A DNA stretch of 64,000 bases, taken from Gemmatimonadota bacterium (GTDB taxonomy: Bacteria > Gemmatimonadota > Gemmatimonadetes > Gemmatimonadales > Gemmatimonadaceae). Below the pieces are notes generated by a model that had not been told where the DNA came from, did no database searches, and saw only the letters and a program-made list of their open reading frames with translations. Position numbers and translations under genes: made by a program. The DNA is taken from assembly GCA_021299375.1 (NCBI GenBank), contig JAJTGR010000059.1, positions 1 to 64,000 on the forward strand, in the 5' to 3' direction. Of this stretch, positions 1 to 64,000 are shown one piece after another. Positions within the stretch are counted from its first letter, which is position 1, and each line of letters starts with the position of its first letter.

Positions 1-630
1 CGACGGCGCCGCCAGCGGCAAGACGCCGTAGAGCAGGGTGGCCTCGCGTACCGCGGACTGCTGTTCGGGCGTCATGGTCTCCACGTCCGCCGCCGTGCGC
101 ACCAGCAGATCGACGGTCAGGTCGAAGCGCCGCTCGAGATCGCGAAGGCCGCCGGAGAGCTGCTCGGCCACCGCGTGGCGTTCCCGCGCGGTCGTCAGCA
201 CCCCGAGCCGGAGCGTATCGTGCGCCGAGTCCTCGCCGCTGGCGTGCGGCCCTTCCATCCATGCCGCACGCGGTGTCGGCGTCGCCGACGAGATCAACGC
301 CTTGAGCGCGTCGAGCAACAGGCGGCGCTGCCGCCGCTCGGCGTCGAACAAGGCGCGAAGCACGGGCGCGAACGCGTGGGCGGGGCTCAGCTCGATGACG
401 CGCCGGCCGCCGGCGCCGAGAGATCGCACGATCCCCAGATGCGCGAGGCGGTCGATGGCCCGCAGCACGCCCGAGAGGTTGAGTCGGGTGGCACGCGCCA
501 GCTCACCCGGCGGCAGCGGGTGCTCCGACTCCGAGAGCACCCGCAGGATGCGCACGTGCGATACCTGCCCGAGGAGCTCGTCGAGCGGGGCGTCCAGATA
601 ACTGAGGGGGGTGAGGGCCCGGCGGGACAT
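1..630 (-). CDS. winged-helix transcriptional regulator, cut off at window edge
   Basis: An uninterrupted minus-strand frame starts at the ATG at 630 and runs off the left edge, giving 210 residues without a stop. Residues about 15-75 look like a MarR/ArsR-type winged helix: a helical lead (LGQVSHVRILRVLSE), then LARATRLNLSGVLRAIDRL as the recognition helix, then a wing around GAGGRRVIEL. The rest is helical and Arg/Leu-rich with no enzyme motif I can name. Related proteins often carry a nucleotidyltransferase domain further on, which would lie outside the window. Three 19-bp-spaced repeats sit just upstream of the start, so autoregulation is likely. It is transcribed away from blaI. Confidence 0.7.
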   Translation of the reverse strand, partial: MSRRALTPLSYLDAPLDELLGQVSHVRILRVLSESEHPLPPGELARATRLNLSGVLRAIDRLAHLGIVRSLGAGGRRVIELSPAHAFAPVLRALFDAERRQRRLLLDALKALISSATPTPRAAWMEGPHASGEDSAHDTLRLGVLTTARERHAVAEQLSGGLRDLERRFDLTVDLLVRTAADVETMTPEQQSAVREATLLYGVLPLAAPS

Positions 631-644
631 AGGTCTACAAGGGT

Positions 645-695
645 AGTGGACAATGGTCTTGGAAGTGGACGATAGGCTACGAAGTGGACGTTTGT
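645..695. promoter_or_regulatory. three direct repeats with 19-bp period, probable operator
   Basis: AGTGGAC occurs at 645-651, 664-670 and 683-689, exactly 19 bases apart, each followed by a similar GATAGG/AATGGT-like half. The array starts 15 bases upstream of the minus-strand regulator start at 630. The even spacing on one strand fits cooperative binding of a regulator. That the neighbouring winged-helix protein binds it is inference. Confidence 0.6.
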
Positions 696-743
696 CTGCT
701 GCGCGTCGCAACGGCATCGCCCGACCCTTGTGAACTAGGGGGA

Positions 744-792
744 TAGTTGACAACACCGGGAACGGGGTATACTGTCAACTAACTACTTAGTT
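744..792 (+). promoter_or_regulatory. blaI promoter with overlapping BlaI-type operators
   Basis: A -35 TTGACA (747-752) and -10 TATACT (768-773) lie 15 bases apart. TAGTTGACA (744-752) and TGTCAACTA (773-781) form a perfect 9-bp inverted repeat that covers both boxes. A second perfect inverted repeat, AACTAA-CTAC-TTAGTT (777-792), follows. ACTA/TAGT palindromes are typical of BlaI/MecI/CopY operators, so the pair is probably repressed by its own BlaI. Confidence 0.7.
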
Positions 793-803
793 CAGGAGCC
801 GCG

Positions 804-1190
804 ATGGATCAGGTGACGCTGGGCGAACGCGAGTTGGACGTGATGACCGCACTGTGGACCGACGGTCCCGGTACCGTCGCAGAGGTAAAGGACCGGCTCC
901 CCGCCGCGCTGGCCTACAACACGGTCCTCACCATCCTGCGGAACCTCGAGGCGAAGCGCCTCGTGGACCACGAGGCTGAGGGGCGGGTGTTCCGGTACTT
1001 CCCGGTCGTCTCGCAGGAAGCGGTGAAGGGCAGCGCCGTGTCGCGGTTGGTCGCCAAGTTCTTTGGGGGCTCGCCCGTGAGCGTGGTCGCGCACCTGCTC
1101 GAGAGCGACGCCCTCGACGCAGAGGACCTCAAGGCGCTTCATGGGCACCTGAACGGCCGATTGGCCGAGTTGGAGAAGAACGACCCATGA
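804..1190 (+). CDS. blaI: BlaI/MecI/CopY family transcriptional repressor
   Basis: The 128-residue length and sequence fit the BlaI/MecI family, dimeric winged-helix repressors released when a partner M56 metallopeptidase cleaves them. The helix-turn-helix spans about residues 8-70, with the family core YNTVLTILRNLEAKR at about 38-52, followed by a C-terminal dimerisation helix. The ATG start has GGAG at 795-798. The stop overlaps the start of the peptidase gene by four bases (ATGA), so the two are coupled. The operators at 744-792 imply autorepression. The inducing signal is unknown; beta-lactam sensing should not be assumed. Confidence 0.93.
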   Translation: MDQVTLGERELDVMTALWTDGPGTVAEVKDRLPAALAYNTVLTILRNLEAKRLVDHEAEGRVFRYFPVVSQEAVKGSAVSRLVAKFFGGSPVSVVAHLLESDALDAEDLKALHGHLNGRLAELEKNDP

Positions 1191-2563
1191 TCGCGGCCCT
1201 CGCGGTCTACTCCCTGTTCGTAGGGCTGCTGATCGGCGCGCTGGCCCTGCTGGTGGAGCGCGGCGCACGCCGACTCGGATTGCCGACGCGATTCATCTGG
1301 GCGGTGGCGATGGCGGCCATGGTGGTGGTTCCCGCCGTCGGCGCCGTGCTCCGGGACCAGCAGCCGGCGACGACGCCGGCGGTGTTCACCGGTACCGATG
1401 CGTCCACGGCGCTACGCACCGCGACCGTACCAGCCTCGGACGAGATCAACACCTCCGTCCTCGGCACGTCGGCCGACCGCATCCTGAATGTCTGGCGGAA
1501 CGCGCTGACCGCCATCCAGAACGGTGCACGCGCCGCCGACGGCCCGCTGCTGGCGCTGTGGGCGATTCTGTCCGCCTTCCTGCTCGGGGTGACGCTGCAC
1601 GCCCTGTCAGAGGCGCGGCGCATGCGCCATGGGCTCAAGGCGGAAAGCATGCTGGGCACGACCGTGCTGCTGTCGGAGGACATCGGCCCATCGGCGGTCG
1701 GTGGTAACCCCGCCGCGATCGTAATCCCCCGCTGGGTAATGACGCTCGACGAATCGCTGCGGTCGCTCGTGATCCGGCACGAACAGGAGCACCTGGCGAC
1801 ACGAGACCCCGCGCTCCTTACCACGGCGCTATGCCTCGTGGTGCTCATGCCCTGGCACCCTGTGCTGTGGTGGAGCTGGCGTCGCCTGCGACTCGCGCTG
1901 GAAGTCGACTGCGATGCCCGGGTGCTGCGCCGCGAGGGGAGTCCCAAGCAGTACGGACAGTTGCTGCTGCTCGTATCGCAACACCGATCAACCGCCCCAC
2001 GCGGGCAACGCGCCCTGATGTCGCTGGCCACACCACTCTCCCCGCAGGCTTCACAACTCAAGCAGAGGATTGACGCAATGACCACACGTCCGACGAAGCA
2101 CAAGCTCACCACCATCGCCATCATGACCGCAGGGGCCGTCGGTGCCGCAGTCCTGATCGCCGCCGTGCCGGCGCCCGCGCCAGAGCTCTCGCCCGCGCCC
2201 ACGTCGACCGTCGCGCAGGGCGCTGAGGTGATCGTGAGGGCGACCACAGTCGGCACCAAGAACGTGGCGGTCGATGGTCGCGGCCAGTTTGCCGGGGAGC
2301 TCCTCATCTACGGTGACGGGCCGGTGAAGATCGAAATCGTGAACGAAGCACTGCAGATCGCCAGCGACACCATTCGCCTCAAGACCTTCCCGGCGTTCAC
2401 GGCTGACGTGACCAACGGCGATGTGCACGTCGAGCTTCGCGGGGAGGGTGAGATTGAACTGGCCGGCACGGTAAGCGGCGGGCCCGCGGTGAACGTGAGC
2501 GCGACCGGTCACCACCTGGTGCTGTTGAAGGGCGGTACGGGGATCAGAACGGTGGGGCGCTAG
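1187..2563 (+). CDS. blaR1: BlaR1-like M56 family membrane metallopeptidase
   Basis: This 458-residue protein has membrane segments near residues 1-22, 36-55, 118-140 and 208-228. The zinc motif HEQEH is at 198-202, with a downstream acidic ligand in LEVDCDA (about 239). A further hydrophobic segment at about 308-327 leads to a C-terminal domain of about 130 residues. M56 proteins of this type sense an envelope signal and inactivate the paired BlaI. The C-terminal part has no penicillin-binding SxxK motif that I can see. It is more like an all-beta repetitive domain, so the signal may not be a beta-lactam. It follows blaI with a 4-bp overlap. Confidence 0.88.
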   Translation: MIAALAVYSLFVGLLIGALALLVERGARRLGLPTRFIWAVAMAAMVVVPAVGAVLRDQQPATTPAVFTGTDASTALRTATVPASDEINTSVLGTSADRILNVWRNALTAIQNGARAADGPLLALWAILSAFLLGVTLHALSEARRMRHGLKAESMLGTTVLLSEDIGPSAVGGNPAAIVIPRWVMTLDESLRSLVIRHEQEHLATRDPALLTTALCLVVLMPWHPVLWWSWRRLRLALEVDCDARVLRREGSPKQYGQLLLLVSQHRSTAPRGQRALMSLATPLSPQASQLKQRIDAMTTRPTKHKLTTIAIMTAGAVGAAVLIAAVPAPAPELSPAPTSTVAQGAEVIVRATTVGTKNVAVDGRGQFAGELLIYGDGPVKIEIVNEALQIASDTIRLKTFPAFTADVTNGDVHVELRGEGEIELAGTVSGGPAVNVSATGHHLVLLKGGTGIRTVGR

Positions 2564-2970
2564 AAGTAGGCGGCGCCGTAGAACGGCCGTTCGTTCGCGC
2601 GCAGGCGCAGCGGATTGCCGCGCCTGCGCGCGGCGAACGTCTGGCGCGACTTCCTCGACGACAGGCTTCGGCTGAATCGCCTTCCGGACGACGCTGACGA
2701 GATCGGGAGCACTGTTGCTCGCGTGCTCCCCGGTGAAGCGCGTCCAGATCACGGGAGCAATGCACTCGGCGATCCCGTCGAGACCGCCCTCGTCAGCCGC
2801 ACGAAGCACCGCGCGCTTGATGCCGCGCACCGGGGCGAGCAGGGCCTAGTACCCGCGTGGAAACACGGCGATCACGGCACCGACGGCGGGCGGCACGTAC
2901 CTCGCGGGTACCACAGGTTCGGCGAGCCGCGCCGTGTCAGCGGTGGCCGTAGTCATCGCCGGCGCCTCCA
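2564..2970 (-). pseudogene. possible decayed reading frame on the minus strand
   Basis: Read leftward, one frame gives a protein-like stretch ending in PAVGAVIAVFPRGY, meets TAG at 2848-2846, and continues in the same frame as ALLAPVRGIKRAVLRAADEG and VIWTRFTGEHASN. A +1 shift near 2650 then gives a tail that ends NERPFYGAAYF and stops right beside blaR1. The composition looks more like a real protein than random high-GC translation, but I do not recognise the family. The alternative is that nothing here is coding. Confidence 0.25.
2593..2638. terminator. GC-rich hairpin after blaR1
   Basis: GCGCGCAGGCGC (2597-2608) pairs perfectly with GCGCCTGCGCGC (2620-2631), and the outer arms GTTCG/CGAAC add to the stem. 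It lies 30-70 bases past the blaR1 stop. There is no long T tract, so it may need Rho or act as a stabilising hairpin. Confidence 0.55.
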
Positions 2971-3108
2971 TCTGCGGGCCACGGCCAACGGCGGTCAACA
3001 AGGCTGCGCCACGCTCGCGTTGCCCCGCTGCCGCTGCCGGTATACTCGACAGGGCCGGCGCGTGGTCTGGACGCGCCGCGTCGGCAGCACAGGGCGCGGT
3101 GAACTCGG

Positions 3109-3128
3109 TACTACTTCTTGTACTACTT
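3109..3128. repeat. direct repeat TACTACTT, 12-bp period
   Basis: TACTACTT occurs at 3109-3116 and 3121-3128. The heptamer ACTACTT also occurs in the BlaI-type operator of the window (783-789). It may be an orphan regulatory site in a stretch without an intact gene. The promoter-like hexamer TATACT at 3041-3046 is nearby, but no gene follows it. Confidence 0.35.
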
Positions 3129-3232
3129 TCGCGCAAACTCCGACACCAATCGCTTGCGCCGCGTACCTGCAGATCGCCGTTTCCCCTCTGAAGCCTATCG
3201 CGCCTTGCGCTGATGGCCTGCGGACAGGGTGC

Positions 3233-3274
3233 TGTGCAAGCAGGGGGGCATCGGTTCGATCCCGATACGCTCCA
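3233..3274 (+). other. 3' half of a tRNA-Ala (TGC) gene, likely integration scar
   Basis: From the anticodon on, the sequence fits tRNA-Ala positions 34-73 exactly in length. TGC (3235-3237) is the anticodon and GCAGG (3240-3244) the 3' anticodon stem. GGGGC is the variable loop. The T arm is ATCGG-TTCGATC-CCGAT (3250-3266). ACGCTCC is the 3' acceptor strand and A3274 the discriminator, with the U at position 70 that would give the alanine G3-U70 pair. No matching 5' half (a GGGGCGT-like strand or AGCTCAG D-arm) lies upstream. Such 3' fragments are typically left where an element integrated into a tRNA gene. Confidence 0.65.
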
Positions 3275-3300
3275 CTCCGCATCCCGACAGGACCGGCCAC

Positions 3301-3326
3301 GGGGCCGCATCACCAGATGCGGCCCC
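3301..3326 (+). terminator. strong hairpin downstream of the tRNA-Ala fragment
   Basis: GGGGCCGCAT (3301-3310) and ATGCGGCCCC (3317-3326) form a perfect 10-bp stem with the loop CACCAG. It lies 26 bases past the tRNA fragment, where the terminator of the original tRNA gene would be expected. Only GTCC follows, with no T run. Confidence 0.65.
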
Positions 3327-3434
3327 GTCCGTGTGCCGCCCCGAGAGGCAACGCCCCCGCCGCTGGCGCCGCTCCGGTCCCGCCCATTGATTGCCTGAGT
3401 ACGCCATGCCCATTTCCACGGAGTACCACGCCCG

Positions 3435-3959
3435 ATGATCTGGATCTTCGCCTCCGCACTGCTCTTCGGCGGCGGCCTCATTGCCATGAGTCTGTTCGGC
3501 ACCGACACCGATCATGGCGATGCGCACCACACCGTGGGGGACACCGGCCTGTTCGCCGTGTTCTCGCTGCGCAATCTCACCTGGGCGAGCTTCGCCTTCG
3601 GGGGCATCGGCCTGCTCGCGGTGCTCACGCGCCGCGCGCCGCCCACCATTTGGCTCGCGTCCATCGGCGCCGGCGTCGGCACGCTGCTCGCCGTGCATCT
3701 GCTGTTTCGGGCCCTCACGCGGACCGAGGCGTCGTCGGAGGCGCTCGACGCGCTCGCCGTCGGCACCACGGCCTCTCTCGTGCTCCCTTTCAACGACGAC
3801 GGCCTCGGCATCATCAGTTTCCGCGCCCACGGCCAGTTGCACGAGATGCCCGCCCGCCGCGCCACCGAGGTGGCGTCGCTCGGCAGCGACAGCTTCCGCA
3901 CCTGTCGCATCGGCTGGATCGAAGACGGCGTGGCCATTGTCGAGCCCGCGACGGCGTGA
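3435..3959 (+). CDS. NfeD-like membrane protein
   Basis: This 174-residue protein has hydrophobic segments near residues 1-20, 50-66 and 72-93. They are followed by a C-terminal soluble domain (about 105-172) of the small beta-barrel type found in NfeD proteins (GTTASLVLPF, GIISFRAHGQLHEMPA). NfeD-like proteins pair with flotillins in membrane microdomains, and the next gene is a flotillin, which supports the call. The ATG at 3435 is the only good start; no strong Shine-Dalgarno is visible. It lies beyond the tRNA fragment and its hairpin, so it probably belongs to the original chromosome rather than to any element on the left. Confidence 0.75.
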   Translation: MIWIFASALLFGGGLIAMSLFGTDTDHGDAHHTVGDTGLFAVFSLRNLTWASFAFGGIGLLAVLTRRAPPTIWLASIGAGVGTLLAVHLLFRALTRTEASSEALDALAVGTTASLVLPFNDDGLGIISFRAHGQLHEMPARRATEVASLGSDSFRTCRIGWIEDGVAIVEPATA

Positions 3960-4048
3960 CGGCCACCGGTCCGTGTCGCCCCGACACCACCAGCCCCTTT
4001 CGCACGTAAGGGAATCGCACGGCTCATCTTCAACCTGAGAGGACCCTG

Positions 4049-5368
4049 ATGAACGACTGGCTCGACGGCGGCTTCGGCACCGCGATCTTCTCCCTCGGTG
4101 GCGTGGCGTTCGTCATCGTGATGTTCCTGCTGCTCATTGCCACGGTCAAGCAGCTGCTCATCATCGTGCCGCCCAACATGGTGGCGGTCATCACCGGTCG
4201 GAAACGGGCCCTCACCGATGGCACGTCGGTTGGCTACCGCGTCGTCCGCGGCGGACGCACCTTCCGCATCCCGCTCCTCGAGCAGGCGCAGTGGATGACG
4301 CTGAACACCATCCCGCTCACCATCAGTGTCCGGAACGCCATCGCCAAGGGGGGCATCCCCATCGATGTGCAGGCCGTGGCGAACGTGAAGATCGCCTCCA
4401 TGCCCGAGGAGGTCTTCAACAACGCCGTTGAGCGAATTCTTGGCAGCGAGAAGCAGGTGGCCGAACTGGCCCAGGAAACGCTGGCCGCCAACCTGCGCGG
4501 TGTGCTCTCCACGCTCACGCCCGAGGAGGCTAACGAGGATCGCGTGAAGTTCGAGACCGAGCTCATGAAGGAGGTCACGCGCGACCTCCAGAAGCTCGGG
4601 CTGCAGCTCGACATGCTGAAGATCCAGAACATCAGCGACGACGCCGGCTACCTGCGCGCCTATGGTCGTATCCGTACCGCCGAGGTGCTGCGCGATGCGC
4701 AGATCGCCGAAGCGCGCACCAAGGCCGAGACGGAGCGGGAGCAGGCGCGCTCCACGCAGGAGGCCGATGTGGCGCGCGCCCAGTCGCAGATGATGGTCGC
4801 CGCGGCACAGAACGAGCTGCGCGTGAAGCAGGCTGAACTCGACCGGCAGGCGCAGATCGCCGAGCGCACGGCGCGGGCCGCCGCCGACGAGGCGCAGGCA
4901 CGCGCGGAAAAGGCGGTGGAAGAGGCGCGCGTGGAGGTCACGCGCGTACGACTGCAGGTGGAGCAGGTGGAGCCGGCGCGGGCCCGGGCCGAAGCGGCGC
5001 GCGCGGAGGCCGAAGCGGCCGCCGCGCCGGTGATCGCCCAGGGCGAGGCGCAGGCCAAGGCCCTGCGCGCGGTGCAGGATCAGCTCGTGGCCGCCGGCGA
5101 CCGGGGCCTGTCGCTGCTGTACCTGCAGCAGCTGCCGGACATGATCGACCGTTTGGCGAGCGCCGCGAGCGACATCCGCATCGACCGGCTGGTGGTGCTC
5201 GACGGCGGGGACGGGCAAGGCGCGGCCAACGCCACGCAGCAGAGACTGGGGGTGATGATGAAGTTGCTCGAGGCGGCGAGCGCCCAGTACGGTATCGAGC
5301 CGGAGGCGCTGCTCAAGGGGCTCGCCCAACGGCTGACCAGCGGCGAGGGCGTCACCGACCCGACGTAG
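4049..5368 (+). CDS. floA: flotillin-like SPFH domain protein
   Basis: The 439 residues show one N-terminal membrane segment (about 12-36) and an SPFH/band-7 domain (about 38-200, starting VPPNMVAVITGRKR). A long Ala/Glu/Arg/Gln-rich coiled coil follows (about 210-335, with repeated EAARAEAEAAA-like stretches), then a C-terminal region of about 90 residues. This is the layout of YqiK/flotillin-type scaffolds that organise membrane microdomains with NfeD partners; the neighbour at 3435 is NfeD-like. AGAGGA precedes the ATG at a good distance. The symbol is by analogy, because flotillin and YqiK subfamilies are hard to separate by eye. Confidence 0.85.
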   Translation: MNDWLDGGFGTAIFSLGGVAFVIVMFLLLIATVKQLLIIVPPNMVAVITGRKRALTDGTSVGYRVVRGGRTFRIPLLEQAQWMTLNTIPLTISVRNAIAKGGIPIDVQAVANVKIASMPEEVFNNAVERILGSEKQVAELAQETLAANLRGVLSTLTPEEANEDRVKFETELMKEVTRDLQKLGLQLDMLKIQNISDDAGYLRAYGRIRTAEVLRDAQIAEARTKAETEREQARSTQEADVARAQSQMMVAAAQNELRVKQAELDRQAQIAERTARAAADEAQARAEKAVEEARVEVTRVRLQVEQVEPARARAEAARAEAEAAAAPVIAQGEAQAKALRAVQDQLVAAGDRGLSLLYLQQLPDMIDRLASAASDIRIDRLVVLDGGDGQGAANATQQRLGVMMKLLEAASAQYGIEPEALLKGLAQRLTSGEGVTDPT

Positions 5369-5699
5369 CGGCTCCGGCGTCAGGCGGAGTCCCGTGCGTG
5401 GGCCGCCGAATGCCCCGCGCCAGCCTCGTCGTGCGCGTCCCCGCGGGCCGTGGTCCAAGGCGCTGGCCCGGGTCCGCTTCGGAACGCGCCGCCTCCTCGA
5501 CGTCGTTCTCCACCGGCAGCGCCCGAGGGGCGCTGCCATCGGCTCTCCCCATCGACACGCCATCGTTCGCGAGAGGAAGGGGCTGTGAGATGCCAGACAT
5601 GACCTGCACGCCAGGCCGGTCATGCGCGAAATCCACAGCAGCCTGACTCTGTTGCGAATGTGATGACGCCATCACGTTCCCTCTTCCTGTTTCCCGCTC
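5369..5699. other. gene-free stretch between flotillin and peroxiredoxin
   Basis: No convincing coding sequence is visible. Short frames on both strands are Arg/Pro/Ala-rich and look like chance high-GC readings. The only clear structure is the hairpin at 5515-5537. Confidence 0.5.
5515..5537. terminator. hairpin after the flotillin gene
   Basis: GGCAGCGCCC (5515-5524) and GGGCGCTGCC (5528-5537) form a perfect 10-bp stem with a GAG loop. It lies about 150 bases past the flotillin stop and has no T tract. Confidence 0.5.
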
Positions 5700-6179
5700 A
5701 TGACCACCACCACGCCAATTCCACTGCAGGCGGGCGTCTCGGCCCCCGACTTCTCCCTGAGTTCCACCAACGGGCAGACCATCACGCTTTCCCAGTTCCG
5801 CGGGCAGAAGCATGTGCTGCTGGCCTTCTTCCCATTGGCGTTCACCGGCGTCTGCACGACCGAGCTGTGCGCGTTTGGCGAGGACTTCGATGCGTTCGCC
5901 GGTGCGAACGTGGAAATCCTTCCCATTTCAGTAGATGCCGTGCCGTCGCTCAAGGAGTTCAGGAACAAGTACGCCATGAAGACGGACCTCCTGTCGGACT
6001 TCAAGCGCGAGGTCTCGGTCGCCTATGGCGTACTGCGTCCCGACACCTTCTTCTCGAACCGCGCCTACTTTCTCGTCGATACGTCCGGCGTCATCCGCTG
6101 GGCGCACGTCGAGGAGACCCCTGGCCAGCGTCGAGAGAATGCGGAAATTCTCGCAGCGATCAAGAATGTGACTTCCTGA
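5700..6179 (+). CDS. peroxiredoxin (AhpC/TSA, AhpE/Bcp-like)
   Basis: This 159-residue thioredoxin-fold peroxidase reduces hydroperoxides in the cytoplasm. The peroxidatic site is FPLAFTGVCTTELC: Cys52 in the T-x-x-C motif, with Cys57 as a possible intramolecular resolving cysteine. The N-terminal APDFSL and the later YFLVDTSGVIRW strand are typical. The length and the CTTELC spacing fit the AhpE/Bcp branch better than typical 2-Cys AhpC, which has a C-terminal cysteine that is absent here. It is monocistronic, ending at a hairpin shared with the convergent hsp20. No clear Shine-Dalgarno precedes the ATG. Confidence 0.9.
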   Translation: MTTTTPIPLQAGVSAPDFSLSSTNGQTITLSQFRGQKHVLLAFFPLAFTGVCTTELCAFGEDFDAFAGANVEILPISVDAVPSLKEFRNKYAMKTDLLSDFKREVSVAYGVLRPDTFFSNRAYFLVDTSGVIRWAHVEETPGQRRENAEILAAIKNVTS

Positions 6180-6206
6180 TTGGAGGGATCCACCGGCCGT
6201 AAGGCG

Positions 6207-6237
6207 ACAGGGCGCCGCGTGGAAAACGGCGCCCTGT
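6207..6237. terminator. bidirectional terminator between peroxiredoxin and hsp20
   Basis: ACAGGGCGCCG (6207-6217) and CGGCGCCCTGT (6227-6237) form a perfect 11-bp stem with the A-rich 9-base loop CGTGGAAAA. It lies between two convergent genes. Confidence 0.7.
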
Positions 6238-6275
6238 GTGATTTCGTGATGTATTGAGAAGTGCCGGTGTGAGGA

Positions 6276-6803
6276 TCAGCAGGCCGTCGGCGCGGTGGCC
6301 GTCGGCGCGGTGGCCGTCGGCGTGGTGGCGGCGGGCGCGGCGGGGGCCGCGGTCTGCTCCGTCTGGCTCCGGGCGCTCGTCACCGGCACTCGGCGCGGCT
6401 GGGCCGGGGCGATCTTTGCGATGCGGACCTGCAGGACGCCGTCGGTGAACGTGGCCGAGACCGACTGCAGGTCGGCCGCCTTCGGCAACCGGAAGCGCCG
6501 TGCGAACGGCCCCTGCGCCCGCTCCGTGAACAGGACCTGCTCGTTCGTGGCGGCTTCCCGTGCCGGTCGGGCGCCGCGAATGGTCAGCACGCCGTCCTCG
6601 GCGAGGACCTCCAGCGAGTCGGGTGTTACCCCTGGGAGGTCGATGTCGATGGTATAGCCTGTCGCGTCTTCGCGCGCATCCACAGGCGGCTGCCAGGCGC
6701 TGGCGGGTTGGGCGGAAAATGTCTCGCCAAGGAGCCGGTCCAGGTCACGGCGGGCGGACGAGGTCAGGCGCGGCGCAGTCAACGGGAAGGTATAGAGCGT
6801 CAT
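6276..6803 (-). CDS. hsp20: small heat-shock protein, Hsp20 family
   Basis: I start it at the ATG at 6803 (MTLYTF), which has GAGGATC upstream; a longer reading from 6905 lacks a good Shine-Dalgarno. The 175 residues hold an alpha-crystallin domain at about 42-135, with GYTIDIDLPGV, EDGVLTIRGAR and the closing TFTDGVLQVRI strand. These chaperones hold unfolding proteins as oligomers in the cytoplasm. The C-terminal 25 residues are an Ala/Thr/Pro repeat (APTAT units) ending in Cys, coded by a 15-bp tandem repeat, so tail length may vary between strains. The gene is divergent from a sensor kinase at 7107. Confidence 0.9.
   Translation of the reverse strand: MTLYTFPLTAPRLTSSARRDLDRLLGETFSAQPASAWQPPVDAREDATGYTIDIDLPGVTPDSLEVLAEDGVLTIRGARPAREAATNEQVLFTERAQGPFARRFRLPKAADLQSVSATFTDGVLQVRIAKIAPAQPRRVPVTSARSQTEQTAAPAAPAATTPTATAPTATAPTAC
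6283..6327 (-). repeat. 15-bp tandem repeat coding the hsp20 C-terminus
   Basis: Three 15-base units of GCCGTCGGCGCGGTG lie head to tail (6283, 6298 and 6313; the third has one C-to-T change). They encode the repeated APTAT tail of the small heat-shock protein. Confidence 0.8.
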
Positions 6804-7106
6804 GCTCGAGATCCTCGGGAAGCGGGCAGTGAGAGGTCGTGGAATCGATCGGGGGCGCCCGCCCGCGACGGGCGCTCCGTGGGATCCTCCTGCGGCAGGT
6901 GTCATGCCGAACTCGTTCGGCCACGTCGACCGGATGCGATGTCCAGGTGACCGCCTTTGTGGCGGTACGACTGTCGAGATGGCGCGTTGTGCCTGTTGGC
7001 GCGGGTGTGCATGCGGATCCTCAACGTGCCGTGGTCCTGCGCGGTTCGGTCAGCTTGTCCGACCCGGTGGTACTCCGTAGGTTGGTGAAGCGCCCGTCGG
7101 TGGGCC
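6804..7106. promoter_or_regulatory. divergent intergenic region of hsp20 and the sensor kinase
   Basis: About 300 bases without a gene. Inverted repeats are GCGCCCG/CGGGCGC (6855-6861/6869-6875), which lies in the hsp20 leader, GCCGAA-CTCG-TTCGGC (6906-6921) and CCGCC-TTTGT-GGCGG (6951-6965). No CIRCE element or convincing sigma boxes were found, so their role is open. Confidence 0.35.
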
Positions 7107-8648
7107 ATGACTTCCCCGCGTCGTCGCACGATCCCGATGACTTCCGAGTTGCCTGTGGGCCTTGGTCCGCTTCTCGAACTGATGGCCGGCGCTCCTGATA
7201 CCGCCAGCGGGGTGTCCCGTGTGCTGGCGGCCCTTGGCGCGCAGTTGGAAGCCGACCGACTGGCGTTGGAGTATGCCGACCGTGGGATGGCGCCCGCGGT
7301 CTGGCGTCCTGCGCTTCCGGCGAGGGTGAGTGAGCGGCCCTTCCAGGTGCCGGTGCGGGCCAATGGCACGGGGCTTGGCACGTTGGTGGTGCATCGGGAG
7401 CACCCGCTCCTGCCAGACGAAGCCGCGCTCGTCCGCGCGACGGCGGACCTGCTGGCGGTCGGGGTGGCACGCCACGGGCACCTCCAGCGACTCGAGGCCG
7501 AACTCACGGCCCGGGTGCGCGAATTGGCGGAGCAGCGGGCATTCATGGAGTGCATCGTCGATTCGCTGCCGGTGGGGCTGTACGTGGTCGACCGCGACTA
7601 CCGGATCCACGCCTGGAATCACAAGCGGGAGACCGGCCTGCAGGGGGTGGCCCGGACGGATGCGGTGGGACGTTCGATCTTCGACATTCTGCATCGGCAG
7701 CCCGCCGCACTGCTCAAGCGGGAGTTCGACGAGGTGTTCGCCTCGGGCCGCCTGCAGCAGTTTCAGATGGAGTCCAGGGCGTTCGGGGAAACGCGGTCGT
7801 TTCGCATCTCGAAGATTCCCATGCGCCTCGGGGGCGGTCGGGTGACGCACGTGATCACCATCGGGGAGGACATCACCGACTGGAAGGCGGCGCTCGATCG
7901 GACGGCTCAGGCCGAGAAGCTGGCCGCACTGGGGCAGCTCGCGGCCGGGGTCATGCACGAGATCAACAATCCACTGGCGACGATCGCCGCCTGCGCCGAG
8001 GCGCTGTCCATGCAGCAGGAGCTGGGGGATGCCGGAACGCCACCCGTCGAACTGCTGCGCATCATCGACCTCGAAGTTCAGCGCTGCAAGAAGATCGTCA
8101 ATGGTCTGCTCGACTTCGCTCGGCCCAAGGCAACCGGTCGGGACCTGTTCGACCTGAACGCCGTGGTGCAGCAGGGGCTGTTCCTCCTCCAGCACCACCC
8201 GCGATTCAAGCGGATCAGCGTGGTGACCGAGCTGGAGTCCACGGCACCGCTGCTCGTGAATGGCGACGCCGACCAGATCGTCCAGGTCCTCATTGCCCTG
8301 GCCATGAATGCGCTCGACGCCACGCCGGAGAACGCGCGCGTGCTGATTCGCACGCGCGCCGTCACCGACCCGGAGGCTCCGTCCCGGGCGCTGCTCGAGG
8401 TGGAAGATGAAGGGCCCGGCATCCCGCGAGCCCTGCAGGCCAAGGTGTTCGAGCCGTTTTTCACCACCAAGCCGCCGGGGCAGGGGACGGGCCTCGGGCT
8501 GGCCATCTGCTATGGCATCGTGGCTGACCACGGTGGGGCGCTGGACCTGGTCTCGCCGGAGGGCCAAGGCGCCACCTTCCGCGTCTCCCTGCCGATGTCC
8601 ACCACGGCTGGCATGCCGCCGGCTGTCACGTCCGAGGTGCAGGCATGA
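7107..8648 (+). CDS. PAS-domain sensor histidine kinase (NtrB-like)
   Basis: This 513-residue soluble kinase has no membrane segments. A GAF-like N-terminal region (about 15-125) is followed by a short coiled linker, a PAS domain (about 145-260) and HisKA with the phospho-acceptor His284 in GVMHEINNPLA. The C-terminal ATPase domain carries the N-box around NALDA, the G1 DEGPGIP and the G2 GTGLGLAICYGI. The His-box type HEINNPL is that of NtrB-class kinases. The stop overlaps the start of an NtrC-class regulator by four bases (ATGA), so the two form a cognate pair. A second in-frame ATG at 7137 could be the true start. Confidence 0.9.
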   Translation: MTSPRRRTIPMTSELPVGLGPLLELMAGAPDTASGVSRVLAALGAQLEADRLALEYADRGMAPAVWRPALPARVSERPFQVPVRANGTGLGTLVVHREHPLLPDEAALVRATADLLAVGVARHGHLQRLEAELTARVRELAEQRAFMECIVDSLPVGLYVVDRDYRIHAWNHKRETGLQGVARTDAVGRSIFDILHRQPAALLKREFDEVFASGRLQQFQMESRAFGETRSFRISKIPMRLGGGRVTHVITIGEDITDWKAALDRTAQAEKLAALGQLAAGVMHEINNPLATIAACAEALSMQQELGDAGTPPVELLRIIDLEVQRCKKIVNGLLDFARPKATGRDLFDLNAVVQQGLFLLQHHPRFKRISVVTELESTAPLLVNGDADQIVQVLIALAMNALDATPENARVLIRTRAVTDPEAPSRALLEVEDEGPGIPRALQAKVFEPFFTTKPPGQGTGLGLAICYGIVADHGGALDLVSPEGQGATFRVSLPMSTTAGMPPAVTSEVQA

Positions 8649-10051
8649 CGGTACCGACGCTCACGCCAGCCTCCACGCGCGCGGTCGACGGCGGCTCGCC
8701 CATCCGGCTCCTGATCGCCGAGGATGAGGCACATCTGGGCACCATCCTCGAGCAGTTCATGACGGCCCGGGGCTTCGCGGTGCGCATGGTGCGTGACGGG
8801 CGCACGGCGCTCGAGCTGTTGCGGAGCGAGGCGTTCGACGTGGCCCTGCTGGACGTCGTGATGCCCGAGATCGATGGACTGGAAGTGTTGCGGCTCATCC
8901 GGGAGGAGCCGCTCCCGCCGGAGATCATCGTGATCACCGGCAACGGTACGATCGAGACGGCCATTGCAGCGCTCAAGCTGGGGGCCTATGACTTTCTGTC
9001 CAAGCCGTACCGGATGGCAGAGATCGAAGTGCTGGTGCGCCGGGCGTGGGAGAAGCGCATGCTGGCGCGCGACAATCTGCTCCTCAAGTCACGCCTGCAC
9101 CGCTCGACACCGGCACCGCACTTCCTGACGCAGTTCGCGCCCTTGCGCGCGGTCCTGTCGATGCTCGAGAAGGTGGCACCGAGTGCTTCGCCGGTGCTGA
9201 TCAGCGGCGAGTCGGGCACGGGCAAGGACCTGGTGGCGCGGCTGCTGCACGCACACGGGGAGCATGCGGACGGCCCGTTCATCGACATCAACTGTGCCGC
9301 GCTCGCCGAGTCGGTCCTCGAGATGGAGCTGTTCGGGGTGGAGAAGGGGGCGTTTCCCGGGGCCGAGCAGCGCAAGGTGGGGCTCTTCGAGATGGCGGCG
9401 GGAGGCACGCTGTACCTCGACAACATCGGCGATCTGGCGCTCAAGCTGCAGGGGAAACTGCTCCGCGCGCTGGAAACCGGGAGCTTCTTCCGGGTGGGCG
9501 GGACCCAGAAGGTCGAGGTCGAGGTGCGCGTGATCGCGTCGTCGACGCGGGATCTCAGCCGCATGGTGCAGGCGGGGACGTTCCGCGACGATCTGCTGCA
9601 TCGCATCAACACCATCCGGATTGCGCTGCCGCCGCTGCGCGATCGCCTGGTGGATGTGCTGCCGTTGGCGGAGCACTTCCTGGCCCAGTTCCGTCGTGGG
9701 CCGGTCCTGCGGCTCAGCGACGACGCAGCCGGGGTGCTGGAGCGCTATCGGTGGCCCGGCAATGTGCGCGAACTGCGCAACGTGATGGAGCGGGCGGCAC
9801 TGTTGGCCACGGACGGGGTGGTGCACGCGCGCGACCTGCCGCTGGGGGCCGAGATCGGGGCCGGGGCGCGGCCGACGCCGATGCAGGTGCTCTCGCTGGG
9901 CGAGCTCGAACGGAAGCACATCGCGGACGTGCTGGAGCGCACGAATTGGCACCAGGGCAAGGCCGCGGAGATGCTGGGCATTTCCCCCAAGACGCTGTAT
10001 CGCAAGATCCGGGAGTACGGCTTCACGCGTCCCGCCGGGCGGGGCGCGTGA
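8645..10051 (+). CDS. NtrC-family response regulator with degenerate sigma-54 loop
   Basis: The 468 residues hold a receiver domain (about 20-135, phospho-acceptor Asp70, conserved Lys120), an AAA+ domain (about 155-400) and a C-terminal Fis-type helix-turn-helix (about 418-458). Walker A is GESGTGKD (188-195). The loop that normally reads GAFTGA, and contacts sigma-54, reads GAFPGA (235-240). Walker B reads TLYLDN where LDE is usual, so the catalytic Glu is Asn (260). These changes suggest it may not open sigma-54 promoters in the usual way; some NtrC proteins lacking GAFTGA act with sigma-70. It is coupled to the upstream kinase. Confidence 0.88.
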   Translation: MTVPTLTPASTRAVDGGSPIRLLIAEDEAHLGTILEQFMTARGFAVRMVRDGRTALELLRSEAFDVALLDVVMPEIDGLEVLRLIREEPLPPEIIVITGNGTIETAIAALKLGAYDFLSKPYRMAEIEVLVRRAWEKRMLARDNLLLKSRLHRSTPAPHFLTQFAPLRAVLSMLEKVAPSASPVLISGESGTGKDLVARLLHAHGEHADGPFIDINCAALAESVLEMELFGVEKGAFPGAEQRKVGLFEMAAGGTLYLDNIGDLALKLQGKLLRALETGSFFRVGGTQKVEVEVRVIASSTRDLSRMVQAGTFRDDLLHRINTIRIALPPLRDRLVDVLPLAEHFLAQFRRGPVLRLSDDAAGVLERYRWPGNVRELRNVMERAALLATDGVVHARDLPLGAEIGAGARPTPMQVLSLGELERKHIADVLERTNWHQGKAAEMLGISPKTLYRKIREYGFTRPAGRGA

Positions 10052-10085
10052 GCGCCGCGCGCCGCGGGGCCGGGGGGAGGGCACG

Positions 10086-10754
10086 GTGAAGATCCTGGTC
10101 ATCGAAGACGATCCGACCGTGGGCGAGTTCGTGCGCCGCGGCCTCGAAGAGCAGCGCTGGCAGACGGACTTGTGCAACAACGGTCTCGAGGGGGAGCGAC
10201 TGGCGCTCTCCCAGCCGTACGACCTGGTGGTGCTGGACATGCGCCTCCCCGGACGCAATGGGTTGGATGTGTTGCGCACCCTGCGCGCGCGGGGGTTCGA
10301 GCGGCCGGTGCTCGTGCTGACGGCCCAGGATGCCGTGGACGCGAAGGTGGAGACGCTCCGTGCCGGTGCCGATGACTATGTCACCAAGCCGTTCGCCTTC
10401 GAGGAACTGCTGGCGCGTGTGGAGGCCTTGCTGCGCCGGCCGCGGGCCCTGGCGTCGCCGTTGTTGCGGGTGGGCGACCTGGAACTCGACCAGGGAACGC
10501 GCGAGGTGCGGCGGGCCGAGGAGCTGATCGAGTTGACGCCGAAGGAGTTCGCCGTGCTCGAGTATCTCATGCGTCACGCAGGCCGGGTGATGAGCCGCAC
10601 GCTGATCACCGAGTATGCGTGGGGCTACCACTTCGATCCGGGCACGAACATCGTCGACGTGGTGATCAATCACTTGCGGAAGAAGATCGACGCGAAGTTC
10701 GAGAAGAAGCTGATCACCACGGTGCGTGGCGTCGGCTACATGGTCCGCGGGTAG
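10086..10754 (+). CDS. OmpR/PhoB-family response regulator
   Basis: This 222-residue DNA-binding response regulator has a receiver domain at about 1-115, with acidic pocket EDD at 7-9, phospho-acceptor Asp51 and Lys in DDYVTKPF. A winged-helix effector domain at about 125-222 reads ELTPKEFAVLEYLM, then VVINHLRKKID and TVRGVGYMV. A GTG start at 10086 is preceded by GGGGGAGGG. Its kinase partner follows after nine bases. TAA(T/C)C repeats with 11-bp spacing, the spacing favoured by this family, lie upstream of the TonB gene at 12416, a plausible target. Confidence 0.93.
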   Translation: MKILVIEDDPTVGEFVRRGLEEQRWQTDLCNNGLEGERLALSQPYDLVVLDMRLPGRNGLDVLRTLRARGFERPVLVLTAQDAVDAKVETLRAGADDYVTKPFAFEELLARVEALLRRPRALASPLLRVGDLELDQGTREVRRAEELIELTPKEFAVLEYLMRHAGRVMSRTLITEYAWGYHFDPGTNIVDVVINHLRKKIDAKFEKKLITTVRGVGYMVRG

Positions 10755-10763
10755 CGCCCGCGC

Positions 10764-12299
10764 GTGGCGATGCGCTCCATCCGCACCCGGCTGACGATTG
10801 CCTGGACGACCGCGACCATCGGGACGCTGTTCCTGTTCAGCGTCACCCTGCTGGCGGTGCGTCGCGAGATGGCGCTGCGTGCACTCGTGGACAAGGTGCA
10901 GGTCGAGGCGGATCGGGTGGTGAGCACGATCGATGTCGCGCGCAAGACCGGGCCGGAGCCGGTGGTGGCGCAGAACGACCCGTTGGCGGGACCGACCGTC
11001 GGCGCACGCCTGCAGGCCTTTCTCGGGCTGCTGGAGGGGTACGTGCTGATGCAGGACAGCACGGGGTACGACATCTATGCCTCGCCCGCCGTGCAGGCGC
11101 TGTCCACCTCGGATCGCGACCTGTTCAGCAACGCGGCGCGCCGATCAACGCCGGGACCGACCACCACCCGGGTCGCGCTCTTCAACGACGACGTGCGCCT
11201 GGCCACGCGGGAGGTGACGCTCAGCGCCACGGCACGCTACCGGGTGTACTTCGCACTGAGCAGCGCGGACATCTCCCTCACGCCGCCCGCGCTGGTGGGG
11301 ACGATGCTCGTGATCACGCCGTTCCTGCTCCTGCTGTCGATCGCGTTCGCGTACGTCATCGCCGGGCGCGCCTTCCGCCCCATCGACCGCATCATCGACC
11401 AGGTCGAGGCCATTACCGACGGGCGCTCGCTGCACCGCCGGCTGGCGATCGGGGCCGCGGGGGAGGAGCTGGCGCGCCTGTCGGCCACGCTCAATGCGTT
11501 CATCGAGCGCATCGAGATCTCGTTCGGTGCCTTGCGGCGCTTCACGGCCGACGCGAGTCATGAGCTCAAGACGCCGCTGGCCGTCATGCGGGCCGACGTC
11601 GAACGGGCCATCTCGCCGCACGCATCCGACATCGAACGGGCGGAGGCGCTCGAGGAGGCGCTGCAGCAGCTCACCCGCATGGCCGACCTTGTCGACTCGT
11701 TGCTCACGCTGGCGCGCGCCGACGAAGGGCGCTTCGACCTGTTTCGCGAGCCCATCGAGCTGGGGCCGCTCACGCGTGAGGTGATCGAGACGGCCCGCCT
11801 GCTGGGTGAGGAGGCCGGGCTCACCATCGACGTGCCGCAGCTCGACAATGCGGAGGTGCTCGGGGACCTCACCCGGCTGCGGCAGCTGTTCCTCAACCTG
11901 GTCACGAACGCCATCAAGTACACGCCGCGCGGCGGGAGCGTGGAGATCACGGTGGTGCGCGAAGCGACGCTGGTGCGCGTCGCGGTCAAGGACACCGGTA
12001 TCGGCATCGCCGCCGCCGACCTGCCGTATGTGTTCGAGCGCTTCTGGCGGGCCGACCGGGTCCGGTCGCGGGCGACCGAGCGCGGCGGGTTTGGGCTCGG
12101 GCTCGCCATTTCGCAGTGGATTGCCCAGGCGCACGGCGGGACGCTCGAGGTCCAGTCGCGCCTGGGGCGGGGCAGCACGTTCACCGTGACGCTGCCGCTG
12201 GCCGGCGCGCCCGGATCGGGGATGACCGGGGAGTACCAGTCGGTGGTCAATACCGCCGATGGGGCCGCCGACCTGCATGGAATGCTAACCCCGGATTAA
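10764..12299 (+). CDS. membrane sensor histidine kinase with HAMP
   Basis: This 511-residue partner of the OmpR-type regulator has membrane segments at about 10-32 and 173-195 flanking a periplasmic sensor region of about 140 residues. A HAMP-like linker (about 196-250) follows, then HisKA with His266 in [12 protein letters not shown]. The HATPase domain has NAIKYT, DTGIGI and GFGLGLAIS. Translation starts at GTG 10764 or ATG 10770. The stop codon lies inside an 11-bp-period repeat array that precedes the TonB system, so kinase and TonB genes are packed tightly. Confidence 0.9.
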
Positions 12300-12312
12300 T
12301 CCGATCCTAATC
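12286..12312 (+). promoter_or_regulatory. three TAA(T/C)C repeats with 11-bp period
   Basis: TAACC (12286-12290), TAATC (12297-12301) and TAATC (12308-12312) are exactly 11 bases apart, just upstream of a promoter (12322-12349). A 12-bp palindrome CGGATTAATCCG (12292-12303) overlaps them. One helical turn between direct repeats is the usual layout of OmpR/PhoB-family sites. Binding by the regulator at 10086 is inference. Confidence 0.55.
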
Positions 12313-12321
12313 TTCTCTCCA

Positions 12322-12349
12322 TTGCCGGATCATGCTGGGGGCGTAGAAT
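12322..12349 (+). promoter_or_regulatory. promoter of the TonB-ExbBD operon
   Basis: TTGCCG (12322-12327), a 16-base spacer and TAGAAT (12344-12349) form a sigma-70-type promoter, about 67 bases ahead of the TonB-family start at 12416. Confidence 0.55.
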
Positions 12350-12415
12350 CGCGGTGTCAGCCCCGGATAGCCCGTCCGGGTGCGACGTAGCCAGCCCGTA
12401 CCCCGGACAAGCGAG

Positions 12416-13132
12416 ATGTTCAACAACCTGCTTGAATCGAAGGCGAAGAAGCAGAAGCGCTTGGGTGGGTCCGTCACCTCCATCGTGGTCCACACGGCCG
12501 TCGTTGCCGCGCTCGTCATCGTGACGAAGAACGCGGGCATCGTGAACGAGAAGCCGAAGGAAGAGAAGGTGGACTTCGTCGAGGTGAAGAAGGACGAGCC
12601 CAAGCCGCCCGAGCCGGAGAAGGCCCCGCCGCCGCCCGACGCGGTGGCCGCGCCGCCCCCGCCAAAGGGCTTCCAGGTGCTCTCGGCTCCCATCGAGATC
12701 CCGAACGTCATCCCCGAGATCGACCTGTCGAAGAAGGTGACCGACGAGGCCGACTTCTCCGGCAAGGGTGTCGCCGGCGGCATCGCGAAAGGGGTCGAAG
12801 GCGGCAAAGGACCGGTCCCGCAGGGCGACCAGCCCTACTTCGACTTCCAGGTCGAAAAGCCCGTCGTGATGGCGCCGGGCGCCCAGGGGCCTGCCTACCC
12901 CGACATGCTCCGCACGGCGGGCATCGAAGGGACCGTGCTCGCGCAGTTCGTGGTCGACACCACGGGGCGCGCCGACATGGGCACCTTCAAGGCGCTCAAG
13001 TCCGACAACGATCTGTTCACGACGTCCGTCAAGAACGCGCTCCAGCGGATGCGCTTCCTCCCCGCCGAGGTGGGGGGCCGCAAGGTGAAGCAGCTCGTGC
13101 AGCAGCCGTTCCAGTTCTCGCTCAACCGCTGA
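12416..13132 (+). CDS. tonB: TonB-family energy transducer
   Basis: Starting at ATG 12416 (MFNNLLESK), the protein has 238 residues: a short cytoplasmic N-terminus with a basic KAKKQKR stretch, one membrane segment (about 19-40), a Pro/Lys/Glu-rich linker spanning the periplasm (repeated EKP, PPEPEKAPPPP) and a TonB C-terminal domain (about 150-238: AYPDMLRTAGIEGTVLAQF). It would pass proton-motive energy from ExbB/ExbD to outer-membrane receptors. It leads an operon with exbB, two exbD genes and a second TonB-like gene. A GTG at 12380 is a less likely start. Confidence 0.88.
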   Translation: MFNNLLESKAKKQKRLGGSVTSIVVHTAVVAALVIVTKNAGIVNEKPKEEKVDFVEVKKDEPKPPEPEKAPPPPDAVAAPPPPKGFQVLSAPIEIPNVIPEIDLSKKVTDEADFSGKGVAGGIAKGVEGGKGPVPQGDQPYFDFQVEKPVVMAPGAQGPAYPDMLRTAGIEGTVLAQFVVDTTGRADMGTFKALKSDNDLFTTSVKNALQRMRFLPAEVGGRKVKQLVQQPFQFSLNR

Positions 13133-13166
13133 GTCCCCACCCTACCGTTTCGCGGAGATCTGTCTC

Positions 13167-13898
13167 ATGAACATGTCGTTGATGGAGCTGTACCACTCGA
13201 TGGGCTGGTTCGCCAAGGGGATCGTGTTCACCCTGCTCGGCATGTCGGCCTTCTCGTTCACGGTGCTCATCCAGAAGTGGTGGTCGATGCGCAAGGCGCA
13301 GGCCGAGACGCGTCGCTTCGCCCCCGAGTTCTCGCAGTTCCTCGAGGAGGACAACCTCAACGAGGCGATCAAGCTGGCCGAAGGCTACAAGAAGTCGCAC
13401 GTTGCCCGGGTGCTCGGTGGCGCGCTGAGCGAGATCCGTCCGCTCATTCAGGACGGCTCGGTCACCGTGGCCGACATCAACTCGGCCGAGCGGGCGGTCG
13501 AGCGTGAAATGCTGATGACGATCGTCGACCTCAAGCGTGGTCTGGGCATCCTCGCCACGGTCGGCGCCACGGCGCCGTTCGTCGGTCTGCTCGGCACGAC
13601 CATGGGTATCGTCAACTCGTTCACCGGCATGGCCACGTCGGGCGCGGGCGGTATCTCCGCCATCGCCGCCGGTGTTGCCGAGGCGCTCATCACGACGGCC
13701 ATCGGTATCGGCGTCGCCATTCCCGCGGTGTGGGCCTTCAACTTCTTCCAGACGAAGATCGACAACCTCACGGCCGAGATGACGTACACGTCGAAGGAAA
13801 TGATCGACTACCTCATCAAGGGCGTGTCGGGGGAGTTCGGCCGCTCGCGCTTCACGCGGGAGTTCAACACGGCCGGACAGCAGTCGATCTCGCAGTAA
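13167..13898 (+). CDS. exbB: ExbB/TolQ/MotA family proton channel protein
   Basis: This 243-residue inner-membrane protein has three membrane segments, at about 15-38, 125-150 and 165-190. The family core around ILATVGATAPFVGLLGTTMGIVNSF (about 126-150) and the glycine-rich ISAIAAGVAEALITTAIGI segment are clear. With ExbD it forms the proton channel that drives TonB, or in the TolQ variant the Tol system. The flanking TonB-like genes favour the Exb assignment. It starts at ATG 13167, 34 bases after tonB. Confidence 0.92.
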   Translation: MNMSLMELYHSMGWFAKGIVFTLLGMSAFSFTVLIQKWWSMRKAQAETRRFAPEFSQFLEEDNLNEAIKLAEGYKKSHVARVLGGALSEIRPLIQDGSVTVADINSAERAVEREMLMTIVDLKRGLGILATVGATAPFVGLLGTTMGIVNSFTGMATSGAGGISAIAAGVAEALITTAIGIGVAIPAVWAFNFFQTKIDNLTAEMTYTSKEMIDYLIKGVSGEFGRSRFTREFNTAGQQSISQ

Positions 13899-13977
13899 GC
13901 CAGTTCTTCACGATCGGTCCGTCGACGGGCGCTCGCTCCGAGCGTCCCGTCGACCGGCTCAACGCAAGGAGTAGCGC

Positions 13978-14442
13978 ATGGGCATGAGCGTAGGCGGCGG
14001 CAGCGGCGTCAAGGCCGAGCCGAACGTCACCCCCATGATCGACGTGATGCTGGTGCTGCTCATCATCTTCATGATCACCATCCCGCAGATCAACGCGGGC
14101 TTCAAGGCGGTCCCACCGGAGGGGCAGAACCTCAAGCCCCACCCGGAAGAAGATGGTGACCAGGTACTCGGTATCGACGATCAGGGGCGGTATTACCTGA
14201 ACAAGCAGCCGGTCCGCAATGAGGATCTCGAGACCCTCGTCAAGGACATCTACGGGAAGGAGCGCGACGACTACATCATGTACGTGAAGGCCCACAAGGA
14301 CCTTCAGTACCTCAAGGTCATCAACGCCCTCGACCTGCTTTCCCGGAGCGGCGTCCGCGTGGCGGCGCTCATCACCGAGCAGACGCCTGGGACGGAGTCA
14401 CTCGTCGAGTCGGATCGCATCAAGCCGGGAGGAAGCCAGTAA
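13978..14442 (+). CDS. exbD: ExbD/TolR family biopolymer transport protein (first copy)
   Basis: This 154-residue protein has one membrane segment at about 18-38. The conserved NVTPMIDVMLVLLIIFM includes the channel Asp (about residue 21), and a periplasmic domain of about 110 residues follows. The ATG at 13978 is preceded by AAGGAGTAG. Its stop overlaps the start of a second, shorter exbD by one base (TAATG). Two different ExbD copies in tandem can form mixed complexes; that is known for other phyla and is inference here. Confidence 0.92.
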   Translation: MGMSVGGGSGVKAEPNVTPMIDVMLVLLIIFMITIPQINAGFKAVPPEGQNLKPHPEEDGDQVLGIDDQGRYYLNKQPVRNEDLETLVKDIYGKERDDYIMYVKAHKDLQYLKVINALDLLSRSGVRVAALITEQTPGTESLVESDRIKPGGSQ

Positions 14443-14849
14443 TGGGTATGTCCGCTGGCGGTGGTGGCAGCAGTCTCAACAACGAGATCAACGTCACTCC
14501 GATGATCGACGTGCTTCTCGTGCTGCTCATCATCTTCATGATGATCATCCCGATGAGCCGGAAGGCCATCGACACGCAGTTGCCCGACCCGAATCCGCAG
14601 CCGGCCCAGCCGAATGTGAATCCGGACCAGATCGTGCTCGAGATCCTGCCGGACGACAAGTACGCGATCAACAAGGAGCCGGTCGAGAAGGCGCAGCTGT
14701 TCACGCGCCTGAAGGCCATCTATGACCCGCGCCCGGAGAAGATCATCTTCGTGAAGGGTGACACGATGACGGTGTATGCGAACGTCATCTGGGCCATGGA
14801 CCAGGCGCGCGGGGCTGGCGTCAAGGTCATCGGTGTCGCGCCCAAGTGA
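14442..14849 (+). CDS. exbD: ExbD/TolR family biopolymer transport protein (second copy)
   Basis: The 135 residues repeat the exbD plan: a short Gly/Ser-rich cytoplasmic start, then NVTPMIDVLLVLLIIFM at about 18-34 with the conserved Asp, then a periplasmic domain ending in GVKVIGVAPK. The periplasmic part is shorter than in the first copy and has a Pro/Asn-rich insert after the membrane segment (LPDPNPQPAQPN). GGAGG lies upstream inside the previous gene. It is translationally coupled to the first copy. Confidence 0.92.
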   Translation: MGMSAGGGGSSLNNEINVTPMIDVLLVLLIIFMMIIPMSRKAIDTQLPDPNPQPAQPNVNPDQIVLEILPDDKYAINKEPVEKAQLFTRLKAIYDPRPEKIIFVKGDTMTVYANVIWAMDQARGAGVKVIGVAPK

Positions 14850-14890
14850 GTAGGTTGGAGGCCTCGACGGGCACCCATTGAGGGCCTCTG

Positions 14891-15814
14891 GTGTTCAATA
14901 CGGCGGGCGAACCCAAACGGGCGCGTCCGCCGTATGTCGTTGTGTCGCCTTCCATTTCCCGCATGGCTGCCTTGCCTCCCAACGCCTCGTCCAACCCGCC
15001 TGCGCCGGCATCGCCGGGCCCGGAGCGTCCCCGCTATCGGCCGCCGATCGGCATTCCCGTCGGCAAACAGCGCCGGGGCGCCAGCTTCGTGCTGGCGGTC
15101 CTGTTGCACGTCCTGATCATCGTGCTGCTGATCGTCCCCTTCACCTCACCGGAGTTGATGCGCGAGGTACTGGGGGCTGGTGGCATCGGCGCGGCCGGAG
15201 GTGGCGGGGGCGGCAATCGGGGAACGGGTGGCCAGATGAAGCAGGAGCGGCTCCAGTTCGTTCGGGTGGCCCCAGCCCCGCCGCCGCCAGCGCCGGTGGT
15301 CCGGCCGCCGGAGATCAAGCCGCTGGTGCCGCCGCCGCCACCACCGCCGCAGCCCAAGCCGACACCGTCGCCGGTACCGCCGTCGCCGGCACCGGCCACC
15401 GATGCCGGCGAAGCCAAGAGCGCGACGCTGGGGACGGGTGGTGGCTCCGGCAACGATGGGAGCGCCGGCAGTGGCCCTGGCAGTGGTGGCGGGGTCGGTT
15501 CCGGCGTTGGCACCGGTCGCGGCAGCAGTGTGGGGCCTGGCACCGGCGGCGGACCGGGAACCGTGTATCCGCCGGCCCCGACCGAGCTCTTCCTTCCGCC
15601 CTTGCCCGTGCCCAACAAGGCCAAGGGCACGATCGTCGTCGTCTTCGACGTCGACTCCACGGGGAAGGTGCTCGACCTGCAGTTCCCGCCCACGAAGGAC
15701 GGATCGTACAACCGCAAGCTGCGCGATGCGCTGGCTGCCATCCGTTTCCGCCCCGCCGTCAACGCGCAGGGGGTACCCATCCGGGCGAAGACCGAGATCA
15801 CCTACTCCCTGTGA
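14891..15814 (+). CDS. second TonB-like protein with Pro-rich and Gly-rich linkers
   Basis: This 307-residue protein (GTG start; ATG at 14963 is an alternative giving 283) has a membrane segment at about 64-84. A glycine-rich tract, a long PPPPP/KP linker and a second Gly/Ser-rich tract follow. The TonB-like C-terminal domain is at about 245-307 (GTIVVVFDVDSTGKVLDLQF, IRFRPAVNAQG). It closes the ExbBD operon, so the cluster has TonB-type proteins at both ends. The two low-complexity tracts are unusual and may set reach through the periplasm. Confidence 0.78.
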   Translation: MFNTAGEPKRARPPYVVVSPSISRMAALPPNASSNPPAPASPGPERPRYRPPIGIPVGKQRRGASFVLAVLLHVLIIVLLIVPFTSPELMREVLGAGGIGAAGGGGGGNRGTGGQMKQERLQFVRVAPAPPPPAPVVRPPEIKPLVPPPPPPPQPKPTPSPVPPSPAPATDAGEAKSATLGTGGGSGNDGSAGSGPGSGGGVGSGVGTGRGSSVGPGTGGGPGTVYPPAPTELFLPPLPVPNKAKGTIVVVFDVDSTGKVLDLQFPPTKDGSYNRKLRDALAAIRFRPAVNAQGVPIRAKTEITYSL

Positions 15815-15877
15815 TCGGTGCAGGGAGGTAGCTTGCGCCTGCGCGCAGCACCCCCTCCCCCCTCTCCCTCCACTCGC

Positions 15878-17368
15878 ATGGGGCTGTTCGACAGGAAGCC
15901 GATCGCTGTGCTCGACGACGGCGAACACGGCATGCGCCGCACACTCGGCGCGGGCGACCTCATCATGCTGGCGATCGGCGCCGTCATCGGCGCGGGCATC
16001 TTTTCCTCGCTGGGTACGGCCGCGGCCGGCGAAGTCCTCGCCGACGGAACCGTCGTGCGCTACGGCGCCGGCCCCGCGCTGGTGCTCTCGTTCATCCTGC
16101 TTGGCGCCGTATGCGCTCTGGCGGCGATGTGCTATGCCGAACTGGCGTCGATGATTCCGCAAGCCGGCAGTGCGTACGCGTACTCGTATGCGACCCTCGG
16201 TGAAATCGTCGCCTGGGTGGTCGGCTGGGCGCTCATCCTCGAGTATGCCGTCGGCAATGTAGCGGTGGCCATCGGGTGGGCAGGGTACTTCACGTCGCTG
16301 CTGTCCGGCTTCGGCATTGACCTGCCCGGCTGGATGACCCACGGCTACTGGAACGTGAAGGCCAGTGGCGATCCGGCGATCCGGGCGCTGCTCGACAGCG
16401 CGCCCCGTCTTGCCGGCGTCCCCATCCTGGTCAACCTGCCGGCGTTCGGCGTCGTGGCGGCCATCACCATGTTGCTGATGCAGGGGGCGAAGGAGAGCAC
16501 CCGTGTCAACAACATCATGGTGATCATCAAGCTGGTCGTGCTGGCGCTGTTCGTGATTGTCGGCGCCATGCACATCGACCCGGCCAACTACAAGCCGTTT
16601 GCCCCGAATGGATTTCGCGGCATCCATCAGGGCGCGGCAATCGTGTTCTTCGCCTACATCGGCTTCGACGCGATCTCGACGGCGGCCGAGGAAACCCGGA
16701 ACCCCCAGCGGAACCTGCCGATCGGCATTCTCGGCGGGTTGGCGGTCTGCACGTTGATCTACGTGATCGTGGGCCTGGTTGCGACGGGGCTGGTGCCCTA
16801 CGACCAGCTGCGCAGCGCTGATCCGCTGGCCAAGGCGTTGTCGCTGGCCGGCCTGGATACCGCGAGCTGGATCGTCGCGGCTGGAGCGGTGGTGAGCATG
16901 TCGGCCGTACTGCTCGTGTTCCAGTACGGACAACCGCGGATTTTCTACGCCATGGCCCGCGACGGGCTGCTGCCCAAGTTCGCGGCCAAGCTCGACCCGA
17001 AGACGCGTACGCCGCGCGTGACCACCTTGCTGACCGGCGTACTGGTGGCCCTTGGCTCGCTGGTGGCCGATGATGCCGCCACCTACGACCTCACCAACAT
17101 CGGTACGCTGGCGGCCTTTGCGGTGGTGTGCCTTGGGGTGCTGGTCCTGCGCATTCGCGAACCGGATCGGCCGCGGCCGTTCAAGGTACCGTTCGTGTGG
17201 GCGGTGACGCTCATCGGCGCCGGAGCCTGCGTCTTCGTGATGCAGGGGCTTCCCGCCAGTGCCTGGATGGCGTTCGGCGCCTGGATGGTGATCGGCCTCG
17301 CCTTGTACTTCGCCTACGGCTACCGGAACTCGGTGCTTCGCCGTCCCGGGTCGACCCCCTCTCGCTGA
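15878..17368 (+). CDS. APC-superfamily amino acid permease
   Basis: Starting at ATG 15878 (MGLFDRKPI), the 496-residue protein has about 12 membrane segments. The APC hallmark GDLIMLAIGAVIGAGIFSSLG is at about 27-47. It also has AYSYATLGEIVAW and the EETRNPQRNLP loop typical of the cationic amino acid transporter branch (YfnA/CAT-like). It would import an amino acid with protons; the substrate cannot be read from sequence. It is followed 12 bases later by a DAACS symporter on the same strand, so the pair may be co-transcribed. An upstream in-frame codon at 15818 gives an Arg/Pro-rich extension unlike the family. Confidence 0.88.
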   Translation: MGLFDRKPIAVLDDGEHGMRRTLGAGDLIMLAIGAVIGAGIFSSLGTAAAGEVLADGTVVRYGAGPALVLSFILLGAVCALAAMCYAELASMIPQAGSAYAYSYATLGEIVAWVVGWALILEYAVGNVAVAIGWAGYFTSLLSGFGIDLPGWMTHGYWNVKASGDPAIRALLDSAPRLAGVPILVNLPAFGVVAAITMLLMQGAKESTRVNNIMVIIKLVVLALFVIVGAMHIDPANYKPFAPNGFRGIHQGAAIVFFAYIGFDAISTAAEETRNPQRNLPIGILGGLAVCTLIYVIVGLVATGLVPYDQLRSADPLAKALSLAGLDTASWIVAAGAVVSMSAVLLVFQYGQPRIFYAMARDGLLPKFAAKLDPKTRTPRVTTLLTGVLVALGSLVADDAATYDLTNIGTLAAFAVVCLGVLVLRIREPDRPRPFKVPFVWAVTLIGAGACVFVMQGLPASAWMAFGAWMVIGLALYFAYGYRNSVLRRPGSTPSR

Positions 17369-17380
17369 CCGAATCGATTC

Positions 17381-18667
17381 ATGGTACATCAGGCTGCAGG
17401 ATCCGCCCCGGCCACGCTCCCCGCCAAGAAGGGGTTTCTCGGCATCGGCTTCACCGGATGGATCATCATCTCGATGATCATCGGCATCCTCATCGGATGG
17501 CTCGCGCCGGACTTCGCGCCCAACCTCAAGCCGTTCGCGAACATCTTCCTGCGCATGATCAAGTCGCTGATCGTGCCGCTCCTGTTCAGTACCCTCGTCG
17601 TGGGGATCGCTGGCCACGGCGACGACATGAAGAAGGTGGGCAAGCTGGCCCTGCGGTCGATCATCTACTTCGAGATCGTGACCACGCTCGCGCTGGCGAT
17701 CGGCCTCGTGGCGGTCAACTGGGTCAAGCCGGGCGTCGGCCTGCAGATTTCCGCCAGCGGCAGCAGTGAGGAGTTCCAGGCGCTGGCCGCCAAGACGCCG
17801 ACGTTCGCCTCGGTGCTCGAGCATACGGTGCCGCAGAGCTTCTTCGAGGCCGCCGCGCAGAATGAAGTGCTGCAGATCGTGTTTTTTGCCATCATTTTCG
17901 CGGTCGCGCTCGCGCGCGTCGAGGGGCCGTCGAAGAAATTCATGCTCGATTGGCTGCAGTCGCTGAGCGACATCATGTTCAAGTTCGTGGGCATCGTGAT
18001 GACCTTCGCCCCAATCGGCATCGGCGCGGCCATCGGCGTCACGGTCGGCAAGAGTGGCCTCGACGTGATGCTCAACCTCGCGAAGCTCGTGGGAACGCTG
18101 TATGTGTCGCTGATCGTGTTCGTCGTGATCGTGCTGGTACCGGTGGCGCTGATCATGCGCATCGACCTCAGGCGATTCTGGTCGCTGGTGAAGGAGCCGT
18201 GGCTGATCGCCTTCTCGACGGCTTCGTCGGAAGCGGCGTTCCCGCAGGCGATGCAGGCGATGGAGAAGTTCGGGGTGCCGCGTCGCATCGTGTCGTTCGT
18301 GCTGCCCACCGGGTACTCGTTCAATCTTGATGGCAGCACGCTGTACCTGGCCATCGCGTCAGTCTTTGTCGCGCAGGCGGCCGGTATCGACATGCCGCTC
18401 AGTCAGCAGCTGCTCATGATGCTCACGCTCATGCTGACGTCGAAGGGCGTGGCGGCGGTGCCGCGCGCGTCGCTGGTCATCCTCTCGGGCGCCCTTGCCC
18501 AGTTCGGACTCCCGCTCGAGGGCATCGCCGTCATTCTGGGTGTCGATGCCATCATGGACATGGCGCGTACGTCGGTGAACCTGCTGGGCAACTGCCTGGC
18601 CACGGCGGTCATGGGTCGCTGGGAGGGGGAGTTGCAGGAACCCGCCGTGGAGCCGGTCGCCGCGTAG
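17381..18667 (+). CDS. gltP: dicarboxylate/amino acid:cation symporter (DAACS)
   Basis: This 428-residue transporter is of the glutamate/aspartate/C4-dicarboxylate family. Visible motifs are the early FLRMIKSLIVPLLFSTLVVGI and the re-entrant hairpin FSTASSEAAFPQAM. PTGYSFNLDGSTLYL and a DAIMDMARTSVNLLGNCLA end that normally contacts substrate and cation are also present. The Asp/Asn residues of the last motif are intact, so it should work. The RTSVN rather than DRFRT-type reading is compatible with acidic amino acids or dicarboxylates. The symbol is by similarity only. A sterol desaturase pseudogene follows four bases later. Confidence 0.88.
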   Translation: MVHQAAGSAPATLPAKKGFLGIGFTGWIIISMIIGILIGWLAPDFAPNLKPFANIFLRMIKSLIVPLLFSTLVVGIAGHGDDMKKVGKLALRSIIYFEIVTTLALAIGLVAVNWVKPGVGLQISASGSSEEFQALAAKTPTFASVLEHTVPQSFFEAAAQNEVLQIVFFAIIFAVALARVEGPSKKFMLDWLQSLSDIMFKFVGIVMTFAPIGIGAAIGVTVGKSGLDVMLNLAKLVGTLYVSLIVFVVIVLVPVALIMRIDLRRFWSLVKEPWLIAFSTASSEAAFPQAMQAMEKFGVPRRIVSFVLPTGYSFNLDGSTLYLAIASVFVAQAAGIDMPLSQQLLMMLTLMLTSKGVAAVPRASLVILSGALAQFGLPLEGIAVILGVDAIMDMARTSVNLLGNCLATAVMGRWEGELQEPAVEPVAA

Positions 18668-18671
18668 CGCC

Positions 18672-19650
18672 ATGGGGATCATGCAGGCGTCGATCCCCCT
18701 GTTCTTCGTCCTGATCGCGGTCGAGCTGCTGAGTGCGCGGCTCGGCCGTCGTTCGTTCTATCGCGTGAACGACACCATCAGTGACTTGTCGGCCGGGACG
18801 TTGAGTCAGGTGGCGGGCATGTTCACCACGCTGCTGCTCATCGGGGCCTACGGATGGGTATCGGAGCACGCCAGGCTCCAGCGGGTACTGCCCGTCCCGG
18901 CGTGGCCCGACGCGCACTCTTCGTTCGCGCCTCGGAATCGTTGGCGGGCGCAGCCGCTGGCGTGGGTCGGTTGGACCGTGGCCTTCGTGGACGTGGACCT
19001 GGCGTACTACTGGTTCCATCGGGTCCCCCACGAGGTGAATCTCTTCTGGGCAGGGCACGAGAAGTACCATTGAAGCGAGGAGTACACCCTTGCCGTGGCG
19101 CTGCGCCAGAGCGCCCTCGGCGGCGTGCTCTCGTGGGTGTTCCACGTGCCGCTGGCCGTCCTGGGCATGTCGACCGAGCAGGTCACGGTCTGCTACGCGC
19201 TGAACCTCATCTGCCAGTTCTGGATCCACACGCGGGCGATCGATCGCCTGCCGGCATGGTGTGAGGCGGTGCTCAATACGCCGTCGCATCATCGCGTGCA
19301 TCACGGCGTGAATCCGGCGTAGCAGGACCGCAACTATGCTGGCGTGTTCATCGTGTGGGACCGGTGGTTCGGTACGTTCGCGCCGGAGCGCGAAGAGCCG
19401 GTGTACGGGCTCACCGCACCGCTGCGAAGCTGGAATCCCCGCAGGGTGCCGCTGCACCAGACCGTGACGAGCGCCCGCCACATGATGTAGGCGCGTACGT
19501 GTGCAGCAGGTTGCGACCGGCGCGTCGTACGTCGTGCTGGCGCTGACGAATGTGGGTGGGGTGCTCGAAGTGCGCCGCTGAGCACTTGTCGCCGAGCAGG
19601 CGCGCCTCGGGGCGCTGACGACGGCGGGCGCCATGCACGACGCCGAGTGA
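18672..19650 (+). pseudogene. decayed sterol desaturase / alkylglycerol monooxygenase-like gene
   Basis: The frame from ATG 18672 gives a convincing membrane di-iron hydroxylase but is broken by TGA (19071-19073), TAG (19320-19322) and TAG (19488-19490), all in one frame. After a frame change the C-terminal signature LTNVGGVLEVRR continues from about 19501, with another TGA (19579-19581) where the family usually has Trp, and it ends at 19648-19650. His box 1 (HRVPHEVN) and box 3 (HHRVHHG) remain. The second box reads HEKYH where HxxHH is expected. The segment between ARHMM and VQQVATG looks deleted. This gene is dead. Confidence 0.9.
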
Positions 19651-19744
19651 CGAACGCATGGACGTGCACCACGCGCCTTCGTGACGGACGCTGCGGCAGG
19701 GTGGGCAAGGTCGGACCGGCGGCACCGCGCGAGCCACCTGACGC

Positions 19745-19767
19745 GAGCCGTGAAACGCGAGCGGCTC
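19745..19767 (-). terminator. hairpin after the sugar kinase gene
   Basis: GAGCCG (19745-19750) and CGGCTC (19762-19767) can pair across an 11-base loop, about 65 bases beyond the minus-strand stop at 19830. The stem is short and the call is weak. Confidence 0.35.
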
Positions 19768-19792
19768 ACCGCACAGTCAGTGCGCCGTCCAG

Positions 19793-19828
19793 CTCGCGCC
19801 ACATCGCTCGCGCCACATCGCTTGCGCC
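19793..19828. repeat. 14-bp tandem repeat downstream of the sugar kinase
   Basis: CTCGCGCCACATCG is repeated at 19793-19806 and 19807-19820, followed by a partial third unit (CTTGCGCC). It abuts the kinase stop codon. No function is apparent. Confidence 0.7.
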
Positions 19829-19829
19829 G

Positions 19830-20780
19830 TTAGACCTCCACCCCCAGCAGCCGCCTCGCCCGCCGCACCGCGCCGCGCGCGGCGTCCACCTCGTCGACCC
19901 GCACCGTCGCGCCTGGAACGGCGCTCTTGAGCCGCTGCTCGAGCCGCTTCCGCACCAGCGACCCGCGCGTGAGCAGGCCTCCGGCGAAAGCCACCGGGAT
20001 TGCCGCCCGCTCGTCGACGAAGCAGCGCCGCGCGAGCGTCCGCACATGCAGCGCGAGTTCCTCGACGCAGAAGCTGATCAAGGCATTCGCCCGCAGGTCA
20101 CCCGTGGCCGCGACCTGCGCCACGACGGGAGCCAGTAGCGCGTACGCGCTGGGTGTCGCCTCCGAGGCCCACGGGATCACGTCGTCGAGGGATTCGAGTT
20201 CGAGGGCGGTGAGGATGGCGCCCGTGAGGGCGGTCTCCGGTTCACGGCCATCCTGCGCCGCCGTGATCACGCCAAGGGCCCGGCGACCAAGCCACGCCGC
20301 ACTCCCCTCGTCACCCACGTTCGGTCCCCACCCACCGCAGCGTTCCACGCGCCCGTCGGGCGCCTTGGAAAAGGCGACCGAGCCCGTACCCGCGATCAGC
20401 AGCACCCCGGCGGACTCGCCGAAGGCATCGTCCATCGCGATCGTGGCGTCGGCTTGCACCGACACGTCGTCGGCCACGCGCCGCGCGGCCAGCGCCGACC
20501 ACAGGGCTTGCGCCGCCCGCTCCTGGCCTGCACCGGCCACCCCGACCACGCAAACCGCTGGGCGGGTTTCGGTGCGTTCGGCGGCAGCCAGCGCCTCCCC
20601 GATCAGTGCCTTGATCACGTCCGCCGCGACGCCTTCGTGCCCTGGCGTGAGGGCACTCGCTGGCCCTTCGACGCGCGCCAGGGTTGCACCGGTGGCGTCG
20701 CTGAGCAGCACCCGGGTTCGGCTGCCTCCGCCGTCCACACCCACCACCAATGGAGTCGGATCGAGTGGTCCGGCGCTCAT
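19830..20780 (-). CDS. BadF/BadG-family amino-sugar kinase (GlcNAc/MurNAc kinase-like)
   Basis: This 316-residue ASKHA-fold ATPase has the phosphate-1 motif VVGVDGGGSRTRVLL at about 10-24, the GTGSVAFS motif at about 128-135 and GGWGPNVGDEGSAAWLG at about 148-164. These are the marks of the BadF/BadG/BcrA/BcrD branch that includes N-acetylglucosamine kinase and the MurK kinase for MurNAc/GlcNAc. The ATG at 20780 overlaps the stop of the upstream symporter by four bases. With a symporter and a NagB-PIG-L enzyme in the same operon, phosphorylation of imported GlcNAc and/or MurNAc is the likely job. Confidence 0.82.
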   Translation of the reverse strand: MSAGPLDPTPLVVGVDGGGSRTRVLLSDATGATLARVEGPASALTPGHEGVAADVIKALIGEALAAAERTETRPAVCVVGVAGAGQERAAQALWSALAARRVADDVSVQADATIAMDDAFGESAGVLLIAGTGSVAFSKAPDGRVERCGGWGPNVGDEGSAAWLGRRALGVITAAQDGREPETALTGAILTALELESLDDVIPWASEATPSAYALLAPVVAQVAATGDLRANALISFCVEELALHVRTLARRCFVDERAAIPVAFAGGLLTRGSLVRKRLEQRLKSAVPGATVRVDEVDAARGAVRRARRLLGVEV

Positions 20781-22315
20781 GAACGAGTCCCCTGATCGGA
20801 AGGCGTCGCCACCGGCGCCGCGTGTGTGAACGAGCTGAGTAGTCCCGTGAAGAAAGTAAGCGAGGTCCCGATCAACACATACCAGGGCCACGCGATCTGC
20901 GCGAATGGCGCCAGCGTGGGGGCCAGCGAGGGAAACCAGCCGCTCAGCGCCTTGGCGAAGACCACGAAACTCATGGTGCCGATGCCAACGGCCATCCCCG
21001 TAATGGCGTCACGCTGCAGCGCCCGAGGTACCAGCATGGCCAGAAAGAATGCGCCCAACAGGCCGCCGTACGTGAAGGAGGCGATGGAGAGCGCAATGGT
21101 CACCACCGGCGTCCCTTCGTTGCGATACAGCATGGCACCGCCGATCAGGATCGCGGCCCACACGAGCGTGAACGTCTTGCTGATGCGGAGCAGGCCCGGG
21201 TCGTCCGGCTTCCTGCCCGTGAGCGGCAGGTACAGGTCATGCAGCGTCGCCGCCGCCAGCGAATTGAGGGCACCGCTGACGGTGCTCATGGCCGCCGCCA
21301 GGATGGCGGCGATGACGAGCCCCGTGAGACCCGGCGGCATCGCCTCCACGATGAACCGCGGGAAGATCGCGTCGGGACGGGCGAAGGTCTCCCCCTGGTA
21401 GTAGGCGAACAGCCCGGTGCCGATGAGCAGGAACAGCCCGAACTGCGCCAGCACCACCACGCCGCTGCCGATGAGGGACCGGCGCGCATCGGCAAGGCTG
21501 CCGGACGCCATGAGCCGCTGCACGATCAGTTGGTCGACGCCATGCGACGCCATGCTCAGGAACGCGCCGCCGATCAGCCCTGCCCACAGCGTGTGCGGCC
21601 GGTCGATGCCGGTGTAGGTGTCGATGAGTCGCAGCTTGCCCTGTGCGTCGGCACCGCGCAGGATGGCCGACCACCCGCCCTCGACTCCCTGGCCGAGCAG
21701 CCATAGCGCCGACAGGCCGCCGATCAGGTACACCCCGGTCTGCACGACATCGGTCCACACCACGGCGCGCATACCGCCGTGATACGTGTACAGCACGGTG
21801 AACGCACCGAGAATGAGGATCGACAGCGGACCGACATACGCGGGGGGCACGACCGGGCCGATGATCAGGCCCACAGGGATGGCGGTGGCGAAGACGCGCA
21901 CCGAATCGCCGAAGGCGCGGGTGACCATGAAGACCACCGACGCAAACCGTCGGGTGGCGAGCCCAAAGCGCTTCTCCAGCATGGCGTACGCCGTGACCAG
22001 TTCCCCCTGGTAGTAGCGCGGCAGGAGCGTGTACGCGATGATCACACGGCCCACGACGTACCCCGCTGCCACCTGCAGGAATGCCAGGTTGCCGACGTAT
22101 GCCAACCCGGGAATCGAGATGAAGGTCAGGGCGCTCGTTTCGGTGGCCACTACCGAGAAGAGGATGGCCCACCACGGAATGCGCTGGCTCGCCACGAAGT
22201 AGTCACGCGCATCCTTCTGGTCGCGCCCGAGCCAGATGCCCAGCAGCGTGGTCCCCACGAGATACACGATCAGCACCAGCCAGTCGATGCCGGTGAAGGC
22301 GTTGCTCATGCTCAT
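20777..22315 (-). CDS. sodium:solute symporter, probable amino-sugar importer
   Basis: This 512-residue protein of the SSS family has about 13 membrane segments. Typical elements are an N-terminal WLVLIVYLVGTTLLGIWLGR, the RIPWWAILFSVVATETSALTFISIPG sodium-site region and AAAMSTVSGALNSLAAATLHDLY. Such symporters (NagP/SglT-like) import sugars with sodium. Its place between a BadF-type kinase and a NagB-PIG-L fusion makes N-acetylglucosamine, or related wall sugar, the likely substrate. The start is ATG 22315, about 25 bases after the nagB stop; an ATG six bases inside is equally possible. Confidence 0.87.
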   Translation of the reverse strand: MSMSNAFTGIDWLVLIVYLVGTTLLGIWLGRDQKDARDYFVASQRIPWWAILFSVVATETSALTFISIPGLAYVGNLAFLQVAAGYVVGRVIIAYTLLPRYYQGELVTAYAMLEKRFGLATRRFASVVFMVTRAFGDSVRVFATAIPVGLIIGPVVPPAYVGPLSILILGAFTVLYTYHGGMRAVVWTDVVQTGVYLIGGLSALWLLGQGVEGGWSAILRGADAQGKLRLIDTYTGIDRPHTLWAGLIGGAFLSMASHGVDQLIVQRLMASGSLADARRSLIGSGVVVLAQFGLFLLIGTGLFAYYQGETFARPDAIFPRFIVEAMPPGLTGLVIAAILAAAMSTVSGALNSLAAATLHDLYLPLTGRKPDDPGLLRISKTFTLVWAAILIGGAMLYRNEGTPVVTIALSIASFTYGGLLGAFFLAMLVPRALQRDAITGMAVGIGTMSFVVFAKALSGWFPSLAPTLAPFAQIAWPWYVLIGTSLTFFTGLLSSFTHAAPVATPSDQGTRS

Positions 22316-22339
22316 GCCCCCGCCACCTGCCCGCTGGCC

Positions 22340-24298
22340 TTACGCGATGACATAGGCCTCCATCGCGAAGTACTCGGCCAGACCGAGCTGATCGAGCTGG
22401 CTGGCCGTGGTCTTGTTGCGCTGCTCCACGCGCTGCCAGAACTCCCGTTCGTCCTGACCGGGGAAGGGGGCCGAGTCCTTCTGTGACTGGTGCTTGAAGA
22501 TCGCCTGGATCTTGAGCGTGAGTTCCTCCTGCGACAGCGGCACCAGCACGGTCGCCTCGGTGATTGGCCACTCCTGCCAGGCGCCACGGTACAGCCAGAC
22601 CTCAGGACGCGCCGCCCCGGTGCCATACACGTCGTCGAGCGCCCGGTCGATGGCTTCCTTGCACATGCGGTGTGTGCCGTGCGGATCGGACAGGTCACCA
22701 GCCACGAAGATCAGCTCGGGCTGCAGTTCGCGGAGCAGGTCGGCGACAATGGCCACATCCACCGGCCCGATCGGGTCCTTGCGTACCTTGCCCGTTTGGT
22801 AGAAGGGCAGGTTGAGGAAGCGGGCATTGGCCTTCGACAGCCCCATCACCTCGATCCCGCTCACGGCCTCCGATTCACGGATGATGCGCTTGATGTCCTG
22901 CACCTCGGGGATATCCACGTCCCCGGGCTGCTTGCGCTGCAGGAAGTCCTGCACGATGGTCGCCAGCTCCTGCACGGTGGCGTTCCGTCCCATGTGCTCC
23001 TCGTCGAGACGCACCAGGAAGTCGAGATAGCGGCGCACGTCGTGATCGAAGACGGCGATGTTGCCGCTCGTCATGTAGGCGACGGTCATGTCATTGCCGT
23101 TCTCCACGAACTTGCGGAGAATGCCGCCCATCGAGATCACGTCGTCATCAGGGTGGGGCGAGAAACAGATGGTCTTGAGGCGGCGTGGCAGCTTGCTCTT
23201 GCCGCGGATCTTGGCGCCCAGGATGTTGAACACCAGCCCGTTCACCGCCCCCGGGGACCCATGTCGTGCCACCAGCGACGACAGGCCGTTCTCGGCGTAA
23301 TCGTGCTGGGTGAGCTTGAGGATCGCCTTGCCACACCGCGCCGCCAGCCATGTCACGGCACGGACGGCCAGCGCTTCCTCCCATACCACCTCATCGATCA
23401 GCCATGGGGTCGCCACGCGGGTGAGATCCGCGGCGGCTGCGTCGTCGACATAGAACGTCGTGTTGGGATGCCGCTGGAGGAACGTGGCTGCCACGGCGCG
23501 GTCGATTTCCCCCTCGACGGCACGACGCACGACGCCGGCCTTGTGCTCGCCCGTGGCGAGAATCGCGATCTCGCGGGCGCCGAGAATGGAGGCAATCCCC
23601 ATGGTGATTGCCTCCCGCGGCACGTTCTCCTCGCCGAAGAAGTCGGCGGCGGCGTCGCGCCGGGTGATACTGTCGAGGTGCACCAGGCGCGTGCGGCTCG
23701 TCTCGCCGGAGCCGGGTTCATTGAAGCCGATGTGACCCGTCTTGCCGATGCCGAGCAGCTGAAAGTCGATGCCGCCCGCCGCCACGATGGCCGCCTCGTA
23801 CGCCTGGCAGGCCGTCTCCACATCCCCCCGGGCAAGAGACCCGTCGGGGATGTGGACGTTCACCGGATCGATGTCGACGTGAGAGAACAGGTTCTCCCAC
23901 ATGAACCGGTGGTACGAGTGGATGCTGTCGGCCCGCATCGGGTAGTACTCGTCGAGGTTGAACGTCACGACGTGCCGGAAGCTCAGCCCCTCCTCGCGAT
24001 GCAGGCGAATGAGTTCGCGATACACGCCGATGGGCGTTGATCCGGTCGCAAGCCCCAGCACCAGGGGACGGCTGCTGGCCGCGCGCTCGCGGATGAGGGT
24101 GGCGATGCGTCCCGCGACCAGCCGGGCCATCGCGCCGTGCTCGTCGATGATGATCGTGGGAATGCGCTCACGCGCGGTGCCGTCGACGCCGTCGAGGGCG
24201 AAAGGCGATCCCCCAACGCGCACAGGCCCGCCACTCGTCGCGAGTGAGCGGGCCTGCAACACGTCAGGAGCCGCCGAGTGTCCGGTGGCCAGTGACAT
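22340..24298 (-). CDS. nagB: NagB-PIG-L fusion: glucosamine-6-phosphate deaminase with deacetylase domain
   Basis: This 652-residue fusion has a NagB-type deaminase (about 48-310) with LGLATGSTP, FNLDEYYPM and GIGKTGHIGFNEPGSG. The usual Asp of GxGxDGHI is Thr, as I recall for other fused NagB forms. A PIG-L deacetylase domain (about 385-600) follows, with the metal motif SPHPDDD and the later DPHGTH histidines. The deaminase turns GlcN-6-P into fructose-6-P and ammonia. The PIG-L half could supply the N-deacetylation normally done by NagA, which is not in the window; that is inference. It heads an operon with a symporter and a kinase. Confidence 0.88.
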   Translation of the reverse strand: MSLATGHSAAPDVLQARSLATSGGPVRVGGSPFALDGVDGTARERIPTIIIDEHGAMARLVAGRIATLIRERAASSRPLVLGLATGSTPIGVYRELIRLHREEGLSFRHVVTFNLDEYYPMRADSIHSYHRFMWENLFSHVDIDPVNVHIPDGSLARGDVETACQAYEAAIVAAGGIDFQLLGIGKTGHIGFNEPGSGETSRTRLVHLDSITRRDAAADFFGEENVPREAITMGIASILGAREIAILATGEHKAGVVRRAVEGEIDRAVAATFLQRHPNTTFYVDDAAAADLTRVATPWLIDEVVWEEALAVRAVTWLAARCGKAILKLTQHDYAENGLSSLVARHGSPGAVNGLVFNILGAKIRGKSKLPRRLKTICFSPHPDDDVISMGGILRKFVENGNDMTVAYMTSGNIAVFDHDVRRYLDFLVRLDEEHMGRNATVQELATIVQDFLQRKQPGDVDIPEVQDIKRIIRESEAVSGIEVMGLSKANARFLNLPFYQTGKVRKDPIGPVDVAIVADLLRELQPELIFVAGDLSDPHGTHRMCKEAIDRALDDVYGTGAARPEVWLYRGAWQEWPITEATVLVPLSQEELTLKIQAIFKHQSQKDSAPFPGQDEREFWQRVEQRNKTTASQLDQLGLAEYFAMEAYVIA

Positions 24299-24320
24299 GG
24301 GGAGTCGTGATGGTGAAATG

Positions 24321-24338
24321 GGCGCCCTGGTGGGCGCC
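24321..24338 (-). terminator. hairpin between the ErpA-like gene and the nagB fusion
   Basis: GGCGCCC (24321-24327) and GGGCGCC (24332-24338) form a perfect 7-bp stem with loop TGGT. Read on the minus strand it lies 9 bases after the ErpA-like stop and 23 bases before the nagB start, so it could be a terminator or attenuator separating the two. Confidence 0.5.
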
Positions 24339-24346
24339 TGGATACA

Positions 24347-24703
24347 TCAGGCGGAGAAGGAGCTGCCGCAGCCGCAGCCGCCGGTGGAGTTCGGATTCTT
24401 GAACGTGAAGCCCGAGCCCTGCATCGACGACACGTAGTCGATCGTCGTGCCGCTCAGGTACTGCGCCGAAAACGGATCGACAAACACCTTGATGCCCTCG
24501 ACGTCCAAGGTGATGTCGTCCTCGGCATGGGTGTCCTCGATCACGAGGCCGTACTTGAAGCCGCTGCACCCGCCGGGCATCACCGAAACGCGCAGGCCGC
24601 CCTTCTCCGGCGTCACGCCCTCGGCGTCCATGAACTTGCGCACTTCGCCTGCGGCCACAGGCGTGATGATCACCATGACTTCCGGCTGCTGCATCGTGCT
24701 CAT
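24347..24703 (-). CDS. erpA: HesB/IscA-type iron-sulfur insertion protein (ErpA-like)
   Basis: Started at ATG 24703 with GGAGA upstream, the protein has 118 residues, the normal A-type carrier length. The three conserved cysteines are visible: PGGCSGFKYG at about residues 43-52 and the C-terminal GGCGCGSSF. It delivers Fe-S clusters to target enzymes. A longer reading from 24877 is Arg/Cys-rich and not family-like. It has no obvious link to the amino-sugar genes on either side; it simply lies between them on the same strand. Confidence 0.93.
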   Translation of the reverse strand: MSTMQQPEVMVIITPVAAGEVRKFMDAEGVTPEKGGLRVSVMPGGCSGFKYGLVIEDTHAEDDITLDVEGIKVFVDPFSAQYLSGTTIDYVSSMQGSGFTFKNPNSTGGCGCGSSFSA

Positions 24704-24886
24704 GTCTGCTCTCCGAAGTGGCCGGCACTGATCCCGGCCAGAATGACCGCACCGCGCCGGTCCGGTCGCCCTCGCGATCGATCCCGTGGGTGTCGTGTCG
24801 TGCTGGGGAAAAAATAGCGAGAGGATCACTCCCCTTGCAAGAAACCCCGTGGAGGCCTGCGAGATCCGGGCGTCCACGGGGCGGCG

Positions 24887-26092
24887 TCATCGCGATTCCA
24901 TCCGGGACAGGCCGTCGAGCGCACCCACGGCGGCATCCGCCACGGCGGTCCGTACCGCACCGATCTTCCGGTTCTCCCGGGTGGGATTCACCCGATTGGT
25001 GAGTAGCAGCACGAAGACGCCGCGCTGGGGGTCCATCCAGATCGAGGTCCCGGTGAATCCCGTGTGCCCAAAGGCGGTGCGAGCGAGGCGGCGACCAGCC
25101 GAATTGCTTCCGGTGGCCGTCTCCCAGCCGAGGCCGCGCCGGGAGAGCGTCGTATCCTGCGGGGTGATGAACGCGGCGACCGTCACCGAGTCGAACACGC
25201 GGACCCCGTCGAGCCGGCCAAAGTTGAGATAGGCCCGCGCAAACCGCGCGAGATCGCGGCCGGTGGAGAAGAGCCCGGCGTGTCCGGAGACGCCGCCCAG
25301 TCGCGCCGCGTTCTCATCGTGCACCTCGCCGCGCAGGTGTCGCTGCCGCCACGGATCCACTTCCGTGGGGGCGGTCCGCGCCCGCCACGCGGCAGGGGGG
25401 AGGTAGCGGGTATCGGCCATGCCGAGGGGCGCAAAGACGTGTCTCTGCTCGTACTGATCGAGTGAGGTACCGCTGACTCGCTCGACCAGCTTGCCCAGCA
25501 GGATGAACCCGAGGTCGCTGTACACGGTACGTACGCCGGGAAGCGTATCGGGGGCCGTCGCGAACAGCTGCGCCGACGCTTCGGCCGGGGTCGCGGCTTC
25601 CTTGTACAGCGCTCGCCAGGCAGGCAGCCCCGAGGCGTGCGTCAGCAGGTGTCGAACGGTGATGCGGTCGGCCCCGGTGGCGGTCCACTCCGGGAGGTAA
25701 CGCACGACCGGCGTGTCGAGTCCGACCTTGCCGGCACCGACCAGCTGGAGCACGGCGGACGTTGTGCCGATGACCTTGGTGAGCGACGCCAAATCCCAGA
25801 CCGTCCGGGCACTCGGCCGCGTACCGTCGGCGGCATCGAGCTGCCCGGCCCCGTACTCGGCGATCAGGCCGTCGGCCGTCCCGACGGCGGCGTACGCTCC
25901 GGGAAACGCGCCGTCGGCGATCGCGCGATCGAGGGTCGTGCGCAGACTGTCGAAGGTCGCCCGCGCCGTGGCCGCGGGGACCCGTGCCGTCGGGGGCGCG
26001 GCATGCGCGCCCCCCCGCAACGCGGTGCAGGCGCTGACCAGCAGACTTGCGCCGATCAGCAGGCCGGGACGCAGCGCCCGACGGGGATGCAT
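24887..26092 (-). CDS. beta-lactamase-fold serine hydrolase lipoprotein (AmiE-like)
   Basis: The 401 residues begin with a lipoprotein signal (LLIGASLLVSAC, Cys at about 22). A class C beta-lactamase/DD-peptidase fold follows: the nucleophile motif SLTK at about 100-103, a YSD motif near 190 in place of the usual YxN, and a C-terminal HTGFTG (KTG-like) triad. The start is the ATG at 26092; a longer reading from 26155 adds a basic stretch. It is divergent from a NamZ-type muramidase. In Bacillus subtilis the neighbour of namZ is AmiE, a hydrolase of this fold that removes the peptide from MurNAc, so a muropeptide amidase role is plausible. Esterase or peptidase activity cannot be excluded. Confidence 0.82.
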   Translation of the reverse strand: MHPRRALRPGLLIGASLLVSACTALRGGAHAAPPTARVPAATARATFDSLRTTLDRAIADGAFPGAYAAVGTADGLIAEYGAGQLDAADGTRPSARTVWDLASLTKVIGTTSAVLQLVGAGKVGLDTPVVRYLPEWTATGADRITVRHLLTHASGLPAWRALYKEAATPAEASAQLFATAPDTLPGVRTVYSDLGFILLGKLVERVSGTSLDQYEQRHVFAPLGMADTRYLPPAAWRARTAPTEVDPWRQRHLRGEVHDENAARLGGVSGHAGLFSTGRDLARFARAYLNFGRLDGVRVFDSVTVAAFITPQDTTLSRRGLGWETATGSNSAGRRLARTAFGHTGFTGTSIWMDPQRGVFVLLLTNRVNPTRENRKIGAVRTAVADAAVGALDGLSRMESR

Positions 26093-26215
26093 ACTTAGCT
26101 TGCGGCGGGGGACCGTCGCCGGGCACACGCGACGCTGGGGGAAACGACGGCTCATGTGTTCGTGAGTGGCAGAAGGGCGCGACCGGTGCACCACGAACCT
26201 TCGGGGGGAACGCGA

Positions 26216-27571
26216 GTGAAGGCGATCAAGAGGCTGGTCTGGTGGTCGGCGATCGGTATCGGCATGGTCGTGGCCGGGTGCGCCCGCAGTGGTCCGCCGG
26301 ACGGTGGCCCGACGCCCGATGACGGGATCGACGATCCGCGAGGTGGTGGTATGCGCCGGCAGGTGCCCGATCGCAAGGTGCGGCCCGGGATCACCGTCCT
26401 GCTGGACGATAGCATCAAGCTCGTGGCCGGCAAGCGGGTCGCGCTGGTCACCAACCAGACGGGGGTGGACGAACGCGGTCGGCGGTCCATCGACCTGCTG
26501 TTCGGCGATCCGCGGGCGCTTCGGGCAGGCGTCAAGCTGGTGAAGCTGTTCGCGCCCGAACATGGGGCTCGCGGCACGGAGGATCGATCGGGATTGGGCG
26601 ACGAGCGCGACGAGAAGACCGGGCTCGTCGTCCATTCGCTCTACCAGCGCAGCACCATGGCGCCGGCCGACAGCCTGCTGCAGGACGTTGATGTCCTGGT
26701 GGTGGACCTGCAGGATATCGGCACCCGTACGTGGACCTACGTGGGCGTCGTGCTGTACGCCATGCAGGCGGGGGAGCGCCGGAACCTCCCCGTGCTGGTC
26801 CTCGACCGGCCCAATCCGATTGCCGGGACCTTCACGGAAGGTGCACTGCTCGACTCGGCACTGGCGGATGCCTCCTATCCGACGGCCTCGAACACGACGA
26901 ACGGGTTTTCGCTGTTCCCGATGCCGCTTCGCCATGGCCTGACGATGGGGGAATTGGCCAGGCTGTTCCAGGCCAACCTCAAGATGAGCACGCGGCTGAC
27001 GGTGGTGCCAATGCGGAACTGGCGGCGCGGCCTGTGGTTCGACCAGACCGGGCTGCCGTGGGTTCGGCCGTCGCCCAACATGCCCTCCGTCACGACCGCG
27101 CTGTTCTATCCGGCGCTGGTGCCATTCGAAGCGAGCAACGTGTCGGTGGGGCGCGGCACGGACCAACCCTTCCAGCAGTTCGGCGCCCCGTGGCTGCGCG
27201 CCGATTCGGTCGCGCGGCTCCTGGAGGACCTTTCCCTCACCGGCGTGCGCTTCAAGGCGGATCGCTTCACCCCCGACAAACCGGGGGACAACAAGTACGG
27301 GGGACGGAGCATTCCCGGTGTGCGCCTCGAACTGCTCGACCGGGAGCGGGTGCAGCCGGCGCGAATCGGGGCCGCGATCCTGTGGGCACTGGCGCGGGTG
27401 CATCGGGATTCGTTGCAGATCAACGGGCCCGGGTTCGATCGGCGCATGGGATCGGCCCGGATGCGTGAGGCTCTGCTCGGCGGGGCCGATCCCGATGCCG
27501 TGCTCGATCGGTTGCTGCCGGCCATCGTGGCGTTCGAAAAGGAAGCCCGCCGGTTCCATCTCTACCGTTGA
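26216..27571 (+). CDS. namZ: NamZ-like exo-N-acetylmuramidase (DUF1343)
   Basis: Starting at GTG 26216, which follows GGGGGGAA, the 451-residue protein has a lipoprotein signal ending MVVAGC. The DUF1343 domain covers most of the rest: VALVTNQTGVDERG, KLFAPEHGARG, VDLQDIGTRTWTYV, LDRPNPIAG, PSPNMPS and the C-terminal FEASNVSVGRGT. The B. subtilis member is an exo-beta-N-acetylmuramidase that releases MurNAc from peptidoglycan fragments. Location at the membrane or periplasm fits wall turnover. With the divergent AmiE-like hydrolase and the downstream amino-sugar operon it suggests cell-wall salvage. The earlier ATG at 26156 is a weaker start. Confidence 0.87.
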   Translation: MKAIKRLVWWSAIGIGMVVAGCARSGPPDGGPTPDDGIDDPRGGGMRRQVPDRKVRPGITVLLDDSIKLVAGKRVALVTNQTGVDERGRRSIDLLFGDPRALRAGVKLVKLFAPEHGARGTEDRSGLGDERDEKTGLVVHSLYQRSTMAPADSLLQDVDVLVVDLQDIGTRTWTYVGVVLYAMQAGERRNLPVLVLDRPNPIAGTFTEGALLDSALADASYPTASNTTNGFSLFPMPLRHGLTMGELARLFQANLKMSTRLTVVPMRNWRRGLWFDQTGLPWVRPSPNMPSVTTALFYPALVPFEASNVSVGRGTDQPFQQFGAPWLRADSVARLLEDLSLTGVRFKADRFTPDKPGDNKYGGRSIPGVRLELLDRERVQPARIGAAILWALARVHRDSLQINGPGFDRRMGSARMREALLGGADPDAVLDRLLPAIVAFEKEARRFHLYR

Positions 27572-27672
27572 CTCCCGGGGAGTTCTAGCTTTCGCGGGCT
27601 GGTTCCGAGCCCGACGGCTGTCGGAGGGGCCGGCCCGGAAACGTCCGGTCCCGATCCGTCAACGACGTCCTG

Positions 27673-28314
27673 ATGCAAGCACTGTGGAGCGCCATCGTTC
27701 GGGGGTACCTGCAGGTCATCGCCCCCGTGGCGGACTGGCTGGTGGCCAAGCGTGTGCGCCCCAACACCATCACGACAATCGGCGCGATCTGCACGTGCAC
27801 GGCGGGCGTGATCTTTGCGACGGGGCACATCAGCACCGGCGGCTGGTTCCTGGGCCTCACCGCCCTGTTCGATGTGCTGGACGGCACGGTGGCCCGTCGG
27901 ACCGGACAGAGTTCGACCTTCGGCGCGTTCTACGACTCGACACTCGATCGGGTCGCCGATGGCTTCCTGCTGGGCGGACTGGTGGTGTTTTATGCCACCC
28001 ATCCGAGGTACATGAACAACGGCATGGTGATTGTCACCGTGCTGGCGCTGATCGCGACGTTCCTCACGTCGTACACCAACGCCCGGGCTGAAGGGCTCGG
28101 CTTTTCCGCGCGCGTGGGCGTGTTGCAGCGTCCCGAGCGCATCACCTTGCTGTCCGCTCCGCAGGCCTTTTTCGGCCTCGCGTTGGACGGATGGGTGCTG
28201 GCCGCGATCGTCACGCTGCTCATGGTGACGGCCTGGGTCACGTTCTTTCAGCGCATGGCGTACGTGCATCGCATCACTACAGCGGCGACGACTTCTACCA
28301 CTCCTGGAGAATAA
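27673..28314 (+). CDS. CDP-alcohol phosphatidyltransferase, probable phosphatidylinositol-type synthase
   Basis: This 213-residue membrane enzyme has the full CDP-OH-P signature, DVLDGTVARRTG followed by FGAFYDSTLDR (D-G-x2-A-R-x8-G-x3-D-x3-D) at about residues 69-95, and about five membrane segments. The family joins a CDP-diacylglycerol to an alcohol headgroup. Six bases on comes inositol-3-phosphate synthase, so the headgroup is most likely inositol phosphate or inositol, giving a phosphatidylinositol lipid. PgsA (glycerophosphate) is the main alternative. Confidence 0.87.
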   Translation: MQALWSAIVRGYLQVIAPVADWLVAKRVRPNTITTIGAICTCTAGVIFATGHISTGGWFLGLTALFDVLDGTVARRTGQSSTFGAFYDSTLDRVADGFLLGGLVVFYATHPRYMNNGMVIVTVLALIATFLTSYTNARAEGLGFSARVGVLQRPERITLLSAPQAFFGLALDGWVLAAIVTLLMVTAWVTFFQRMAYVHRITTAATTSTTPGE

Positions 28315-28319
28315 GCGAA

Positions 28320-29651
28320 GTGTCCGACTCGACCCGCGGGACTCCCGCGCCCATTGCCCCGGCGACGGGGAAGCTCGCCATTTTCACGCCGGGCCTCGGC
28401 GCCGTGGCGACGACGTTCATCGCAGGTGTCGAGCGTGTGCGTCGCGGGCTGTCCGCGCCCATCGGCTCGCTCACCCAGATGGCGACCATCCGCCTCGGCA
28501 AGCGCACCGACCACCGCAGCCCGTTGATCAGGGACTTCGTGCCGCTCGCGTCGCTCGACGACATCGTTTTCGGCGCCTGGGATCCCATTCCGGATGACGC
28601 GTACACGGCGGCCACCAAGGCCGGTGTGCTCGTCAAGGACGACCTCGAGCCGATCGCCGACTTCCTCAAGAGCATCACACCGATGCCGGCCGTGTTCGAG
28701 AGCCGCTACGTCACGCGCATCACGGGCGCGACGAACGTGAAGACCGGCCCGACCAAGAAGGACCTCGCCGACCAGCTGCGCGCCGACATCCGCAGCTTCA
28801 TGGCGGCCCACGGCGCCTCACGCGGCGCCATGGTGTGGTGCGGCTCCACGGAGACGTACATCAAGGCCGGTCCGCAGCACCAGACCATCGCGGCCTTCGA
28901 GAAGGCCATGGAAGAGAACGACGACGCCATCGCGCCGTCGATGCTGTATGCGTACGCGGCCATCATGGAAGGCATTCCGTACTGCAACGGGGCGCCGAAC
29001 CTCTCGGCCGACTTCCCGGCGCTCATCGACCTCGCCAACCAGCGCGGCGTGGCCATCTCGGGCAAGGACTTCAAGACCGGCCAGACGTGGATGAAGACCG
29101 TCATCGCGCCGGGCATGAAGGCCCGCATGCTCGGCCTCGAGGGGTGGTACTCCACCAACATCCTCGGCAACCGCGATGGCGAGGTGCTCGACGATCCCGC
29201 GTCGTTCAAGACGAAAGAGGAGTCGAAGCTCTCCGTGCTGCACACCATCCTGCAGCCGGAGACGTACCCGGAGCTCTACAAGGACTTCTCGCACGTGGTG
29301 CGCATCAACTACTACCCGCCGCGCGGCGACAACAAGGAAGGCTGGGACAACATCGACATCAAGGGGTGGCTTGGCTACCCGATGCAGATCAAGGTCAACT
29401 TCCTGTGCCGTGACTCCATCCTGGCGGCTCCGCTCGTGCTCGACCTGGCGCTGTTCTCGGACTTTGCCCAGCGCGCCGGCATGAAGGGCATTCAGGAATG
29501 GTTAAGCTTCTATTACAAGGCACCCATGGCCGCTGCGGGACTCCAGCCCGAGCATGATCTTTTCATTCAGCAGACCAAGCTGAAGAACACGCTCCGCCAC
29601 CTGATGGGGGAGGAGCAGATCACGCACCTCGGCCTCGAGTATTATCAGTGA
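28320..29651 (+). CDS. ino1: inositol-3-phosphate synthase
   Basis: I start it at GTG 28320 with GGAG upstream, giving 443 residues, since the longer frame is shadow sequence. This NAD-dependent enzyme turns glucose-6-phosphate into 1L-myo-inositol-1-phosphate. Family features include the NAD-binding start TPGLGAVATTFIAGVERVR, GKDFKTGQTWMKTVIAPGMK, STNILGNRDGEVLDDP and the lysine-rich TKEESKLSVL active-site region. It directly follows a CDP-alcohol phosphatidyltransferase, which defines a short inositol-lipid pathway. Its stop overlaps the start of a small lipoprotein gene (ATGA). Confidence 0.95.
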   Translation: MSDSTRGTPAPIAPATGKLAIFTPGLGAVATTFIAGVERVRRGLSAPIGSLTQMATIRLGKRTDHRSPLIRDFVPLASLDDIVFGAWDPIPDDAYTAATKAGVLVKDDLEPIADFLKSITPMPAVFESRYVTRITGATNVKTGPTKKDLADQLRADIRSFMAAHGASRGAMVWCGSTETYIKAGPQHQTIAAFEKAMEENDDAIAPSMLYAYAAIMEGIPYCNGAPNLSADFPALIDLANQRGVAISGKDFKTGQTWMKTVIAPGMKARMLGLEGWYSTNILGNRDGEVLDDPASFKTKEESKLSVLHTILQPETYPELYKDFSHVVRINYYPPRGDNKEGWDNIDIKGWLGYPMQIKVNFLCRDSILAAPLVLDLALFSDFAQRAGMKGIQEWLSFYYKAPMAAAGLQPEHDLFIQQTKLKNTLRHLMGEEQITHLGLEYYQ

Positions 29652-30175
29652 TGACCATCCTGCGCGCGCGTCGTGTTCGTCGCCTGGCGCTCGCCGTCGC
29701 CGTCGGCCTGGGGGTGGCCGGCTGTGACGCGGGACGCCCGCCTCTCGGTGAGCTCCGCTTGCGCACCGAGGACTTCACCATCCGGGTCTCGCCGGAGACG
29801 CGCCCGACCCGCGCGCTGGAACCGATTTACTGGCGGGTGGTGGTGCACGACGCGGAGACCGGCCTGCCCATCCAGGGCGGGCAGGGGCGCATCTTCGCCA
29901 CCAATCGCGACATGAAGACCGTCTCCAACGGGCTGGAGGAGACGGGCGAATTGGGGACCTATCGCAGCAACCTCATGTTCGTCACGGCCGGCATGTGGGC
30001 CATGGCCATCCAGTTTCGCCGCGATTCCACGCAGATCCTGCAGAAGACGCAGGATTGGACGCAGGACATCCTGAGCGCCGACGAACCCGGGAACTTCCAG
30101 ACGCCGCAGTCCACGCGCGTGCCGGCGACGTCACCCGCCGACTCCGCGGCGCCCCAGCCCCCGCCAACGCCCTGA
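29651..30175 (+). CDS. hypothetical lipoprotein
   Basis: This 174-residue protein has a basic N-terminus and a lipobox ending VGLGVAGC, then a domain of about 110 residues with alternating beta-like segments (ELRLRTEDFTIRVSP, YWRVVVHDAETGLPIQGGQGRI) and a Pro/Ala-rich tail. The pattern resembles small periplasmic immunoglobulin-like domains (YtkA/FixH type), but I do not recognise a family. It overlaps the ino1 stop by four bases, so it is translated with the inositol-lipid genes; a role in envelope lipids is only a guess. Confidence 0.75.
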   Translation: MTILRARRVRRLALAVAVGLGVAGCDAGRPPLGELRLRTEDFTIRVSPETRPTRALEPIYWRVVVHDAETGLPIQGGQGRIFATNRDMKTVSNGLEETGELGTYRSNLMFVTAGMWAMAIQFRRDSTQILQKTQDWTQDILSADEPGNFQTPQSTRVPATSPADSAAPQPPPTP

Positions 30176-30188
30176 GGGCGCGCCTGCC

Positions 30189-30482
30189 ATGCGGCACTTT
30201 CATCGCACGTCGCTCGCCCCCGACACGGTCCTCGCGGTCGCTGACCAGTTCTTCGGAGCCCTCGGACTCGTCCTCGGGGCCGCCGATGTGCGGATGCGCG
30301 CCTTCACCGGTGGCCTTGGTACCCTGCGTCTGGCGGTAAAGATGGAAGGCGGCCACTACACGGTCGTCGAGGTCCACACCGATCAGGTCGGCGAGAGCCG
30401 CCTCGACAAGAACGTCAAGAAGTACTTCAACCTCCTGCACCGGACCGCCGATCCGCGCCACGTCATCGAGGCCGGCTATTGA
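30189..30482 (+). CDS. conserved-looking hypothetical protein
   Basis: This 97-residue soluble protein has no signal peptide. The first half is hydrophobic and mixed (FFGALGLVLGAADVRMRAF), and the second half is charged (VKMEGGHYTVVEVHTDQVGESRLDKNVKKYFNLLHRTADPRH). It lies 13 bases after the lipoprotein gene on the same strand. No family recognised. Coding is supported by start, spacing and protein-like composition. Confidence 0.65.
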   Translation: MRHFHRTSLAPDTVLAVADQFFGALGLVLGAADVRMRAFTGGLGTLRLAVKMEGGHYTVVEVHTDQVGESRLDKNVKKYFNLLHRTADPRHVIEAGY

Positions 30483-30519
30483 CGGCGCGTGAACCCGCCG
30501 GCTCCGGCACCCTGCCAAC

Positions 30520-30822
30520 ATGACCGGTGCTCCCGAGACGCCGACCCCTCTGCCCGAAGACCGGGTGGGGCGGAATATCGGCGTCGGATGCTTTACGTTG
30601 TTCATCGGCGCCGTGAGCGGGGCGATGATCGGGGTCGCGATCGGCAAGCTTATGGGCTTCTTCAATCGTTGCACGCCGGAACCCGGGCTCCCCGCCTGCG
30701 AGTGGTGGGTCTATGCCGGCTACGGTGCGGTGATCGGCGCGGTCTCGCTGCCGGTCTTCGCCCTCTGGCGCCTGCGGCGCGCCGATCGTGCCGCCGACGC
30801 CGCTTCCACTGATCGAGGATGA
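30520..30822 (+). CDS. hypothetical two-pass membrane protein
   Basis: The 100 residues have membrane segments at about 20-46 and 65-85 (GCFTLFIGAVSGAMIGVAIGKLMGF and YAGYGAVIGAVSLPVFALW), joined by a short loop with two cysteines (NRCTPEPGLPACEWW) that could form a disulfide outside the membrane. No family recognised. The end stops just before the E2 acyltransferase start at 30827. Confidence 0.65.
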   Translation: MTGAPETPTPLPEDRVGRNIGVGCFTLFIGAVSGAMIGVAIGKLMGFFNRCTPEPGLPACEWWVYAGYGAVIGAVSLPVFALWRLRRADRAADAASTDRG

Positions 30823-30826
30823 ACGA

Positions 30827-32179
30827 GTGGCTCGTGTAGACGTGATCATGCCGCAGATGGGCGAATCCATCGCGGAGGGGACGGTATCCCGCTGGCTCAA
30901 GAAGGTTGGCGACGCCGTCAAGCGCGATGAACCCATCTTCGAGATCTCCACCGACAAGGTCGACGCGGAGATTCCGTCGCCGTCGGCGGGCGTGCTCATC
31001 GAAATCCGCATCGGCGAAGGGCAGACGGTGGCCGTGAACACCGTCGTCGCGCTGCTCGAAACGGATGCCGCCGTGGCTGCCTCGGCGCCGGTCGCTACCG
31101 CGCCGATCGCTACTGCGCCGGCCGCCACGGCGCCGGTGTCGGCCGACCCGGCGCCCGCCGCGGCAACCCGGATCGCACCGTCGGCGCCATCGGCGCCGGT
31201 GGCGGCATCCGCAGGGCCTGCGGCGTCTGCGGGATCGCTCGAGGAACGGCTGCGCACCAAGTCGTCGCCACTCGTCCGGAAGCTCGCCGCGGAGCACGGT
31301 GTCGATCTGGCCGCACTGACCGGCTCCGGCATTGCCGGGCGCGTCACCCGGAAGGACCTCGAGGTGTTCCTCGCCGCACAGCCGGCCGCCGGGGCGGCAC
31401 CGGTGGCGGGCGCGTCGATGTATGCGCCGGCCGGTGTCGAGTCGCATGGGCCGCTGCCCTCGCCGTGGCCCGGGGACGTGGTGGAGCCGATGTCCAAGAT
31501 TCGCAGGCTCACGGCGGATCACATGGCCACCGCGCGGCGCGTGGCGGCCCACGTGACCACCTTCTGGGAGATCGACCTCACGCGCGTGGCCCGCATTCGC
31601 GGCGCCATGCGCCGGGACTTCGAAACCCAGACGGGGCAGAAGCTCACCTACATGCCGTTCATCCTGCAGGCCGTGTGTGCGCAGCTCAAGCGCCACCCGG
31701 TGCTGAACGCGGCGGTGGCGGGCACCGACATCATCTACCGAAAGCCGATCAACCTCGGCGTCGCCGTGGCACTGGAGCCCACGGGCCTCATCGTGCCGGT
31801 GCTCAAGCGCGCTGACGAGCTGTCGCTCACCGGCCTCACGCGGGGCGTCAACGATCTGGCGGCGCGCGCCCGTGGCAAGAAGCTGAACCCCACCGAGGTG
31901 CAGGACGCCACCTTCACCATCACCAACCCCGGAACCTTCGGCTCCTTGACGGGTACGCCCATCATCCCGGTAGGAACCACGGCGATTCTCTGCCTGGGCG
32001 CCATCGAGAAGCGCCCCAAGGTGGTCACGGGCCCGGACGGCGAGGATACCCTCGCGATCCGTACCTGTTGTTACTTCTCGCTGTCGTTCGACCATAAAGT
32101 CGTCGACGGCGCCGATGCCGATCGCTTCATGGGAGATCTCAAGCGCGCGCTCGAGTCGATCCCGGAAGCGGGGTTCTGA
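30827..32179 (+). CDS. dihydrolipoamide acyltransferase, E2 of a 2-oxoacid dehydrogenase
   Basis: From GTG 30827 (GAGGAT upstream) the protein has 450 residues. The lipoyl domain at about 3-78 has the lipoylated Lys in STDKVDAEIP. An Ala/Pro/Thr linker repeats the APVATAPIATAPAATAP theme. The E3-binding domain is at about 140-177 (SSPLVRKLAAEHGVDL, GRVTRKDLEVFL), and the catalytic domain ends at SFDHKVVDGADADRF with the active-site HxxxDG. It moves acyl groups from E1 to CoA. No E1 or E3 gene is nearby, so branched-chain, pyruvate or 2-oxoglutarate specificity cannot be told. Confidence 0.92.
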   Translation: MARVDVIMPQMGESIAEGTVSRWLKKVGDAVKRDEPIFEISTDKVDAEIPSPSAGVLIEIRIGEGQTVAVNTVVALLETDAAVAASAPVATAPIATAPAATAPVSADPAPAAATRIAPSAPSAPVAASAGPAASAGSLEERLRTKSSPLVRKLAAEHGVDLAALTGSGIAGRVTRKDLEVFLAAQPAAGAAPVAGASMYAPAGVESHGPLPSPWPGDVVEPMSKIRRLTADHMATARRVAAHVTTFWEIDLTRVARIRGAMRRDFETQTGQKLTYMPFILQAVCAQLKRHPVLNAAVAGTDIIYRKPINLGVAVALEPTGLIVPVLKRADELSLTGLTRGVNDLAARARGKKLNPTEVQDATFTITNPGTFGSLTGTPIIPVGTTAILCLGAIEKRPKVVTGPDGEDTLAIRTCCYFSLSFDHKVVDGADADRFMGDLKRALESIPEAGF

Positions 32180-32194
32180 CCGAGCCCTCACTGC

Positions 32195-32440
32195 ATGCCC
32201 CGCGCGCTCCGCATCGACGAACGGCAGGTGCCGGAGGCGGAGCGCGCGGACTACCTCGCGGCACTGCCAGCGCGCAAGGCGCGCGCTGCGGCCGTGCCGG
32301 CGCATTTCTGGGTCTTTGAACACGCCACGGATCGCGGACGCTTCATCGAGTTCACCGAGGCGGCCAGCGAGGCCCACCTCGCCGCCGCGCAGGGACTCGA
32401 GCAGGCAGGCGACTGCTGGCGCGAAGTACAGGGAGGCTGA
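32195..32440 (+). CDS. small hypothetical protein
   Basis: This 81-residue, Ala/Glu/Arg-rich protein has a compact core (AHFWVFEHATDRGRFIEFTEAASEAHLAAA) that reads like a small alpha/beta fold. It is followed one base later by a second small gene with GGGAGG as Shine-Dalgarno, so they form a tight pair behind the E2 gene. No family recognised. Confidence 0.6.
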   Translation: MPRALRIDERQVPEAERADYLAALPARKARAAAVPAHFWVFEHATDRGRFIEFTEAASEAHLAAAQGLEQAGDCWREVQGG

Positions 32441-32441
32441 C

Positions 32442-32708
32442 ATGCCCACGCGACACATCACCATCGATGGACGCGAATGGCAGGTGTACCCGTCCGGGTT
32501 CCTCACGCAGTACGTGGGGGACGAGTTCGGACTGATCTTCGTGGCCGGCGCGGGTGACGCGCGCGAGGTCCGGGTGACCCGCTATTCGCCGACCGGTACA
32601 CGGTCACGCGAACAGTCTCTGGCCGAGTTGGACGACGCGCAGGTGGTCGCCCTCTTTCACATGTCGCAGCCCAGCGCCCGCTCGCCAGAGGCGGGGTATC
32701 GCGCGTGA
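32442..32708 (+). CDS. small hypothetical protein
   Basis: This 88-residue protein starts at ATG 32442 with GGGAGG upstream. Its opening strand-like pattern (RHITIDGREWQVYPSGFLTQYVGDEFGLIFVAG, REVRVTRYSP) suggests a small beta-rich domain, and the C-terminus is Ser/Ala-rich. The stop overlaps the GTG of the PHP-domain gene by four bases. No family recognised; similar short proteins may be a lineage trait. Confidence 0.68.
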   Translation: MPTRHITIDGREWQVYPSGFLTQYVGDEFGLIFVAGAGDAREVRVTRYSPTGTRSREQSLAELDDAQVVALFHMSQPSARSPEAGYRA

Positions 32709-33568
32709 GCGACGCAGCACAGGAGGCCGGCCCTCCGCAGTTTGTCGACCTGCAGGTGCACACCACCGCGTCCGATGGCGCGCTCGCACCGGCTTTGGTC
32801 GTACAGGCCGCCGCCGATGCGCAGCTCCATGCCATCGCCATCACCGATCATGATACCGTGGACGGACTCGATGAGGCGACCGAGGCCGGCGCGCGGCTGG
32901 GCGTGCGGATTGTACCGGGGGTAGAGCTGAGCACGCACTTCGGCGACGACGAGTTGCACCTGCTCGGCCTGCACCTCGCGAACCGCGAAGCGATGCGGGA
33001 TGCCCTTGCCGAGTTCCGCCAGCAGCGGGTCGTGCGCGCGGAACGGATCGTGGCAACGCTCAATGCGCACGGCATGCCCATCACCCTGGAGTCGGTGCTG
33101 CGCGAAGCGGCGGACGGCGCCGTGGGGCGCCCCCACATCGCACGGGCCATGCTGGCCGGTGGCTGGGTGCGCGAGTTCCGGGAGGCCTTCGACAAGTGGA
33201 TCGGGTGGGGACGGCCAGCCTACATGGCGAAGGATCGGTTCGATGTCGCCGATGCCATCGATCTGGTGCACCGCGCGGGGGGGCTCGCGGTGTGGGCCCA
33301 TCCCGGGGAGTCGGCCACGCCCACCCGCATCCAGCGCCTGGCTGATGTCGGCCTCGACGCCGTGGAGGTGCTGCATCCGAGCCATCCGCCGTACCTGGTC
33401 CAGCGCCTGGTGGAGTACACCGACAAGGCTGGACTGTTGCCCAGCGGGGGCTCGGATTGGCACGGGACGCAGGATGGGCCGCGTCGATTGGGCGGACAAC
33501 TGGTTCCGAAGATCTGGCTTGATTGGCAGGACGCGAAGGTGGCGTCGCGTTCAGCCGCCCTTGCCTGA
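32705..33568 (+). CDS. PHP-domain phosphoesterase (TrpH/RNase AM-like)
   Basis: This 287-residue protein is of the PHP family with the metal-binding motifs DLQVHTTASDG (about 15-25), AITDHDTVDG (about 44-53), PGVELSTHFGDDELHLLG, VGRPHIA and SGGSDWHG near the C-terminus. TrpH-type members hydrolyse 3',5'-nucleoside bisphosphates or trim RNA 5' ends. All metal ligands appear present. The GTG start overlaps the preceding gene, and a TTG-started SDR gene overlaps its end, so four genes are coupled. Confidence 0.88.
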   Translation: MSDAAQEAGPPQFVDLQVHTTASDGALAPALVVQAAADAQLHAIAITDHDTVDGLDEATEAGARLGVRIVPGVELSTHFGDDELHLLGLHLANREAMRDALAEFRQQRVVRAERIVATLNAHGMPITLESVLREAADGAVGRPHIARAMLAGGWVREFREAFDKWIGWGRPAYMAKDRFDVADAIDLVHRAGGLAVWAHPGESATPTRIQRLADVGLDAVEVLHPSHPPYLVQRLVEYTDKAGLLPSGGSDWHGTQDGPRRLGGQLVPKIWLDWQDAKVASRSAALA

Positions 33569-34316
33569 GCTGACCACGGCGGCGAGTGCCAATCGCCGCG
33601 TCGCTCTGGTCACCGGTGGCGCCCGCCGGCTCGGCGCTGTCCTCGTGCGCAGCCTGGTCGCCCATGGATACGACGTGTTGCTGCACCATGGCAACTCCGC
33701 GGCCGAGGCGCGCGCGCTCGCCGACGCGTTGACGTTGGCCCACGGTGTCCGGGTGGAGGTCGTCCAGGCCGACCTGCAGGACGCCACGGCGGCGGCACAC
33801 ATCGTCGATGTCGCCAGGCAGGCCTTCGGCCGGCTCGACGTGGTGGTGAGCTCCGCCTCCATCATGGAGCGGCGCCCGTTCGCCGAGGTCACGCTCGCCG
33901 ACTGGGAGCGGGCTGAGGCGGTCAACCTGCGGGCGCCGTTCTTCCTGCTGCAGGCGGCCGCTCAGGTCCTGTCAGACGGCGGGGTGTTTCTGCAGCTGGC
34001 CGATCATCTCGCACACGAGACGGGCTGGTCGTCACTCCTGCCGCATCAGGTCACGAAGTCGGCACTCACCCAGCTGGTGCGGGCCGGGGCTGAGGCGCTC
34101 GCGCCGCGGCTGCGTGTCAATGCGATTGCGCCGGGACTGGTCCTTGCCCCCGCCGACTTCAGCGAGGCGGCCGCCCGTCGTTTCCTTCGCGACGTGCCCG
34201 CCGGGCGCACCGGCACACCGGACGATGTGGCGCGGGCAATGCATTTCCTGATCGACGCAACGTACGTCACGGGGGTCGTGCTCCCGGTCGACGGCGGTCG
34301 GCACCTCCGCCGGTGA
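33561..34316 (+). CDS. SDR-family oxidoreductase, pteridine reductase-like, altered catalytic Tyr
   Basis: The only good start is TTG 33561, overlapping the PHP stop, which gives 251 residues. The cofactor motif TGGARRLG (18-25) with the NADPH-type Arg and the layout resemble FolM/PTR1 pteridine reductases; the Asp in LADHLAHE (148) matches the catalytic Asp of that branch. The Tyr of YxxxK is His (PHQVTK, His162, Lys166), so normal proton transfer is in doubt. The C-terminus (APGLVLAP, TYVTGVVLPVDGGRHL) is standard. The GTGA overlap with the next gene couples it to an unknown Cys-rich protein. Confidence 0.83.
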   Translation: MPELTTAASANRRVALVTGGARRLGAVLVRSLVAHGYDVLLHHGNSAAEARALADALTLAHGVRVEVVQADLQDATAAAHIVDVARQAFGRLDVVVSSASIMERRPFAEVTLADWERAEAVNLRAPFFLLQAAAQVLSDGGVFLQLADHLAHETGWSSLLPHQVTKSALTQLVRAGAEALAPRLRVNAIAPGLVLAPADFSEAAARRFLRDVPAGRTGTPDDVARAMHFLIDATYVTGVVLPVDGGRHLRR

Positions 34317-35077
34317 GTGCGCCGACCAGGAGGGGGCCACCGGTGCCGGCGCCGCTCAGGTTCGATCGCGTGGTGGTCATCGGCGGCGGCTGCTACGGCA
34401 GCTGGTACACACAGCAGCTCACCCGGGCGATCGCCCGCCGGGCCCTGATCGCCGGGGAGATCCTCGTGGTCGACCGGAATGCCGACTGCCAGGTCGGGGA
34501 ACGTCTACGGCAGGGTGCCTATGCCGGGGCACCAGTGCGGCTCGTGGTGGCCTCGTGGGATGCGTTCCTCGCCGCCTGGCTGGCCGAGGGCCCCGCCTCG
34601 CTCCTGCACGACGCCCTGGTGCCGTCCCCGCTCATGCCGCACCTCTGCCTCGACTGGCTGGTCACGCGCGCCCGCGACCGCTGGCCGTCGCGCCAGATTT
34701 CGGTCCAGCCCCTCGCCACCGTCCCGCCGACCCCTTGGCAGCGGGCGTCGCCGGACGGTCGGCACTACGTGAGCTTCGCCACGTGGATGTGCCCGGTGAA
34801 TTGCATCGAACCGGCGAAGTGCCCCGCCACGCGCGGGCCGCGCGACTGGAGCCTGCCACCCACGCTGCGGGCCTTCGTTGCCGCCGACCCCGACCTCGAT
34901 GGCGCCGTTATCTTTCCCTGTGTGCATCGCACGTTCGGGGTCGGCATGATCGATGTCGCTCCCATCGCGGAGGCCGATCGCCAGGTGGCGTCATGGGGTG
35001 CCGATGGGCCGTGCCGGGTGCTGGTCGGTACGGTTTCGCACTGCCATGGCGCGCTGGGGGTGCTGGCCATTGAGTAA
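34313..35077 (+). CDS. unknown protein with Rossmann-like start and CxxxCxxxxxC motif
   Basis: This 254-residue protein belongs to no family I can name. The N-terminus reads like a dinucleotide-binding fold (VVVIGGGCYGSWY at about 20-32, ILVVDRNADC at about 50-59). In the middle is a striking cysteine cluster, WMCPVNCIEPAKCP (Cys160, 164 and 170), followed by RDW. Another cysteine is in FPCVHRTFG (203). The spacing suggests a metal or Fe-S site rather than disulfides, since no signal peptide is present. It is coupled to the SDR gene by a 4-base overlap and followed by thioredoxin reductase, hinting at redox work. Confidence 0.75.
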   Translation: MSAPTRRGPPVPAPLRFDRVVVIGGGCYGSWYTQQLTRAIARRALIAGEILVVDRNADCQVGERLRQGAYAGAPVRLVVASWDAFLAAWLAEGPASLLHDALVPSPLMPHLCLDWLVTRARDRWPSRQISVQPLATVPPTPWQRASPDGRHYVSFATWMCPVNCIEPAKCPATRGPRDWSLPPTLRAFVAADPDLDGAVIFPCVHRTFGVGMIDVAPIAEADRQVASWGADGPCRVLVGTVSHCHGALGVLAIE

Positions 35078-35103
35078 TCGCGTCCTTCTTCCGTTTCGCC
35101 GCC

Positions 35104-36135
35104 ATGTCCGAATCGCACACTGAACACGTCATCATCATCGGCTCCGGACCTGCCGCCTGGACGGCAGCCATCTACGCGGCGCGTGCCAACCTCATGCCCC
35201 TCGTGTTCGAGGGAGAGCCGGTGGGCACCGAATTGCCGGGTGGCCAACTCATGCTCACCACCGACATCGAGAATTTCCCGGGCTTTCCCGAACCGATCAG
35301 CGGCCCCGAGTTGATGGAACGCATGAAGGCGCAGGCCGTCCACCATGGCGCCCGCGTCGTCTCCGAGCTGGTGAGAACAGTGGACTTCTCGCAGCGCCCG
35401 TTCACCATCGTGCCGAACTACGCGGCGCCCGTGACCGCGCACACGGTGATCATCGCCACGGGGGCCGCCGCCAAGTGGATCGGACTCGAGAACGAACTCC
35501 GCCTGGCGCAGGCGGGCGGCGGCGTGTCCGCGTGCGCCGTGTGCGACGGCGCCATGCCGTTCTATCGGAACAAGCGCCTGATCGTGGTGGGGGGCGGCGA
35601 CACGGCGATGGAAGAGGCCATGTATCTCACCAAGTTCGCGAGTGAAGTGGTGATTATCCATCGCCGCGACAGTTTCCGCGCGTCCAAGGTCATGGCCAAC
35701 CGCGTACTCGCGCATCCCAAGGTCCGCGTGGTGTGGAATGCGCGCGTGACCGACGTGCTCGGCGATGACTTCATCACCGGCGTACGCCTCGAGGATTCCG
35801 TCACGGGGGACGTGCACGAGCTCGAGGCGGGTGGCCTGTTCGTGGCCATTGGCCACACGCCCAATACGAAGTTCCTCGGCGGCCAGCTCGAGACCACCGA
35901 GCATGGCTACATCAAGGTGGCATCATGGCGCACCGCCACGAATATCGACGGGGTGTTCGCGGCGGGCGACGTCATCGACGACTACTATCGGCAGGCCATC
36001 ACCTCGGCGGGCACTGGCTGCATGGCCGCCCTCGAGGCGGAGCGGTGGCTTGCCCATCATGGCATCGGCGAATCGCCCGTGCTGGACACGGCGGAAACGA
36101 CCGTCGGGACCGCCGGCACCGTCAGCCATCACTGA
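35104..36135 (+). CDS. trxB: thioredoxin-disulfide reductase
   Basis: This 343-residue flavoprotein passes NADPH electrons to thioredoxin. The FAD motif IIGSGPAAWTAAIYAARA is at about 10-27, the redox pair CAVC is Cys144/Cys147, the NADPH motif VVGGGDTAMEEAMYL is at about 162-176, and the FAD-closing AAGDVIDDYYRQAITSAGTG is near the end. It is slightly long at the C-terminus (Thr/Val-rich tail). An MBL-fold hydrolase follows seven bases later, probably co-transcribed. Confidence 0.95.
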   Translation: MSESHTEHVIIIGSGPAAWTAAIYAARANLMPLVFEGEPVGTELPGGQLMLTTDIENFPGFPEPISGPELMERMKAQAVHHGARVVSELVRTVDFSQRPFTIVPNYAAPVTAHTVIIATGAAAKWIGLENELRLAQAGGGVSACAVCDGAMPFYRNKRLIVVGGGDTAMEEAMYLTKFASEVVIIHRRDSFRASKVMANRVLAHPKVRVVWNARVTDVLGDDFITGVRLEDSVTGDVHELEAGGLFVAIGHTPNTKFLGGQLETTEHGYIKVASWRTATNIDGVFAAGDVIDDYYRQAITSAGTGCMAALEAERWLAHHGIGESPVLDTAETTVGTAGTVSHH

Positions 36136-36142
36136 GGCGATC

Positions 36143-36793
36143 ATGGGAGCGCTGCGCCTCCAGCAACTCACCGTCGGGCCGCTGCAGGAGAACTGCTGGT
36201 TGCTCGCGGACCCCGAGAGCGGACAGGCCGTGCTGGTCGATCCGGGGGACGAAGCGCCGCGCCTCCTCGAGGCGGTGGAGGCCAGCGGGTGCAGGCTCGC
36301 CGGCATCTGGCTGACGCACGCCCATTTCGACCATGTCGGGGGTGTCGCGGGAGTGGTGCGCGAGCGCCCGGTCCCCATCTGGGTGCATCCGGCCGACGAC
36401 TACTTGTACCGCCACGCGGCCGACACGGCGGCCCGCTGGGGCGTGTCGATCGAGAATCCACCGGCCGCCGACCATTTCCTGGCCGAAGGTGACCAGGTGC
36501 ACCTTGGCCGCTTCAGTTTCGACGTCTGGCACGTGCCCGGTCATGCCCCGGGCCATGTCGCGTTCGTGGGCCACGGCCTCTGCCTCTCGGGTGACGTGCT
36601 GTTCGCCGGGTCCATCGGGCGTACCGACCTGCCGCTGTGTGATCCGGCGGCGATGCACCGGTCGCTGATGCGCTTGGCCACCCTCGATGAGACGTGTCGG
36701 GTTCTGCCCGGGCACGGTATCATGACTACGATTGGGCGCGAGCTCGCTGCCAATCCGTTCCTGCGCGGTGCCGCGCGCCCCATCGGCGCGTAG
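36143..36793 (+). CDS. MBL-fold metallohydrolase (YcbL/glyoxalase II-like)
   Basis: Starting at ATG 36143, the 216 residues carry the metal motif THAHFDH (58-64), with downstream metal ligands in VPGHAPGHVAF and LSGDVLFAGSIGRTDL and the closing LPGHG. This matches small hydroxyacylglutathione hydrolase-like proteins. The true substrate (thioester or persulfide) is unknown. It sits directly behind trxB, which fits thiol metabolism. Confidence 0.9.
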   Translation: MGALRLQQLTVGPLQENCWLLADPESGQAVLVDPGDEAPRLLEAVEASGCRLAGIWLTHAHFDHVGGVAGVVRERPVPIWVHPADDYLYRHAADTAARWGVSIENPPAADHFLAEGDQVHLGRFSFDVWHVPGHAPGHVAFVGHGLCLSGDVLFAGSIGRTDLPLCDPAAMHRSLMRLATLDETCRVLPGHGIMTTIGRELAANPFLRGAARPIGA

Positions 36794-36850
36794 CCGCTGT
36801 TCCGGTGGCCGCCGCGGCGCGCCATCCCGTCCACTCACTGAGGTCCCGTC

Positions 36851-37660
36851 ATGGCCGTGCGTTCTCCCGTCCTCCTCGTGCTCGGCGCGGCGCTCCTGAC
36901 CGCCTCGCTCGCTGGCTGCTCGGGCATTACCGAAGCCAGCAGGCCGACGATCAATCGGTACGCGGCGGTCAACATCACCGCGCGTACCTCCGGCCCGGGC
37001 CAGGCCCGGGGTACGGCCACGGTGATCTTCTTCGATGCCCTCTCGGTGCAGGCGCCGTCGAGTGTGCTGCAGCAGACGGACGAATGCGTGTTCTCGGCCG
37101 TGGATACGCTGGTGACACCCACCGTCGGGCAGAATCGGGCTGGCAGCACCATCGGCTTCACCGCCGGAAGCACGTCGCTGCAACTGGCCTATTCCGACAC
37201 CCTCCGACGCTACGCCACACCGGCTGGCCAGCCCTTCACCTACAGTACGGGAGACCAGGCGCGGGTCACCATTCCCGGCGCGGCCGATGTCTTTCCTGCC
37301 CAGTCCATCAGCATCAAGCTGGCGGAGCCGCTCGTCCCCGGCCCAGTGGCCGCCCCACTCTCCGGTCAGCCGTACACGGTCACCTGGAACGGCACCAACG
37401 ACCCGACGGCCGCGATCATCCTTTCCATCAAGTACGCCAATCCGGCCACGGCGTCCTACGCCAACGAGCAGATCTACTGCGCACTGCGCGATGACGGGTC
37501 GCACACGATTCCCGCCACCGGCCTCACCGGCTTCCTCGGCAGCCCGGCCAATCGCCGCTCGGTGACCCTGACGCGGTGGCGCACGACCGAAGCGCAGCCC
37601 GATGCCCGGACGCTGCTGCACGTGGCCACTTCCGTCGACACGACGGTAGTCGTCCCCTGA
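36851..37660 (+). CDS. hypothetical lipoprotein
   Basis: This 269-residue exported protein has a lipobox near LTASLAGC (Cys at about 23). The remainder is Thr/Ser/Ala-rich with beta-like repeats and two later cysteines (DECVF, IYCALRD) that could pair. No catalytic motif is visible, and no family is recognised. It has its own ATG with GAGGTCC upstream and is followed closely by aspartase, to which it has no clear link. Confidence 0.72.
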   Translation: MAVRSPVLLVLGAALLTASLAGCSGITEASRPTINRYAAVNITARTSGPGQARGTATVIFFDALSVQAPSSVLQQTDECVFSAVDTLVTPTVGQNRAGSTIGFTAGSTSLQLAYSDTLRRYATPAGQPFTYSTGDQARVTIPGAADVFPAQSISIKLAEPLVPGPVAAPLSGQPYTVTWNGTNDPTAAIILSIKYANPATASYANEQIYCALRDDGSHTIPATGLTGFLGSPANRRSVTLTRWRTTEAQPDARTLLHVATSVDTTVVVP

Positions 37661-37677
37661 CCTCGGGCGAGACGCGG

Positions 37678-39105
37678 GTGAGCCTCACGCGCCTCGAGCG
37701 GGATGCGCTCGGTGAGCTGGCCGTTCCGGCCGACGCGCTCTACGGCGTGCAGACGCTGCGGGCAGCTCGGAACTTCGCGATCAGCGGGTTGCGGCCGCTC
37801 GAACCGTTCGTGATTGCCCAGGTGTGGATCAAGAAGGCCGCCGCGCTCACTCACAAGGAGACGGGCCGCCTCGACGCCCGACGCGCCGATGCCATCATCG
37901 CGGCGGCCGAGGAGGTGCTGGCCGGTGCGCATCGCGACCAGTTCATCGTCGATCCATACCAGGCCGGTGCCGGGACGTCGCACAACATGAACGTCAACGA
38001 GGTGCTCGCGAATCGCGCCAACGAGCTGCTCGGAGGCACACGCGGCAGGTACACGCCGGTGCATCCCAACGATCATGTCAATCTGGCGCAGAGCACCAAC
38101 GACACGATCCCGACCAACATCCGGCTCGCCGTTCTCGGGCAGCTGCCGTCGCTGCTGGCAGCCGTGGATGGCCTGTCAGCGGCGCTGGCGGAGAAGGGCA
38201 TCGCGTTCGATGACGTGATCAAGGCGGGACGCACCCATCTGCAGGATGCCATGCCCATCCGTCTGGGTCAGGAGTTTGCCGCCTATGCCGGGACCATCGG
38301 GCGCTGCCGCCGCCGGCTGACCGACGCGGCGGAGTACCTCAACGACCTCGGTATCGGCGGGTCGGCAGTGGGAACGGGCGTGACCGTGGAGCCCGGGTAT
38401 CCCGCTCTCATGAACCGGTACCTGCGCGAGGTGACCGGCATTCCGACGCTCCGGATCGGGGCGGATCGCATTCAGCTCATGCAGAGCATGGGGGACGCCG
38501 CGGCGTTCAGCGCCGCCCTCCGCGGTCTGGCGCTCGACCTGTCCAAGATCGTGAGCGACCTGCGCCTCATGGCGTCGGGGCCGCGTACCGGCTTCGACGA
38601 GATCGTGCTTCCGGCCGTGCAGCCCGGTTCCAGCATCATGCCGGGCAAGATCAATCCCTCGATCCCCGAGATGGTCAATCAGGTGTGCTTCCAGGTCATC
38701 GGGTGCGACACCACCGTGGCGATCGCTGCCGAACACGGGCAACTGGAGGTCAATGTCATGATGCCCGTCATCGCGCACAACATCCTCCTGTCGATGCAGC
38801 TGCTCAGCAATGCCATTGGTACCCTGTCGGTGCGGTGCGTACAGGGTATCGAGGCGAACGCGGCCATGTGTGCGTATTGGGTCGAGCGGTCGGCCGCCCT
38901 CGCGACCGCGCTCATGCCAAGCATCGGGTACGCCGCGGCGGCTGAGCTGGCCAAACGCTCGGTCCGGGATGGGGTCCTCATTCGGGAACTCGTGGTGCGC
39001 GACCAGGTGATTCCGGCGGAAGACGTCGACGCGGTGCTGGATCTCCGGCGCCTGACGGACATCGGGGTACCCCATGGCGCGCACGACGCGTCGGCCGGGA
39101 GCTGA
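37678..39105 (+). CDS. aspA: aspartate ammonia-lyase
   Basis: From GTG 37678 the 475-residue enzyme belongs to the aspartase/fumarase superfamily, with the signature GSSIMPGKINPS (about 321-332), the early ALYGVQTLRAARNF and TSHNMNVNEVLANRA. The QSTNDTIPTN motif is that of aspartases. It converts aspartate to fumarate and ammonia reversibly. Fumarase C (NDVFPT-type motif) is less likely. The upstream frame to 37576 overlaps the lipoprotein gene and is not family-like. Confidence 0.92.
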   Translation: MSLTRLERDALGELAVPADALYGVQTLRAARNFAISGLRPLEPFVIAQVWIKKAAALTHKETGRLDARRADAIIAAAEEVLAGAHRDQFIVDPYQAGAGTSHNMNVNEVLANRANELLGGTRGRYTPVHPNDHVNLAQSTNDTIPTNIRLAVLGQLPSLLAAVDGLSAALAEKGIAFDDVIKAGRTHLQDAMPIRLGQEFAAYAGTIGRCRRRLTDAAEYLNDLGIGGSAVGTGVTVEPGYPALMNRYLREVTGIPTLRIGADRIQLMQSMGDAAAFSAALRGLALDLSKIVSDLRLMASGPRTGFDEIVLPAVQPGSSIMPGKINPSIPEMVNQVCFQVIGCDTTVAIAAEHGQLEVNVMMPVIAHNILLSMQLLSNAIGTLSVRCVQGIEANAAMCAYWVERSAALATALMPSIGYAAAAELAKRSVRDGVLIRELVVRDQVIPAEDVDAVLDLRRLTDIGVPHGAHDASAGS

Positions 39106-39145
39106 GCCCGATCATGACGACTCCCCGCCCCGGGGGGTGGGCGTC

Positions 39146-39174
39146 TTGTCTCCGCCGCCATTCCGACCTACACT
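39146..39174 (+). promoter_or_regulatory. promoter giving a probably leaderless Rrf2 transcript
   Basis: TTGTCT (39146-39151), a 17-base spacer and TACACT (39169-39174) form a good sigma-70-type promoter. The ATG at 39181 begins seven bases after the -10 box, so the expected transcription start coincides with the start codon. No Shine-Dalgarno is visible. Confidence 0.6.
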
Positions 39175-39180
39175 GGACGC

Positions 39181-39675
39181 ATGCGGATTACCACGTGGGC
39201 TGAGTACGGGTTGATCTGTGCCTTGCACCTCGCGCGACGTACCGGCGCGGGGCCTGTCACGGGTCGCGATGTGGCAGCCAAGGAGCGGCTCCCCGGGGAC
39301 TACGTCGAGCAGATCCTGCTGCGAATGCGCCGGGCGGGCATCGTTAACAGTACGCGCGGCGCCCGGGGCGGGTACTCGCTGGCCCGTTCGCCAGACGAGA
39401 TCACCGTGCGCGATGTCATCAAGGCTTCCGAGCTGACCACCTTCGACTTGCACTGCATCACGCATCCGGTCGATGCGGAACGCTGTGCCGAAGCGGAGAA
39501 CTGCAGCATTCGCCCGGTGTGGATGCTCCTCCAGCGTCGCATCGACGAAGTGCTCGAGGGGGTGCGCCTCAGCGACTTGCTGGCCGACGAGTCGGTCGTG
39601 CGTGACCGGGTCGGAGTGCCGCAATACGATGGCGGCACCGACGTGGCTGGCGGCCTCCCCATCCTGCAGAGCTGA
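39181..39675 (+). CDS. Rrf2-family regulator with three cysteines (IscR/NsrR-like)
   Basis: This 164-residue winged-helix protein opens with MRITTWAEYGLICALHLAR. The recognition region includes RLPGDYVEQILLRMRRAGIV, and the wing reads STRGARGGYSLAR. Cys92, Cys102 and Cys108 match the Fe-S-binding triplet of IscR/NsrR-type sensors. It likely senses Fe-S status or redox. Its mRNA looks leaderless. No isc or suf genes are near, so the targets are probably elsewhere or include itself. Confidence 0.9.
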   Translation: MRITTWAEYGLICALHLARRTGAGPVTGRDVAAKERLPGDYVEQILLRMRRAGIVNSTRGARGGYSLARSPDEITVRDVIKASELTTFDLHCITHPVDAERCAEAENCSIRPVWMLLQRRIDEVLEGVRLSDLLADESVVRDRVGVPQYDGGTDVAGGLPILQS

Positions 39676-39687
39676 CCCGCGCACATC

Positions 39688-40221
39688 ATGGGGCTCTGGG
39701 GAGATTGGCAGGCGTCGCGGGAGCGTCGGCACCGCGTCGGGCTGTATCTCAACCATGTGCTCCGCGAGCCGGACGCGGGGGCGCTGGCGTGGCTTACCAC
39801 CCTGACCGGGAGTCCAGGGGTGGCCGCCCGTGAGCTGACCTTCGCTCGCCGCGCCGTCGGGCTGATAGTGGCGGAGCGCGATGCCCTCGACGATCGCACG
39901 GCCGCGGATGTCGCGCACCAGTTGGCCCCCGTCATCGCGGCGGAGGCCCGTCGCGATGCGGCGATCGGCCGGGAGTGGACCGACCGCTGGCGGGAGTACA
40001 CGTCGGCGTTGGCGGTGCGGGGCAGCGCCGAGCCGCCTGCCGCCCGATTGGCCCGCGTCATGCTGACTGGGGCCGGCGTCCGCCAGCCAACGACGGAGCA
40101 GCACGGGACGGCCACGCAGTGCGTCCTGAACATGCGGGCCGCCCTCAACGAGCAACTCCGCGCCGCGATCGGCGCCGCCTCCCTCCCTGACGACGTGCGC
40201 CCGTCGGCACTGCGCGGCTGA
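39688..40221 (+). CDS. hypothetical protein
   Basis: This 177-residue, Ala/Arg-rich, mostly helical protein has no signal peptide or membrane segment (RRHRVGLYLNHVLREPDAGALAWLTTL, ELTFARRAVGLIVAERDALDD). It follows the Rrf2 gene by 12 bases and ends before a strong hairpin, so it is the last gene of a two-gene unit. No family recognised. Confidence 0.65.
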   Translation: MGLWGDWQASRERRHRVGLYLNHVLREPDAGALAWLTTLTGSPGVAARELTFARRAVGLIVAERDALDDRTAADVAHQLAPVIAAEARRDAAIGREWTDRWREYTSALAVRGSAEPPAARLARVMLTGAGVRQPTTEQHGTATQCVLNMRAALNEQLRAAIGAASLPDDVRPSALRG

Positions 40222-40245
40222 TCGACGGGATTGATGGGCGGGCAA

Positions 40246-40291
40246 CGCAAAACGGGCATCCCGTACCGGAGTGCGGAATGCCCGTTTTGCG
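40246..40291. terminator. bidirectional terminator before tRNA-Leu
   Basis: CGCAAAACGGGCAT (40246-40259) and ATGCCCGTTTTGCG (40278-40291) form a perfect 14-bp stem with an 18-base loop. The AAAA/TTTT inside the stem gives U-rich ends in both directions. It separates the plus-strand hypothetical gene from the minus-strand tRNA-Leu. Confidence 0.8.
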
Positions 40292-40316
40292 CTTGCTCAC
40301 TTGGCGCGAGGCCAAG

Positions 40317-40400
40317 TGCCGAAGGCCGGACTCGAACCGGCACGTCCTTGCGGACACTGCGCCCTGAACGCAGCGCGTCTACCAATTCCACCACTTCGGC
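40317..40400 (-). tRNA. tRNA-Leu (CAG)
   Basis: The reverse strand folds as a class II tRNA of 84 bases. The acceptor is GCCGAAG/CTTCGGC with discriminator A, and the D-arm region is GGTGGAATTGGTAGACGC. The anticodon stem CTGCG/CGCAG has the loop TTCAGGG and anticodon CAG (codon CTG). A long variable arm (TGTCCGCAAGGACGT) and the T arm GCCGG-TTCGAGT-CCGGC complete it. CCA is not encoded. It is transcribed toward the 14-bp terminator. Confidence 0.95.
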
Positions 40401-40549
40401 AGGCTCCACACCGACCACGGAAACATCCTGCGGTGCGGCAGGGCGGTAAGAATAGATCGGGAACGCCCCGGAAGTCAACGCCGCCGCGACATCCTGCGCG
40501 CATGACCGACAGGAGCCACGGCTCGTCCTTGATTACGTTTCGGGCACGT

Positions 40550-41020
40550 ATGGCCACCAAGGATACCGACGAACCGACCGAGCTGATCGCGCGCAACAAG
40601 CGCGCGCGTCACGACTACGAGATTCTCGACACCTGGGAGGCGGGTATCGTTCTCACCGGGACCGAGGTCAAGGCACTGCGCGATGGCCGCGCCAATCTCA
40701 CGGATGCGTTCGGTCTCGTGAACGATGGGGAGGTCTACCTCCTGAATCTTCACATCGGCGCCTATGGGCACGGCAACGTCTTCAACCACGATCCGACCCG
40801 TACCCGCAAGCTGCTCCTGCACAAGCGGGAGATCCGGCGGCTCATCGGCAGCGTGGAGCGGCAGGGGCTGACGTTGGTACCGCTCGATCTGTATTTCAAG
40901 CGCGGGCGGGTCAAGACACGGCTGGCGCTGGTGCGCGGCAAGCAGCAGCACGACAAGCGCGAGGACCTCAAGCGGCGCGACGCGGAGCGCGAGATCGCGC
41001 GCGTGTTGCGGTCCCGCTGA
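40550..41020 (+). CDS. smpB: SsrA-binding protein SmpB
   Basis: This 156-residue beta-barrel RNA-binding partner of tmRNA works in trans-translation. Typical features are [37 protein letters not shown] at the N-terminus, the IGAYGHGN loop, [10 protein letters not shown], and the basic C-terminal tail [27 protein letters not shown]. The start is ATG 40550; an upstream ATG at 40502 would add 16 residues. It is divergent from tRNA-Leu. No convincing tmRNA gene is visible in the window. Confidence 0.95.
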
Positions 41021-41025
41021 GCGCC

Positions 41026-42285
41026 ATGCCGGGTCTCGTGGGGCTGGTGCTGCAGGTGGCGGTCACGGCCCAGCCAGGCAGCCCGCCGCCCCTCACCGTA
41101 CGGCTCGGCGAACGCCTGCGTCTGGTCCCGGTCATCGTCGAGGCGCACGGCGGGGTGTCGCTGCGCGCCGACGCCCTCGCCGAGGCGCTCGGGGGCCGGC
41201 TGGTCACGACGCCGGGCCGCGCGGGGCGCTTTCGGCTGGAAGTCGGTCCCGCCGTCGTGGAGTTCGAGACGGGACGCGCGCTGGCCGTCACGGAAACCGA
41301 CACCGTTCCGCTCCCGGCCGACGTCGTTCGGCGACGTGGGATGCCCTACGTGCCGGTCACTGTGGCCACCGACCTGCTGCCGCGTCTGGGAGCTGGCGTA
41401 CTGTACGACGCCGAGCGCTCCGAACTGCGTCGCTTCGCGCCGGTGATCGCCTCGCGTGCAGCGCCCTCCCCGGTGCGGCGAACCGATAGCGGCAGTGCCG
41501 CGCTCCCGCCGGCGCCACCGGCGCGCACCGACAACAGCCGGGTGGTCGAGTCGCGCCTGGCCGGTGCCCGGACCCACGTGGTGGTCGTCGACGCTGGCCA
41601 TGGTGGCCCGGACCGCGGCATGTCGGGACCGCTGGGAGGCGGGCCCAAGATCTTCGAGAAGCACATCACTCTGGCCGTGTCCAAGGCCCTCCGCGTGGCC
41701 CTCGAGGCGCGAGGCATCGGCGTGGTGATGACCCGCACGACCGATACGCTCATCGCCCTCTCCGATCGCGGCAAGATCGCCAACCAGGCCAAGGGCGATC
41801 TGTTCGTCTCCATTCACGTGAACGCCGCCAATCCACGCTGGGCCAATCCGGGCGGGGCTCGCGGGTTCGAGACGTACTTCCTCGCCGAAGCCAAGACGGA
41901 AGACGCGCGTCGGGTCGAGGCCATGGAAAACGAATCGATTCGCTTCGAGACGACGGTCGATGCGTCGCGTGACGATCCGCTCGGGTTCATCATTCGCGAC
42001 ATGGCGCAGAACGAGCACCTTCGGGAGTCGTCGCGCCTCGCGGAGCTCATCCAGGGCGGCATGCGGCAGGTGCATCCCGGTCCCAGCCGCGGGGTGAAGC
42101 AGGCGGGATTCCGGGTGCTGGTAACGGCGTTCATGCCTGCCGTGCTCGTGGAAATCGGTTTCGGTACCAACCGCGGTGACGCGGCGTACATGACCGATCC
42201 GACGCGTCAGGCCCAGCTCGCCGCGCGGCTCGCCGATGCCATCGTGCGCTACCTCGCGGAGTACGAACGGAAGGTCGGCGGATGA
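41026..42285 (+). CDS. amiC: N-acetylmuramoyl-L-alanine amidase (AmiC-type)
   Basis: The 419 residues have a short hydrophobic N-terminus that may be a weak signal, then a domain (about 24-140) resembling copper-amine-oxidase-N or AMIN-type modules. A Pro-rich linker leads to an Amidase_3 catalytic domain (about 183-415). Zinc ligands are in VVDAGHGGPDRG (His192), the Glu in FEKHITL and the His in SIHVNA, with the catalytic Glu in LVEIGFGTN. It cuts the MurNAc-L-Ala bond during cell separation. It overlaps the next gene by four bases. Confidence 0.9.
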   Translation: MPGLVGLVLQVAVTAQPGSPPPLTVRLGERLRLVPVIVEAHGGVSLRADALAEALGGRLVTTPGRAGRFRLEVGPAVVEFETGRALAVTETDTVPLPADVVRRRGMPYVPVTVATDLLPRLGAGVLYDAERSELRRFAPVIASRAAPSPVRRTDSGSAALPPAPPARTDNSRVVESRLAGARTHVVVVDAGHGGPDRGMSGPLGGGPKIFEKHITLAVSKALRVALEARGIGVVMTRTTDTLIALSDRGKIANQAKGDLFVSIHVNAANPRWANPGGARGFETYFLAEAKTEDARRVEAMENESIRFETTVDASRDDPLGFIIRDMAQNEHLRESSRLAELIQGGMRQVHPGPSRGVKQAGFRVLVTAFMPAVLVEIGFGTNRGDAAYMTDPTRQAQLAARLADAIVRYLAEYERKVGG

Positions 42286-43682
42286 CCGGCCGGGGCCGCG
42301 CGATCTGGCGTGCGTTGCTCTGGTCTGGTGCGTGGCTGACGGGCACCGGATGCGTGTACTACAACGGCGTCTACAACGCCCAGAGCGCCGCCAAGGCCGG
42401 CGATGCGCGGTTGCGGCGCGACCAGGACGAGCAGGCGATCGCGCAGTTCCAGCTGTCCGCCGAACGCGCGGAGAGCGTACTCGCTCGCTTTCCGACGTCG
42501 AACTGGCGCACCCGGGCCTTGTACCTGGCTGGGCGGGGGGCCTCGCTCTCGGGCAACTGTGAGAAGGGGACGCCGCGACTGCTCGATTTCCTGTCCAGCG
42601 GCGGCACCGGCGTGGCGGACCGGGATCGGGCGCGCGTGGCCCTCGCCGTATGCGACGTCCGGTTGTCGCGGGTGGCCGAGGCAAGGCGTCGGCTCGATTC
42701 GCTTGTCGCGGCACCCGACGCCGAGACAGCGCGACAGGCACGCCTGTGGGCCGCGCGCGCCGCCCTGGCGCAGGGTGACCTCGACGCGGTCAGCGGATAT
42801 CTGGGACGCCTGGAGGCGGGGGTCCTGCCATGGGAGTTCATCAATGCCTCGCTTGCGGCGCGGGACTACACGCGCGTCGAATCGCTGCTCGTGGTGCGCG
42901 CCCGCCGTGGCGATTTTCGCGACGACGCCGTGCGCGCCGTTCGCGACATGGCGGGGGCCGGGAGTGTGGCGGGGGCGGAGCGGGTGGTCCAGGTCTATGA
43001 CGCCATCCGGGTGCGCGACGTTGCCCGGGGGGCCCTGCACTATGCGTTGGGAGACCACTGGGTGCGCGCTGGCGACGACTCGCTGGCGTTGGTACACCTG
43101 AACGCGGCGCGCGAGCTGGGCGCGCGCGACAGTGTGGTCGCGCGCGAGTCAGCCGCCCGGCTTGCCTACGTGGCGCTGCGGCGGACCACCACCGTGCCGG
43201 AAGCCGATGGGGTGCTGGCCCGTGTGGACAGTGTCGTCGCGCGGACGCCCTATGCCCGCCGGTTCGGCGAGCAGTTCCTGCTCGTGCGCCTGCTTGCCAC
43301 CCAGGCCGATCCCACTGGCGCTGCGCTGTATCTGGCCGGAGAAGTCGCGCGGGATTCGCTGCGTGCGCCCTTGCTCGCCACCGGCCTGTTCACGCGGCTG
43401 GCACGCGAGCAGAGCGCGTCACCGCTGGCGCCGCATGCCTGGTACGCGGCAAGCTTGCTGCGTCCCGACAGCGCCGAGCTCTGGCGGCGGCGTGTGCTGG
43501 CGGAGTTCGGGTTTTCGGCGGTGGCCGCACGGCTGCGTGGCGAAGATCCGGCGACCCTGCCGGACTATGTCGCGACGCCGGAATTGTTGAGATTCACGTG
43601 GACCGACGCGGTGCGCCTCTGGGCGGACAGCGTACGGAAGCTGCGCGCCCTACCGCGTGCGGCGACCCCCTCGACCCCCTGA
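42282..43682 (+). CDS. TPR-type repeat lipoprotein, hypothetical
   Basis: This 466-residue protein has a lipobox at GTGC (about 21-24) after a hydrophobic signal. The rest is a series of helical pairs rich in Ala/Arg/Leu (AIAQFQLSAERAESVLARFP, ARVALAVCDVRLSRVAEARRRLDSLV), like tetratricopeptide repeats. Such proteins serve as envelope assembly scaffolds. It is coupled to the AmiC gene through ATGA, so a wall-related role is likely but unproven. Confidence 0.75.
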   Translation: MTGRGRAIWRALLWSGAWLTGTGCVYYNGVYNAQSAAKAGDARLRRDQDEQAIAQFQLSAERAESVLARFPTSNWRTRALYLAGRGASLSGNCEKGTPRLLDFLSSGGTGVADRDRARVALAVCDVRLSRVAEARRRLDSLVAAPDAETARQARLWAARAALAQGDLDAVSGYLGRLEAGVLPWEFINASLAARDYTRVESLLVVRARRGDFRDDAVRAVRDMAGAGSVAGAERVVQVYDAIRVRDVARGALHYALGDHWVRAGDDSLALVHLNAARELGARDSVVARESAARLAYVALRRTTTVPEADGVLARVDSVVARTPYARRFGEQFLLVRLLATQADPTGAALYLAGEVARDSLRAPLLATGLFTRLAREQSASPLAPHAWYAASLLRPDSAELWRRRVLAEFGFSAVAARLRGEDPATLPDYVATPELLRFTWTDAVRLWADSVRKLRALPRAATPSTP

Positions 43683-43686
43683 CCCC

Positions 43687-44670
43687 GTGCCGTCGTCCGC
43701 CGCTGCCTCGCCGCCCACCGCGCCTGCCACTGAGCTGGGGATCCCGCCTCTCGGGGTGCGGGTCGCAGGACTGGCGTTCCGCAATCCGATCGTGCTGGCC
43801 TCGGGGACGGCCGGATTTGGTGTGGAGCTCGACGAGGTCGTCGACCTGTCGGCGGTCGGAGGCATCGCGACGAAGGCCGTGAGCGTGGTGCCGCGCACCG
43901 GCAATCCCGCGCTCCGCGTGAGCGAGTTCGCCGGGGGGATGATCAATGCCATCGGGCTGGCCAATCCCGGGCTCGAGGCCGTGAAGCGCGACTATCTGCC
44001 CTGGATGCCGGCCCATCATCCCGGGACCCGGCTCGTGGTGAACGTGGTGGGCAACAGCATCGAGGACTTCGCGACGGTCGTGGCGGCGCTCGACGGCGAG
44101 CGCGGCGTCGATGCCTTCGAGTTGAACGTGAGCTGCCCGAACGTGAAGGCGGGCGGGCTCGAGTTCGGCGCCGATCCCCGAGCGTTGGCGGCCCTGGTCA
44201 CCGGGGCGAGGGCAGTGACGGCGCGGCCGATCTTCGTCAAGCTCTCGCCTACCCTTGGCGCGGGGATCGTCGATACCGCGCGCGTGGCCATCGACAGTGG
44301 GGCGACCGGGTTGACCGTCGTGAACACCATGCCCGGCCTGGTCATCGACACCCGCCGGCGCCGGCCGAAGATCAGCTTCGGCAGCGGCGGGATCAGCGGT
44401 CCCGCCCTGTTGCCGATGGGGCTGCTGGCCACGTGGCGCGTGAGCCAGGCACTGCCTGGGGTGCCGCTCATCGGGTTGGGGGGCGTGAGCAGTGGGGATG
44501 ATGCCGTCCAGTACCTGCTGGCGGGGGCCTCGCTGGTGGGCGTCGGCACCGCTGCCATGCGCGACCCCCGGGCGCCCGAGCGAATCGTCCGACAACTGCG
44601 CGCGTGGACCGAGCGTGAAGGCGTACGCGATCTCACCACCCTCATCGGAACCCTGCAGTGGCCCACCTGA
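43687..44670 (+). CDS. pyrD: dihydroorotate dehydrogenase, class 1
   Basis: From GTG 43687 the 327-residue FMN enzyme oxidises dihydroorotate to orotate. The N-terminal LGVRVAGLAFRNPIVLASGTAGFG and the active-site NVSCPNVKAGG, with the class 1 catalytic Cys, are clear. IFVKLSP, NTMPGLVIDTRRRRP and GVSSGDDAVQYLLAGAS also fit. The Cys and the sequence favour class 1B, which normally needs PyrK; no pyrK is adjacent. It overlaps pyrF by 13 bases. Confidence 0.93.
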   Translation: MPSSAAASPPTAPATELGIPPLGVRVAGLAFRNPIVLASGTAGFGVELDEVVDLSAVGGIATKAVSVVPRTGNPALRVSEFAGGMINAIGLANPGLEAVKRDYLPWMPAHHPGTRLVVNVVGNSIEDFATVVAALDGERGVDAFELNVSCPNVKAGGLEFGADPRALAALVTGARAVTARPIFVKLSPTLGAGIVDTARVAIDSGATGLTVVNTMPGLVIDTRRRRPKISFGSGGISGPALLPMGLLATWRVSQALPGVPLIGLGGVSSGDDAVQYLLAGASLVGVGTAAMRDPRAPERIVRQLRAWTEREGVRDLTTLIGTLQWPT

Positions 44671-45386
44671 CCGGCCCCCAAGTGACCCCGATCGTCGCCC
44701 TCGATGTACCCGACCGGGCCGGGGCGCAGGCGCTGGTCTCGCGCCTGGGAGACAGTTGCGACTTTTACAAGGTCGGGCTGGAGCTGTTCTCGGCCGAGGG
44801 GCCGGCCATCGTCGGCTGGCTGCGCGCCCAGGGGAAGCGGGTCTTCGTGGATCTCAAGCTGCACGACATCCCGACCACCGTGCGGGGGGCGGCGCGCAGC
44901 GTGGCCCGACACGGCGCGGCGTTGCTGACGGTCCACGCCAGTGGTGGGCAGGCCATGGTAGCGGCCGCGGTCGAAGGGGCGGCCGAAGGCGCACCGGACG
45001 GCGGGTGCAGCATTCTCGGGGTGACGATCCTGACCAGCCTGGATGCCGCCGGGGTCTCCTCGGCCTGGGGGCGCGGGGCCGTGGACGTGCAGGCTGAGGT
45101 GGTGCGGCTGGCCGGCCTGGTGGCGGCGGGGCAGGGGGCCGGGATCGTGTGTTCGGGACACGAAGCCGCGGCGGTGCGGGCGGCCTATGGCCGGGCGCTT
45201 GGGCTGCTGATTCCCGGCATCCGTCTGCCGGGAGGCGAGGCGCACGATCAGCGGCGGGTCATGTCGCCGCAGGCGGCGGCCGAAGCGGGGGCAAGGTGGC
45301 TCATTCTCGGGCGCGCGGTGACCGGAGCGGCCGATCCGGCGCAGGCCATGGCAGCGGTGCACGCTGCCCTTGCGAGCGTCGCCTAA
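44658..45386 (+). CDS. pyrF: orotidine 5'-phosphate decarboxylase
   Basis: This 242-residue TIM-barrel enzyme makes UMP. It shows VALDVPDRAGA (strand 1), FYKVGLELFSAEG, the catalytic VDLKLHDIPTTV (D-x-K-x2-D) at about 69-80, and the phosphate-binding PGIRLPGG and ILGRAVTGA. Together with the overlapping pyrD it covers the last oxidation and decarboxylation steps of pyrimidine synthesis. A GTG start is used. The ribosomal operon promoter lies at and just after its 3' end. Confidence 0.95.
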   Translation: MAHLTGPQVTPIVALDVPDRAGAQALVSRLGDSCDFYKVGLELFSAEGPAIVGWLRAQGKRVFVDLKLHDIPTTVRGAARSVARHGAALLTVHASGGQAMVAAAVEGAAEGAPDGGCSILGVTILTSLDAAGVSSAWGRGAVDVQAEVVRLAGLVAAGQGAGIVCSGHEAAAVRAAYGRALGLLIPGIRLPGGEAHDQRRVMSPQAAAEAGARWLILGRAVTGAADPAQAMAAVHAALASVA

Positions 45387-45398
45387 GTCCGCTATGCT
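45370..45398 (+). promoter_or_regulatory. promoter of the rpmJ-rpsM-rpoA operon
   Basis: TTGCGA (45370-45375), a 17-base spacer and TATGCT (45393-45398) form a sigma-70-type promoter whose -35 box lies inside the end of pyrF. It gives a leader of about 200 bases before rpmJ. Confidence 0.55.
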
Positions 45399-45580
45399 CC
45401 GAGTCTTGCCCGTTTTCGGGGTCGTTCAGACCGCGTTCGGGCGGGATTCGAGGCCAATCCGCTGGCCACCTTCGCTTCGTTCGTGCGCGGAATCGGGTCG
45501 GCAGACACGATGCTTCACGAGCGATGAACAGCATGGGGAGTCCGGCCGGCCGCCGATCGATGGCGGTGCGGGAGACTCCG

Positions 45581-45598
45581 TCGGCGCGTGAGCGCCGA
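45581..45598 (+). promoter_or_regulatory. leader hairpin reaching into the rpmJ Shine-Dalgarno
   Basis: TCGGCGC (45581-45587) and GCGCCGA (45592-45598) form a perfect 7-bp stem with GTGA loop. The 3' arm runs into the GAGG at 45597-45600, eight bases ahead of the rpmJ GTG. It could modulate translation of the operon's first gene; autoregulation by a ribosomal protein is a guess. Confidence 0.45.
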
Positions 45599-45606
45599 GG
45601 TGACCC

Positions 45607-45723
45607 GTGAAAGTTCGCAGCAGCGTGAAGCCGATCTGTGAGCACTGCAAGGTCGTGAAGCGACAGGGCGTGACTCGCATCATCTGCAAGCGCAACCCCA
45701 AGCACAAGCAGCGTCAGGGCTGA
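45607..45723 (+). CDS. rpmJ: 50S ribosomal protein L36
   Basis: This 38-residue protein starts at GTG ([19 protein letters not shown]). Cys11, Cys14, Cys27 and His32 form the zinc ribbon of the C+ type. It lies 16 bases ahead of rpsM, its usual place. There is no infA upstream; pyrF is there instead. Confidence 0.97.
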
Positions 45724-45739
45724 GGGGAGCGCACACACA

Positions 45740-46117
45740 ATGGCACGTATCGCTGGCGTCGATCTTCCGCGCGAGAAGAAGATCGAGATCGGCCTGACCT
45801 ACATCTTCGGCATCGGTCGCAAGACCGCCCAGAAGATCCTCGAGGCGACGGGTGTGTCGAGCGCGCAGCGCGTTCGCGACCTGAACGACAACGACCTCAA
45901 CAAGCTCCGTCAGGAAATCGAGCGCAATCATCGCGTCGAGGGTGCCCTGCGCACCGAAGTGGCGATGAACATCAAGCGCCTGATGGACATCGGCTCGTAC
46001 CGTGGCACCCGCCATCGTCGTGGCCTCCCCGTGCGCGGGCAGCGCACGCACACGAACGCGCGCACCAAGAAGGGGCCGCGCCGCGCCATCGCGGGCAAGA
46101 AGAAGGTGACCAAGTAA
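45740..46117 (+). CDS. rpsM: 30S ribosomal protein S13
   Basis: The 125 residues open [25 protein letters not shown] and end in a basic tail with the conserved [19 protein letters not shown]. It binds the head of the small subunit and contacts the P-site tRNA. It starts at ATG 45740 with AGGGGAG upstream. Three bases separate it from rpsK. Confidence 0.98.
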
Positions 46118-46120
46118 GCC

Positions 46121-46498
46121 ATGGCTACCGCAAAGAAGACCAAGCGCGTCGTCGAGGCGGAAGGCATCGCCCACGTCAGCGCCACGTTCAACAATACGAC
46201 CATCACGATCACCGACCTGCACGGCAACGCGGTGTCGTGGGGCTCGGCCGGCAAGGCGGGCTTCAAGGGGTCGAAGAAGTCCACGCCGTTCGCCGCCACC
46301 GTGGCATCCGAGCAGTGCGCGCGCGAGGCGCTCACGCTCGGCGTGCGCCGCGTACACGTGCGGGTGCAAGGGCCCGGGTCCGGCCGCGAGTCGGCCATTC
46401 AGGCGCTCGCCGCGGCGGGGCTTCAGGTGAAGTCCATCCGTGACGTCACCCCGATCCCGCACAACGGCTGCCGTCCCCCCAAGCGCCGGAGGGTCTGA
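46121..46498 (+). CDS. rpsK: 30S ribosomal protein S11
   Basis: This 125-residue platform protein has [33 protein letters not shown] and the conserved C-terminus [21 protein letters not shown]. The N-terminus is Lys-rich. Three bases separate it from rpsD. Confidence 0.98.
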
Positions 46499-46501
46499 TC
46501 C

Positions 46502-47137
46502 ATGGCCCGCTATACTGGTCCCAGCTGCCGTCAGTGCCGTCGCGAGGGCGCCAAGCTCTTCCTGAAGGGCACCAAGTGCTTCACCGAGAAGTGCCCCGTC
46601 GAACGGCGTCCGTACGCCCCGGGGCAGCACGGTCAGGCCACGGCGCGTCGCAAGAAGATGTCCGAGTTCGCCAAGCAGCTGCGCGAGAAGCAGAAGATCA
46701 AGCGCATCTACGGCATCTCGGAGAAGCAGTTCCGCAACACGTTCGAGCGCGTGGCAACGCAGGCCGGCATCACCGGGCACAACCTGCTGGCCGCCCTCGA
46801 GACTCGGCTCGACAACGTGGTGTACCGCATGGGCTTCGCGCCGAGCCGCAAGGCCGCGCGTCAGCTCATCCGTCACCGCCACATCGAGGTCAAGGGTCGC
46901 CTCCTCGACATCCCGTCGTACCAGGTGCGGCCGGGCGAGGAAGTGCGCGTGAAGCAGGCGTCGCGTGAACTCGTGCTCGTGCAGAGCGCGATGGAGCAGG
47001 CGTCGCGCGGGGCCTCGCTGGCGTGGATCGCGGTCGACAAGGAGTCGTTCAGCGGTCGCGTCCTCGAGAAGCCCCAGCGGCAGGCCATTCCGCTCGCGGC
47101 GCAGGAACAGCTGGTCGTCGAGTTGTACTCCAAGTAA
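46502..47137 (+). CDS. rpsD: 30S ribosomal protein S4, zinc-binding type
   Basis: This 211-residue primary 16S rRNA binder has an N-terminal zinc knuckle with Cys9, Cys12, Cys26 and Cys31 (CRQCRR, KCFTEKC), the C+ form. The S4 RNA-binding domain (RLDNVVYRMGFAPSRKAARQLIRHRHIEVKG) lies at about 95-130. In E. coli S4 represses this operon; two hairpins between rpsD and rpoA here could serve such control. Confidence 0.98.
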   Translation: MARYTGPSCRQCRREGAKLFLKGTKCFTEKCPVERRPYAPGQHGQATARRKKMSEFAKQLREKQKIKRIYGISEKQFRNTFERVATQAGITGHNLLAALETRLDNVVYRMGFAPSRKAARQLIRHRHIEVKGRLLDIPSYQVRPGEEVRVKQASRELVLVQSAMEQASRGASLAWIAVDKESFSGRVLEKPQRQAIPLAAQEQLVVELYSK

Positions 47138-47146
47138 TCCAGGAAC

Positions 47147-47177
47147 GGTCGGGCGCGCCCCCGTGGCACGCCCGACC
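47147..47177 (+). terminator. hairpin after rpsD
   Basis: GGTCGGGCG (47147-47155) and CGCCCGACC (47169-47177) form a perfect 9-bp stem with a 13-base loop, nine bases past the rpsD stop. There is no T tract, so partial attenuation or RNA processing is as likely as termination. Confidence 0.5.
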
Positions 47178-47236
47178 GGGTCGGGGCCCGAACCCCTCTA
47201 CGGGGCTGCCGCGCGTTCGGGGCGGGGCGGCGCGTC

Positions 47237-47254
47237 GCCGAGTGGACACTCGGC
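47237..47254 (+). promoter_or_regulatory. hairpin with T run ahead of rpoA
   Basis: GCCGAGTG (47237-47244) and CACTCGGC (47247-47254) form a perfect 8-bp stem with a two-base loop, followed by GTGACCTTTTCTC and, 22 bases after the stem, the rpoA ATG. It looks like an attenuator or protein-binding site that sets rpoA apart from the ribosomal genes. Confidence 0.5.
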
Positions 47255-47276
47255 GTGACCTTTTCTCAGCATACTC

Positions 47277-48350
47277 ATGGCAACCATCGATCTTTCCGGG
47301 CTGGTCCGTCCGCAGCTGGTCGAAGCGACCAAGCGCGAGGACAATCCGAACCTGGCCGAATTCCGCCTGCAGCCGCTTGAACGCGGCTTCGGGCACACGT
47401 TGGGCAACGCGATGCGTCGACTGCTCCTGTCGTCGCTCCGGGGCTCCGCGGTGTGGGCCTTCCGTATCGACGGCGTGGTGCATGAGCACCAGACCATCGC
47501 GGGCGTCGTCGAAGACGTGCACCAGATTATCGGCAACCTCAAGACGCTCACCTTGTCCCTGCCGGACGAAGTGGAGCAGGCCGTGCTCCGCATCACCAAG
47601 GCCGGACCGGGCACCGTCACCGCGGCCGACATTGTCGCGACCGGCGGTGTACGGGTGATCGACCCGTCGCACCACCTCTTCACCATCACCGACGAGCGTG
47701 AATTCACGGTCGAGCTGTATGTGAACAAGGGGCGCGGCTACATCGAGAGCGACCAGCATCCGGCTGACAAGCACCTTCCGGTGGACGTCGTGCGGATCGA
47801 TGCCATTTACAACCCGGTCCGTCGGGCCAACTTCACCGTCGCGGAAACCCGCGTCGGGCAGCGCACCGACTACGACCGCCTCACGCTCACCGTGGAAACC
47901 AACGGCACCCTGTCGCCCGAGGAAGCGGTGAGTTACGCGGCCGCGCTGGCCCAGACCCACTTCCAGTACTTCGTGGGGTTTGGGTCCTCGGCCTCCGCGC
48001 AGCCCGGCACCGCTGGCGACGGCGCCAACTCCGACGCCATTCGCCTCGCCGAGCTGTTCCGCACCCCGATCGACGATCTCGAACTCTCGGTTCGTTCGGT
48101 CAATTCCCTCAAGAACTCCAATATCCGCTCGCTCGGCGATCTGGTTCGCCAGACCGAGGCGCAGATCCTCCAGGTCAAGAACTTCGGCAAGAAGTCCCTG
48201 CAGGAAATCGCCGCGCTGCTCGAGAAGGAGGGGCTCAACTTCGGCATGCGCTACGAGGAAAGCCCGGACGGTGTCCGGATCCTCGACATGGGCACCCCGC
48301 CCAGCCGCGCGGCCGAGAATGCCCCCGACGACGACGAAGACGAGGACTGA
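47277..48350 (+). CDS. rpoA: RNA polymerase alpha subunit
   Basis: This 357-residue protein has the N-terminal assembly domain (about 15-240; ERGFGHTLGNAMRRLLLSSLRG) and the C-terminal domain (about 265-335; TPIDDLELSVRSVNSL, NFGKKSLQEI) that binds UP elements and activators. It is about 25 residues longer than E. coli alpha because of an acidic tail (NAPDDDEDED). It follows a 139-base gap with two hairpins, unlike the 3-base gaps of the genes before it. Confidence 0.98.
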   Translation: MATIDLSGLVRPQLVEATKREDNPNLAEFRLQPLERGFGHTLGNAMRRLLLSSLRGSAVWAFRIDGVVHEHQTIAGVVEDVHQIIGNLKTLTLSLPDEVEQAVLRITKAGPGTVTAADIVATGGVRVIDPSHHLFTITDEREFTVELYVNKGRGYIESDQHPADKHLPVDVVRIDAIYNPVRRANFTVAETRVGQRTDYDRLTLTVETNGTLSPEEAVSYAAALAQTHFQYFVGFGSSASAQPGTAGDGANSDAIRLAELFRTPIDDLELSVRSVNSLKNSNIRSLGDLVRQTEAQILQVKNFGKKSLQEIAALLEKEGLNFGMRYEESPDGVRILDMGTPPSRAAENAPDDDEDED

Positions 48351-48356
48351 TCTCCC

Positions 48357-48713
48357 ATGCGCCACCGCAAGGCCAACCGCCAGCTCCGGCGGACCAGTGA
48401 GCAGCGTCTCGCGCTGCTTCGCAACCTCGCCACCTCGCTCATCGAGCAGGGGGCGATCGAGACGACCGAGGCCAAGGCCAAGGAGCTCCGCCCGTTCGTC
48501 GAGAAGCTCATCACCAAGGCTCGCACCGGCACGCTGCATGCGCGCCGGCTCGCCGGCAAGCACGTCCAGAAGCGTGAGGCGGCCGACAAGCTGTTCCAGG
48601 AAATCGGTCCCAAGTTCGCCACGCGTCCGGGCGGCTACACGCGCATTCTCAAGACCGGCCACCGCAAGGGTGACGGAGCGGAGATGGCGCGGATCGAACT
48701 GATCCTCAGCTGA
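48357..48713 (+). CDS. rplQ: 50S ribosomal protein L17
   Basis: This 118-residue, standard-length protein has [28 protein letters not shown] at the N-terminus and the [24 protein letters not shown] ending. It lies six bases after rpoA, the normal order. Confidence 0.98.
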
Positions 48714-48724
48714 GGCATACGCCC

Positions 48725-48946
48725 GTGGCCATCAATCGCAATCGCTGCTACTGCTGCGACAAGGGTGTTGCCTTCGGCAACAACGTCTCGCACGCCAACA
48801 ACAAGACCCGCCGCACCTGGAAGCCCAACCTCCAGGTGGTGCGTACGCTCGACGCCGGCAAGATCATCAAGGTGAAGGTCTGCACGCGCTGCCTCGCCGC
48901 CGGCAAGGTGCAGCGGGCGCCGCGCGGTCAGGTCGCCGTCGCCTGA
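48725..48946 (+). CDS. rpmB: 50S ribosomal protein L28, zinc-binding type
   Basis: This 73-residue protein starts at [31 protein letters not shown] is typical of L28, and the Cys pairs (CYCC, CTRC) form a zinc site. Its place at the end of the alpha operon, not beside rpmG, is less common. A strong terminator follows. Confidence 0.95.
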
Positions 48947-48966
48947 TCGCCACCGGTCCGGTGGGC

Positions 48967-49003
48967 AAGCGGGGAGCTCGCGCAGTGCGAGGCTCCCCGC
49001 TTT
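48967..49003 (+). terminator. terminator of the ribosomal/rpoA operon
   Basis: AAGCGGGGAGC (48967-48977) pairs with GCTCCCCGCTT (48992-49002), extended by CTCGC/GCGAG with one bulged base, and is followed by TTTGC. It is the clearest terminator in the window. Confidence 0.85.
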
Positions 49004-49019
49004 GCACATCGGTCCCTGA

Positions 49020-50057
<1,038 letters not shown>

Positions 50058-50091
50058 CGCACGTGAGGTGTGGTCCGGAAGGAGAGGCGGC

Positions 50092-51060
50092 GTGAAGCGC
50101 GTTCTGGTGACGGGAGCGGCGGGCTTCGTGGGGCAATGGCTGTTGCCGGCCTTGGTCCGGGAGGGCGCCGAGGTCACCGCGCTCGCCCTGGAGCCGCCGC
50201 CGACGACCCACCCCCGCGGCGTCCCGGCTCCGGAACCGTCGGTGCGTTGGCTGATCGGCGACTTGCGGGATGATGCGCATGTGCGGGCGGCCGTTGAGGC
50301 GGCGCGGGCCGACACCATCGTGCACCTCGCGGCTGTCTCGCACGTTCCCACGGCCGCCGCCAATCCTGCGCTCGCCTGGGATGTGAACGTCACGGCGACT
50401 GCGCGCCTGCTCCACGCGGTTGAGCGGCAGCGCGACGCGGGAGGGCTGGACCCGCTGGTGCTCATCGTCGGCAGCGCCGAGCAGTACGGTCGCCATGACT
50501 CGCACGAGGGGCGCCTGCAGGAGACCGCCGTGCAGGCGCCGCGCACCGTGTACGCGGCGACCAAGGCGGCGCAGGAGGTGCTGGCGCTGCAGGGCTGGCG
50601 GGCCACGGGGCTGCGGACGGTCGTGGCCCGCAGCTTCAACCACAGTGGTCCCGGGCAGCCGCCGCGCTTCCTGCTGCCGGCGCTCATCCAGCGCGCGCTG
50701 GAACTGGCCGGCGCACCGGCGGGCACTCCGATGCCCGTGGGCAATCGCGCGCCGATCCGCGACTTCCTGCATGTAACGGACGTCGTGGCCGCGTATATTG
50801 CACTCTGTCAGCGGGGCACGCCGGGCGAGGCGTACAACGTGGCCAGTGGCACCGGCTGGTCGGTGCAGGACCTCCTCGATCGGGTCATCGCGCGCACCGG
50901 ATCGCGCGCCGTGCCCACCGAGGACCCGGCACTGGTGCGACCGGTTGACGTCCCCGTGTTGGTCGGGGACCCGCGCAAGCTGCAGCGCGCTGTGGGATGG
51001 CGCGCGCGGCTTTCACTTGACGACATCATCGACGACCTCCTCCATGCCGCGACGTTCTGA
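50092..51060 (+). CDS. rmd: GDP-6-deoxy-D-mannose reductase-like SDR
   Basis: Starting at GTG 50092 with GGAAGGAGAGG upstream, the 322 residues have the cofactor motif [11 protein letters not shown] (about 7-17), [10 protein letters not shown] (YxxxK) and [17 protein letters not shown], typical of RMD proteins that make GDP-D-rhamnose from the Gmd product. Fucose-type epimerase-reductases differ here. Its 3' end overlaps the carB start by 17 bases, an odd arrangement between a sugar gene and carbamoyl-phosphate synthase. Confidence 0.87.
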
Positions 51061-54000
51061 CCTGCACCGGATTCTCGTGATCGGCTCGGGGCCGATCGTG
51101 ATCGGGCAGGCCGCCGAGTTCGACTATTCCGGGACGCAGGCCACCAAGGCGCTGCGGGAGGAGGGCTACGACGTCATCCTCGTGAACTCCAACCCGGCCA
51201 CGATCATGACCGATCCGGAGTTCGCCGATCGCACGTACGTGGAGCCGGTCACCCCGGAGTTCGTCGAGAAGGTCATCGCCAAGGAGCGTCCGGATGCCGT
51301 GCTGCCCACCATGGGCGGCCAGACGGCGCTGAACGTGGCCCTCGCGCTGTATGACAGCGGTGTACTGGCGAAGTACGGCTGCGCGCTGATCGGGGCGAAT
51401 GCCCGCGCCATCCGCGTGGCCGAGGATCGCAAGCTGTTTGCGGAAGCGATGGAGAAGATCGGTCTGAAGTGCCCCACCGGCACCACGGTCACGACGCTCG
51501 AGGAGGCGCTCGCCGCGGTGGAGCACACGGGGTTCCCCGCCATCATCCGTCCCTCGTTCACTCTGGGCGGCACGGGGGGCGGCATCGCCTACAACCGTGA
51601 GGAGTTCGAGACCATGGTGCGCCGTGGCCTCGATCTCTCGCCGGTGGGCTCGGTGCTCGTCGAACGTTCCCTGCTCGGCTGGAAGGAGTTCGAGCTCGAG
51701 GTGATGCGCGACTGCGCCGACAACGTGGTGATCGTCTGCTCGATCGAGAACCTCGATCCGATGGGTGTGCACACCGGTGACTCCATCACGGTGGCACCGG
51801 CCATGACGCTCACCGATCGCGAGTACCAGGTGATGCGCGATGCAGCCGTCGCGATCATCCGCGAAATCGGCGTCGATGCCGGCGGCTGCAACGTCCAGTT
51901 CGCCGTGAATCCGCAAACCGGCGAGCTGATTGTCATCGAGATGAATCCGCGCGTGTCGCGCTCGTCGGCGCTGGCGTCCAAGGCCACCGGTTTCCCGATC
52001 GCGCGCATCGGCGCCAAGCTGGCCGTGGGCTACACGCTCGACGAGGTCCCGAACGACATCACCAAGACGACGCCGGCCAGCTTCGAGCCCGTCCTCGACT
52101 ACGTCATCGTGAAGTGCCCGCGCTTCGCGTTCGAGAAATTCGCCGCGACGGACCCGGGACTGACCACGCAGATGAAGTCGGTGGGCGAGTCGATGGCCAT
52201 CGGGCGTACATTCAAGGAGGCGTTCCAGAAGGCGCTGCGGGCCCTCGAGACAGGCCGCCCGGGCTGGGCGGTCGGTGAGCGGCTGTCGGACGACCGGCTC
52301 ACGGAAGGTTCGAAGGAGGAGCTGCGCGGGGCGCTGCGCCGGCCCACGCCGGAACGCATCTTTCAGGTCAAACGCGCCATGCTGCTCGGCATGAGCACCC
52401 AGGAACTGTACGAGAGCACGGCCATCGATCCGTGGTTCCTCGAGCAGATGCGCGAACTCATTGACGCCGAGGCGTGGTATCAGGCGCTGCCGACGGTTGA
52501 CGCCGACAGCATGCGGCGCATGAAGCGCTTCGGGTTTTCCGATCGGCAGCTGGCGTCGCTCCGTGGCCAGAGCGAGGCTGAGGCGCGCCAGCTGCGCTGG
52601 TCGCTGAATGTGCGTCCCTCGTACAAGATGATCGACACCTGCGCCGGCGAGTTCCCCTCGAGTACGCCGTACCTCTACGGCAACTACGACGAGGAGAGCG
52701 AGGCCGCGACGGCGGGGCGAAAGAAGGTCGTGATCCTCGGCTCGGGACCAAACCGCATCGGTCAGGGGGTGGAGTTCGACTACTGCTGCGTGCGGGCCGT
52801 GCTGGCACTGCGGCAGCAGGGGTATGAGACCATCATGGTCAACTCCAACCCCGAGACGGTCTCCACCGACTTCGACATTTCGGACAAGCTGTACTTCGAG
52901 CCGCTGTCACTCGAGGACGTGCTGGAGATCGTGCAGCGGGAGCAGCCCGAAGGGGTCATCGTGCAGTTGGGGGGGCAGACGCCGCTCAAGCTCACGCGCC
53001 CGTTGGAGGCGGCGGGCGTGACCATCCTTGGCACATCCCCGGATGCCATCGACGCCGCCGAGGACCGCCGCCGGTTCGAGGTCATCGCGCGCGAGCTCGG
53101 CATCGCGCAGCCGGCCAACGGCACCGCCACCAGCGTCGACGAAGCGGTGGCTATCGCCGATCGCATCGGGTATCCGGTCCTCGTGCGCCCCTCGTACGTG
53201 CTGGGAGGACGCGCCATGGAAATCGTGCACGATGCGGCGTCGCTGCGCGACTACTTCGAGCGCGCCGCGCGCGTGAGTGAAGACCGCCCGGTGCTCGTGG
53301 ACCGGTTCCTGGAGGATGCCTTCGAGGCCGACGTGGACGCGCTTTCCGACGGCACGCACGTGGTCATCGGCGCGGTGATGGAGCACATCGAGAGCGCCGG
53401 CATCCATTCCGGTGACTCGGCGTGCGTGCTGCCGCCGTATCTCATTCCGCCTGCGGCCGTCGAGCAGATGAAGGCCCACACGGTGGCGTTTGCGAAGAAG
53501 CTCGGCGTGGTGGGGCTCATCAACGTGCAGTATGCGTACAAGGACGGCCAGGTCTACGTCATCGAAGTGAACCCGCGCGCGTCGCGCACGGCGCCGTTCG
53601 TGTCGAAGGCGATCGGGGTCTCGCTGCCGTCGGTGGCGGCGCGGCTCATGCTCGGCGAGACGCTCGCGGATGTCGGCTTCACGGAGGAGATCATGCCCCC
53701 GTACATCAGCGTCAAGGAAGCCGTGTTCCCGTTCAACAAGTTCCGCGAGTTCGATCCGGTGCTGAGCCCCGAGATGCGTTCGACGGGCGAGGTCATGGGC
53801 ATTGATGACGACTTCGGCATGGCCTTTCTCAAGTCGCAGATCGCGGCCGACAACGCCCTGCCGCGCGAGGGAGCGGTCTTCTTCACCGTCAACGACGCCG
53901 ACAAGCCGGCGGCGGCGCGTCTCGCAGGGCGCTTCCACGAACTGGGTTTCACCGTCTGCGCCACCAGTGGCACGGCGGCGTTCTTCCGGGCGCAGGGCAT

Positions 54001-54316
54001 TCCCGTGACCTCGGTGCTCAAGGTGCACGAGGGGCGCCCGCACGGCGTGGACATGATCCTCAACGGTGAGGTGCAGCTGCTGGTCAACACCCCGCTCGGC
54101 AAGCACGCCCAGGTGGATGACGAGAAACTGCGGCAGGCGGCGATCAGCAATCGTGTGCCTTACACCACCACCCTCACGGCCGCGAGCGCCGCCGTCGAGG
54201 CCATCGCGGCGCGGCGCACGCGGGAGCCGGGCGTACGGTCGCTGCAGGAGTGGCACGAGATCCTCGGCGGCCGCCGGCCATCGATGGCAGCCTCCCAACC
54301 CGCCGGGGTCGCTTGA
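51044..54316 (+). CDS. carB: carbamoyl-phosphate synthase large subunit
   Basis: The 1090 residues show the usual duplicated synthetase halves: [16 protein letters not shown] near 18 and [16 protein letters not shown] near 565, each followed by an ATP-grasp domain, and a C-terminal MGS-like allosteric domain (about 960-1060). It makes carbamoyl phosphate for arginine and pyrimidines with CarA, which is not in the window. It starts at ATG 51044 inside the end of rmd. It is flanked on both sides by nucleotide-sugar genes. Confidence 0.97.
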
Positions 54317-54339
54317 GCGGCAGCGTAGCGGTGTCGGGG

Positions 54340-54993
54340 ATGATTGCCCGCGCGGGCGAGGGGCACGTCGGGGCATCGGTCGTGCTCGGTGCCGGTGCGC
54401 TCGTGCACGAGTCGGCATACGTCGATGACGGGGCGCGGATTGGCGCCGGAACCCGTGTGTGGCACTTCTGCCATGTGCTCGGCGGGGCCACGATCGGGGC
54501 GCGCAGCTCGCTGGGGCAGAACGTCGTGGTGATGCACGGCGTCCGCATCGGCGACAACGTGAAGATCCAGAACAATGTGTCGGTCTACGAGGGCGTGACC
54601 CTCGAGGACGACGTGTTCTGCGGGCCCTCCATGGTGTTCACCAACGTACACAATCCGCGCAGTGCCGTCTCCCGGAAGGACGAGTATCGCCCGACGCTGG
54701 TGAAGCGGGGAGCGAGCATCGGGGCGAATGCCACCATCGTCTGCGGGGTGACCATTGGGCGCTATGCGTTCATTGGGGCGGGCGCCGTGGTCACGAAGGA
54801 TGTGCCTGATCATGCGCTGATGGCCGGTGTCCCGGCGCGGCGCATCGGGTGGATGTCGGAAGCGGGACATCGGCTCGAGTCGATGGGGAGCGCGGCGCAT
54901 GACGCGGCCATGGAGCGCCTCCGCTGCAGCGGCACCGGCATGTGGTACGAGCGTCACGGCGAACTCGTGACCCGCCTCGAGGAGACGCCATGA
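54340..54993 (+). CDS. wbpD: left-handed beta-helix N-acetyltransferase (WbpD/WlbB-like)
   Basis: From ATG 54340 the 217-residue protein is a hexapeptide-repeat acetyltransferase. [51 protein letters not shown] and [19 protein letters not shown] match WbpD/WlbB, which acetylates the 3-amino group of UDP-2-acetamido-3-amino-glucuronate. A TTG at 54313 that overlaps the carB stop is an alternative start. The stop overlaps wbpB (ATGA). Confidence 0.9.
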
Positions 54994-56051
54994 ACACCAG
55001 TGTGATCCCGGCCGGTCGGCCCATCCGCCTCGCCTTGGTGGGCTGCGGTCGCATCAGCCGCAATCACTTCGACGTGATCGCCCGCAACCCCGATCTCCAG
55101 CTGGTATCGGTGTGCGACCTCGTGCGCGAGCGGGCGGAGCAGGCCGGCACCGAGTTCGGCGTGCCGGCGTACACGAGCCTCGAGCAGATGCTCGCCGAGG
55201 TGCCGAGCGATGCCGTGGTGGTGGCGACACCGAGCGGGCTGCACCCGCAGCACGGCATTGTGGCGGCGCGGGCGGGACGGCACGTGATCAGCGAGAAGCC
55301 GATGGCCATCTCCCTGGCGGCGGCCGATGCCCTGGTGCAGGCGTGCGACGATCATCGGGTGCACCTGTTCGTCGTCAAGCAGAACCGCCTCAACCCGCCG
55401 ATCGTGCTGCTCAAGCGCGCGATCGACCGCGGGCGCTTCGGCCGCATCTACATGGCCAACTGCACGGTGCGCTGGACCCGACCGCAGGAGTATTACGACC
55501 AGGCTCCGTGGCGCGGCACCTGGGAGTTTGACGGCGGGGCCTTCATGAATCAGGCGTCGCACTACGTCGACCTCATCCAGTGGCTGGTGGGGCCCGTGGA
55601 AAGCGTCATGGCCAAGACGGCCACGCTGGCGCGACGGATCGAGGCCGAGGACAGCGGCGTGGCCGTGCTGAAGTTCCGCTCCGGCGCCATTGGCACCATC
55701 GAAGTCACCATGCTCACCTTTCCCCGCAACCTCGAGGGGTCGATCACGATTCTTGGCGAGAAGGGCAGCGTGAAGATCGGTGGGACGGCGGTGAACAAGG
55801 TCGAGCATTGGCAGTTCGCCGATTACGATGACGACGACAAACTCGTCGAACAGGCGGCCACCAGTCCGCCGAGCGTGTACGGGTTCGGCCATGAGGGGTA
55901 TTATCGCAACGTCGTAGCGGTGCTGCGCGGGGACGCGCGTCCGGACACGGACGGGCGGGCCGGGCGCAAGTCGCTCGAACTCATCCTCGGGATCTACGAG
56001 TCGGCGAAGACGGGTCGCGACGTCCCGTTGCCGCTGCGCGTGAACATCTGA
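54990..56051 (+). CDS. wbpB: Gfo/Idh/MocA oxidoreductase (WbpB/WlbA-like)
   Basis: This 353-residue NAD-dependent enzyme has the Rossmann motif [14 protein letters not shown] at about 14-27 and the catalytic SEKPMAIS (EKP). The region [35 protein letters not shown] is characteristic of WlbA/WbpB, which oxidise C3 of UDP-GlcNAc-uronate ahead of transamination. It is coupled to the acetyltransferase and followed after 32 bases by the aminotransferase. Confidence 0.92.
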
Positions 56052-56083
56052 CCGTTTCCCAGACTCCTTCTCACCACCAGGCC

Positions 56084-57196
56084 ATGGCCGTACCGCTTCT
56101 CGATCTCAAGGCCCAGTACGCGACGATCCGCGATGACGTCGTGGCGGCGCTGATGCATGTTGTCGATCAGCAGGCGTTCATCCTCGGCGATCCCGTCGGG
56201 CAGCTGGAGTGCGCCGTTGCCGGCCTGTCCCAGGTGAAGTACGCTGTCGGGTGTGCGAACGGCACCGACGCGATTCTGCTGGCGCTGCGGGCGCTGGGCG
56301 TGGGGCGCGAGGATGAGGTGATCACGACTCCCTTCACCTTCTTCGCCACCGGCGGTGCCGTGCACAATGTCGGGGCGCGGCCGGTGTTCGTGGACATCGA
56401 TCCGCGGACCTTCAACATCGATCCCTCGTGCATTCCGCCGGCGCTCGGTGATCGCACACGGGCCATCATCGCGGTCGACCTGTTCGGTCAGATGGCACCG
56501 ATCGAGCAGGTGACGGCAGTGGCCAGGGGGCTTCCCGTGATCGAGGACGCCGCGCAGTCGATTGGCGCGAGTCGGATGATCGACGGCCGGAAAGTCATGG
56601 CGGGCGAGGCCGCGACGATCGGCACCTTCAGCTTCTTCCCGTCGAAGAACCTGGGGGGGTACGGGGATGGTGGCATGATGGTCACGCAGGACGAGGCGCT
56701 GTTCGAGGCGCTCATGAAGCTGCGGACGCACGGCAGCCGCCGGACGTATTTCCACGAGATCGTGGGCTACAACAGCCGGCTCGACGCGTTGCAGGCGGCC
56801 GTGCTGACGGCCAAGCTGCCGCACCTGGAGGGGTGGAGCGCTGCGCGCCGCCGCCATGCGGCGTACTACGACGCGGCGTTTGCCGATGTGCCCGAGGTCA
56901 CGACGCCGTTCATCGATCCGGCCAATACGTCCATCTACAACCAGTACACCATCCGCGTCGGTGCCCGCGATACGCTCCAGGCTCACCTGAAGGCGCGGGG
57001 CATCGGCTCGAACGTCTACTATCCATTGCCGCTGCACCTGCAACCCTGTTTCGCCTACCTTGGCTACGAGCCGGGGCAGTGCCCGGAGGCGGAGCGTGCG
57101 GCGCACGAGGTCCTGTCACTGCCAGTCTATCCGGAATTGACGACGGCCCAGCTGGACGAGGTCGTGTCGGCGGTGCGCACTTTCTTTGGTCGGTGA
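56084..57196 (+). CDS. wbpE: DegT/DnrJ/EryC1 aminotransferase (WbpE-like)
   Basis: This 370-residue PLP enzyme places the 3-amino group on the sugar nucleotide. It shows GCANGTDAILLALRAL, TPFTFFATGGAVHNVGARPVFVDID, EDAAQSIGA and the PLP lysine in SFFPSKNLGGYGDGG (about 195). NSRLDALQAAVL and NVYYPLPLHLQPCF are typical of WbpE/WlbC. It fits between the wbpB and wbpA steps of the same route. Confidence 0.93.
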   Translation: MAVPLLDLKAQYATIRDDVVAALMHVVDQQAFILGDPVGQLECAVAGLSQVKYAVGCANGTDAILLALRALGVGREDEVITTPFTFFATGGAVHNVGARPVFVDIDPRTFNIDPSCIPPALGDRTRAIIAVDLFGQMAPIEQVTAVARGLPVIEDAAQSIGASRMIDGRKVMAGEAATIGTFSFFPSKNLGGYGDGGMMVTQDEALFEALMKLRTHGSRRTYFHEIVGYNSRLDALQAAVLTAKLPHLEGWSAARRRHAAYYDAAFADVPEVTTPFIDPANTSIYNQYTIRVGARDTLQAHLKARGIGSNVYYPLPLHLQPCFAYLGYEPGQCPEAERAAHEVLSLPVYPELTTAQLDEVVSAVRTFFGR

Positions 57197-57203
57197 GGAC
57201 GGG

Positions 57204-58562
57204 ATGACGAACACGGGTTCGACAAAGGACGTCCTGCTCGGGCGCATCGCCGATCGCTCGGCGGTCCTTGGCGTGATCGGTTTGGGGTATGTCGGTCTGC
57301 CCCTGGCGCTGGAGTTCGTCCACGCCGGCTTCCGGGTGATCGGGTACGACGTCAGTCAGCGTGTGGTGGACCTGCTGATGTCCGGACAGTCGCACATCCA
57401 GGACATTCCGGGCGAGACGGTACGGCAGGCCGTTGCGACCGGGATGTTCGTGGCCACCACCCGCGAAGACCAGCTGGTGGAGTGCGATGCGATCTCGATC
57501 GCGGTGCCAACGCCGCTCTCCAAGACCCGCGACCCGGACATGGCCTATGTCCTGTCGGCCGCCGATACGATTGCGCGGCAGGCGCACCCGGGCCTGTGCG
57601 TGGTGCTGGAGAGCACCACCTATCCTGGCACGACGCGGGAGCTGCTGCAGCCGCGCCTCGAGGCCAAAGGGCTCACGGTGGGAACCGATATCTTCGTCGC
57701 GTTCAGCCCGGAGCGGGTCGACCCGGGCAACCCGGTGTACAACACCAAGAACACGCCCAAGGTGGTCGGGGGGATCACACCGGCCTGCGTGGAAGTGGCC
57801 AGTGCCCTGTACACCAGTTGCATCGACACCGTGGTGCCGGTGAGTTCACCCGAGGCGGCCGAGTTGGTGAAGCTGCTGGAGAACACCTTCCGGGCCGTGA
57901 ACATCGGGCTGGTGAACGAAATCGCCATTGTTTGCGACAAGCTGGGCGTCGACGTGTGGGAGGTCATCAACGCGGCGGCGACGAAGCCCTTCGGCTTCAT
58001 GAAGTTCACGCCCGGGCCTGGTATCGGCGGGCACTGCATTCCGCTCGATCCGCACTACCTCGCCTGGAAGATGCGGACGCTCAACTACAAGACGCGCTTC
58101 ATCGACCTGGCCAGCGAGATCAACTCGCATATGCCCGAGTGGGTTGTGCAGAAGGTCGCCGACGCACTCAACGACGAACGAAAGGCGGTGCGCGGGAGCC
58201 GGATCGTGGTGCTGGGCGTGGCGTACAAGCGGGACATCGACGACGTGCGCGAGAGCCCGGCCCTCGATGTGATCCGCCTGCTCGAGGAGCGCGGTGCGGA
58301 GGTGGTGTATCATGATCCGTTCGTGCGCGAGTTTCGCGAAGACGGGCACATGCGGGCGAGTGTCACGCTCACCGACGAGCGGCTGACGTGGGCCGACGCG
58401 GTCGTGGTCGTCACCGATCATCAGGTCATCGACTACCAGCGCGTCCTCGATCACGCCGCCCTGGTGGTCGACACCCGGAACGTGATGGCTGGCCGCGCGG
58501 CAGGCCGTGCCCGCGTGGTGCCCCTGGCGTCGGGGGCGCGCGCCCTCGGAACGGCCCCGTGA
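57204..58562 (+). CDS. wbpA: UDP-N-acetylglucosamine 6-dehydrogenase (WbpA-like)
   Basis: From ATG 57204 (GTGAGGACGGG upstream) the 452-residue nucleotide-sugar dehydrogenase has the NAD motif VIGLGYVGLPLALEF (about 24-38), ESTTYPGTT and FSPERVDPGN. The catalytic GPGIGGHCIPLDPHYL (Cys about 282) and GVAYKRDIDDVRESPAL complete it. It oxidises C6 to a uronic acid and would open the pathway to a 2,3-diacetamido-uronic acid. The stop is 34 bases before bamD. Confidence 0.93.
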   Translation: MTNTGSTKDVLLGRIADRSAVLGVIGLGYVGLPLALEFVHAGFRVIGYDVSQRVVDLLMSGQSHIQDIPGETVRQAVATGMFVATTREDQLVECDAISIAVPTPLSKTRDPDMAYVLSAADTIARQAHPGLCVVLESTTYPGTTRELLQPRLEAKGLTVGTDIFVAFSPERVDPGNPVYNTKNTPKVVGGITPACVEVASALYTSCIDTVVPVSSPEAAELVKLLENTFRAVNIGLVNEIAIVCDKLGVDVWEVINAAATKPFGFMKFTPGPGIGGHCIPLDPHYLAWKMRTLNYKTRFIDLASEINSHMPEWVVQKVADALNDERKAVRGSRIVVLGVAYKRDIDDVRESPALDVIRLLEERGAEVVYHDPFVREFREDGHMRASVTLTDERLTWADAVVVVTDHQVIDYQRVLDHAALVVDTRNVMAGRAAGRARVVPLASGARALGTAP

Positions 58563-58596
58563 ACCTGTGTCTCTGCGTCCGGGTACCATTTCCCTT

Positions 58597-59445
58597 ATGA
58601 CCCATCGACCAAGCCGCGTGGACTTCCGTCTGCTGATGCTGCTGAGTGTGGCCGCGGCGCTGGCGGGCTGCTCGCGCGGATTCCAGCCCCGCGACTACGC
58701 CAATCCGGAAGCGCTGTTCCGCGCGACGCTGCTGGAGTTTCAGAAGCAGAAGTGGGACAACGCCCAACTCGGCTTCGAACGCCTCACGAGCGACCTGTCC
58801 TCGCGTGATCCGCTGCTCGCGCCAGCGTACTTCTACCTGGCCCTCACCCACGAGAAGAAGAAGGAGTTTCTCCTTGCGGCGCAGGCGTTCGAGCGCGTCA
58901 CGGATGGGTTCCCTGATGATACGCTCGCGCCCACGGCCATGCTGGGAACGGGCCGCGCCTACCAGAGCCTCTGGCGCCGCCCCTCCCTCGATCCTGAGAA
59001 CGGGCAGAAGGCCGCGTCCATCCTGCGGGCACTGCTCTCCTCGTACCCGGAGTCGAAGGACATCGAGGATGCCAAGCGGCGGATCACCCAGCTCGAGGAG
59101 TGGTTTGCCCAGAAGGATTATGACGCGGGCGTTCACTATGTGAAGGTGCGCCGGGCGATCGACCCGGCCATCATCTACTTCAAGGACGTCGTCACCACCT
59201 ACCCCACCACGAAGGCGGCCCGCCTGTCGTGGCTGCGCCTGCACGAGCTCTATACCAAGATCCGCTGGAAGGAGGACGCGGCGGAGACGTGCACGGCGAT
59301 GTGGAAGGCCTACCCTGGCGATGCCGAAGTCAAGGCCGCGTGTGGGACCGCGCCTGCCGATTCCACGGCGACGGCCTCAGCACCACCGCCAGGAGTTCTC
59401 ACCCCCGTCGCGTATGCGCGACCGGCGCCGCGCGTGGCCCCGTAG
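58597..59445 (+). CDS. bamD: outer membrane assembly lipoprotein BamD
   Basis: From ATG 58597 the 282 residues begin with a signal ending AAALAGC (lipidated Cys25), then tetratricopeptide-like helical pairs (ALFRATLLEFQKQKWDNAQLGFERL, PAYFYLALTHEKKKEFLLAAQAFERV) and a Thr/Ala/Pro tail. It is the lipoprotein core of the BAM complex that inserts beta-barrels, which implies an outer membrane. It leads bamD-nadD-secA. Confidence 0.9.
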   Translation: MTHRPSRVDFRLLMLLSVAAALAGCSRGFQPRDYANPEALFRATLLEFQKQKWDNAQLGFERLTSDLSSRDPLLAPAYFYLALTHEKKKEFLLAAQAFERVTDGFPDDTLAPTAMLGTGRAYQSLWRRPSLDPENGQKAASILRALLSSYPESKDIEDAKRRITQLEEWFAQKDYDAGVHYVKVRRAIDPAIIYFKDVVTTYPTTKAARLSWLRLHELYTKIRWKEDAAETCTAMWKAYPGDAEVKAACGTAPADSTATASAPPPGVLTPVAYARPAPRVAP

Positions 59446-59454
59446 CCCGAACGC

Positions 59455-60084
59455 ATGCGCCTCGGACTCTTGGGCGGCAGCTTCGATCCGCCGCACGTGG
59501 GGCACCTGCTGATGGCGCAGGACGCCCTCGACGTGCTGTCGCTCGACCGGCTCGTGATTGTCCCGGCAGCGCGACAGCCGCTCAAGTCGGAGGACCAGAC
59601 GCCCGCCGCGCATCGGTTGGCCATGGTCCAGGCCGGTTTCGCGGGGGTGCCGGGCATCGAGGTCGACCCCGTGGAAATTGCGCGGGGCGGGTTATCATAC
59701 ATGGTTGACACCGTAGAGGAGATGCAGCGGCGCTGGCCGGGCACCCTCCTCCACCTCCTGATCGGCGGCGACGTGGTGCCCACGTTGCCGCGCTGGAAGG
59801 ATGTCGATCGGCTGCTGCGCATGGTTCAGCTTGTCGTGCTGTCCCGTGAGGTCGCCGACGCGTCCCCCGGTCCCGATGTGGTGGTGCACGGCGGCGTGGT
59901 CGCGCAGCGACTGGCCACGCGTCGGGTGGACGTGTCGTCGACCGAAATCAGGGCCCGCGTCCGCAGCGGCCGCTCCATCAGGGGCTTCGTTCCGGATGCC
60001 GTGGCGACGTACATCGCATCCACCGGGTTGTATCGAGAGAAATCCCGGGTGACGGAATCGGCGGAGTCCCGTTCGGGCGCCTGA
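59455..60084 (+). CDS. nadD: nicotinate-nucleotide adenylyltransferase
   Basis: This 209-residue nucleotidyltransferase of NAD synthesis has GGSFDPPHVGHLLMA (7-21, the HxGH motif) and VPAARQPLKSED. YMVDTVEE, LLIGGDVVPTLPRWKD and the closing DVSSTEIRARVRSGRSIRGFVPDAVATYI are also typical. It starts at ATG 59455 nine bases after bamD. secA begins 56 bases after its stop. Confidence 0.95.
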   Translation: MRLGLLGGSFDPPHVGHLLMAQDALDVLSLDRLVIVPAARQPLKSEDQTPAAHRLAMVQAGFAGVPGIEVDPVEIARGGLSYMVDTVEEMQRRWPGTLLHLLIGGDVVPTLPRWKDVDRLLRMVQLVVLSREVADASPGPDVVVHGGVVAQRLATRRVDVSSTEIRARVRSGRSIRGFVPDAVATYIASTGLYREKSRVTESAESRSGA

Positions 60085-60140
60085 TGGCGCCGCGGGGCCG
60101 CGGGTCCGGCGCCCTTGCCTATGAGGTCGTCGAGATCCCC

Positions 60141-63458
<3,318 letters not shown>

Positions 63459-63517
63459 ACGGTGAGGCGTTGGCGCGCTGAAACGCCGACGCCTGACGCG
63501 GCGCTGACGCCCGGGAT

Positions 63518-63553
63518 GCATCAACCCCGATCCCTCACGAGCGGGGTCGATGC
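63518..63553 (+). terminator. hairpin after secA
   Basis: GCATC-AA-CCCCG (63518-63529) pairs with CGGGG-TC-GATGC (63542-63553) around a 12-base loop, 60 bases past the secA stop. No T tract follows. Confidence 0.5.
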
Positions 63554-63657
63554 TCCCGGTGCGGCAGAGCGGAGCGGTGCAGACGGCGCCGCGCCGGGAG
63601 TGGACCCTTTCACGGGCCTCGGCGGTACATTCCGCGGAACCTCTCCGGAGAGCTGGT

Positions 63658-64000
63658 ATGCCCCCGCGTTTCGCCGCCCTGACGGCGCTCCTCCTGACCG
63701 CCTCCCCGCTCGCCTCCAGCGGTGCCCAGCCCCGCGGCGGTGACGGGTACCTCTTTCGGCGCCCCCAGGCCACCCTCTCCTTCCGGCTCGGCGCGGCGCG
63801 TCCCGATGCCTCCAGTGACGTGTTCTCGTTCGTCTCCCGTCAGTTGACGGTCGATCGGGGCGACTTTCTGGGCCTCTCGGGCATGGCCGACCTGTCCATC
63901 GCCCTGGCGGGGCCCATGGAACTGCAACTGAGTGCCGGGATCAGTGACCGACAGGTCGGCTCCGAGTATCGCGACTTCATCGACAACGACGACCGGCCCA
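63658..64000 (+). CDS. exported, probably outer-membrane beta-barrel protein, cut off at window end
   Basis: The ATG at 63658 has GGAGAG upstream and opens a frame that runs off the window after 114 codons. The first 23 residues are a signal peptide (PPRFAALTALLLTASPLASSGAQ). After it come alternating hydrophobic strands (ATLSFRLGAARPDASSDVFSFVSRQLTVDRGDF, DLSIALAGPMELQLSAGIS) typical of small beta-barrels. No family can be named from the fragment. Confidence 0.75.
   Translation, partial: MPPRFAALTALLLTASPLASSGAQPRGGDGYLFRRPQATLSFRLGAARPDASSDVFSFVSRQLTVDRGDFLGLSGMADLSIALAGPMELQLSAGISDRQVGSEYRDFIDNDDRP

What the first reader, a model, noticed from the sequence alone, without database searches (positions are those of the whole stretch)
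19830..27571. Peptidoglycan amino-sugar salvage region built around a NagB-PIG-L fusion and BadF-type kinase
One strand carries a BadF-type kinase, an SSS symporter and a deaminase-deacetylase fusion. Next to them an AmiE-like serine hydrolase is divergent from a NamZ-like exo-muramidase. Together they could release MurNAc/GlcNAc from wall fragments, import the sugars, phosphorylate them, deacetylate them (PIG-L instead of NagA) and deaminate them to fructose-6-phosphate. No NagA, MurQ or PTS gene is present. The member families are known; the complete non-PTS route with PIG-L as the deacetylase step is the new proposal.
Basis: partly seen in the sequence, partly recalled or inferred. Interest (0 to 1): 0.62.

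Follow-up and report, generated by a model that had tools for sequence, protein, structure and literature searches.

The report
Cell-wall sugar salvage lacking NagA
A Gemmatimonadota bacterium carries a gene cluster to take apart and eat cell-wall sugars in which the usual deacetylase (NagA) is missing from the whole genome, and a deacetylase domain fused to the next enzyme of the pathway very probably does that job; the same fusion occurs in hundreds of other species and I found no report of a test.

Summary
In detail: 19830-27571 carries a BadF-type sugar kinase, SSS symporter and NagB-PIG-L fusion in one minus-strand run, plus a beta-lactamase-fold lipoprotein divergent from a NamZ lipoprotein. 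NagA is absent from the genome and from all 144 sampled members of its class (two profiles). MurQ, however, is present elsewhere, beside anmK and nagZ. The cluster NamZ-(NagZ)-hydrolase-IscA-[fusion]-SSS-kinase is conserved through the class, with the fusion as a separable module. In NagA-less flavobacteria the same fusion lies in a murQ/ampG/nagZ/anmK recycling operon. PIG-L metal ligands are invariant in 178 full-length fusions. Best reading: the PIG-L domain is a NagA replacement that feeds GlcN-6-P to the fused deaminase. This is inferred, not shown. Against an obligatory role: 43 class members have MurQ but neither NagA nor the fusion, and a derived Bacteroidota clade of fusions coexists with NagA. 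The fusion is an annotated subfamily (PRK02122), and SSS plus BadF kinase (Tannerella) and NamZ/AmiE/NagZ (Bacillus) are known; the NagA replacement is the new part.

The parts
19830..20780 (-). BadF-type amino-sugar kinase (MurNAc/GlcNAc kinase-like), 316 aa
   Evidence: PF01869 E 7.8e-36; best solved match 8zo3 MurNAc/GlcNAc kinase E 1.7e-28, GGWG-GDEGS motif; only such kinase over cut-off in the genome
20777..22315 (-). SSS-family sodium:solute symporter, 512 aa
   Evidence: PF00474, TIGR00813 over cut-off; closest solved structure 5nv9, a bacterial sodium:solute symporter, E 8.9e-47
22340..24298 (-). NagB-PIG-L fusion: residues 45-298 GlcN-6-P deaminase, 373-652 PIG-L deacetylase
   Evidence: NF002557 912 bits; fold model pLDDT 87; NagB Z 37, BshB Z 22.6, diacetylchitobiose deacetylase Z 21.1
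24347..24703 (-). IscA/ErpA-type Fe-S protein, kept in the cluster in most relatives; role here unknown
   Evidence: PF01521, TIGR00049; kept in relatives
24887..26092 (-). Beta-lactamase-fold serine hydrolase with lipoprotein signal; AmiE/PBP4B-like candidate MurNAc-peptide amidase
   Evidence: PF00144 E 1.5e-64; best NCBIfam PBP4B, below cut-off; SLTK, YSD and HTG motifs in the sequence
26216..27571 (+). NamZ exo-beta-N-acetylmuramidase with lipoprotein signal (upstream start at 26156 possible)
   Evidence: PF07075 E 4.8e-65, PF20732 E 2.5e-37; 4k05 E 8.8e-56

Best explanation
This is a cell-wall sugar salvage cluster. Outside the cytoplasm the AmiE-like hydrolase strips peptides from MurNAc, and NamZ (with NagZ, encoded in the cluster in many relatives and elsewhere in this genome) releases MurNAc and GlcNAc. 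The SSS symporter imports the sugars with sodium and the BadF-type kinase makes MurNAc-6-P and GlcNAc-6-P. MurQ (unlinked, next to anmK and nagZ) turns MurNAc-6-P into GlcNAc-6-P. The PIG-L half of the fusion, a zinc hydrolase, removes the acetyl group in place of the absent NagA, and the NagB half deaminates the GlcN-6-P to fructose-6-P. Shown here: gene content, order, conservation, absence of NagA, presence of MurQ, intact active-site residues, predicted folds. Inferred: every substrate, the cell compartments and the direction of flux.
For: NagA absent from the genome (best E 8.4e-5) and, with two different profiles, from all 144 sampled class members; only the 6 genomes of the outlying lineage have a NagA-like protein, and those lack the fusion and MurQ and have a stand-alone NagB. 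No stand-alone NagB in this genome. MurQ present in 96 of 96 fusion carriers of the class. Cluster order conserved within genus and family and in distant members. Independent context: in 13 loci, mostly named flavobacteria, the fusion is divergent from a DeoR regulator and MurQ, followed in most by GHL10, AmpG, NagZ and AnmK, and 30 of 39 searched fusion carriers outside the phylum, including all these flavobacteria, have no NagA. Metal ligands H382, D385, H543 and base D384 invariant, H540 changed in one, among 178 full-length fusions; NagB residues D116, H189, E194 invariant. By sequence the PIG-L half is nearest to archaeal diacetylchitobiose deacetylase, itself an amino-sugar catabolic PIG-L.
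Against: No substrate shown. 43 of 144 class members have MurQ and no NagA but also no full-length fusion, and the BadF kinase is nearly universal, so deacetylation of GlcNAc-6-P may be dispensable or done otherwise. In Bacteroidota NagA and fusion are not mutually exclusive (13 of 56 fusion carriers have NagA), and in one genome NagA lies directly upstream of the fusion in a locus with a GlcNAc 2-epimerase. In Longimicrobia-like genomes the fusion lies among lysine/arginine-type biosynthetic genes. In four genomes the fusion is away from the SSS-kinase cluster.
Confidence: 0.72

Rival explanations
1. The PIG-L half deacetylates a different N-acetyl sugar, for instance free GlcNAc, MurNAc, chitobiose or a GlcNAc conjugate, as its PIG-L relatives diacetylchitobiose deacetylase, BshB and MshB do. 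The kinase would then phosphorylate glucosamine, or two separate activities would be fused.
For: Closest solved relatives act on unphosphorylated GlcNAc compounds; some fusion loci are not near wall-recycling genes; a derived Bacteroidota clade coexists with NagA.
Against: The flavobacterial operons put the fusion next to MurQ and AnmK, whose joint product is GlcNAc-6-P, with no NagA in the genome. Fusion to a GlcN-6-P deaminase argues for a 6-phosphate substrate.
Confidence: 0.16
2. The PIG-L half is not the main GlcNAc-6-P deacetylase. GlcNAc-6-P passes mainly to UDP-GlcNAc without deacetylation, or another PIG-L or amidohydrolase deacetylates it, and the fusion is chiefly a deaminase with a side or regulatory domain.
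For: 43 class members have MurQ without NagA or fusion; three further PIG-L-like matches in this genome; weak amidohydrolase matches exist.
Against: The PIG-L active site is kept across phyla at 50-60% identity, which a purely structural domain would not need; a deaminase without a source of GlcN-6-P has no catabolic role.
Confidence: 0.09
3. The genes are unrelated neighbours and there is no salvage pathway.
For: An IscA-type gene lies among them; MurQ is unlinked.
Against: NamZ, NagZ, hydrolase, SSS and kinase keep their order with and without the fusion over many genera.
Confidence: 0.03

Closest known systems
NCBIfam NF002557 / PRK02122, 'glucosamine-6-phosphate deaminase-like protein'
   Same: Same two-domain architecture, full length, 912 bits against a cut-off of 384
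   Different: Nothing structural; the family's name assigns no role to the PIG-L half
Tannerella forsythia murT-murK-murQ (PMC5790795, PMC10465942)
   Same: PTS-independent MurNAc uptake by an SSS symporter followed by a BadF-type kinase and MurQ
   Different: MurQ is not in the cluster here; fusion, NamZ and hydrolase are added; the kinase is of the GGWG-GDEGS type, nearer to the solved MurNAc/GlcNAc kinase 8zo3 and human NAGK than to Tannerella-type MurK
Bacillus subtilis murQ-murR-murP-amiE-nagZ-namZ (gene order from own knowledge; recycling in PMC5061867)
   Same: AmiE-like hydrolase, NagZ and NamZ grouped for sequential release of wall sugars
   Different: SSS plus kinase in place of the PTS transporter MurP; the fusion in place of NagA
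Archaeal diacetylchitobiose deacetylase (Dac) pathway
   Same: PIG-L deacetylase used in amino-sugar catabolism (own knowledge); closest solved relative by sequence
   Different: Dac acts on unphosphorylated sugar and is a separate protein; here the domain is fused to NagB and a 6-phosphate is expected
NagA-NagB pathway
   Same: Same overall conversion, GlcNAc-6-P to fructose-6-P
   Different: NagA is an unrelated amidohydrolase, absent here

Membership tests
NF002557/PRK02122 NagB-PIG-L family | Full-length match over curated cut-off with both domains | tested here: met
   912 bits, model positions 23-648 of 653
GlcN-6-P deaminase NagB | NagB fold and catalytic Asp, His, Glu | tested here: met
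   Z about 37 to NagB structures; D116, H189, E194 invariant, while the E. coli D141 position is T/S/N in this family
PIG-L/LmbE deacetylase | HPDD and HxxH zinc motifs on the PIG-L fold | tested here: met
   SPHPDDD and DPHGTH; Z 22.6 to BshB
Functional NagA replacement | NagA missing where the fusion is present | tested here: inconclusive
   0 of 144 in the class and 30 of 39 other carriers lack NagA, but 13 of 56 Bacteroidota carriers have it
Functional NagA replacement | Deacetylation of GlcNAc-6-P | not testable with these tools
   Needs an enzyme assay
MurTKQ-type MurNAc route | SSS symporter adjacent to BadF kinase | tested here: met
   ATGA overlap; kept in relatives
MurTKQ-type MurNAc route | MurQ in the same operon | tested here: not met
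   MurQ is on another contig
MurNAc/GlcNAc kinase | Curated family cut-off or MurNAc-permissive pocket | tested here: inconclusive
   NF046058 below cut-off; GGWG at the lactyl-pocket positions as in human NAGK, by alignment (pocket residues after PMC10465942)
NamZ | NamZ N and C domains | tested here: met
   Both over Pfam cut-off
AmiE MurNAc-L-Ala amidase | AmiE-specific identity and activity | tested here: inconclusive
   General beta-lactamase family only; best NCBIfam PBP4B below cut-off

The most novel reading that the evidence does not exclude
A PIG-L domain fused to NagB is a second, unrelated GlcNAc-6-P deacetylase used by hundreds of Gemmatimonadota, Bacteroidota and other species, passing GlcN-6-P to its own deaminase half; in a derived Bacteroidota clade that coexists with NagA the PIG-L half has changed its role.
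Probability: 0.55. Interest if true: 0.65.

Novelty: new variant of a known kind. Interest (0 to 1): 0.52.

Why it matters
NagA is treated as the standard step between wall or chitin sugars and central metabolism. If a PIG-L domain does this step in whole classes of bacteria, pathway reconstructions that call GlcNAc use 'incomplete' there for lack of nagA are wrong, and a widely distributed protein annotated only as 'deaminase-like' gains a function that one enzyme assay can test.

Tried and rejected
(1) 'No MurQ': rejected, MurQ found. (2) Strict mutual exclusion of NagA and fusion: true within the class but not in Bacteroidota (13 of 56 against 10 of 92, Fisher p 0.06 towards co-occurrence). 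(3) Degenerate PIG-L in genomes that have NagA: rejected, the metal ligands are intact there too; residue 544 beside the metal ligand H543 varies, mainly in one derived clade. Carriers of that clade have NagA in 11 of 20 genomes against 2 of 32 of the rest, p 1e-4, but shared ancestry is not corrected for, and R544 is not a clean marker: one murQ-linked fusion (L230) also lacks it. (4) Kinase presence as a predictor of the fusion: rejected, the kinase is nearly universal. (5) Anti-phage role of the fusion: no match in PADLOC. (6) Literature: no paper in the searched library names both PIG-L and nagB, nor PIG-L with GlcN-6-P deaminase, fusion and nagA; most subscription journals are not covered. 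(7) Sensitivity caveat: in the stricter nagA searches the Bacillus subtilis control did not ring, although that species is known to have nagA, so the nagA absence in the class was rechecked with an independent profile; the Bacteroidota counts were not rechecked.
Full report
What is there. The stretch holds a minus-strand run of hydrolase (24887-26092), IscA/ErpA-type protein (24347-24703), NagB-PIG-L fusion (22340-24298), SSS symporter (20777-22315) and BadF-type kinase (19830-20780), with NamZ (26216-27571) divergent on the plus strand. Symporter stop and kinase start overlap as ATGA. The hydrolase and NamZ both begin with lipoprotein-type signals (VSAC, VAGC), so both are probably outside the cytoplasm. 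Family matches are far beyond chance.

Genome check. The window lies in a 4.48 Mb, 96% complete genome whose closest named relatives are Gemmatimonadota. A nagA profile finds only weak matches inside much longer or unrelated frames (best E 8.4e-5). MurQ is present on contig C87 at 363.7 bits, directly beside AnmK (465 bits, over cut-off) and a NagZ-like GH3 (below its cut-off). There is one NagB-type gene in the genome, the fusion, and one kinase of this family over cut-off.

Distribution in the phylum. In 150 genomes of the phylum the fusion is over cut-off in 96, all within the 144 members of the window's class. NagA is found in none of the 144, by the public profile and by a profile built here; the six genomes of the outlying lineage have NagA-like proteins and stand-alone NagB, and lack MurQ and fusion. 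MurQ occurs in 139 of 144, including all 96 fusion carriers (p 0.004 against the 48 without; shared ancestry not corrected). That leaves 43 genomes with MurQ and neither NagA nor a full-length fusion, the main caveat to an obligatory role.

Gene order. NamZ, hydrolase, IscA, fusion, SSS and kinase keep their order in the genus and most family members examined, and largely in some distant genera. A GH3 of the NagZ type is part of the cluster in many relatives. Around the kinase of 14 relatives without a full-length fusion the same cluster usually stands without it, and in four others the fusion is elsewhere in the genome. The fusion is thus a module that joins or leaves a stable cluster for MurNAc release, import and phosphorylation. 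In Longimicrobia-like members it lies beside LysX- and ArgC-type genes, which this explanation does not cover.

Outside the phylum. A scan of species genomes found at least 553 stretches encoding a relative of the fusion, the best 80 of them in Gemmatimonadota, Bacteroidota, Planctomycetota, Ignavibacteria and Zixibacteria. In flavobacteria such as Robiginitalea, Flagellimonas and Maribacter the fusion is divergent from a DeoR regulator and MurQ and is followed in most by GHL10, an AmpG-type muropeptide transporter, NagZ and AnmK. None of those genomes searched has NagA, and 30 of 39 carriers searched outside the phylum lack it. This is a recycling operon complete except for NagA, with the fusion in its place. 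In a draw of 148 Bacteroidota, 56 have the fusion and 23 NagA, 13 both. In the tree, the fusions of 11 of those 13 genomes fall in one derived clade; one of them sits in a locus with a carbohydrate esterase, GlcNAc 2-epimerase and NagA, where NagA would already supply the deaminase.

Active sites and fold. A model with mean pLDDT 87 shows a NagB domain (residues 45-298, Z about 37) and a PIG-L domain (373-652; BshB Z 22.6, diacetylchitobiose deacetylase Z 21.1, MshB Z 17.7). Zinc ligands H382, D385, H543 and the presumed base D384 are invariant in 178 full-length fusions (a few loci were fetched twice), H540 in all but one; K470, R474, E477 and K607 are also invariant and K507 nearly so. Some of these may bind a 6-phosphate, which I could not test for want of coordinates. 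Assignments of metal ligands and base rest on established knowledge of MshB and BshB. The kinase is nearest among solved structures to a MurNAc/GlcNAc kinase (8zo3). Its GGWG motif at the lactyl-binding positions resembles human NAGK, which phosphorylates muramyl dipeptide (PMC10465942), so dual use of MurNAc and GlcNAc is plausible.

Known and new. PTS-independent MurNAc uptake by SSS plus BadF kinase plus MurQ is known from Tannerella (PMC5790795); grouped AmiE, NagZ and NamZ are known from Bacillus; the fusion has a curated name. No paper in the searched library treats the PIG-L half as a NagA substitute, as far as these term searches show, but most subscription journals are not covered. 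I therefore call it a new variant of a known kind, with the substrate of the PIG-L half as the open and easily tested point.

Noticed in passing
window 27673-29651 (+): A phosphatidylinositol-phosphate-synthase-like gene is followed by a myo-inositol-1-phosphate synthase gene; the pair stays next to the salvage cluster in most family members, suggesting inositol lipids in this group.
   Followed up: partly
window 24347-24703 (-): An IscA/ErpA-type Fe-S protein sits inside the sugar salvage cluster and is kept there even in most relatives without the fusion; its link to the pathway is unexplained.
   Followed up: partly
144 sampled genomes of the window's class: 43 genomes have MurQ but no NagA and no full-length NagB-PIG-L fusion; how they use GlcNAc-6-P is unknown.
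   Followed up: partly
L091, L096, L097 around 9000-16500: In Longimicrobia-like genomes the fusion has a conserved place beside LysX-, ArgC- and aminotransferase-type genes of a lysine/arginine pathway.
   Followed up: partly
L199 3638-12556: A Bacteroidota locus with carbohydrate esterase, GlcNAc 2-epimerase, NagA and the fusion in one run, so NagA and the PIG-L fusion are probably made together there.
   Followed up: partly
L203, L204: Two NagB-PIG-L copies in one Bacteroidota genome stop before the PIG-L half, but both end at a contig end, so they are probably assembly cuts rather than real truncations.
   Followed up: yes
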